25,110 bases of DNA from a virus, in IMG/VR virus record IMGVR_UViG_3300035698_016868, positions 1 to 25,110 of that record. The stretch is one strand, 5' to 3'. Made by a program: the position numbers and the translations under genes. This document shows, piece after piece, positions 1-25,110 of the stretch; position 1 is the first letter of the stretch, and each line of letters starts with the position of its first letter. Under the pieces are notes generated by a model. It was not told the DNA's origin. It searched no databases and was given only the letters and a program-made list of their open reading frames with translations.

Positions 1-322
1 AAAAATTCATTAGTAGGGCAATAAACCCCTCCTTGACCTGTACCCATAGTTTTTTGCACCAAGTTAATGTTTGGCAATACTTAAAACCCCACGCTTTTAA
101 TACGTCAAATGAAGCAGGCAAATATTTCTGTGTAGTCCACAAATACAACTCACAATTTTCATCTGCAAGGTTCTTAATAGGTAAACATTTTATTTCATCT
201 ATTGTCATAAAGTTATAAGGTAAATTATACTCTATGCTATTCGGTCTACTCTTTGGGTTTGCCTTGCCCCATTTCCCGTACTTCCAAGGCGGGTCTATTA
301 CTATCGTTTTATATTTTCTCAT
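1..322 (-). CDS. MT-A70-family DNA N6-adenine methyltransferase, partial at left edge and frameshifted
   Basis: Read on the minus strand from the ATG at 322-320, the protein begins MRKYKTIVIDPPWKYG. The DPPW at residues 10-13 is the catalytic signature of MT-A70 adenine methyltransferases, and the following segments (FMTIDEIKCLPI, ELYLWTTQKYLPAS, LKAWGFKYCQTLTWCKK) match the family in order. After WCKK the open frame loses similarity. The other frame, entered by adding one A to the A6 run at 50-55, reads TMGTGQGGVYCPTNEF, as expected for the family. The gene therefore carries an apparent one-base deletion, a sequencing error, or a -1 slip site. The rest lies outside the window. Base composition is visibly more GC-rich than its neighbours, suggesting recent acquisition. 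Likely role: DNA modification that protects phage DNA from host nucleases or marks it. Confidence 0.82.
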   Translation of the reverse strand, partial: MRKYKTIVIDPPWKYGKWGKANPKSRPNSIEYNLPYNFMTIDEIKCLPIKNLADENCELYLWTTQKYLPASFDVLKAWGFKYCQTLTWCKKLWVQVKEGFIALLMNF

Positions 323-438
323 ATCTTATTGGGTTTTAATTTTAAACAAAATTAACGGGCTTTTATCAGCAAACTGCAACCAACAACGTGTATAAATTAC
401 TTTCATATACTATATAACCCAGTAACTAAATTCGCATA
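323..438. other. Intergenic spacer with GC-richer block
   Basis: No reading frame is convincing here. The methyltransferase leader (minus strand) is A/T-rich and ends AACCCAATAAGAT before the ATG. The block at about 357-392 (GGGCTTTTATCAGCAAACTG followed by CAACCAACAACGTGTATAA on the plus strand) is richer in GC than the surroundings. From memory it resembles short intergenic elements of Bacteroidota genomes, which I could not verify. It may mark the edge of a transferred segment carrying the methyltransferase. Confidence 0.3.
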
Positions 439-741
439 TTATTCTTCTTCTAAATCTTCGTTAATTTTACTATTACTAAAAATCGCTTGATACTTTCCAC
501 CAAAATCTGAATGTAAAGTGAACAATGTTAATTCTTCACCTTTCCAACAAGAAGTACCATAAACTTCAGCTTGATACAACTTTTTATCATCCACATCTAT
601 CCATGCAACATCAGAACCCTCTTCATAATTCCATTCTACTTCACGCATATCTTGAAGACCTTCGTAAATACTAGTATCGAAATACTTTCCTATTAAAGAT
701 TCTAAATCAAAATAAGAATCTATCGTTTTGTTAATATCCAT
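439..741 (-). CDS. Hypothetical acidic protein, about 100 aa
   Basis: I do not recognise the family. From the ATG at 741 the protein begins MDINKTIDSYFDLESLIGKY and is strongly acidic, ending EDLEEE. The frame stays open upstream to 816, with other ATG starts at 789 (preceded by AAGGATT, Shine-Dalgarno-like) and 804; both would overlap the preceding gene, which stops at 767. I chose 741 because it clears that gene and removes a basic stretch unlike the rest. It is the last gene of a three-gene minus-strand run behind the phosphoesterase. The middle holds several Trp residues (VEWNYEEG, VAWIDVDD, CWKGEEL), suggesting a small folded beta domain. Function unknown. Confidence 0.6.
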   Translation of the reverse strand: MDINKTIDSYFDLESLIGKYFDTSIYEGLQDMREVEWNYEEGSDVAWIDVDDKKLYQAEVYGTSCWKGEELTLFTLHSDFGGKYQAIFSNSKINEDLEEE

Positions 742-766
742 ATTACCTGTTATTTTTAACTTGGGT

Positions 767-979
767 CTATTTTTTCTTTTTGATGTCATAATCCTTATAG
801 TCATTAAGTTCTGCAATAAACATTATCATTGCATCAATAGTTTTATTAGAACCTTTCATATATTCACTAGGTTCTTCTGAGTTAATTTCACAAAACTTAT
901 CATTACTATGTCTTAAAATTTCAAGTTGTCGTAAGATTACTTCGTGTTTTTTAGGTTTCTTTTGTTTAGACTTACTCAT
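767..979 (-). CDS. Hypothetical small basic-ended protein, 70 aa
   Basis: The ORF starts four bases inside the end of the phosphoesterase gene (ATGA-type overlap at 976-979), the usual sign of translational coupling in a phage operon. The N-terminus (MSKSKQKKPKKHE) and C-terminus (DIKKKK) are lysine-rich. The centre is predicted helical (VILRQLEILRHSNDKF, IDAMIMFIAELNDYKDY). No catalytic motif is visible. The charge pattern would suit nucleic-acid or partner binding, but that is only inference. Confidence 0.6.
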   Translation of the reverse strand: MSKSKQKKPKKHEVILRQLEILRHSNDKFCEINSEEPSEYMKGSNKTIDAMIMFIAELNDYKDYDIKKKK

Positions 980-1719
980 ATCTCAATTGTTATAAATTGT
1001 GGTGGATTAGTTGGCATATAGTTGTCATTTAAACAACTAGCATTAACAAATGTTGTATCTTTAGTTTTAATCATACCATAACCTTCATGTATATGACCAA
1101 ACACATTAACTTTTGGTTTAACTCTTTCTATTGCTTCTAATAAATCATCACAACCAACGTGAGGGTCTTCACAATTTCGTCTAAATTTAGGACTTAATAA
1201 ATCCAAGAAACCTCTTGGTGGTCCATGTGTTATGAGAATATCAGTATCATTAGGTATTAAATCCCAATGTTTTTTGATTTCTGGTCCTCTAAGTCTATTG
1301 AATGCCCAATCATGAAACCAAGGTTGTATAGGTGAACCATGTATTTTCAAACCTAATATTTCAACAGTTTCATCATTTAGATATATCACTTCTTTTGGAA
1401 TTATTTCATCTAAGTGATATGGTCTTGATGCTCTATTTGATGGAACACTAAAATCAAATTTAGCAATCTTTTCAAAGCCAAAGTCATGATTTCCGGCTAT
1501 CATTACTTTATGATTTGCTGGTTGTTGAGCAAACCAATGTGTAAAATCTTTCATTTCGTGTTCATATCCTCTAGATGAACAATCACCAGCGAATATTAAA
1601 ATGTCTAAGTCTTTCCATTTCTGTTCGAATTCATAACCCCATTGTCCGTATTGTAAATTATCGAACCACTCTTTATGTTTAGTGTGAGTATCACTAATAA
1701 ATCCCACAGAAATTTTCAT
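976..1719 (-). CDS. Calcineurin-like metallophosphoesterase (MPPED/UPF0046-like)
   Basis: All five metallophosphoesterase blocks are present in order: D10-x-H12 in FISDTHTKH, G45-D46 in FAGDCS, G76-N77-H78-D79, H165 in LITHGPPRG, and G208-H209-x-H211 in NVFGHIHEGYG. These supply the dinuclear metal site. The HGPPRGFLD...GC..L spacing and the GHIHE.YG ending fit the MPPED1/2-like branch, whose characterised members hydrolyse phosphodiesters. At 247 residues it is full length. The start ATG at 1719 is the only reasonable one. It heads a three-gene minus-strand run and lies just downstream of the terminator at 1751-1781. Likely a cytoplasmic enzyme in nucleotide or RNA-end metabolism during infection; the substrate is not predictable. 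Confidence 0.9.
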   Translation of the reverse strand: MKISVGFISDTHTKHKEWFDNLQYGQWGYEFEQKWKDLDILIFAGDCSSRGYEHEMKDFTHWFAQQPANHKVMIAGNHDFGFEKIAKFDFSVPSNRASRPYHLDEIIPKEVIYLNDETVEILGLKIHGSPIQPWFHDWAFNRLRGPEIKKHWDLIPNDTDILITHGPPRGFLDLLSPKFRRNCEDPHVGCDDLLEAIERVKPKVNVFGHIHEGYGMIKTKDTTFVNASCLNDNYMPTNPPQFITIEI

Positions 1720-1750
1720 CTTTATCTTTTTAGTAGTTGTATTAATGTAA

Positions 1751-1781
1751 AAAAGAGTAGAACGTTTTACTCTACTCTTTT
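1751..1781 (-). terminator. Rho-independent terminator, 11-bp stem
   Basis: A perfect inverted repeat, AAAAGAGTAGA (1751-1761) and TCTACTCTTTT (1771-1781), encloses a 9-base loop. T-runs follow on both strands, so it could work in either direction. It sits 19 bases after the end of the decayed DUF932 gene and upstream of the phosphoesterase operon. Confidence 0.85.
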
Positions 1782-1799
1782 ATTTATTCATTCTATTTA

Positions 1800-2526
1800 T
1801 TATCCAAATGGATTATAAACTAAGTTTGTTAAATCTGGTTTCTTTGTGAACATTCTACCAGCGAATCTTTGAAGAACATCTGGTTTACTAACACTGAAAC
1901 CGTAGTTGTGACTTGCAAAGTCAGTGATTCCGTTAATCAAATCCCAATAAGAAACGTCAGTTCTTGCATTTTGCTTTTGGTCTTGTTTAAATCTTCGATA
2001 ATCAAACCACTTTTCTTGTATGCTAATTCTGTTGACCGATTGGTGCATAAATTTCTAACTCTTGGTCAGTAATTTTTGAATTTGCTTTCAAGATGTTTCT
2101 TGCTGCAGTAAGTTCATCTACTGATGCATCACAATTCATTATCTAATTTAATGTTGGATTAAATTCGATAGGTCTAAAGTTATCTCTTTTCAAGACATCA
2201 ATAGTGTGGTAAAATTCATCCCAAGATGGTTTATCGTTGGTAAGTTGTGTAACACCATCGAATCCTTGACCAATCATACCATTAGTACAAACAAGTCGTT
2301 GATTATAAGGCATTAATCTTGTTCCTTTAACAGGGTCATTATCAAAGTTCAAACCGAATTTGAAACTTTCAGTACTTTCAATTCCTTGAAGTCCCCATTC
2401 TGAGTTATTTCCTATTGTTGAAATAGTGAAACCACCATTTTCTCTAACAATCATCGAATCAACTTCTAAATTAGAATCGTTGATATATCTTACCAACATT
2501 ATAAAGATACGACATTTATTTGACAT
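1800..2526 (-). pseudogene. Decayed DUF932 (phage/plasmid-like) gene in several pieces
   Basis: The first piece (2526-2143, 127 codons) contains MPYNQRLVCTNGMIGQGF, the hallmark R-[LV]-V-C-T-N-G motif of DUF932. It ends NPTLN and a TAG at 2143-2145, but the same frame continues as IMNCDASVDELTAARNILKA to about 2047. Family-like sequence then moves frame twice: STELAYKKSG (about 2038-2009) in a second frame, then DYRRFKQDQKQNARTDV and the C-terminus SYWDLINGITDFASH in a third, ending at 1800. Each shift is explained by one missing base; the second fits a T3 run that should be T4. The usual N-terminal part of the family is also absent. I therefore call a pseudogene with one nonsense codon and two deletions; sequencing errors could explain the shifts but not the stop or the short N-terminus. 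The function of DUF932 is unknown. Confidence 0.75.
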
Positions 2527-2609
2527 ATCCTAATTTTGCAACTATTATCTTCAATTATTTTCAATTATTTTTGATTTATTTTTTATAATAGCTACTGACT
2601 TTTGCATAC

Positions 2610-2642
2610 CTAAATATACATAATCTTTATATTAAATGCAAA
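2610..2642 (-). promoter_or_regulatory. Candidate Bacteroidota-type promoter
   Basis: On the minus strand TTTG (2642-2639) is followed after 20 bases by TATATTTAG (2618-2610). This resembles the Bacteroidota pattern TTTG, about 19-21 bases, TAnnTTTG. It lies upstream of the decayed DUF932 gene in an otherwise non-coding 285-base stretch (2527-2811) and would give a leader of roughly 75 bases. The last base of the -7 element departs from consensus. Confidence 0.45.
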
Positions 2643-2735
2643 TTTTTAGTGTTTTATTTTAAAAAAATAGTACTATTTTCGCCTGATTTGTAAATAATTA
2701 TGAAAAATCCAGACCAAGGTTTTTGTTCTAATATG

Positions 2736-2754
2736 ATGCCATGCATATTGGCAT
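2736..2754. repeat. Short inverted repeat ATGCCA/TGGCAT
   Basis: ATGCCA (2736-2741) and TGGCAT (2749-2754) flank a 7-base loop. It lies between the terminator of the clamp-like gene and the candidate promoter of the DUF932 remnant. The flanking sequence AATCCAGACCAAGGTTTTTG is less AT-rich than its surroundings. It could be an operator or a chance palindrome. Nothing else is seen between 2643 and 2780. Confidence 0.3.
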
Positions 2755-2780
2755 AAAATGACAAATCAAAATTTTAAGCA

Positions 2781-2810
2781 AAAAGGTAACTAAATTAATA
2801 GTTACCTTTT
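2781..2810 (-). terminator. Rho-independent terminator, 12-bp stem
   Basis: AAAAGGTAACTA (2781-2792) pairs with TAGTTACCTTTT (2799-2810) around a 6-base loop, with T-runs on both sides. It starts two bases beyond the stop codon of the clamp-like gene (2812) and should end its transcript. Confidence 0.88.
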
Positions 2811-2811
2811 T

Positions 2812-3855
2812 TTATACGTTGAAGATGATATAATAATCTTCTTTTGTTGTTTTAGATGTTATCTTGCAAATCTTACTTTCTGTATTAAAGTGTAATTCTA
2901 CAACATCATCAGGGATGTGTTTTAAAACATTCAGTAAATTCTCACCATTTGTAATGAGTTTACCTTTAAAGTTTGTTTGAGTGTTTACAACTTCAACAAT
3001 GTCAGTATTTGGTCCACTTGTAAATTTGATAAAAGGATATATCAACATCTTTTCAGCAACACGTTCAAATACAAATGCATTATTTACTTTATTCTTATCT
3101 TTGATAGATGTGTTTAATAAAGTATTCAATGCTTTGTATAGTTCCTTTTTATAAACCTTGATAGTTTTATCTAAGTTTTTTGTAGAACTTTCGATGTAAT
3201 TGAAATCAAATTCAGACTTACATATACTATGATTAATAAATGTTAGTCCTTTATATTGAACTTTAAGGATTGCATCATCACCTTTATAGTACGTAGAAAC
3301 TAAAACGTTTCCATTCTTTGTTTTACCAGTGAATAAAGATTTTCCTGTTGTCTTGATTTTTCTAGCATCAATGTCCATGAAATCCAACATAGGGTTAAAA
3401 TCAATTACCATGCTTGTACCATAATTGAACATATTAGATTTAACTGTTCTCATAACAAACGAGTTAGTAGCAAACATATTACCTAAGTGTATATGAATAC
3501 CTCTATATTCTTTGTGTATATTATCTACATCGTAAAATTTTGTGAAAGGTGCCAATGCTTTTACAAACTTATTTACTGAGATTTCAGTTTCTGTTGATTC
3601 TACATCTACATCTACATAGAAATCAAAAGGGTTTTCATCTAGAATTGCATCGTCAGAAATTATTGCATCATCAATGTTATCATATTGTTGTACATCAGGA
3701 ATGATTAAATCATTTGGCACATCAACATTACCATCTAGTTCATAATAAACAACAGTGTTTTCACTATAAGCATACGCATACGATTTTAATGGTGTTCCGC
3801 ATACTGTTACATGAATAGGTGTTTCTTTTGCAAATTTCTGTAATTCTTTAAACAT
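2812..3855 (-). CDS. Probable DNA polymerase sliding clamp (DnaN-like)
   Basis: The 347-residue protein has the length and layout of a three-domain beta clamp. In the middle, the segment EYRGIHIHLGNMFATNSFVM resembles the domain-2 strand that in bacterial clamps reads roughly gv.l......lvATDghr. The C-terminus (LITNGENLLNVLKHIPDD, then VELHFNTESKICKITS and DYYIIFNV) resembles the last clamp domain, which normally ends in a strand near the partner-binding pocket. If right, it would tether the phage polymerase to DNA; T4 uses the shorter gp45 (about 228 aa). Its stop overlaps by 8 bases with the start side of the MazG-like gene's end, so the two are cotranscribed. Similarity is weak and by eye; a different beta-rich phage protein is possible. 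Confidence 0.5.
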   Translation of the reverse strand: MFKELQKFAKETPIHVTVCGTPLKSYAYAYSENTVVYYELDGNVDVPNDLIIPDVQQYDNIDDAIISDDAILDENPFDFYVDVDVESTETEISVNKFVKALAPFTKFYDVDNIHKEYRGIHIHLGNMFATNSFVMRTVKSNMFNYGTSMVIDFNPMLDFMDIDARKIKTTGKSLFTGKTKNGNVLVSTYYKGDDAILKVQYKGLTFINHSICKSEFDFNYIESSTKNLDKTIKVYKKELYKALNTLLNTSIKDKNKVNNAFVFERVAEKMLIYPFIKFTSGPNTDIVEVVNTQTNFKGKLITNGENLLNVLKHIPDDVVELHFNTESKICKITSKTTKEDYYIIFNV

Positions 3856-4231
3856 CTAAAATCTTTTTAATGTCCGGTTTGAAATAATTTAATCCTTTAA
3901 GGATTTTACCATCTTCTCTAAAAATTGGTTCACCTTTAGCGTCTAATTTAGACATATTACTTTTTTGTATTTCATCAAATACTTCTTCAATCTTATGGTG
4001 AAGACCATGTTTCAAAATGGTACCACAAAGAATGTATAATTGGTCACCTAATGCATCAGCAACTTCAACTAAATCATTCGTGGCACATGCATCTAAGTAT
4101 TCCTGGTTTTCCTCTTTCATTAATTTATGTCTAAGAATCCAATCGTCCTCTGAAACTAATGTAGGTGAATCATTTTGTTCAACTTTAAATGTTGTGTGAA
4201 ACTCTGATACTGCGTTTAAATATTTTTTCAT
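3848..4231 (-). CDS. MazG-like / PRA-PH nucleotide pyrophosphohydrolase
   Basis: This 127-residue protein carries the all-alpha NTP pyrophosphohydrolase signature: E40-E41-N-Q-E44 followed by E56-V-A-D59-A-L-G-D63, that is EExxE then ExxD, which bind magnesium and the triphosphate. The downstream segments VFDEIQKSNMSKLD and PIFREDGKILKG, then YFKPDI, are typical of phage versions. Such enzymes hydrolyse NTPs or dNTPs to monophosphates and are thought to clean non-canonical nucleotides or lower host (p)ppGpp signalling. It lies immediately before, and overlaps by 8 bases, the clamp-like gene. The ATG at 4231 begins MKKYLNAVSEFH, a usual start for the family. Confidence 0.9.
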   Translation of the reverse strand: MKKYLNAVSEFHTTFKVEQNDSPTLVSEDDWILRHKLMKEENQEYLDACATNDLVEVADALGDQLYILCGTILKHGLHHKIEEVFDEIQKSNMSKLDAKGEPIFREDGKILKGLNYFKPDIKKILDV

Positions 4232-4260
4232 ATAACTTTCTTTACTACTTAAAACAAAAA

Positions 4261-4285
4261 GAAGGACTAAATATTTTAGTCCTTC
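4261..4285 (-). terminator. Rho-independent terminator, 11-bp stem
   Basis: GAAGGACTAAA (4261-4271) and TTTAGTCCTTC (4275-4285) form a perfect stem with a 3-base loop. It lies between the 58-aa gene ending at 4294 and the MazG-like gene starting at 4231. Confidence 0.82.
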
Positions 4286-4293
4286 CTTATTAA

Positions 4294-4470
4294 TTACATG
4301 TACCTGTCACTATGATTTGAGAATTCTCCAGATTTATTTTGTGTTGATATTTTGAACCCTTTAATGTTATTACTATTAAGGTATTTGTCTATCATTGATA
4401 CATCTTCTTTTGTGATGTCCAACAATTCCTCTTTTTTCCCCTCGTTTAAAATTTCATTTATTCCTTTCAT
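4294..4470 (-). CDS. Small protein with capsid-targeting-like leader, 58 aa
   Basis: The ORF runs from ATG 4470 to TAA 4294. It begins MKGINEILNEGKKEELLD and ends SNHSDRYM. The first ten residues share length and ending (L8-N9-E10) with the ATP-grasp protein (MKNYRHFLNE). In T4-like phages such leaders target proteins into the prohead and are cut after L-x-E or I-x-E. The leader DNA is nearly identical to that of the zeta-like kinase gene: GATTAAATAA 18 bases before the ATG, then ACAAAG-rich sequence and ATGAAAGGA. The body is helical and charged with no enzyme motif. I infer a small late, possibly head-internal protein. Coding status is well supported by the conserved promoter spacing and by the following terminator. 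Confidence 0.72.
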   Translation of the reverse strand: MKGINEILNEGKKEELLDITKEDVSMIDKYLNSNNIKGFKISTQNKSGEFSNHSDRYM

Positions 4471-4488
4471 ATTATATTCTTTGTTTTG

Positions 4489-4498
4489 TTATTTAATC
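4489..4498 (-). promoter_or_regulatory. Candidate late promoter GATTAAATAA (58-aa gene)
   Basis: GATTAAATAA on the minus strand ends 18 bases before the ATG at 4470. The flanks GTGATTAAATAACAAAACAA are the same as those of the motif upstream of the zeta-like kinase. It begins just after the TAG stop of the upstream gene. By analogy with T4 TATAAATA it would be the -10 element of a late promoter. Confidence 0.6.
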
Positions 4499-4499
4499 A

Positions 4500-4886
4500 C
4501 TAGAAGGTAACTATATAATAATAATGCAGTTTTTTGATAGGTTGTTTATTTTTAGTTGTTCTAAACACCTTGTGGTCTAATACATCAATAGGTTTAAAGG
4601 TTTTGCACCCTTGTACTTTACCTTTGGTCAATTCTATTTTAGAAATGATGAACCACTTAGAATCCTTTTCTTTTTGAAAACGTTTTTCATAACGATATGC
4701 AACAGAGTGTTCTTTCTTTAAATCTTTATCAAAGAATTTCTTGAATTTAACCATTCCTGTTGCTTTCAAAAATCCACCAATAGAATCACCTATTAGTATT
4801 TCTTTAAGTACATTAAGTTCTTGTGGTTTAGTTTTAGTAACCCACATATAAAAACAATCCTTTTCAATATTAGTTATTTTTTTCAT
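4500..4886 (-). CDS. Hypothetical basic protein, 128 aa
   Basis: I do not recognise this family. The protein is lysine-rich throughout, starts MKKITNIEKDCFYMWVTK and ends YYYIVTF at a TAG codon, directly followed by the TGATTAAATAA promoter-like motif. Alternating hydrophobic and charged stretches (KWFIISKIELTKGKVQG, HKVFRTTKNK) suggest a beta-rich fold. The ATG overlaps the stop of the previous gene by four bases (ATGA), so it is translationally coupled to the 90-aa protein and lies in the same operon as the lysozyme-like gene. No catalytic residues can be named. Confidence 0.65.
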   Translation of the reverse strand: MKKITNIEKDCFYMWVTKTKPQELNVLKEILIGDSIGGFLKATGMVKFKKFFDKDLKKEHSVAYRYEKRFQKEKDSKWFIISKIELTKGKVQGCKTFKPIDVLDHKVFRTTKNKQPIKKLHYYYIVTF

Positions 4887-5155
4887 TCTTCATCTAGATA
4901 AATGGCTTCGTATAATTTTCTCTTTGAGGGAACGATTAAGTGTGATAGATTTGGTTGATACACGCTAATTTCCTCATGATTATCCAAAACATATTCAATA
5001 ATTATATTAGTTTGTACATTTGAAATTGTAATGTCAATAATGTTTTCATCATTTTCATTATAGAACGAAACAATGTTATTATTGGATTGTTCATTGTCAA
5101 TAACGACAAAACTAGTATCTTTCAGTATCTGTGTTGGTGTTTTGTCTAGTGACAT
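4883..5155 (-). CDS. Hypothetical acidic protein, 90 aa
   Basis: An unrecognised, acidic protein with an isoleucine/asparagine-rich centre (NNNIVSFYNENDENIID, ISNVQTNIIIEYVLD), probably a small beta sandwich. It begins two bases after the stop of the lysozyme-like gene and overlaps the next gene by four bases, so the three are one transcription unit. The opposite charge of this protein and its basic downstream neighbour could reflect an interacting pair, which is only a guess. Confidence 0.65.
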   Translation of the reverse strand: MSLDKTPTQILKDTSFVVIDNEQSNNNIVSFYNENDENIIDITISNVQTNIIIEYVLDNHEEISVYQPNLSHLIVPSKRKLYEAIYLDEE

Positions 5156-5157
5156 TG

Positions 5158-5772
5158 TTATGAGATTTTATATCCTGAGAATAATTTAAGGTAAGATTCG
5201 ATTGTAGTTCCATTTCCATCTACTTTACGTATATGACCACCACAATTTAACCATTCTTTGACACTTCTTTGTCCTACTAAGTGAGCAGCACCAATGATAC
5301 CACTTTCAGTAATAAGAATACCATTAACTGTTGTATTCTTATAAGACTCGATACAATTTTTCAAGTATCGTTTATTTTTCTTGATATATTTTCTTATTGC
5401 AACATCTTGTATTGCTTCTGTAAAGATTGTTGAATCTTTTCTAAACTTGTCTGCAGTGATATATTCCATTCCTATATCCTTTAATGCAAGTTTACCTATT
5501 TGATATTTTCCCATATAACCGAAACGGTTAATAACTTTCCAATTTCCTCTAGATTCCCTCCATGCCAGTTTTTCTAAGAATTGCTCGAATGATTTCTTTT
5601 CATACAAAGGTGCAATCTCTTTAATTTTGATTAGGTTAACAGAATCTACTGTTTCTACATTGTGTATCAATGTAATCGGTGTTGTTTTCATTGGTATTGG
5701 TTTGTTGTCTATATTAGAAGACATTATTGCAAACGATGATACCACAAGTAATAATTCAAATAGTTTTACCAT
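5158..5772 (-). CDS. Secreted lysozyme / lytic transglycosylase-like protein
   Basis: The N-terminus MVKLFELLLVVSSFAIMSS is a short basic start plus a hydrophobic core, a signal peptide or signal anchor. The catalytic region begins near residue 65: LAWRESRGNW, where E73-S74 corresponds to the catalytic Glu-Ser of SLT-type lytic transglycosylases, followed by GYMGKYQIGKLAL (the usual G..G..Q motif). Later GIIGAAHLVG and DGNGTTIESYLKLF match the C-terminal part of this fold. It would cleave the glycan backbone of peptidoglycan in the periplasm for host lysis. Length (204 aa) suits a single-domain enzyme with a spacer. The amidase at 11842-12510 would cut the peptide side. Whether the signal is cleaved is not clear. 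Confidence 0.78.
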   Translation of the reverse strand: MVKLFELLLVVSSFAIMSSNIDNKPIPMKTTPITLIHNVETVDSVNLIKIKEIAPLYEKKSFEQFLEKLAWRESRGNWKVINRFGYMGKYQIGKLALKDIGMEYITADKFRKDSTIFTEAIQDVAIRKYIKKNKRYLKNCIESYKNTTVNGILITESGIIGAAHLVGQRSVKEWLNCGGHIRKVDGNGTTIESYLKLFSGYKIS

Positions 5773-5807
5773 AAATTGTTTATTTTAGCTAAATTTACCA
5801 ATTAGTT

Positions 5808-6002
5808 TTAATTGATATAACTTTCGATGTGTGTTATTAATCTTTCCATCTCAGTCTCATTCGGTTCTATAACCGCTATGATGTTGTTGAATGTTGAATC
5901 ATCTACGAATCCAACTATTTCATTGTCGCTGTCTGTTGATTCAAATATGAATTTTCCTACATATTTTTCATTCAAGCATTTTAGTATCTCTTCCTTTTTC
6001 AT
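5808..6002 (-). CDS. Hypothetical protein, 64 aa
   Basis: A small acidic protein beginning MKKEEILKCLNEKYVGKF. The pattern is helix, strand, strand, helix by eye (FIFESTDSDNEIVGFVDD, NIIAVIEPNETEMERLITHI). No family is recognised. It lies 35 bases upstream of the lysozyme-like gene in the same direction. The 45 bases upstream of its ATG are A/T-rich, with a TATTAAATCACG sequence that is a weak relative of the late motif. Confidence 0.55.
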   Translation of the reverse strand: MKKEEILKCLNEKYVGKFIFESTDSDNEIVGFVDDSTFNNIIAVIEPNETEMERLITHIESYIN

Positions 6003-6047
6003 GTTCGTGATTTAATATACAACAATTATTTTACAATTGCAAGTTTT

Positions 6048-6215
6048 TTATGATTTAATTTCAGAATCTTTTTCTGTATTGTATGTAGTAGTTGTACAAT
6101 ATATGATTCCGGGGTTTCCTGGAAACGTTCCTATATAAGGATAACTAGGATTATTTTCTTGATGTCCCCCGTCCAATGTATGTATAGGTGTGATAGGAAA
6201 GGATAACTGAACTGG
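6048..6215 (-). pseudogene. Open frame without start, in frame with and downstream of the 44-aa gene
   Basis: Immediately after the TAA at 6218-6216 the same frame stays open for 55 codons, reading PVQLSFPITPIHTLDGG... and ending EKDSEIKS at 6048. It has no ATG. Its Gly/Pro/Tyr-rich composition (YPYIGTFPGNPGIIYC) looks protein-like rather than random. The simplest reading is that one ancestral gene of about 100 codons (6350 to 6048) has been cut by a nonsense mutation. Alternatively it is non-coding, or translated from the internal TTG. Confidence 0.35.
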
Positions 6216-6350
6216 TTATACAAACGTTATCTTAAAATTTGGATATAGTTCTTCTATATCTGAAAGGTGAACTTTTAAATCACAAATTTCTATGTGAACA
6301 TCCACTTCTAGTTCGATTAGTTTTTTGTCAGTGTCTACTGTGTATTTCAT
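6216..6350 (-). CDS. Small protein, 44 aa, possibly truncated
   Basis: The ORF starts at ATG 6350, 13 bases after the ATP-grasp stop, and reads MKYTVDTDKKLIELEVDVHI... to a TAA at 6216. The sequence is amphipathic with good codon use for this genome (LSDIEELYPNFKITFV). It probably belongs to the ATP-grasp transcript. The following in-frame open stretch suggests that the original protein was longer. No function can be proposed. Confidence 0.5.
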   Translation of the reverse strand: MKYTVDTDKKLIELEVDVHIEICDLKVHLSDIEELYPNFKITFV

Positions 6351-6362
6351 TATAATTTGGGT

Positions 6363-7349
6363 TTAATATGTCTTAGGGTTTTTCGATTTCTTTAATTCTT
6401 TAGGGTAATCTTTCTTGATTTCATTGTAATAACCTTCACAAATTTCTTCAATCATTTCATTGGTTTCATTTGAAACTTTTTTACCATAAAAATCTTCATA
6501 TATTGCTCCGTAAGTTCTTGCTAGTGTGTTTCCACCCATACCGATTGCACTATTAGATTCTATAACCCAATATTTACCATCTTTATCTAACATAATGTCT
6601 AGAGCATAGAAATCTAAATCAATATCTTTTCTAAACTCTTTTACTAACTTAGCAACATCATAATCTTGTTTACTCAAATCTTGTTCAACATAAAGGAAAC
6701 TTAAACTTTCTTTAGGGTCTTTAGTTGTGATTGTTTTGTTATTCGCTTCAATTGCAATTCTTTCATGAACTAGAAACAACTTATCTTTACAGAAGATAAA
6801 TCTATATTCAGTATCAATGTCCTTAATCATTTCACTAAACACATCTAACTTACAGTCTTTTTTGTCTAGTTCTTTTTGACAATCTTCCATGTTGTCAAAT
6901 TTCATAATTCCGATTCCCGAATGTCCTTCACTTGGTTTTGCAATGATAGGAAATTCTAACTTGTTTATACCTTTAGTACTTGTTAATGTTTTTGGTAACC
7001 ATTCTTTATCACCAAGTAATTCGTGCCAATCTTTCTTCTGCATACTTTTAACCATTTCATCAGTTCTATTATAAACATCAGATTCAGTTATGTCATTTTC
7101 TGAAAGGTATTTGTCTCCAATTTCCTTTTCATTAGAGGCATAGTACAATAAGATAGGTTGTTCTTTTGTTAACGTTGGTATTTTATTGTCTGCAGTAAAA
7201 TATGGTTCATAAAAATTAGTAATTGCTTTTTCAATCAACTTCTTCAATACTTTACTTTCAACTGATGATTTTATAGGTGCATTTTTAATCCACTGTATTC
7301 TTTCGTTCGTTGTTTTGTCCTCATTTAAGAAATGTCTATAATTCTTCAT
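6363..7349 (-). CDS. ATP-grasp ligase with capsid-targeting-like leader
   Basis: The 328-residue protein carries an ATP-grasp core. FPIIAKPSEGHSGIGI (133-148) has Lys138 and the glycine loop that bind ATP; VFSEMI has E173; FYALDIMLD has D251; and WVIESNSAIGMGG has E264 and N266 for magnesium. Enzymes of this fold join a carboxylate to an amine or thiol through an acyl-phosphate; the substrate cannot be read here. The N-terminus MKNYRHFLNE is close to the head-targeting leader of T4 internal proteins (M-K-x-Y-x-x-F-I-x-E, from memory), with L8-x-E10 as a prohead protease site. CATTAAATAA lies 19 bases before the ATG. I infer a late-made enzyme packaged in the head and delivered into the host, where it could modify a host protein or metabolite. 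The fold is secure; the packaging is hypothesis. Confidence 0.82.
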   Translation of the reverse strand: MKNYRHFLNEDKTTNERIQWIKNAPIKSSVESKVLKKLIEKAITNFYEPYFTADNKIPTLTKEQPILLYYASNEKEIGDKYLSENDITESDVYNRTDEMVKSMQKKDWHELLGDKEWLPKTLTSTKGINKLEFPIIAKPSEGHSGIGIMKFDNMEDCQKELDKKDCKLDVFSEMIKDIDTEYRFIFCKDKLFLVHERIAIEANNKTITTKDPKESLSFLYVEQDLSKQDYDVAKLVKEFRKDIDLDFYALDIMLDKDGKYWVIESNSAIGMGGNTLARTYGAIYEDFYGKKVSNETNEMIEEICEGYYNEIKKDYPKELKKSKNPKTY

Positions 7350-7368
7350 CTAGTTAAATTTTCTTTTC

Positions 7369-7378
7369 TTATTTAATG
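7369..7378 (-). promoter_or_regulatory. Candidate late promoter CATTAAATAA (ATP-grasp gene)
   Basis: CATTAAATAA on the minus strand ends 19 bases before the ATG at 7349. It differs from GATTAAATAA at the first base only, and has nearly the same spacing as the motifs upstream of the 58-aa, zeta-like and sheath genes. Confidence 0.5.
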
Positions 7379-7387
7379 TAACGTAAA

Positions 7388-7408
7388 AAGGAGGTGAAAC
7401 ACCACCTT
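7388..7408 (-). terminator. Hairpin terminator
   Basis: AAGGAGGTG (7388-7396) and CACCACCTT (7400-7408) pair with one internal mismatch around an AAA loop. On the minus strand the stem is followed by a T-run (CTTTTTACG). It lies directly after the stop of the 65-aa gene (7412) and just upstream of the ATP-grasp promoter motif. Confidence 0.7.
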
Positions 7409-7411
7409 GTA

Positions 7412-7609
7412 TTAATATCCTAGATTTTTAAGTCTAGCTAGTGTTTCATAATCTTCAACACCTAATAAAAAGGTTTGAAAACTACTTATACTTTCAGGTG
7501 ATAACAGAACCCATTCTTTTAAATCATCGTTATCCATTTTCTTAATATCAGCATGTACATTATCCTCAATTGTCGTTTGAAGTCTAATGAGTTCTATATC
7601 ACTTATCAT
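7412..7609 (-). CDS. Hypothetical acidic protein, 65 aa
   Basis: An unrecognised small protein, MISDIELIRLQTTIEDNV..., predicted mostly helical and acidic, ending ETLARLKNLGY. It has an ATG start and is followed at once by a hairpin terminator, which supports expression. No motif is visible. Confidence 0.55.
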   Translation of the reverse strand: MISDIELIRLQTTIEDNVHADIKKMDNDDLKEWVLLSPESISSFQTFLLGVEDYETLARLKNLGY

Positions 7610-7651
7610 ACTGCAATTAACTTGTTAAGTACTATCATTTCTAATAATATA

Positions 7652-7759
7652 TTATATGTATTTATAGTTTTCATATTTTTTATTTTTACTATTTATTCTA
7701 TGTCTAATTGTTGTTGCTTTAATACCTGTTTCTTTTTCTGCGTCTGCGTCTTTTACCAT
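7652..7759 (-). pseudogene. Remnant of a homing endonuclease C-terminal DNA-binding tail
   Basis: The 35-codon frame from ATG 7759 contains DADAEKETGIKATTIRHRIN followed by SKNKKYENYKYI. The pattern A.KETGI..TTI..RI.SK...Y..Y.Y is that of the helix-turn-helix tail (NUMOD1-like) of phage GIY-YIG and HNH endonucleases. The GIY-YIG genes near 15.7 and 19.6 kb end with comparable tails. No nuclease domain precedes it, so this is probably a scar of a lost endonuclease. The rest of 7610-7826 holds nothing convincing apart from A/T-rich sequence. Confidence 0.5.
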
Positions 7760-7826
7760 TAATTATGTTTTATATTTTATAAATTCCACACATTTCTAGG
7801 ATTACCTTTTAATGTATTCAATCTGA

Positions 7827-8033
7827 TTAAATTGCAATCTCTAATTCTGACTCTATTTTTTTAATATCTTTAGATGTTTCGAACTCAAAATCTTCTATTT
7901 TTATATCATAGAAATTTGTACCCTTTGTGACATTTGTACCATCTTTGTATGATGGTCTTGGATTTTCATCTATGTTATTTTGAAGAAGTATTTCATTCAA
8001 ATTTTCGATATAATATTTATCTGCCTTTATCAT
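7827..8033 (-). CDS. Hypothetical protein, 68 aa
   Basis: A small acidic protein beginning MIKADKYYIENLNEILLQNN and ending KIESELEIAI. No family is recognised. The ATG is 7 bases downstream of the stop that the preceding small gene would have without its duplication (TAA at 8043-8041), so the two genes look like an operon pair behind clpP. The middle (DGTNVTKGTNFYDIKIEDFE) is polar and probably beta. Confidence 0.55.
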   Translation of the reverse strand: MIKADKYYIENLNEILLQNNIDENPRPSYKDGTNVTKGTNFYDIKIEDFEFETSKDIKKIESELEIAI

Positions 8034-8040
8034 ATTTATA

Positions 8041-8212
8041 TTATTTGTTTAACTCTTTTACTAATTCTTGAAATAGATTATCAGCTGATAATCCTACTGC
8101 AGAAACTCCCTGCAGAAACTCCTGCACTTTTTAGGTCTAATATCTGGTCTATTGTCATAGAACAAGATAAATTTTTATTTTGATAAGTTACACTTATTAT
8201 TACATTTTCCAT
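8041..8212 (-). pseudogene. Small gene interrupted by a 13-bp tandem duplication
   Basis: From the ATG at 8212, two bases beyond the clpP stop, the frame reads MENVIISVTYQNKNLSCSMT, IDQILDLKSAGVSA and then meets a perfect tandem repeat. The frame shifts and stops at 8081 after 43 codons. Removing one 13-base copy restores a 52-residue protein whose C-terminus is VGLSADNLFQELVKELNK, with its stop at 8041, seven bases before the next gene. The restored protein has a strand-strand-helix look and no known motif. Confidence 0.65.
8097..8122. repeat. Perfect 13-bp tandem duplication
   Basis: CTGCAGAAACTCC occurs twice without spacer (8097-8109 and 8110-8122), inside a small minus-strand gene. Thirteen is not a multiple of three, so the second copy shifts the reading frame. 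It has the form of a slipped-strand duplication and each copy contains a CTGCAG palindrome. Confidence 0.9.
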
Positions 8213-8213
8213 A

Positions 8214-8777
8214 TTAAAGTATTTCATCTATTACACGTAAATCTCGTGCTTCTTCTGCTGTCATATACCAATCTTTCTTTTCTTTAAAGTTTTTCTTTAA
8301 AACCTTATCAGTAATTTCGGTATTTGCAAGTGTGTGGTCAACTAACCAATCTTGTAAACGTTTACATTCTTGAACGTTTTCCTCTATTTCAGCAACTTTT
8401 CCCCAACCACCAGATGATACTTGATGATACATAGGTGTTGAATGTTTATATGCAAATCTTCTATGTCCTGAGATTAATAAGATGAAACCACAACTCATTG
8501 CGGCACCTGTACATATTGTGTGAATAGGGGTTTTTGATGTTTCAATGATTGAAACTAATCCCATGATTTGATACACATAACCACCATAAGAATCTATAAA
8601 GATTTTGATAGGTTGTCTTTTATATTTCAAACCGTTTATCTTGTATAACTTTTTTAGGTATGTATCATCAGCATTAATGTCTAAAATCTTTTGAGTGACA
8701 TCACCGATTGTTTTTTGGTCCACTTGTTCATTGAATAGGATTGTCCTATCCAATGGTAAAGGTAATCCTTCTGCCAT
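8214..8777 (-). CDS. clpP: ClpP-like serine protease (peptidase S14)
   Basis: The 187-residue protein has the ClpP fold. IKIFIDSYGGYVYQIMGL corresponds to the substrate-binding strand and G-G turn; CTGAAMSCGFILL holds nucleophile S95; TPMYHQV holds H118; and EKKDWYMTAEEARDLRVIDEIL places D169 as the third triad residue, matching the S97-H122-D171 spacing of E. coli ClpP. Length is near that of mature ClpP (about 195 aa). No Clp ATPase is seen in the window. It may use a host unfoldase, or act alone as some phage ClpP-like enzymes do in head maturation. The gene leads a short operon with two small unknown genes and is separated from the kinase by a strong terminator. Confidence 0.93.
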   Translation of the reverse strand: MAEGLPLPLDRTILFNEQVDQKTIGDVTQKILDINADDTYLKKLYKINGLKYKRQPIKIFIDSYGGYVYQIMGLVSIIETSKTPIHTICTGAAMSCGFILLISGHRRFAYKHSTPMYHQVSSGGWGKVAEIEENVQECKRLQDWLVDHTLANTEITDKVLKKNFKEKKDWYMTAEEARDLRVIDEIL

Positions 8778-8824
8778 TGTATATTTGTTTTAGTGAATAA
8801 TTTATTATACTTATTAAAACGAAA

Positions 8825-8852
8825 AAAGGGAACTAATATTTTAGTTCCCTTT
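8825..8852 (-). terminator. Rho-independent terminator, 12-bp stem
   Basis: AAAGGGAACTAA (8825-8836) pairs perfectly with TTAGTTCCCTTT (8841-8852) around TATT. On the minus strand it follows the stop of the zeta-like kinase gene (8873) and continues into a T-run. Confidence 0.9.
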
Positions 8853-8872
8853 GATTTTCTTACTTATTTATG

Positions 8873-9763
8873 TTATCCCCAGTAATTACTTGGTGGAACA
8901 TAACCAGCGATTTTCTTTTGAACATCGTCTGTTACTTTTTTCTTATCAATATCCTTACCAGCTTCTTTAACTTTGATGTAATTAGCATCTTTGATATAAG
9001 AACCACCTTTATCGGATTTAGCGATTGTTGAATCTACACCTCTTTTGTTGAATGCATACCAAATATCACCATCAAGATATTTCTTAATGTCTTTACCCAT
9101 ATCAAGAATATCTTTAGCTGTTTGTGCAGCACCTCTATGTGTGTCCATAAGAATTTCCTCAGGAACTTGTCTACTTCTTTCTTTGTTTTGTGCTTTAGCA
9201 ACGTTAACATCATTAATTACCCAAACTAAGTGAGTGTTGATACTTTCGTAACCTAATTTCTTAATATCTTGTGAAACACTTCTTAATCTATTCAAGTTCT
9301 TTAGTGTCGTATCGAAAATCAAGTTAGGTTTTCTGTCTGCTGGTGCTAATAGAATACTAGCAAATCTAGAAAGGTTTCTTTTGTCTATGATTTTAAGGTT
9401 TTCATCTATAATAGTGTGTAATGTACTAACATCGTCTGGATTTTTCAAGTTAAACTTTGAAATATCTTTACCGGTTTCTTCCATTGCTTTTTTCTTAATC
9501 AAATCTGATTTCAATACAAGTTGTTTAACTTCATCTACATCATATACTTGACCGTCTATACCCATTAACTTATCTTTAACGAATCCTTTACCTGAACCGG
9601 CACCACCTGCTAATAAAACTACATTTCCAAATTTTGGGTATGCTTTTTTACCAAATGTGATAAGTTTTTCATTTAATTCTTCTTGTTCAGTTGTTGTTTC
9701 TGATTCAGAAACAATCAAACCGTCAGATTTTAAAGATGTTTTGAATTGTTCTAATCCTTTCAT
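8873..9763 (-). CDS. Zeta-toxin-like P-loop kinase, possible head-packaged protein
   Basis: VVLLAGGAGSGKGFVKDKL (48-66) contains a Walker A loop, G53-G-A-G-S-G-K59-G. YDVDEVK (74-80) supplies an acidic residue in the position used by zeta-type and related kinases. NLIFDTTLKNLNRL and the arginine-rich segment NKERSRQVPEEILMDTHRGA resemble the later zeta kinase blocks that carry catalytic arginines. Zeta enzymes phosphorylate UDP-N-acetylglucosamine; phage relatives may act on other substrates. The first 40 residues are a polar leader (MKGLEQFKTS...) containing L30-N-E32, a potential prohead protease site. The promoter region is almost identical to that of the 58-aa gene. There is no antitoxin-like neighbour, which speaks against a classical toxin-antitoxin pair. 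I am confident of a P-loop kinase, less so of substrate or packaging. Confidence 0.8.
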   Translation of the reverse strand: MKGLEQFKTSLKSDGLIVSESETTTEQEELNEKLITFGKKAYPKFGNVVLLAGGAGSGKGFVKDKLMGIDGQVYDVDEVKQLVLKSDLIKKKAMEETGKDISKFNLKNPDDVSTLHTIIDENLKIIDKRNLSRFASILLAPADRKPNLIFDTTLKNLNRLRSVSQDIKKLGYESINTHLVWVINDVNVAKAQNKERSRQVPEEILMDTHRGAAQTAKDILDMGKDIKKYLDGDIWYAFNKRGVDSTIAKSDKGGSYIKDANYIKVKEAGKDIDKKKVTDDVQKKIAGYVPPSNYWG

Positions 9764-9781
9764 ATATATTTCTTTGTTTTG

Positions 9782-9791
9782 TTATTTAATC
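9782..9791 (-). promoter_or_regulatory. Candidate late promoter GATTAAATAA (kinase gene)
   Basis: GATTAAATAA on the minus strand ends 18 bases before the kinase ATG at 9763. It starts two bases after the TAG stop of the upstream membrane-protein gene. The flanks match those of the motif at 4489-4498 over more than 20 bases. Confidence 0.6.
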
Positions 9792-9793
9792 AC

Positions 9794-10132
9794 CTATTTC
9801 CAAAAGCATTGTATCAAAACGATAAGTACACTTAGGACTAAACAAGAAATTGTTTTAGCACTGAAATCTGCACCAATGGTGAAATGTGTTAAACCAGCAA
9901 AGATAACTGTATTGAAACTAAATGCAAGAAAACGCAAAGTCCAAGGATTGTCGAATATAGTTGCACCAATTTTAGTTGCTTCAACAAAGAAGATACTAGT
10001 TATTAATCCCATTAAGTAAACTAAAATAGTGTATTTACCTAAAAAGGTTGGGAATTTAATTGGTGCAACTGTTTGAAACCATATAACTGAACTAGTGATG
10101 GTCATGAATAGAAAGTATAGGAAATAATTCAC
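9794..10132 (-). CDS. Four-helix integral membrane protein, 112 aa
   Basis: The start is GTG at 10132, inside the TAGTG overlap with the exonuclease stop. Four hydrophobic stretches are visible: FLYFLFMTITSSVIWF, YTILVYLMGLITSIFFVEA, WTLRFLAFSFNTVIFAG and ISCLVLSVLIVLIQCF. Small size, several membrane segments and a phage context with two wall hydrolases make a holin possible. The sequence is not a recognised holin family, and the gene is not next to the hydrolases. It is directly coupled to the exonuclease gene. Confidence 0.68.
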   Translation of the reverse strand: MNYFLYFLFMTITSSVIWFQTVAPIKFPTFLGKYTILVYLMGLITSIFFVEATKIGATIFDNPWTLRFLAFSFNTVIFAGLTHFTIGADFSAKTISCLVLSVLIVLIQCFWK

Positions 10133-10944
10133 TATATTTCGGTTACAGCATTCAATAGAGAAGTTTCAATCTTTTCTACTAACTTATTTGCAACAGTTCT
10201 ACTGTGAATTGATATTGAATGTGTTCTTGTCATCCACTTTAAGAAACCTAATGCTTCTTTAGAATCCATTTTCAAAATGTTTTCACCTTTCAATTTTCCT
10301 TTTGCAAAGAATATGTCTTGTGCATCTCTTTTGAAGAAACCATCTGTATCAATTGTTTCTGATGATGTTAATAAATCAAATTCAACTGGTGAATCTATCA
10401 ATTTTTCTAAGATTTGCATAGTTGCAACAACATCATTTTTAGCATCATGTGATGTTTCCATGTTACCACCTACAACTCTACCAAATACACCTTCTAAAGT
10501 GTTAGGATATAATTGTCTGTAAATATCGTACACATCAATACGTTTATTTTGTAGAATGTTTACTGCCGTTGGAATTTTCGCTTGTAAAAACTTTTCAATG
10601 ATGAAAGGAATATCAAACCTGTTTGAACAGTAACCACATAGAATAGTTCCTTTAGAGAAATACTCTGTATAAATTTCATTAGCACATTCGTTAAAATAAG
10701 GATATGTTATTAGGTCAGTGTTTTTGATACCATGTTTTAAAAACGCTTCTTCTATAACAGGAACATCACTGTTGTAATATGAACTACTTTCGATAAAGTC
10801 TTTACCATCATACTTACACAAATATAATTGAATGATTTCATCTGTCATTTTATCAATACCTGTTGATTCAATGTCGAAGAATGTCAAAGGTGCATTCGTT
10901 TTTTCGTATAGTTTTGTTAGTATATTTCTTACTTCTTGTTTCAT
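10132..10944 (-). CDS. DnaQ-like DEDDh 3'-5' exonuclease
   Basis: The N-terminal 185 residues hold the three exonuclease motifs: D24-I-E26 in LTFFDIESTG, D111 in GYCSNRFDIPFI, and H166-x4-D171 in SHDAKNDVVATMQIL. The H-x4-D spacing makes it the DEDDh subclass used by the proofreading epsilon subunit and RNase T. It removes nucleotides from 3' ends with two metal ions. The last 85 residues (from about LLTSSETID) are an added region of unknown role, perhaps substrate or partner binding. The gene has an ATG at 10944 and overlaps the following membrane-protein gene by one base. It may serve DNA replication repair or degradation of host nucleic acid. Confidence 0.92.
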   Translation of the reverse strand: MKQEVRNILTKLYEKTNAPLTFFDIESTGIDKMTDEIIQLYLCKYDGKDFIESSSYYNSDVPVIEEAFLKHGIKNTDLITYPYFNECANEIYTEYFSKGTILCGYCSNRFDIPFIIEKFLQAKIPTAVNILQNKRIDVYDIYRQLYPNTLEGVFGRVVGGNMETSHDAKNDVVATMQILEKLIDSPVEFDLLTSSETIDTDGFFKRDAQDIFFAKGKLKGENILKMDSKEALGFLKWMTRTHSISIHSRTVANKLVEKIETSLLNAVTEI

Positions 10945-10977
10945 TATTCTATTGTTTGTTCTATATCTTAAAGTAAC

Positions 10978-11010
10978 TTTGTCCCAAAAATATTTTAAAA
11001 ATGGGACAAA
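10978..11010. other. Hairpin in the exonuclease leader
   Basis: TTTGTCCCA (10978-10986) and TGGGACAAA (11002-11010) form a perfect 9-bp stem around a 15-base A/T loop. It lies directly after the terminator at 11013-11032 and 34 bases before the exonuclease ATG. There is no T-run, so it may be an operator or an mRNA leader structure rather than a terminator. Confidence 0.5.
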
Positions 11011-11012
11011 AA

Positions 11013-11032
11013 AGCAACTAGTTTTAGTTGCT
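11013..11032 (-). terminator. Rho-independent terminator, 8-bp stem
   Basis: AGCAACTA (11013-11020) and TAGTTGCT (11025-11032) pair around GTTT. On the minus strand the stem is followed by TTTTTTG. It ends the small-gene operon whose last stop is at 11043. Confidence 0.82.
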
Positions 11033-11042
11033 CTTTAAATTC

Positions 11043-11303
11043 TTATCCTTCTATTAAGTCAAATAACTTACTTTCGGTTGTTATGTATCTAGAAATCAAT
11101 TCTAGTTCACCATAATTGGGACCTCTTTCGATTATAACTGCAGCCTCGGTCTTGAATACTACTGAGTTAGTATGTTTGCAAAAGTATGGTTCACATTGTA
11201 GTGTACTTTCTAGGTTCTTGATTTCGTCTAGATTTGTTTCATCTAAATCTTTCCACACTATTTTAGTGTTGTCTTTTTGAACTGCGTTCCAATTCTTAAT
11301 CAT
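11043..11303 (-). CDS. Hypothetical protein, 86 aa
   Basis: An unrecognised protein (MIKNWNAVQKDNTKIVWKD...) with a likely beta-rich centre (FCKHTNSVVFKTEAAVIIE) and C-terminus YITTESKLFDLIEG. It overlaps the end of the preceding gene by 8 bases and is followed by a terminator, so it is the last gene of the unit. Nothing points to a function. Confidence 0.62.
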   Translation of the reverse strand: MIKNWNAVQKDNTKIVWKDLDETNLDEIKNLESTLQCEPYFCKHTNSVVFKTEAAVIIERGPNYGELELISRYITTESKLFDLIEG

Positions 11304-11616
11304 TTTTGTTGGTGTTAATCGTTTCTAATAAAGTTATATGTGTTGCAAAGTCATCATCAAATGATTTGGAAAATTCCCCATCAAGTGTATATTTAGATTC
11401 AACGAATATGAAATAAACTTCCTCTTCTTTTAATTCATATTCTGTTGCAATGTCAAATAATAAATCGTAAAGGTCATCTGTTTCATCATCTGAATAAAAA
11501 CACTTTCTAGCATCTTTATATTTCCCTACAAATCTATTGATTTTAACTTTGTTCTTTGATATTTGGTCTTTAGATTCTTTCCCTATTCTATCCAGTATGT
11601 TTGATACTTCCATCAT
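11296..11616 (-). CDS. Hypothetical acidic protein, 106 aa
   Basis: Begins MMEVSNILDRIGKESKDQIS; the second ATG could be used equally well. The middle is basic (NKVKINRFVGKYKDARK) and the rest acidic with aromatic residues (EEEVYFIFVESKYTLDG). No family is recognised. A GATTAAATA motif lies 38 bases upstream, at the stop of the previous gene, so this gene may have its own late start. Confidence 0.62.
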   Translation of the reverse strand: MMEVSNILDRIGKESKDQISKNKVKINRFVGKYKDARKCFYSDDETDDLYDLLFDIATEYELKEEEVYFIFVESKYTLDGEFSKSFDDDFATHITLLETINTNKND

Positions 11617-11654
11617 TGAATACTATTTTGTTATATTAATAATTTTTCATAAAA

Positions 11655-11663
11655 TATTTAATC
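11655..11663 (-). promoter_or_regulatory. Weak candidate late promoter GATTAAATA
   Basis: GATTAAATA on the minus strand overlaps the stop of the 66-aa gene (GAT TAA) and ends 38 bases before the ATG at 11616. The core matches the motif seen upstream of the structural genes, but spacing is longer and the tenth base differs. Confidence 0.3.
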
Positions 11664-11858
11664 AGGGGTAAAAATGATTGAACCCTTGTGAACTTGTTCA
11701 GTGAAATCACTTGCCATTAAAAAGAAAACCTCTTTATCACTATCCCTAAATTTAAGTATATAAGGATGGTCATGCATATCGAGGATTTTTCTAACCAAAC
11801 TAAATGTTCGGTGTGTTTCTTTTGTATATTGGAATAGATTTTTACGCTTTATTTGCAT
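11658..11858 (-). CDS. Hypothetical protein, about 66 aa
   Basis: The ATG at 11858 overlaps the end of the amidase gene by 17 bases. The frame is also open upstream to 11900 (ATG at 11894), which would overlap more. From 11858 the protein begins MQIKRKNLFQYTKETHRTF and ends TEQVHKGSIIFTPD. It looks like a small beta domain (YILKFRDSDKEVFFLMASDF). Function unknown; cotranscribed with the amidase. Confidence 0.55.
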   Translation of the reverse strand: MQIKRKNLFQYTKETHRTFSLVRKILDMHDHPYILKFRDSDKEVFFLMASDFTEQVHKGSIIFTPD

Positions 11859-12510
11859 CTTCTTGAATTGCCTCAAATCCACATACGATGGCATTAGCAA
11901 TCTTTAGTTGTGTTTCATGATTTGACATTTTAAGACAATCCTTTAAGTTATCGAAAAAGAACATTTCAAGTAACATTGCTGGCATCCTTGTATTTTTCAA
12001 TACGAAATAGTTTGCTTCTTTATCAACGTCACCATCTGACCATGTATCTTTTCTATACTTTTCATCCGGGAAGGCATCAACAATAGCATTGAAAACAGAT
12101 GTTGCCATTCCATCACTTCTAGTTTGTCCTTTAGATGTAAATATTTCGATACCATGTGCTTTTCCAGCACCACTTGCATTACCATGCATAGAGAAATAAA
12201 CACAATCTTTATTACCACTGTAAAAAGTATTTGCTTTATCAACTCTATCACCTAGAGATATATCAAATTCACTATTAACCACATCGACATAACGCATTTC
12301 TCGGGATTCCATGATACTTTTAACTAATCCAATTACTTGTCTGTTAAACACACCTTCAAAGAAAATTAAATCCTCTTCAGGGTGATACCAACTTTTTTTC
12401 CAAGTAGATTTATTATTCTTATCGAAACTAGGTGATGTTGTGTACTTACCATCAACTATTCCCCCATGTCCTGCATCAAGGAGGAATGTTATTTTTTTAT
12501 TTTTTTCCAT
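11842..12510 (-). CDS. N-acetylmuramoyl-L-alanine amidase (Amidase_3)
   Basis: Using the ATG at 12510 the catalytic domain starts almost at once: FLLDAGHGG (zinc His), FFEGVFNRQV (zinc Glu), FSMHGNASG (second zinc His) and MLLEMFFFDN (catalytic Glu). These are the four conserved sites of zinc-dependent Amidase_3 enzymes, which cut the bond between muramic acid and the stem peptide. A GTG at 12543 would add 11 residues, but those codons lie in a degraded GIY-YIG sequence, so I prefer 12510. There is no signal peptide; as with many phage endolysins it would need a holin or act from the particle. Together with the lysozyme-like protein at 5158-5772 it gives the phage two complementary wall activities. 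Confidence 0.93.
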   Translation of the reverse strand: MEKNKKITFLLDAGHGGIVDGKYTTSPSFDKNNKSTWKKSWYHPEEDLIFFEGVFNRQVIGLVKSIMESREMRYVDVVNSEFDISLGDRVDKANTFYSGNKDCVYFSMHGNASGAGKAHGIEIFTSKGQTRSDGMATSVFNAIVDAFPDEKYRKDTWSDGDVDKEANYFVLKNTRMPAMLLEMFFFDNLKDCLKMSNHETQLKIANAIVCGFEAIQEDANKA

Positions 12511-12511
12511 A

Positions 12512-12634
12512 TTATTTGATTGCTCTATTGATAGCGATGCCACTACCTAAATAATTTTCTTCATCTGTTCCACTACCATAGTAGAATTTGTTGTTAATGA
12601 GATTAGTTGTTTTGTAGAAATAATATGGAGTTCT
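12512..12634 (-). pseudogene. Remnant of a GIY-YIG endonuclease N-terminus
   Basis: A frame without start codon, ending at the TAA 12514-12512 just before the amidase ATG, reads RTPYYFYKTTNLINNKFYYG then SGTDEENYLGSGIAINRAIK. YKTTNLINNKFYYGSG is the first half of the GIY-YIG fold, and YLGSG..I.RAIK is the helix that follows it. The rest of the nuclease is missing, so this is a scar directly at the 5' end of the amidase gene. The first residues overlap the hairpin at 12625-12643. Confidence 0.7.
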
Positions 12635-12643
12635 TTACTCCAT
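12625..12643 (-). terminator. Possible hairpin terminator
   Basis: ATGGAGT (12625-12631) and ACTCCAT (12637-12643) pair around a 5-base loop about 30 bases beyond the stop of the spanin-like gene (12672). The tail on the minus strand is ATTATTTC, so any terminator is weak. Confidence 0.4.
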
Positions 12644-12671
12644 TCCCGTGAGATTAAATGCATTAAGTTAA

Positions 12672-13010
12672 TTATTTTATTTTTTTACTTAATCTATCTA
12701 TTTGTTCGTTATACTTGTGCATAACATCATCTGGTCTTTCTTTAGTTCTGATAATAGCATTATCATGATAAAGATTTCTTGCAGATTGTTTATACCCTTC
12801 TAATTCTAGAAGTGTTTGGAATTCAGATTCACTAATTGTACTGTCTGATAAAAATTTAACTTCACTTTTCAATGAGTCAACAGTAACAACTAAAGCTTTA
12901 TTTGTTTTTAATACCTTTGTAGTAATTCTATTTGTGTTGCACGTATATAAAAACGTACAACACAATAGAATTAAAGTTATCAAAGGTATCTTTTCTTGAA
13001 ACTTTTTCAT
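12672..13010 (-). CDS. Membrane-anchored coiled-coil protein, spanin-like
   Basis: MKKFQEKIPLITLILLCCTFLYTC gives a basic N-terminus and one hydrophobic segment ending in cysteines (C17, C18, C24), either a signal anchor or a poor lipobox. The rest is a heptad-rich polar domain (KALVVTVDSLKSEVKFLSDS, MHKYNEQIDRLSKKIK). One membrane segment plus an extramembrane coiled coil, next to the amidase gene, is the layout of an inner-membrane spanin (Rz-like), which would help disrupt the outer membrane. No overlapping Rz1-type lipoprotein gene was found, so this remains inference. Confidence 0.62.
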   Translation of the reverse strand: MKKFQEKIPLITLILLCCTFLYTCNTNRITTKVLKTNKALVVTVDSLKSEVKFLSDSTISESEFQTLLELEGYKQSARNLYHDNAIIRTKERPDDVMHKYNEQIDRLSKKIK

Positions 13011-13018
13011 ATTAATAA

Positions 13019-13558
13019 TTATTTTCCTTTTGCAGCATTCTCTGCTTGCATTGCATCTCTCATTGCAACCTCAGGTAAAATACCTTGTTCTGCGGCTTGT
13101 AATTCGAAACCAGCATCTCTTAATAATTGTTCATCTGGACCAATTTGTTTTTGGATAACATCAGCAAGAACAGTTAACACTGTTGATACTTGTTCAACAT
13201 GGTCTACACCTGTAAACTTGAATGAAGCAACGAATTGGAAAAACGCTCTAATTGTTTCTTTAGGTACAGCAGTAACTTCATCAGGTTTTAATTCTGTGAT
13301 TGTTTTTTGTGCTGAAGCAATATCCCATGCTTGTTGTCCTACCCATTCTACTTTTGGTAAAACTTCCATTAACAATAATGAAATAGATGCTTGTGAAAAC
13401 GCAACACCATATTTCTTGGCATCTAATCCTTCTCTTACTTCATCAAATTTTACACATAATTCTTCGTATGTTGCAGAATCAATATCAGCACCTAATACTC
13501 TTTCTACTTTTGCAATTGCCTCTGTAGTTTCTGGTTTTAATTTTTTAACTTTTGTCAT
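13019..13558 (-). CDS. Hypothetical alanine-rich helical protein, 179 aa
   Basis: I do not recognise the family. The protein is mostly helical, alanine- and valine-rich compared with its neighbours (TTEAIAKVERVLGADID, VEQVSTVLTVLADVIQKQIG, FELQAAEQGILPEVAMRDAM) and ends NAAKGK. It lies between the spanin-like gene and three further unknown genes that follow the sigma factor, with gaps below 10 bases, so it is part of one operon. Its composition is like that of abundant phage structural or scaffold proteins, but there is no motif to decide. Confidence 0.7.
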   Translation of the reverse strand: MTKVKKLKPETTEAIAKVERVLGADIDSATYEELCVKFDEVREGLDAKKYGVAFSQASISLLLMEVLPKVEWVGQQAWDIASAQKTITELKPDEVTAVPKETIRAFFQFVASFKFTGVDHVEQVSTVLTVLADVIQKQIGPDEQLLRDAGFELQAAEQGILPEVAMRDAMQAENAAKGK

Positions 13559-13565
13559 TTATATT

Positions 13566-14081
13566 TTATTTTATATTTAGGATTAATTTACTGTATTTAT
13601 TGTTTAATAATAATAGTGCTCTATCGAACATATTACCTAGTTGAAAAAACAAACCATGTCTTTCCATCATCAAATCTTCGTTTACACCTTCTAAGTAACC
13701 ACTTTTACTTAATTCAATGAAACCTTCTCTAGAATTCATTATCATATTAGTAATGAATCCTATACAATCACTTGTCTGTAAATCATAAATTTTGTTCACA
13801 TACTTATCATCTTTATCTTTGAAAGGTGAATTAGGTATTGAGAATTCATTTATATTAACGTTAGCTAAATTGTGTTTGTTTTCATGATTACTTAACAGAT
13901 ATGCTAGTGTTGTATGTAATAACGACAATTCATCTGCTGCCAAATCTTCACCATAAGTTTCATTGTATGCTTTTAGAGCAATATCAACTTCAACAAAACA
14001 GTTTTCAGCGATAACATTTCTTTTATCATCTAATTGGTCTTCACTAATTGGATTCAAATGTATTTCTTTTCCTTCTGCCAT
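13566..14081 (-). CDS. Hypothetical protein, 171 aa
   Basis: Begins MAEGKEIHLNPISEDQLDDK and is acidic with a long helical region (LSLLHTTLAYLLSNHENK, FITNMIMNSREGFIELSK). It lacks recognised motifs. The ATG is two bases after the stop of the 87-aa gene and its own stop is 7 bases before the next ATG, so it is an internal operon member. Possibly a structural or assembly protein, given co-expression behind the sigma factor and closeness to tail genes. Confidence 0.68.
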   Translation of the reverse strand: MAEGKEIHLNPISEDQLDDKRNVIAENCFVEVDIALKAYNETYGEDLAADELSLLHTTLAYLLSNHENKHNLANVNINEFSIPNSPFKDKDDKYVNKIYDLQTSDCIGFITNMIMNSREGFIELSKSGYLEGVNEDLMMERHGLFFQLGNMFDRALLLLNNKYSKLILNIK

Positions 14082-14083
14082 TA

Positions 14084-14347
14084 TTATTTAAGGTTAGTAA
14101 CATCATCAAAGAACCTGATAACGTTTGGGATTACATCAGTCATTTCTTTAGTGTCTGATAGAATCTCCATGAACAATTCGATTACTTTTAATCTTTTCTT
14201 TTTCTTGAATTTTTTTAAGGCATTCATAACCTCTTTCCTATCCAATTTTTTATGAGTAGAATTAGTCACTGTACTTAAAAGTGAATTTCTGATTACTCTA
14301 GATAATTGAGGATAGGATTCACAAACGTATTTGTATTGTTTATTCAT
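14084..14347 (-). CDS. Hypothetical basic helical protein, 87 aa
   Basis: MNKQYKYVCESYPQLSRVIR... is helical, with a strongly basic centre (NALKKFKKKKRLKVIELF) and an acidic end (IRFFDDVTNLK). The basic stretch could bind nucleic acid. No family is recognised. It lies in the operon behind the sigma factor, followed at 2 bases by the next gene. Confidence 0.65.
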   Translation of the reverse strand: MNKQYKYVCESYPQLSRVIRNSLLSTVTNSTHKKLDRKEVMNALKKFKKKKRLKVIELFMEILSDTKEMTDVIPNVIRFFDDVTNLK

Positions 14348-14374
14348 AACTATTTTCTTTATACTTAAAGGTAA

Positions 14375-14875
14375 TTAAATGAAAAAATATTTTACACATG
14401 CACCTAAAATTGTTAAAATAATTAAAGGTTTACATACACTCCCTACAATATTCCATATAGTTCTATTTGTTGTAACATCTGTTTGTAATTTCAACGAACA
14501 AAGATACGTAAACGAATCTGGGATATGTATAAGTGGTTGCGGTTCTAAATATTGCGTAACACCTAAAGGTAAAAACTTATCGAGTGCAGCAAGACTATTA
14601 GAAGTAGCTTTTTCTTTTGTTGCTTGATTGTCAAACAATTCTTTCGATTTGAAGTTGATGGTATAATATATGTCACCTGATGAATGTTCATATCGAACAG
14701 GTGCTTCCATCATTTCTTCGGGATAATCAAAATTAGATATGAATGCCTGTTGTAAAGGGGCATCTTCGGATTGAAAGAATGTTACTAAAACATCTTTCAT
14801 TTTACGGTTTTCTTTAAACTCTTTCCAATATTCGATATTGAAGATAAGGTTTGCTATTTTATGCGATAAATTCAT
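14375..14875 (-). CDS. Hypothetical protein with C-terminal membrane anchor
   Basis: The ATG at 14875 overlaps the sigma-factor stop by 17 bases and gives a 166-aa protein starting MNLSHKIANLIFNIEYWKEF. An ATG at 14914 is also open but overlaps the sigma gene by 56 bases. The only membrane segment is at the extreme C-terminus (NIVGSVCKPLIILTILGACVKYFFI), so the protein is tail-anchored with a cytoplasmic domain. No catalytic motif is visible. Translational coupling to the sigma factor suggests a joint role, perhaps as a membrane-bound partner or anti-sigma, but that is a guess. Confidence 0.65.
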   Translation of the reverse strand: MNLSHKIANLIFNIEYWKEFKENRKMKDVLVTFFQSEDAPLQQAFISNFDYPEEMMEAPVRYEHSSGDIYYTINFKSKELFDNQATKEKATSNSLAALDKFLPLGVTQYLEPQPLIHIPDSFTYLCSLKLQTDVTTNRTIWNIVGSVCKPLIILTILGACVKYFFI

Positions 14876-15464
14876 TGTATAATTCTTTGTTAGATTCAAT
14901 TTTTCTCTTTGCATTAAAGATTCTATTCAATACGTTTTGTGATTTCGTTTCGTATTTGTCAGCAATCTCATTAGTTTTCATATTGTTTGCAAATTTATCA
15001 TAAAATATGTTGAAACTCATATCATTATTTAGCACTGTCTTAATATTGTTCCATAATGTAGATACATTTTCATCTTTGATATATTCATCTTGCATATCAT
15101 ACACATAGTCACCAGAATCCTCTGCAATCACGATATTAGACACGATTGGGTCGTCAATGTCACATTTACTATATTGACTGTATTGACCACATACACTCTT
15201 ATAATGTCTAATAATGTTCTGTTTCATTTTAAGAAAAACCATAGTACTGATACTATATTTTTCTACATCGAATTTATCTATATCATTCCATACAGATATA
15301 AAAGTTTCGTTGTAACAATCTTCTAGAAGTTCCTGAGAATTGTTGAATTTTTTAAAGTAGTTGATAGCACTTGGTCTACATGCTTCGAATAATTGCTTGA
15401 ATGCTTTTTCCGATTTAGATTCCTTGAAATTAATCCCTAATTGTTTGATATTTACCTTAGCCAT
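14859..15464 (-). CDS. RNA polymerase sigma factor, ECF-like
   Basis: The 201-residue protein has the two essential sigma regions. Residues 20-90 match region 2 (AFKQLFEACRPSAINYFKKF, then LLEDCYNETFISVWND and FLKMKQNIIRHYKS), which binds the polymerase clamp and melts the -10 element. Residues about 145-192 match region 4 (FANNMKTNEIADKYETKSQN then VLNRIFNAKRKIES), a helix-turn-helix. This is the size of ECF sigmas and of phage late sigmas such as T4 gp55. It would redirect host RNA polymerase to phage late promoters; the GATTAAATAA motif in this window is the obvious candidate target. It heads the minus-strand operon facing away from the tail genes. A TTTGA-poor A/T leader precedes it, with GTAAATATAAAG 21 bases upstream. 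Confidence 0.87.
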   Translation of the reverse strand: MAKVNIKQLGINFKESKSEKAFKQLFEACRPSAINYFKKFNNSQELLEDCYNETFISVWNDIDKFDVEKYSISTMVFLKMKQNIIRHYKSVCGQYSQYSKCDIDDPIVSNIVIAEDSGDYVYDMQDEYIKDENVSTLWNNIKTVLNNDMSFNIFYDKFANNMKTNEIADKYETKSQNVLNRIFNAKRKIESNKELYNEFIA

Positions 15465-15697
15465 ACTTCTGTTTTGTTTACTTTATATTTACTTATTACT
15501 ATTATATACAATTTCACTAAAGAGTATTAATATTTCCCCTGGAGAACTTTTACACTTATTAAATGCGATATGTGTGTGGGATATTTTATTTCATGTCATT
15601 TATTTTCAATTTATTTTCTAAAATGTTAAACTGTCTTGTACAGCATTTCCTTATAGGATATAATACTATTATACGAAATAAAAATGATAATTCCTAA
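15465..15697. other. Divergent control region, no gene
   Basis: This 233-base gap separates the minus-strand sigma operon from the plus-strand tail genes. No ORF in it looks real. It holds A/T-rich sequence on the sigma side, a CCCCTGGAG block at 15537-15545, and a TTGTAC...TATAAT pair facing the tail genes. It would drive transcription both ways. Confidence 0.6.
15636..15664 (+). promoter_or_regulatory. Sigma70-like promoter with 17-bp spacing
   Basis: TTGTAC (15636-15641) is followed after exactly 17 bases by a perfect TATAAT (15659-15664), facing the tail genes. The -10 and spacing are canonical for proteobacterial housekeeping sigma, while the -35 matches only its first half. In an AT-rich gap TATAAT alone is not unusual. 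Confidence 0.4.
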
Positions 15698-16301
15698 TTT
15701 TTTCGATTAAATATAAAAAAGGAACATGGTAGTGGTTCTTTTGATGATTACTTAGGTTCAGATGTAGCATTGAATAACGCTATTAAACAATATGGAATAG
15801 AAAATTTTCATTTTGAACCTCTTAGGTTTTTTAAAAACAGAGAATGTGCGTATAAATACGAAGAACGGTTTCTAACATTATTTGATGTTAAGAATTTAAA
15901 AGATTCCTATAATATGAAAAACACTGCACTTGGTGGAAAAACACATTCAGGAAAATTTCCTGGTCATTGTAATACAACTAAAGGTATTCCAAAAACAAAT
16001 GAACACAAAAAGAAAATTTCAGAATCTTTGAAAGGTCACAAGTTATCATACGAAACCAAATATAAACTATCTGAACTTAAAAAAGATATACCTAAAACAG
16101 AAAATCATAAAAATAACATATCTAAATCACTGAAAGGTATGTTAAAATCAACAAAACATAAACACAACTTATCAGAATCAGCAAAGGGGAATGATAATGC
16201 CAGTAAAAAATAACAATATTTAATGTAGAATATGATTCAATGAAAGAAGCAAGTGAAAATTAGGTATAAGTTTTTACAAACTTAGAAAATTAGTTGATTA
16301 A
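15698..16301 (+). pseudogene. Broken GIY-YIG homing endonuclease with NUMOD3 repeats
   Basis: The frame 15698-16213 reads from HGSGSFDDYLGSDVALNNAI and KQYGIENFHFEPLRFF through E.....YEERFL, the second part of a GIY-YIG nuclease domain. Three NUMOD3-type DNA-binding repeats follow (EHKKKISESLKG, NHKNNISKSLKG, KHKHNLSESAKG). The GIY and YIG strands that should open the protein are absent, so it cannot be an active nuclease. The C-terminal tail is in two other frames: IFNVEYDSMKEASEN then GISFYKLRKLVD with its stop at 16299-16301. Each shift corresponds to one lost base, in the A6 run at 16205-16210 and the TT at 16260-16261. The stop overlaps the promoter-like motif of the sheath gene. Confidence 0.8.
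15705..15713 (+). promoter_or_regulatory. GATTAAATA copy at the 5' end of the broken endonuclease
   Basis: GATTAAATA lies where the missing N-terminal part of the endonuclease should be. With the copy at 16296-16305 it flanks the endonuclease remnant as a direct repeat. It may be the original sheath promoter split by insertion, or simply an A/T-rich match. Confidence 0.3.
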
Positions 16302-16305
16302 ATAA
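16296..16305 (+). promoter_or_regulatory. Candidate late promoter GATTAAATAA (tail sheath)
   Basis: GATTAAATAA ends 18 bases before the sheath ATG at 16324, the same distance as for the 58-aa and kinase genes. It also contains the natural stop codon of the endonuclease remnant (GAT TAA). ACAAAATAATATATAAAA follows as an A/T-rich leader. Confidence 0.62.
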
Positions 16306-16323
16306 ACAAAATAATATATAAAA

Positions 16324-19300
16324 ATGAGTTTACCAGTATATTTATCGAATATCAAGTCAAGCGGTGTTTACGTTTTTGAATTCGACAAATCTCAAATTGT
16401 AACTACTACAACAGCCACTATCAGATTGATTATTGGTTTTAGTAAAGTTGGACCTTTCAATACTCCGGTATTTTGTCAGGACTATGCGTTTTTTCAAAGC
16501 GTTTACGGAAAAAGAGATAAACAACTAGAAAAGAAAGGTTCGTACTTCCATCTTAGTGCTGAAGAAATGTTAAGGGATTCTCCTATCATTGCTTTAAATC
16601 TATTAGAATTGGATGACGAACTAGATAAAACTGAATTTATCAGTTTTTCAACTGCTGCAAACGAAAAGAATCAGAACACTGGTTTTGGACCATTAGCAGG
16701 AAATTTTAACACAAGCAAGTTCTGGAAATTAGATTCAGATAAAGCACTAAAAAATATTGAAGCACAAGAAGGTTTCAGTAAGTCTTTATTGAACTTTGTA
16801 AATGTGGGAAGAAAAACAATATCAGTTATTGTAACGCAAGATAAGATTCAAGGTCTTGATATTACAGCAAATGATTGGTATGGTGAAGCTGACGTTCCAG
16901 AATTCATGGACGGTTCAGATTACATTAACGATTACTGTTTAAGAGTAAATGTTATCAAAGGAGATTATACAGATTTTGAAAAATTATCTGTTGACCCAAT
17001 TTTAGGTGACTATTTCGATACAAACGGTATCAAAAAAGTATATACAGATTCTAACGGGAATACTAGTGATGGACTTGTTTCATTATTGGAAAATCCAAAC
17101 GTAGTGTCATTAGGTGAATATATTGGGGTTTTAATTCCAAGTTTCCAAGATGCTGAAGGAAATGATTTGTATATCCAAGATTTAATTAACTTAGAAACAG
17201 CGTTTAACGGTTTATTCTGTGCTGTTGATGATGATTTATTTGATGGAACAACACTTTTATCAGGTTCAGTAATTGACCTTTTAGGTGGAACTATCGAAGG
17301 TTCAACAAATTTAAGTAAAATTGATTACTTATCTTACTTGGGTACAATTGCGGAAGATTTAAGTTATACATTAGAAGAATCAACTGATGGTGAAATTGCA
17401 GTAAAAGGTAGTACTTTAGATTTATATGGTGCAACAGCATACTCAGGTGATGCAAATGCTCAATTGTCTATTACAGATACAACTGCTTATGGAAGTACTG
17501 GAAAATATGATACAATTAGTGTTTATTCTCCAACATCTTTAGATGAAAATGCTCCAGGTGGTACAAGTGCATTTGCAGATGATGCCACATGGTCTGCATG
17601 GGCAAGAAGTATCAAAGAAAACGTTTCATTCCTAGAATGTTCAAGTATCTTAGGTGCAACTGGTTCAACGGCTGGTATTACTGAATATGCTCTTGTAAAA
17701 GATGTAGCATTATTAAGTGATAAAATTATCATCCAATTAAACACAACAAACGAAGCGGGAACAGAAACATTATTTATTGATGGTTCAGGTTTAACTTCTG
17801 CTAATAGTGTTAGTGTTTTAACTAACCCAGAAATTGGAATTCAAACATTAGATGGTACTGATTATATTTTCACACAAACAGCTGATGCTGGTGTTGATTT
17901 TGTTTCAGGTGTGTTATCTAGTGGTGATACTGTAGAAGTAATTGGAGGTTCTTTCGAGGATTTTGATATTGTTTCTAAAGTTGCAAATGGAAATGCTGAT
18001 GCATTAGCATTATACGTTCCAGGTGTTTTATCACATCAAATCACATATTACACGTTATCAACTGAAACAGGTTCTGATAATGTAACTATGAAGGTTAAAT
18101 CTGTTTCAGGTTCAATCAACAAAACGTTCACTGTAACTAAAATAAATGATTACGAATTTACATATAGTGTAGGTGGAACTAGTCTTTATACTTTAGGTGA
18201 CATTCAACCAAAGGATTTCTTAATCAGAAGTTTTGATGACGGTGCAACTAAAACTAAGTTTGACCCAAGAACAGGAAATACTAGATATACTAGAATTGAT
18301 TCTGTAAAAGAAAATACAGATACACAAATAGTAACTGTAAAAACAATTGACCCTGTTTACTTTGGTACTTCAAATGACGAAATCGAAAGATACCAGTCAG
18401 TACAAAATTTCGTTACTAACTACAATGTTCACGGACTAGATGGTTTTGTAATGAGAGAAGCACAATTACCAAACGGAACAGCACAAAGACAAAATGATAT
18501 AATGGGTGTTTTAACAGATACTGGATTATATGGTGCTTTGGCGGATAGAGAAGCTATTATCTTTAGATATGTAGTTGATACATTCGATGGTTTAATTGAA
18601 CCAAGTAGTAAAAACGTGTTATCTTCTCTATGTAGAGAAAGAAAGTTTGCATTTGCAATCTTAAACGCACCATCTGTTAAACAATTGGACGATTCAACAA
18701 ATCCACTATTCAAATTCGATAGTAGAAGTGATTACGACCCAAGATATGTTGCAACAGGAGGAAACCAAGATTATAACCCAAGTAATACTTTCAGTTTACC
18801 AAGTTTAAATCAAGGTTCAAACTACTGTGGTTTCTACCACCCTTACTTAGTAATAAGAGAAGGACCTTCAAGTAAATTAGTTCCACCAGCAGCGTATGTG
18901 TCGAACAACTTTATGGCAAAATATAGAGCGGACAAACCGTATTCTATCGTTGCTGGTCCAAGAAGAGGTGTACTATCAGGAAATAACATTGTAGGTGTTG
19001 AATATATCTACGATAGAAAAGGTTTAGATGCAGTTGAGCCATTTGGATTGAACGTAACTGTTCCAAGTAGAGGTTTCGGAAACGTAATCAATGCTAACCA
19101 AACAGCACAACAAAATATCAAATCAGCATTATCAAGCGTTCACGTAAGAGAATTGTTAATTTATATTGAGGAAACTGTTGACCAAATCCTTAAAAATTAT
19201 AGATGGGAATTTAACACTGTTCAAACAAGATTAGAAATCAAAACTCTAGTAGATGGTTTCTTAGGTCAGATTTTGAATGATGGTGGACTTTATGATTTCA

Positions 19301-19464
19301 CAACTGTAATGAACACAGTAAATAATACTTCTGAGGTTATTGACAATGACATGGGTATTATTGACATTGCTGTTGAACCAGTAAGAGGTTTAGGAAAACT
19401 TGTACAAAGAGTTACAATTCTTAAAACAGGTGCAATTGCAGCTGGGGAATTCTCAGTACAATAA
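16324..19464 (+). CDS. Contractile tail sheath protein
   Basis: The 1046-residue product has both conserved ends of phage sheath proteins. The N-terminus (LPVYLSNIKSSGVYVFEFDK, TIRLIIGFSKVGPFNTPVF) forms the inner strand and handshake region. The C-terminus includes YHPYLVIREGPSSKLVPPAA, GPRRGVLSGNNIVGVEYIYD, VHVRELLIYIEETVDQIL and a final beta segment with IDIAVEPVRGLGK. These sheath subunits stack around the tube and contract at infection. T4 gp18 is 659 residues; the extra length lies in the middle (roughly 230-650), a Gly/Ser/Thr-rich region likely forming surface-exposed beta domains. It is the first intact plus-strand gene, preceded by the GATTAAATAA motif and followed by a strong terminator. 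Codon use and length show no damage. Confidence 0.95.
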   Translation: MSLPVYLSNIKSSGVYVFEFDKSQIVTTTTATIRLIIGFSKVGPFNTPVFCQDYAFFQSVYGKRDKQLEKKGSYFHLSAEEMLRDSPIIALNLLELDDELDKTEFISFSTAANEKNQNTGFGPLAGNFNTSKFWKLDSDKALKNIEAQEGFSKSLLNFVNVGRKTISVIVTQDKIQGLDITANDWYGEADVPEFMDGSDYINDYCLRVNVIKGDYTDFEKLSVDPILGDYFDTNGIKKVYTDSNGNTSDGLVSLLENPNVVSLGEYIGVLIPSFQDAEGNDLYIQDLINLETAFNGLFCAVDDDLFDGTTLLSGSVIDLLGGTIEGSTNLSKIDYLSYLGTIAEDLSYTLEESTDGEIAVKGSTLDLYGATAYSGDANAQLSITDTTAYGSTGKYDTISVYSPTSLDENAPGGTSAFADDATWSAWARSIKENVSFLECSSILGATGSTAGITEYALVKDVALLSDKIIIQLNTTNEAGTETLFIDGSGLTSANSVSVLTNPEIGIQTLDGTDYIFTQTADAGVDFVSGVLSSGDTVEVIGGSFEDFDIVSKVANGNADALALYVPGVLSHQITYYTLSTETGSDNVTMKVKSVSGSINKTFTVTKINDYEFTYSVGGTSLYTLGDIQPKDFLIRSFDDGATKTKFDPRTGNTRYTRIDSVKENTDTQIVTVKTIDPVYFGTSNDEIERYQSVQNFVTNYNVHGLDGFVMREAQLPNGTAQRQNDIMGVLTDTGLYGALADREAIIFRYVVDTFDGLIEPSSKNVLSSLCRERKFAFAILNAPSVKQLDDSTNPLFKFDSRSDYDPRYVATGGNQDYNPSNTFSLPSLNQGSNYCGFYHPYLVIREGPSSKLVPPAAYVSNNFMAKYRADKPYSIVAGPRRGVLSGNNIVGVEYIYDRKGLDAVEPFGLNVTVPSRGFGNVINANQTAQQNIKSALSSVHVRELLIYIEETVDQILKNYRWEFNTVQTRLEIKTLVDGFLGQILNDGGLYDFTTVMNTVNNTSEVIDNDMGIIDIAVEPVRGLGKLVQRVTILKTGAIAAGEFSVQ

Positions 19465-19477
19465 GAATGATTAAATC

Positions 19478-19521
19478 TTAATAATTAAAGGCAATCCGAA
19501 AGGGTTGCTTTTAATTATTAA
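19478..19521 (+). terminator. Rho-independent terminator, 17-bp stem
   Basis: TTAATAATTAAAGGCAA (19478-19494) pairs with TTGCTTTTAATTATTAA (19505-19521) with one wobble, around a 10-base loop. It lies 13 bases after the sheath stop and should separate sheath from endonuclease transcription. Confidence 0.9.
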
Positions 19522-19545
19522 ATGTAATCTATTAGAAGTTACGTT

Positions 19546-19555
19546 GATTATATAG
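19546..19555 (+). promoter_or_regulatory. GATTATATAG, variant motif before the GIY-YIG gene
   Basis: GTTGATTATATAG lies 5 bases before the endonuclease ATG and resembles the TTGATTAAATAAG found at the far end of the same gene (20335-20347). The spacing is too short for the promoter arrangement seen elsewhere, so it may instead be the other half of the insertion site. Confidence 0.3.
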
Positions 19556-19560
19556 TATAT

Positions 19561-20247
19561 ATGAAATGGAACATAGGTAAAATAATATGGGATGATATTC
19601 CAAATAGTATGGGTATTTACATAATTACCAATATAATTACTAATCAACAATATGTGGGAGAAACTATCAATTTTAAACAGAGATTTAAAAAACACAAGTC
19701 TGATTTAATAGGAAATAGACACTTTAATAACTACTTACAAAATTCGTTTAATAAATATAAGATAGATAATTTTACAATTGAGATATATGAAAAAATCGGA
19801 GATGTAGAAATAGAAAATTTAAAAAGAATAGAAAGTGTAGTAATTTTAGAAAAAAAATCTCACATAGAAAATGGTGGATTTAATCTAAGACATGAAGAAG
19901 ATGATAAAAGAATAGTTTCTAAGTACACTAGAAAAAAAATATCAAAAAATTCAAAAGGTCAAGTTGTTGTAAAAGATAAAGATGGTAATAAATTTCAAGT
20001 ATCTATTAAAGACCCTAGATATATAAGTGGTGATTTAGTAGGACACAATACAGGTAATGTTAATTCAAAAGAAACTAAACAACAAATGTCTAAATCACAC
20101 AAAGGAAAAATCTTTACTAAAGAACACAAAGATAATATGTCTAAAAGTGCAAAGATTAGAGCTACAGAAAATAATTCCAATATGGATAAAACTATTTATA
20201 AGGTATTAAATATAGTATCTAATGATATATTTGAAGGACTAAGATAG
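19561..20247 (+). CDS. GIY-YIG homing endonuclease, C-terminal frameshift
   Basis: GIYIITNIITNQQYVGET has G18-I-Y20 and Y31-V-G33, the two strands that name the family, and FKQRFKKH supplies catalytic R41. FNKYKIDNFTIEIYEKI and IESVVILEKKS, then GGFNLRHE, continue the domain; NUMOD3-like DNA-binding repeats follow (KETKQQMSKSHKG, KEHKDNMSKSAK). It would nick or cut DNA in related phages lacking it and spread by repair. The open frame ends NDIFEGLR at 20247. One added A near 20238 would continue as TKIDFIRKYQLTRRHVYN and LMNREKRKYNNWILID, stopping at 20342, a typical helix-turn-helix tail. The nuclease domain is intact, so activity is possible, but target binding may be impaired. It lies between sheath and tube, in the intergenic position usual for free-standing endonucleases. 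Confidence 0.85.
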   Translation: MKWNIGKIIWDDIPNSMGIYIITNIITNQQYVGETINFKQRFKKHKSDLIGNRHFNNYLQNSFNKYKIDNFTIEIYEKIGDVEIENLKRIESVVILEKKSHIENGGFNLRHEEDDKRIVSKYTRKKISKNSKGQVVVKDKDGNKFQVSIKDPRYISGDLVGHNTGNVNSKETKQQMSKSHKGKIFTKEHKDNMSKSAKIRATENNSNMDKTIYKVLNIVSNDIFEGLR

Positions 20248-20342
20248 ATTTTATTCGAAAATATCAATTAACTAGGCGACATGTTTATAATTTGATGAAT
20301 AGAGAAAAAAGGAAATATAATAATTGGATTTTAATTGATTAA
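20248..20342 (+). pseudogene. Out-of-frame C-terminal tail of the GIY-YIG gene
   Basis: In the shifted frame this segment reads IDFIRKYQLTRRHVYN and then LMNREKRKYNNWILID with a stop at 20340-20342. It is the expected helix-turn-helix tail of the preceding endonuclease, now separated by an apparent one-base deletion. Its last codons, ATT GAT TAA, form the first half of the tube-gene promoter motif. Confidence 0.7.
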
Positions 20343-20346
20343 ATAA
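20337..20346 (+). promoter_or_regulatory. Candidate late promoter GATTAAATAA (tail tube)
   Basis: GATTAAATAA ends 34 bases before the tube ATG at 20381, in a purine-rich leader (GATAAGAAATAAGATAAAAA). The spacing is longer than for the sheath. It includes the natural stop codon of the endonuclease tail. Confidence 0.5.
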
Positions 20347-20380
20347 GATAAGAAATAAGATAAAAAATAAATAACAATAT

Positions 20381-20932
20381 ATGAATTTACCACATTATAA
20401 AAATTCAAAGGCATCTGTGAACAAATACGAATTTCTCGCAGGTAACCTTTTCGAAATTACGATACTACCACCTCCAGGTGTCGGAGGAGGTGAATTGTTG
20501 TTAGAGCATGTTAGAACTATCAGTGGATTAACTACTGAATTAGGTCAAGAGGCTGTCGAACAAGAATTTAAAACTGCAAAAAGGTCACACCTTAGTACAG
20601 TACCAACTAATACGGTTGTTGATTTAGCGATAAACTTTACCCTTAACTTAAATAACGATGACGAGAACTATGTGTATAAAACACTTAGAGATTGGAAAAG
20701 AATTGGTTATAATCCATTAACAGGTGAAATGGGATTAAAGAAAGATTATGCTGATGCGAAAATTATCGTAACAATGTATAATAGAATTGGTAATATTCAC
20801 TGGCAAAGAACTTTCCACGATTGTTTCATCAATGGTGATATTCCAGAACTTCCTTTAGATTATTCTTCAGGTGAACCTCTAGAAATGGAAGTTACTTTTA
20901 GAAGTGATTACTGGACTGAACAACAAGTTTAA
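20381..20932 (+). CDS. Tail tube protein (T4 gp19-like)
   Basis: At 183 residues it is close to T4 gp19 (163 aa). The pattern is that of the tube fold: YEFLAGNLFEITILPPPG (first strands), GGELLLEHVRTISGLTTELG, TVVDLAINFTLNLNNDDENY followed by a short helix (VYKTLRDWKRIGYNPLTGEM), KIIVTMYNRIGNIHWQRTFH, and the final EPLEMEVTFRSDYW. The stacked hexamers form the channel for DNA and are surrounded by the sheath. The order sheath then tube is the same as T4 genes 18 and 19, here interrupted by an endonuclease. A bidirectional terminator follows. Confidence 0.93.
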   Translation: MNLPHYKNSKASVNKYEFLAGNLFEITILPPPGVGGGELLLEHVRTISGLTTELGQEAVEQEFKTAKRSHLSTVPTNTVVDLAINFTLNLNNDDENYVYKTLRDWKRIGYNPLTGEMGLKKDYADAKIIVTMYNRIGNIHWQRTFHDCFINGDIPELPLDYSSGEPLEMEVTFRSDYWTEQQV

Positions 20933-20952
20933 GTTTAAAACAATTAAAAAAC

Positions 20953-20980
20953 AAAAGGGAATCATTTACGATTCCCTTTT
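20953..20980. terminator. Bidirectional terminator between converging genes
   Basis: AAAAGGGAATC (20953-20963) and GATTCCCTTTT (20970-20980) form a perfect 11-bp stem around ATTTAC, with an A-run on the left and a T-run on the right. It lies between the ends of the tube gene (plus) and the PhoH gene (minus), so it can end both transcripts. Confidence 0.92.
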
Positions 20981-20997
20981 TTTATGTCTATACTTTT

Positions 20998-21798
20998 CTA
21001 TGCAACTATTTTCCCGGAAGATTCTAGTTCATCGTAACGGTCTTCAATCTCATTAATGATGTCTGCTCTACTTTGGTCATTGCTTGTCATTTCAATTACC
21101 TTAAATCCTTTTATGTCTTGGAAATTTGTTATTAAAAATTCTAGACCAGATGTTTGTCCATTTGAACTATCTTTTTGTTGTGTATCACCTAGAATGATTA
21201 ACTTACAATTCTTTCCTATTCTTGATAATACAGTTCTTAAAATTGCATTGTTAATGTTTTGTGCTTCATCTAGAATGATTACACAGTTATTAAGTCCTAT
21301 ACCTCTAATATATGCAAGTGGTAAAAATTCTATAATTTGTGATGCTCTGGCATTTGCATAAATCATTGGATTTATGATTTGCTTAAAGTTAAAGTCATAA
21401 GAAAACATAAATGGTGCGATTTTTTCTTCCATTGTTCCTTTTAAGAAACCTATGTCTTCTGATTTGTTGTCTAGTGTCTTTACAGATTTAGTTAAGTACA
21501 ATTTAGTGTATGAACCTTGTTTGAATTCTTTCAAAGCACCTTGTATTGCTGAGAATGTTTTTCCTGTTCCTGGTTTACCATGTACGATGGTTATTGTGTT
21601 ATCATCATCTGCGATTGTTTTGATTATTAGTTTTTGATTAGGTGTTTTGCTTTTGAATTTTGAAACGGCAATGTTGTTTTTAAATTCTTTAATGCTAGGT
21701 TCGAATCCTTTTTCCATAATTGATTTAGTTTTAGTGTTACTGTTTAAGAACTCAGATACATCTTGTATATCTTCTTCTTTTAGATTTTTAGTTTTCAT
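20998..21798 (-). CDS. PhoH-like ATPase
   Basis: From the ATG at 21798 (GGAGAT just upstream, one of the few Shine-Dalgarno-like sites) the protein has 266 residues. ITIVHGKPGTGKT contains Walker A (G74-T81); VIILDEAQN (173-181) is Walker B with the D-E-A-Q box; LIILGDTQQKD has sensor residues G204-D205-T206-Q207. This is the PhoH order: NTPase core related to superfamily 1 helicases, with YLTKSVKTL and GFLKGTMEEKIAPF between. PhoH genes are common in large marine phages, and the family is associated with RNA metabolism and phosphate stress in bacteria. The first 50 residues are a polar extension. A TTG at 21825 is also open but less likely as start. Confidence 0.92.
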   Translation of the reverse strand: MKTKNLKEEDIQDVSEFLNSNTKTKSIMEKGFEPSIKEFKNNIAVSKFKSKTPNQKLIIKTIADDDNTITIVHGKPGTGKTFSAIQGALKEFKQGSYTKLYLTKSVKTLDNKSEDIGFLKGTMEEKIAPFMFSYDFNFKQIINPMIYANARASQIIEFLPLAYIRGIGLNNCVIILDEAQNINNAILRTVLSRIGKNCKLIILGDTQQKDSSNGQTSGLEFLITNFQDIKGFKVIEMTSNDQSRADIINEIEDRYDELESSGKIVA

Positions 21799-21825
21799 AT
21801 CTCCATATTTCAACTTCTTATACAA

Positions 21826-21833
21826 TATTTAAC
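21826..21833 (-). promoter_or_regulatory. Weak late-motif match GTTAAATA (phoH)
   Basis: CGTTAAATATTG on the minus strand has its GTTAAATA core 27 bases before the PhoH ATG. It shares TTAAATA with the stronger sites, but not the flanks. Confidence 0.28.
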
Positions 21834-21855
21834 GTATTCAATAAAGCGTAAAAGG

Positions 21856-21880
21856 GGAATGATTAACTAGATAACATTCC
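21856..21880 (-). terminator. Possible terminator overlapping the tape-measure stop
   Basis: GGAATG (21856-21861) and CATTCC (21875-21880) can pair across the stop codon of the tape-measure gene. On the minus strand CCTTTTACG follows. The stem is short and the loop 13 bases, so it is weaker than the others in the window. Confidence 0.42.
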
Positions 21881-24721
21881 ATTCTTTATTTCAACTTCTA
21901 TTCCTGATAATAATACTTCTCTGATAGAATCTAATTCTTCAATAATTGGTAAGAAATTAATGGCTGGTTGTGGATTAGAACCACCACCTGTTCCACCACC
22001 TGATGATGCTGATGTATTGATTTCAATACCGTTCATTTCAGCAACAACATTTTTCAATTTATCAAGTACTTTTTCTAAGTCACCAAAAGAATCTTTCATA
22101 TTCTTAGCGAACATACTTAAATTATAAGCAAGGTCATTTAATTTGTTTAGTTTTTTCAAATCCATATCGTTGATAGAATCCTTAACAGAAACAAACATTT
22201 TTCCAATCTTTTCAGTGTCTCCACCTTTCATCTTTTCAATCGCCCCAGCGAAGTAGTTGAATCCATCTAGTACTTTCTTACCTTTCTCCTCATCCAGTCC
22301 TTTTAAAGCATCTTTAGATAATGCCTGAACGAATGAGTTAATGGTTGCCTTGATGTTACTTGATAATTGTTGTTCATTGATAGGAATTTCCCCAAAGATT
22401 TTAGCAGAATTCGCTAATGCTTCTAATGGTTCACCTAATTCACCAAGCAACTTAATACCTTTTTCATAATCTGATGAAGAAAACCATCCACCATCTTTTT
22501 GTCCTAATTCTTCTAATGGATTAGTTAATGCTTTCACCATTGATTTGATGTTATCACCAACTTTCTGAGCGAAATCTTTATCCATTTCTTTATAGTCTGT
22601 AACAATCAATTCACCTTTTGCATTTTTACCATAAACAGGTATTTTCATATCTGCCCATGCTTGAATACCTGTAGCGAATCCACCTAAACTATTTCCTAAA
22701 CTTCCAAGTAAATCAATACCATTCCCAACAGGACCATCAAAAATTAATCCTTGACCAGCACCTAATCTACCTAAAATAGAATCAGAACCATCACCACCAG
22801 ATTTACCAACTAATGGTTCTACCATCATTTGAATATTTTCACCCATTTTCTGAGCAAAATCTGGACTAAGTTGTTTCGTACCTGTTAATATTAATTCACC
22901 TTTTGAATTAACACCATAAGTAGGAACTTGTAAGTTTGCCATACTTTGAATACCTAATGCAAAATTACCTAAACTATTTCCTAGTCTACCTAATAAATCA
23001 ATACCATTTCCAACCGGTCCATCGAAGAACCAACCTTGGTCTTTACCTAAATTGTATAATACAGAATCTTCACCAATTAAAGGTGTTAAAAATTCTTTAA
23101 TAGTTTCACCTACACGTTTTCCTAAATCTTTTCCTAATGGTTTTGTTCCAACAAGAACAAGTTTACCATCTTTTACAGCATATTCAGGTTCTTGTCCATT
23201 TGCGAATGCACTTAAACCTCTTGCAAATGCACCAATAGAATTACCTAAGTCACCTAATAGATTTGCACCAAACATTGCTTTATAAATATCTTCAAAACTA
23301 AATTTATCGAATATTTCAATGAATCCTGTTAATATTGTTTCTATTGAATATAATAATGAATCTGTATCTGAATCAACCCATTTAGATTCTTTAAAGTTTA
23401 ATAATCCTTGTGTGAATGCATAAACACCACCTGCAGCAATTGTCATTGCTGCAGCACCAGGAATAATTAACCAAGAAACTAATCCCCAACCAGCCATTGC
23501 AACACCAAGTCCTACAATTGCAGCACCTAACATTCCTATCATTTCCCAAGTTGGTTTCGCTTCCATCCATGTTTTTACTGCGAATGCAATTGGAATTAAC
23601 GAAACTGCCGCTAATAACATTCCAGCAGCACCAGGAATAATTAAACCACTAACAGCACCAGCTGTGGCCATGGCCAAACCTAATCCTACAACGGTAACAC
23701 CTAACATTGCTAACGTTTCCCATGGATTTGAAACACCACTTATGGCATCAATCCACATTTTAACAGCAACAGCAATTACAATTAAAGATACTGCACCAAT
23801 CATAAGTACAATTGCACCTTGTATAACATTTCCTTTAATTAATCCTATAATATAGAACGTACCAGCAAGAACTAATAACGAACCGGCCATTAAACCGAAT
23901 GCTATTAATGTGTTCATTGGTGAACCTAAAGTTTTAGATGCGATAATTACAACAGCAACTAAAATTGCAGTAGTGATTGCCATGAATAACATAGTCATTG
24001 CACCTGTTTTTAATGGTTTACTTGCTTTTGAAATCAAATAGTATGCAAGTGTAAGAACTAATAAAGAACCAGCAACAACAGCAAATGCCATAAACATTTT
24101 TATAGGGTCTCCTAATGCGAATGCTACCATTACAACAGTTAATGCGATAATAGCGGTTGCAAGTGCCATGTATAATAACATTTTTACACCTTTCTTTAAT
24201 TTCTTTGATGAATCACCTATCCAATTAAAAAATTTAACCCATAAGAATAGTAATGGTAATGTAGTTAATAAACCTATCAATAATAAAGGTGCTGCGAGAG
24301 CGACAAGTGCCGCAAACATCAGAATCTTTTTACCCATGTTAAACATAGATTCAACTAACTTGAATTTCTTTTCATCTATTTCATTTACAGCTTCTGCAAA
24401 CTTTTTAATAGATTTCGCTAAGGTGTCAAATCCTACTGCCATTCCTGTCAGCATTTTAGAACCACCTTTTTTGAATATTTTTTCTAGACTACCCCCACCA
24501 CCTTTAGCGAATAGTGAGATAGATGCAAATGTACCCTTAGTAAGTGCATTTGATATTTCTTTTAATAAACTTGTTTGTTTTGTAAGTTCTTTACCTATTT
24601 GTTTAGACAAAATGGTATTAGTCTTCTTTACACTAGTAAGAATAGCAACGTTTTGTTGAATATTGACATTCGCCAAATTTTCAATATTTTTTAATATCCC
24701 AGCAACTAAATTTTCACCCAT
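21863..24721 (-). CDS. Tape-measure-like tail protein with membrane segments and repeats
   Basis: The 952-residue protein has the features of a tail tape measure: great length, a helical N-terminus (NVAILTSVKKTNTILSKQIG), a large hydrophobic middle (about 130-440) with many membrane-length stretches such as LMFAALVALAAPLLLIGLL, and a low-complexity Gly-rich hinge near the C-terminus (SASSGGGTGGGSNPQP). Residues 486-760 hold three copies plus a partial copy of an 87-95 residue repeat. In tails it sets length inside the tube and is ejected, with hydrophobic parts thought to help DNA cross the inner membrane. The ATG overlaps by 8 bases the end of an upstream frame. It is on the opposite strand from sheath and tube, unlike T4 gene order. 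A large phage membrane protein of other use is the alternative. Confidence 0.78.
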   Translation of the reverse strand: MGENLVAGILKNIENLANVNIQQNVAILTSVKKTNTILSKQIGKELTKQTSLLKEISNALTKGTFASISLFAKGGGGSLEKIFKKGGSKMLTGMAVGFDTLAKSIKKFAEAVNEIDEKKFKLVESMFNMGKKILMFAALVALAAPLLLIGLLTTLPLLFLWVKFFNWIGDSSKKLKKGVKMLLYMALATAIIALTVVMVAFALGDPIKMFMAFAVVAGSLLVLTLAYYLISKASKPLKTGAMTMLFMAITTAILVAVVIIASKTLGSPMNTLIAFGLMAGSLLVLAGTFYIIGLIKGNVIQGAIVLMIGAVSLIVIAVAVKMWIDAISGVSNPWETLAMLGVTVVGLGLAMATAGAVSGLIIPGAAGMLLAAVSLIPIAFAVKTWMEAKPTWEMIGMLGAAIVGLGVAMAGWGLVSWLIIPGAAAMTIAAGGVYAFTQGLLNFKESKWVDSDTDSLLYSIETILTGFIEIFDKFSFEDIYKAMFGANLLGDLGNSIGAFARGLSAFANGQEPEYAVKDGKLVLVGTKPLGKDLGKRVGETIKEFLTPLIGEDSVLYNLGKDQGWFFDGPVGNGIDLLGRLGNSLGNFALGIQSMANLQVPTYGVNSKGELILTGTKQLSPDFAQKMGENIQMMVEPLVGKSGGDGSDSILGRLGAGQGLIFDGPVGNGIDLLGSLGNSLGGFATGIQAWADMKIPVYGKNAKGELIVTDYKEMDKDFAQKVGDNIKSMVKALTNPLEELGQKDGGWFSSSDYEKGIKLLGELGEPLEALANSAKIFGEIPINEQQLSSNIKATINSFVQALSKDALKGLDEEKGKKVLDGFNYFAGAIEKMKGGDTEKIGKMFVSVKDSINDMDLKKLNKLNDLAYNLSMFAKNMKDSFGDLEKVLDKLKNVVAEMNGIEINTSASSGGGTGGGSNPQPAINFLPIIEELDSIREVLLSGIEVEIKNGMLSS
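22380..23266 (-). repeat. Three and a half 87-95-aa repeats in the tape-measure gene
   Basis: Units start near residues 486 (ANLLGDLGNSIGAF), 575 (DLLGRLGNSLGNF), 670 (DLLGSLGNSLGGF) and, partial, 757 (KLLGELGEPLEAL). The shared order is L-L-G-x-L-G-N-S, a glycine-hydrophobic helix, P-x-Y-x-V/K-x-x-K-G-E-L, then a D-F-A-Q-K-x-G-x-N-I helix and F-D-G-P-V-G-N-G-I. DNA similarity is visible too (TTTCCTA and AATCAATACCATT blocks recur). The copies have diverged, so they are not recent duplications. Confidence 0.85.
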
Positions 24722-24773
24722 CTAACTTTAATAATTTTACATCTTCGGCATTGAGAAGTTTCCTAATTTTGTT
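24714..24773 (-). pseudogene. 3' fragment of a gene cut off by the HNH insertion
   Basis: Directly after the HNH stop codon the same frame reads NKIRKLLNAEDVKLLKLDG and stops at 24714, overlapping the tape-measure ATG (ATGGGTGA). It has no start codon. Its composition and coupling to the next start look like the natural C-terminus of the gene before the tape measure, displaced by the endonuclease. The remainder should lie beyond the right edge. Confidence 0.5.
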
Positions 24774-24776
24774 ATG

Positions 24777-24786
24777 TTATTTAATC
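24777..24786 (-). promoter_or_regulatory. Candidate late promoter GATTAAATAA (tape measure)
   Basis: GATTAAATAA on the minus strand includes the HNH stop codon (ATT AAA TAA) and ends 55 bases before the tape-measure ATG. The flank ACATAACAAAAT is close to the ACAAAACAAAG of the sites at 4.5 and 9.8 kb. Confidence 0.5.
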
Positions 24787-25110
24787 ATCCAATGTAGGGT
24801 ATTTCCAGATGGTGTACACCATTCTAAATTATACAAATAATTGTTGTGTTTATTTCTATCTAAATGATTAACAAACATCTCTTGATGGTTCTTTGGTATG
24901 TCTAAAAAAGACATAGCAACTAATCTATGAACTAAAAAAGTTTTTTGTATATTTTTGTGTTGTAATGTTATTGATTTATATTCTTTAGTAGAAATTTTCA
25001 TTAGATTTCCATTTTGACCTTTGAGTCTACCTTTGTTGCTAATTTTATACATATCATATCCTTGTATGTTTAAGTTTTTCCAAACTTCGCCTTCTATGAA
25101 AGAATTTTCT
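24777..25110 (-). CDS. NUMOD4-HNH homing endonuclease, partial at right edge
   Basis: The frame continues beyond the apparent ATG at 25052 to the window edge: ENSFIEGEVWKNLNIQGYDM, then YKISNKGRLKGQNGNLMKI. E-x-W-K-x-[IL]-x-G-Y-x-x-Y-x-[IV]-S-N-x-G-R is the NUMOD4 module that usually opens HNH homing endonucleases. LVHRLVAMSFLDIP and VNHLDRNKHNNYLYNLEWCT form the HNH metal-binding core (His, His, then Asn-Asn, N-L-E-W). It ends LHWMIK, the last codons overlapping a promoter-like motif. It would cut DNA at a site near the start of the tape-measure region in related phages. Gene length in the window is 110 codons; only the very N-terminus should be missing. Confidence 0.88.
   Translation of the reverse strand, partial: ENSFIEGEVWKNLNIQGYDMYKISNKGRLKGQNGNLMKISTKEYKSITLQHKNIQKTFLVHRLVAMSFLDIPKNHQEMFVNHLDRNKHNNYLYNLEWCTPSGNTLHWMIK

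Follow-up and report, generated by a model that had tools for sequence, protein, structure and literature searches.

A capsid-targeting sequence (CTS) of the T4 internal head proteins was reportedly described by Mullaney and Black in 1996. The proteins concerned are IPI, IPII and IPIII (PMC9026906, PMC9958956). Mutagenesis of the T4 leader assigned targeting to residues 4 and 7 and cutting to residues 8 and 10, and mutants with Asp at position 10 were targeted and left uncut (PMC9026906). The protease gp21 has an LIE-9 site of its own and cuts at L/I-x-E (PMC9026906), in agreement with the specificity given in a preliminary description of the DNA analysed here. The T4 ADP-ribosyltransferase Alt has a short propeptide that is cut after ITE-6, and in addition a C-terminal cut (PMC5694885). 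As a head-carried enzyme that has a cut propeptide and affects the host upon entry, Alt is what the enzymes described below may resemble, but its fold is unlike theirs. The jumbo phages SPN3US and phiKZ likewise have a gp21-related protease and eject many proteins that have been cut after Glu, but their propeptides mostly exceed 100 residues and are cut at AxE or SxE, in contrast to a portable tag of about 10 residues. The N-terminal signal of P1 DarB can by itself bring a foreign protein into the capsid (PMC9024508); the sufficient segment comprises 30 residues, and portability across many unrelated proteins is not part of that paper. Kinases of PHROG 5268 and 14490 (RB43, KP15, Aeromonas 65, KVP40) have a body homologous to the kinase described below with a leader directly in front, and are listed in their records as of unknown function and not recognised as CTS proteins.

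The window, the whole stretch of 25,110 nucleotides, is a giant-phage fragment of 25 kb in which portal, protease and MCP genes are missing; a search of the window for an S77 protease gave none, the head module being missing from the fragment. A leader is common to three of its proteins, which have unrelated bodies and are all encoded on the minus strand: an ATP-grasp ligase-like protein of 328 aa (6363-7349), a protein of 58 aa (4294-4470) and a P-loop kinase of 296 aa (8873-9763). The first begins MKNYRHFLNE (7320-7349), where Y4, F7, L8 and E10 are the four key residues of T4 IPIII, and the second MKGINEILNE (4441-4470), with I4, I7, L8 and E10; in both, a cut is predicted after the LNE at residues 8-10. 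The kinase begins MKGLEQF and has L4 and F7, so that positions 4 and 7 are hydrophobic in all three proteins, but FKTS at residues 7-10 is not a cut site and the LNE is found at residues 30-32. These N-termini and LNE positions had been noted correctly in the preliminary description. The T4 mutagenesis would explain all three proteins, two keeping residues 4, 7, 8 and 10 and the kinase residues 4 and 7. A further ORF of 64 aa (5808-6002) has LNE at residues 10-12 and was rejected as a leader; it was left out of the leader count because relatives conserve the N as well and the spacing is different.

The late-promoter-like motif TTAAATAA precedes the three ATGs by 18 bases (58-aa gene, 4489-4496), 19 bases (ATP-grasp gene, 7369-7376) and 18 bases (kinase gene, 9782-9789), all on the minus strand and at the 18-19 bases noted earlier. 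TTAAATA within 40 bases of the start is found in 3/3 leader genes versus 3/34 other genes of the window (Fisher P 0.0026), and leader genes are enriched for the late motif in 5/5 clade contigs. The motif is also found upstream of the tail sheath gene (start 16324).

The ATP-grasp label is confirmed by Pfam matches to ATPgrasp_YheCD and Dala_Dala_lig_C, barely over the cut-offs, and by PHROG 2599; a profile match to D-Ala-D-Ala ligases gave E 2e-5. K138, GHSGxG 142-147, D251, E264 and N266, corresponding to the lysine, the glycine-rich loop and the metal-binding E/N motif, are invariant in 5 sequences. A structure model had a mean pLDDT of 38 and was not used. The leader MK[ND]YR[HQ]FL[NF]E is conserved between the window and three relatives of its clade while the residues that follow vary, and it changes with lineage, from MKxYRxFLxE in the window clade to MKFIKPYEEF in the 462-kb phage LR756500 and SYDQFLLE in a 217-kb contig. 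The LR756500 protein retains the leader without the final E, and cutting may therefore not be universal. No homologue of the body of the 58-aa protein was found in the search made for it, and each relative has a different leader protein in its slot.

In the window alone the excess of leaders is modestly above chance and suggestive only: [FYI][LIF]xE at residue 7 is seen in 2 genes and, because the background rate is 0.0028 per position, about 0.11 are expected in 41 genes (P roughly 0.006). The decisive excess is that of the related genomes, where it is overwhelming. A leader MKxLNEFLNE is found on 17 proteins of 17 body families in a 66-kb relative (G001), the relative G003 has 13 leader proteins of 13 body families, PAU has MKTLxxLYE on 19 proteins of 19 families, and LR756500 has MKYIKEYEEFLLE on 32 proteins of 22 families. 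The motif stands at one exact position in 12/91, 10/84, 18/287 and 18/626 genes of these genomes, where 0.23, 0.12, 0.15 and 1.2, respectively, are expected (P 1e-16 to 1e-31; pattern L[YF]E in PAU and [FY][LIF]xE in the other three). With the patterns used, no large leader family was found in PTm1 and RB43.

Pfam matches above the cut-off place a gp21-family (S77) protease in G001, G003, G004, LR756500, PAU, PTm1 and RB43. It is present in close relatives with which the window shares the kinase block and, among genomes with the ATP-grasp gene, in G001, G004 and LR756500. Its conserved blocks are GE(L/M)xHP and (S/C)(S/T)R. In the clade the protease begins MKDYLLIE, with an LIE site, and the N-terminal parts of the MCPs of relatives contain LNE, LYE or INE; judged from these sequences, protease and capsid precursors alike carry a putative L/I-x-E type site near the N-terminus. 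Both the further leader starts and the gp21-like protease that the preliminary description had proposed looking for are thus present in relatives, and its reading of the three proteins as loaded into the head is strongly supported; its further reading, that they are injected effectors modifying host molecules, is more speculative.

Taken together, it is very probable that PAU-type jumbo phages have a capsid-targeting system of the T4 type that serves many cargos. The three proteins would be made late from TTAAATA promoters, and their first 10 or so residues, chiefly the hydrophobic residues 4 and 7, would bind the prohead core. A gp21-family protease would then cut after L-x-E. In the ATP-grasp and 58-aa proteins this cut would follow residue 10; in the kinase, where the site at 8-10 is lost, it would follow residue 32. 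The mature bodies would stay beside the DNA in the head, from where they would probably pass into the host at infection. The leader seems to be portable: related giant phages each carry it on 17-32 proteins, mostly unrelated, in a lineage-specific consensus. There are strong grounds to infer loading into the head and cleavage, while injection, and enzymes acting on host molecules, are more speculative. The system would share with the T4 internal proteins the 10-residue N-terminal leader, targeting by residues 4 and 7, cutting by residues 8 and 10 at L/I-x-E, variable bodies and, as judged from the relatives, a gp21-family protease. It differs in the number of tagged proteins per genome in the relatives, in a consensus that varies by lineage (13 residues in LR756500, an LYE ending in PAU), and in a cargo that includes an ATP-grasp protein and a P-loop kinase, the latter with its predicted cut site moved. 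A literature search for virion proteomes of RB43-, KVP40-, PAU- or Tenacibaculum-type phages yielded none that reports these proteins, and the text of a Jiaodavirus virion proteome names no zeta toxin or kinase. Also counted against this reading are the missing head genes of the window, the failure to find homologues of the 58-aa protein, the P-loop lost from KVP40-type homologues of the kinase, and a gene for a ClpP-like protein that adjoins the kinase gene in the window, its product also matching PHROGs named head maturation protease.

The proteins could be loaded into the head and nevertheless be structural, as assembly-core parts for capsid building or DNA packing rather than for host takeover. 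The leader-bearing proteins of PAU include an annotated scaffolding protein (gp152) and two annotated internal capsid proteins (gp142 and gp154), KVP40-type homologues of the kinase keep the leader and have lost the P-loop, so that a structural head role is possible for some members, and T4 IPIII has been linked to head morphogenesis in a review (PMC9026906). Against this, the catalytic motifs of the ATP-grasp protein and the kinase are intact in all clade relatives, the cargo at the same gene slot is swapped between close relatives, unlike essential scaffold parts, and other cargos are enzymes (a PNK 3'-phosphatase and a metallopeptidase, with weaker phosphoribosyltransferase and GNAT matches). 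A purely structural role is therefore considered possible but rather unlikely. Pfam searches of ten cargos of G001, G002 and G004 gave none above the cut-off.

With the capsid-targeting system as the preferred reading, it can tentatively be proposed that jumbo phages of the PAU and LR756500 type keep fast-changing arsenals of 15-30 tagged proteins per genome, with a portable leader tuned to the core and protease of each lineage, that L-x-E divides two cargo domains in some ORFs, which would then be cargo polyproteins, and that a subset in LR756500 bears NADDFGFFDN as a second tag, at the C-terminus. The cargo bodies are not in general L-x-E-rich polyproteins; internal LNE and LxE are no commoner than in other proteins, so that the polyprotein idea is supported by two cases. 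One is a 464-aa kinase ORF in G001, the other a 285-291-aa protein whose second half stands alone behind the leader in G004.

The kinase belongs to PHROG 5268, and its family extends over 205 viral contigs and 254 phage records, many of them T4-like. Its earlier label as zeta-like holds in that Pfam Zeta_toxin is matched over the cut-off (E 3e-8), but the match is limited to residues 142-218. GGAGSGKG (Walker A), DVD75-77 and R196/R198 are invariant in 8 sequences; from the fold, we take the D to be the acceptor Asp and the R the lid Arg. The structure model (mean pLDDT 59) gave only weak Foldseek matches and, at this low confidence, appears slightly nearer to polynucleotide kinase.

The kinase is probably cut at residue 32, the end of a predicted propeptide of residues 1-32 (9668-9763, minus strand) whose L30-N31-E32 (9668-9676) directly precedes the conserved body block KLITFGxKAYPKFG. 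Because of this neighbourhood the L-x-E could instead be the structural start of the kinase fold. However, L-x-E precedes the body in 35/35 non-redundant homologues with L and E invariant and nine different middle residues, and the segment in front varies in length between nearly none and about 170 residues. The homologues of KVP40 and D479, which lie two genes from a vertex or major head protein gene, keep FLSE although KLITFG is lost, and a fold-start explanation is accordingly improbable. The junction reads MKSFKDFVSLDE followed by ALITFG in RB43 and MKKFSEFIKLEE followed by KLMVFG in Aeromonas 65.2. A CTS-like start is found in 30/35 non-redundant homologues, and residue 32 aligns with the site of the homologues, including those of T4-like phages, which bears out the displaced LNE of the preliminary description.

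A short N-terminus shared by unrelated proteins can direct them to many different places, and the sheath and tube genes have the late promoter too, so that the leader might be a signal for a replication compartment or membrane or a late-translation enhancer. However, the leader is conserved as protein while synonymous codons vary, and the constraint thus acts on the protein. The core Y/L-x-x-F-L-x-E comprises the residues used in T4 for targeting and processing, an L-x-E whose middle position is free is the pattern of a protease site, and in PAU the leader genes flank the portal, protease, scaffold and MCP genes. A non-head address is for these reasons quite improbable. Chance resemblance in an AT-rich, lysine-rich proteome, compatible with the modest excess in the window, is refuted by the positional counts of the relatives and has a negligible probability.

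For giant phages, only a minor part of the cargo injected with the DNA is known so far. Being common to many unrelated proteins, the leader lets one list from sequence the proteins that are probably carried in the head and perhaps delivered with the DNA; the head cargo of every phage in this group can be looked for in this way, and one virion proteome could check the list. A widespread kinase family is given a likely place of action, the head, and this can be tested in RB43, an E. coli phage in culture. From the distribution, the CTS mechanism would seem to predate the T-even group and to reach beyond it.

The contig, 25,110 bases long, covers part of the genome of a contractile-tailed phage and has genes for tail sheath, tail tube, sigma factor, an ATP-grasp protein, a kinase and a ClpP-like protein. 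The tail tube protein is nearest to those of LR756500 (a 462-kb metagenomic phage), Sphingomonas phage PAU, Lak megaphages and Tenacibaculum phages. Kinase and ATP-grasp are both common to the window and the IMG/VR contigs G001 (66 kb), G004 (74 kb) and G002 (17 kb), and the kinase also to G003, another 74-kb contig. Three minus-strand genes, for the ATP-grasp protein (6363-7349), a 58-aa protein (4294-4470) and the P-loop kinase (8873-9763), had been proposed to encode proteins packaged in the head and injected; their N-termini, coordinates and upstream motif are all as first described, with TTAAATAA 18-19 bases upstream of each start. The motif [FYI][LIF]xE occurs at residue 7 of two window proteins versus about 0.11 expected, an excess that is modest and, for the window taken alone, suggestive only.

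A search for further leader-bearing proteins found many in the relatives: 17 in G001, falling into 17 unrelated body families once the first 15 residues are removed; 32 in LR756500, with the variant MKYIKEYEEFLLE and 22 body families; and 19 in PAU, with the variant MKTLxxLYE and 19 families (P 1e-31). Of 91 genes in G001, 12 have the motif [FY][LIF]xE starting at residue 7 (0.23 expected, P 1e-17), as do 10 of 84 in G003 (P 1e-16), the usual starts in this family being MKSLNEFLNE, MKHLNEFLNE, MKPLNEFLNE, MKALSEFLNE and MRHLNEFLNE. Synonymous codons vary at conserved leader residues, and conservation therefore acts on the protein and not on the DNA. In each contig of the clade, leader genes more often than the rest have TTAAATA no more than 40 bases from the start (P 0.0002 to 0.03), mostly 18-20 bases upstream. 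These results support the view that jumbo phages of the PAU/LR756500 type have a capsid-targeting leader of the T4 type, with wider use and a consensus particular to each lineage; no prior report of the family in these phages was found in the open-licence literature.

About a dozen LR756500 leader proteins, with leucine-rich-repeat and other bodies, have a C-terminal tag like NADDFGFFDN (11706-17016, 124308, 180972, 197835, 198758, 313382, 331856), and one protein has the tag without a leader. In a two-domain leader protein (G001 20051-20908, G003 18264-19139) the second half comes after KLNE, and this half stands alone behind a leader in G004 (40428-40757), as if L-x-E separated cargo domains.

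In T4 IPIII, targeting depends on leader residues 4 and 7, and processing on residues 8 and 10; a protein with Asp at 10 is targeted and not cut (PMC9026906). The window ATP-grasp (Y4, F7, L8, E10) and 58-aa protein (I4, I7, L8, E10) are suitable at all four positions; the kinase keeps L4 and F7 but differs in K8 and S10, and has its alternative site at residue 32. In LR756500 the ATP-grasp protein has kept the leader type of its phage but ends it in KIND, as would be expected if the protein were targeted and possibly left uncut.

In the 25,110-base window no gene for a portal, a prohead protease or a major capsid protein was detected. The gp21-like protease implied by the proposed cutting, missing from this fragment, is present in relatives: gp21-family peptidase S77 scores over the Pfam cut-off in G001, G003, G004, LR756500 and PAU, and in PTm1 and RB43. 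The blocks GE(L/M)xHP and (S/C)(S/T)R, which in this family carry the catalytic His and Ser, are conserved. The protease of G001 and G004 itself begins MKDYLLIE or MKDLLLIE, with LIE at about the same position as LIE-9 of T4 gp21, which cleaves after L/I-x-E (PMC9026906). The N-terminal part of the major capsid protein contains LNE (G001, G004), LYE and INE (LR756500), LNE and LME (PAU) or INE (PTm1). The PAU leader genes adjoin portal (gp147) and protease (gp151), with the major capsid gene (gp156) nearby, and gp152 (annotated scaffold), gp142 and gp154 (annotated internal capsid proteins) all begin with the leader; gp142 and gp154 gave no match to internal-protein PHROGs. The sequences point strongly to head loading and L-x-E cutting of the leader proteins, and injection followed by host modification, likened to T4 Alt and IPI, would be plausible.

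Kinase homologues, mostly about 50-55% identical, were found in 254 phage records and 205 viral contigs, many of them T4-like. The N-terminus reads MKSFKDFVSLDE before and ALITFGGKAYPKFG after the predicted cut in RB43, and MKKFSEFIKLEE and KLMVFGKKAYPKFG in Aeromonas 65.2. L-x-E (x = L, M, N, D, T, S, I, C or E) stands directly before the kinase body in 35 of 35 parseable non-redundant homologues; some of the contigs were retrieved with a pattern itself requiring [NED]E ahead of K/A, but the 24 homologues with another middle residue, outside this constraint, all still end in E. A loose pattern gives a CTS-like start in 30 of the 35. Around the kinases, [FY][ILVF]xE begins at residue 7 in 26 of 723 ORFs, most of these 26 being the kinases themselves, versus about 1-3 at most other positions. 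The KVP40 and D479 homologues have kept FLSE and lost KLITFG and the P-loop (P-loop-less homologues with leader: locus L094 1456-2901, KVP40.0065; locus L093 1444-2865); they adjoin late sigma gp55, with a vertex or major head protein two genes off. Because homologues keep L-x-E, including the KVP40-type FLSE, E32 of the window kinase aligns with a conserved predicted cut site.

GGAGSGKG, DVD, R196 and R198 are invariant in the kinase alignment. A Pfam Zeta_toxin match covers part of the protein earlier named a zeta-like kinase; a low-confidence model slightly prefers a polynucleotide kinase, with PezT also listed. The label zeta toxin should not be used yet. An intein-like insertion lies exactly in the P-loop (GGAG^SGKG) in two different phages (G004 56476-58350, equal to 2849-4723 of its derived locus L005; PTm1 139854-141695) and suggests that the kinase is functionally important.

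Five ATP-grasp sequences all agree at K138, GHSGxG, D251, E264 and N266; a profile search gave a match to D-Ala-D-Ala ligases (E 2e-5), and a search with one sequence a match to a RimK-like PHROG. Among the other leader proteins of the relatives are a PNK 3'-phosphatase and a putative metallopeptidase, both above their cut-offs, with weaker matches to GNAT and phosphoribosyltransferase. No homologue of the body of the window 58-aa protein was found. Its position just upstream of a MazG-like gene is taken by other leader proteins in the relatives, one of 292 aa in G001, one of 191 aa in G002 and three in G004. The position is a cargo slot, a point in favour of the small ORF being a true gene.

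The window ClpP-like protease (8214-8777) lacks a leader; it has matches to 'head maturation protease' PHROGs as well and could be a second head-related protease. Its gene adjoins or is near the kinase in the window, G001, G003 and G004, and was not seen in G002. Between ClpP and ATP-grasp, a 68-aa ORF (7827-8033) matches the N-terminus of a 549-aa ORF at the thymidylate-synthase position in G004, and seems to be a remnant of such an ORF. GIY-YIG and HNH-like homing endonuclease ORFs, recognized by eye (15770-16213, 19561-20247, 24777-25052), lie on both sides of the tail sheath gene and beside the end of the contig.
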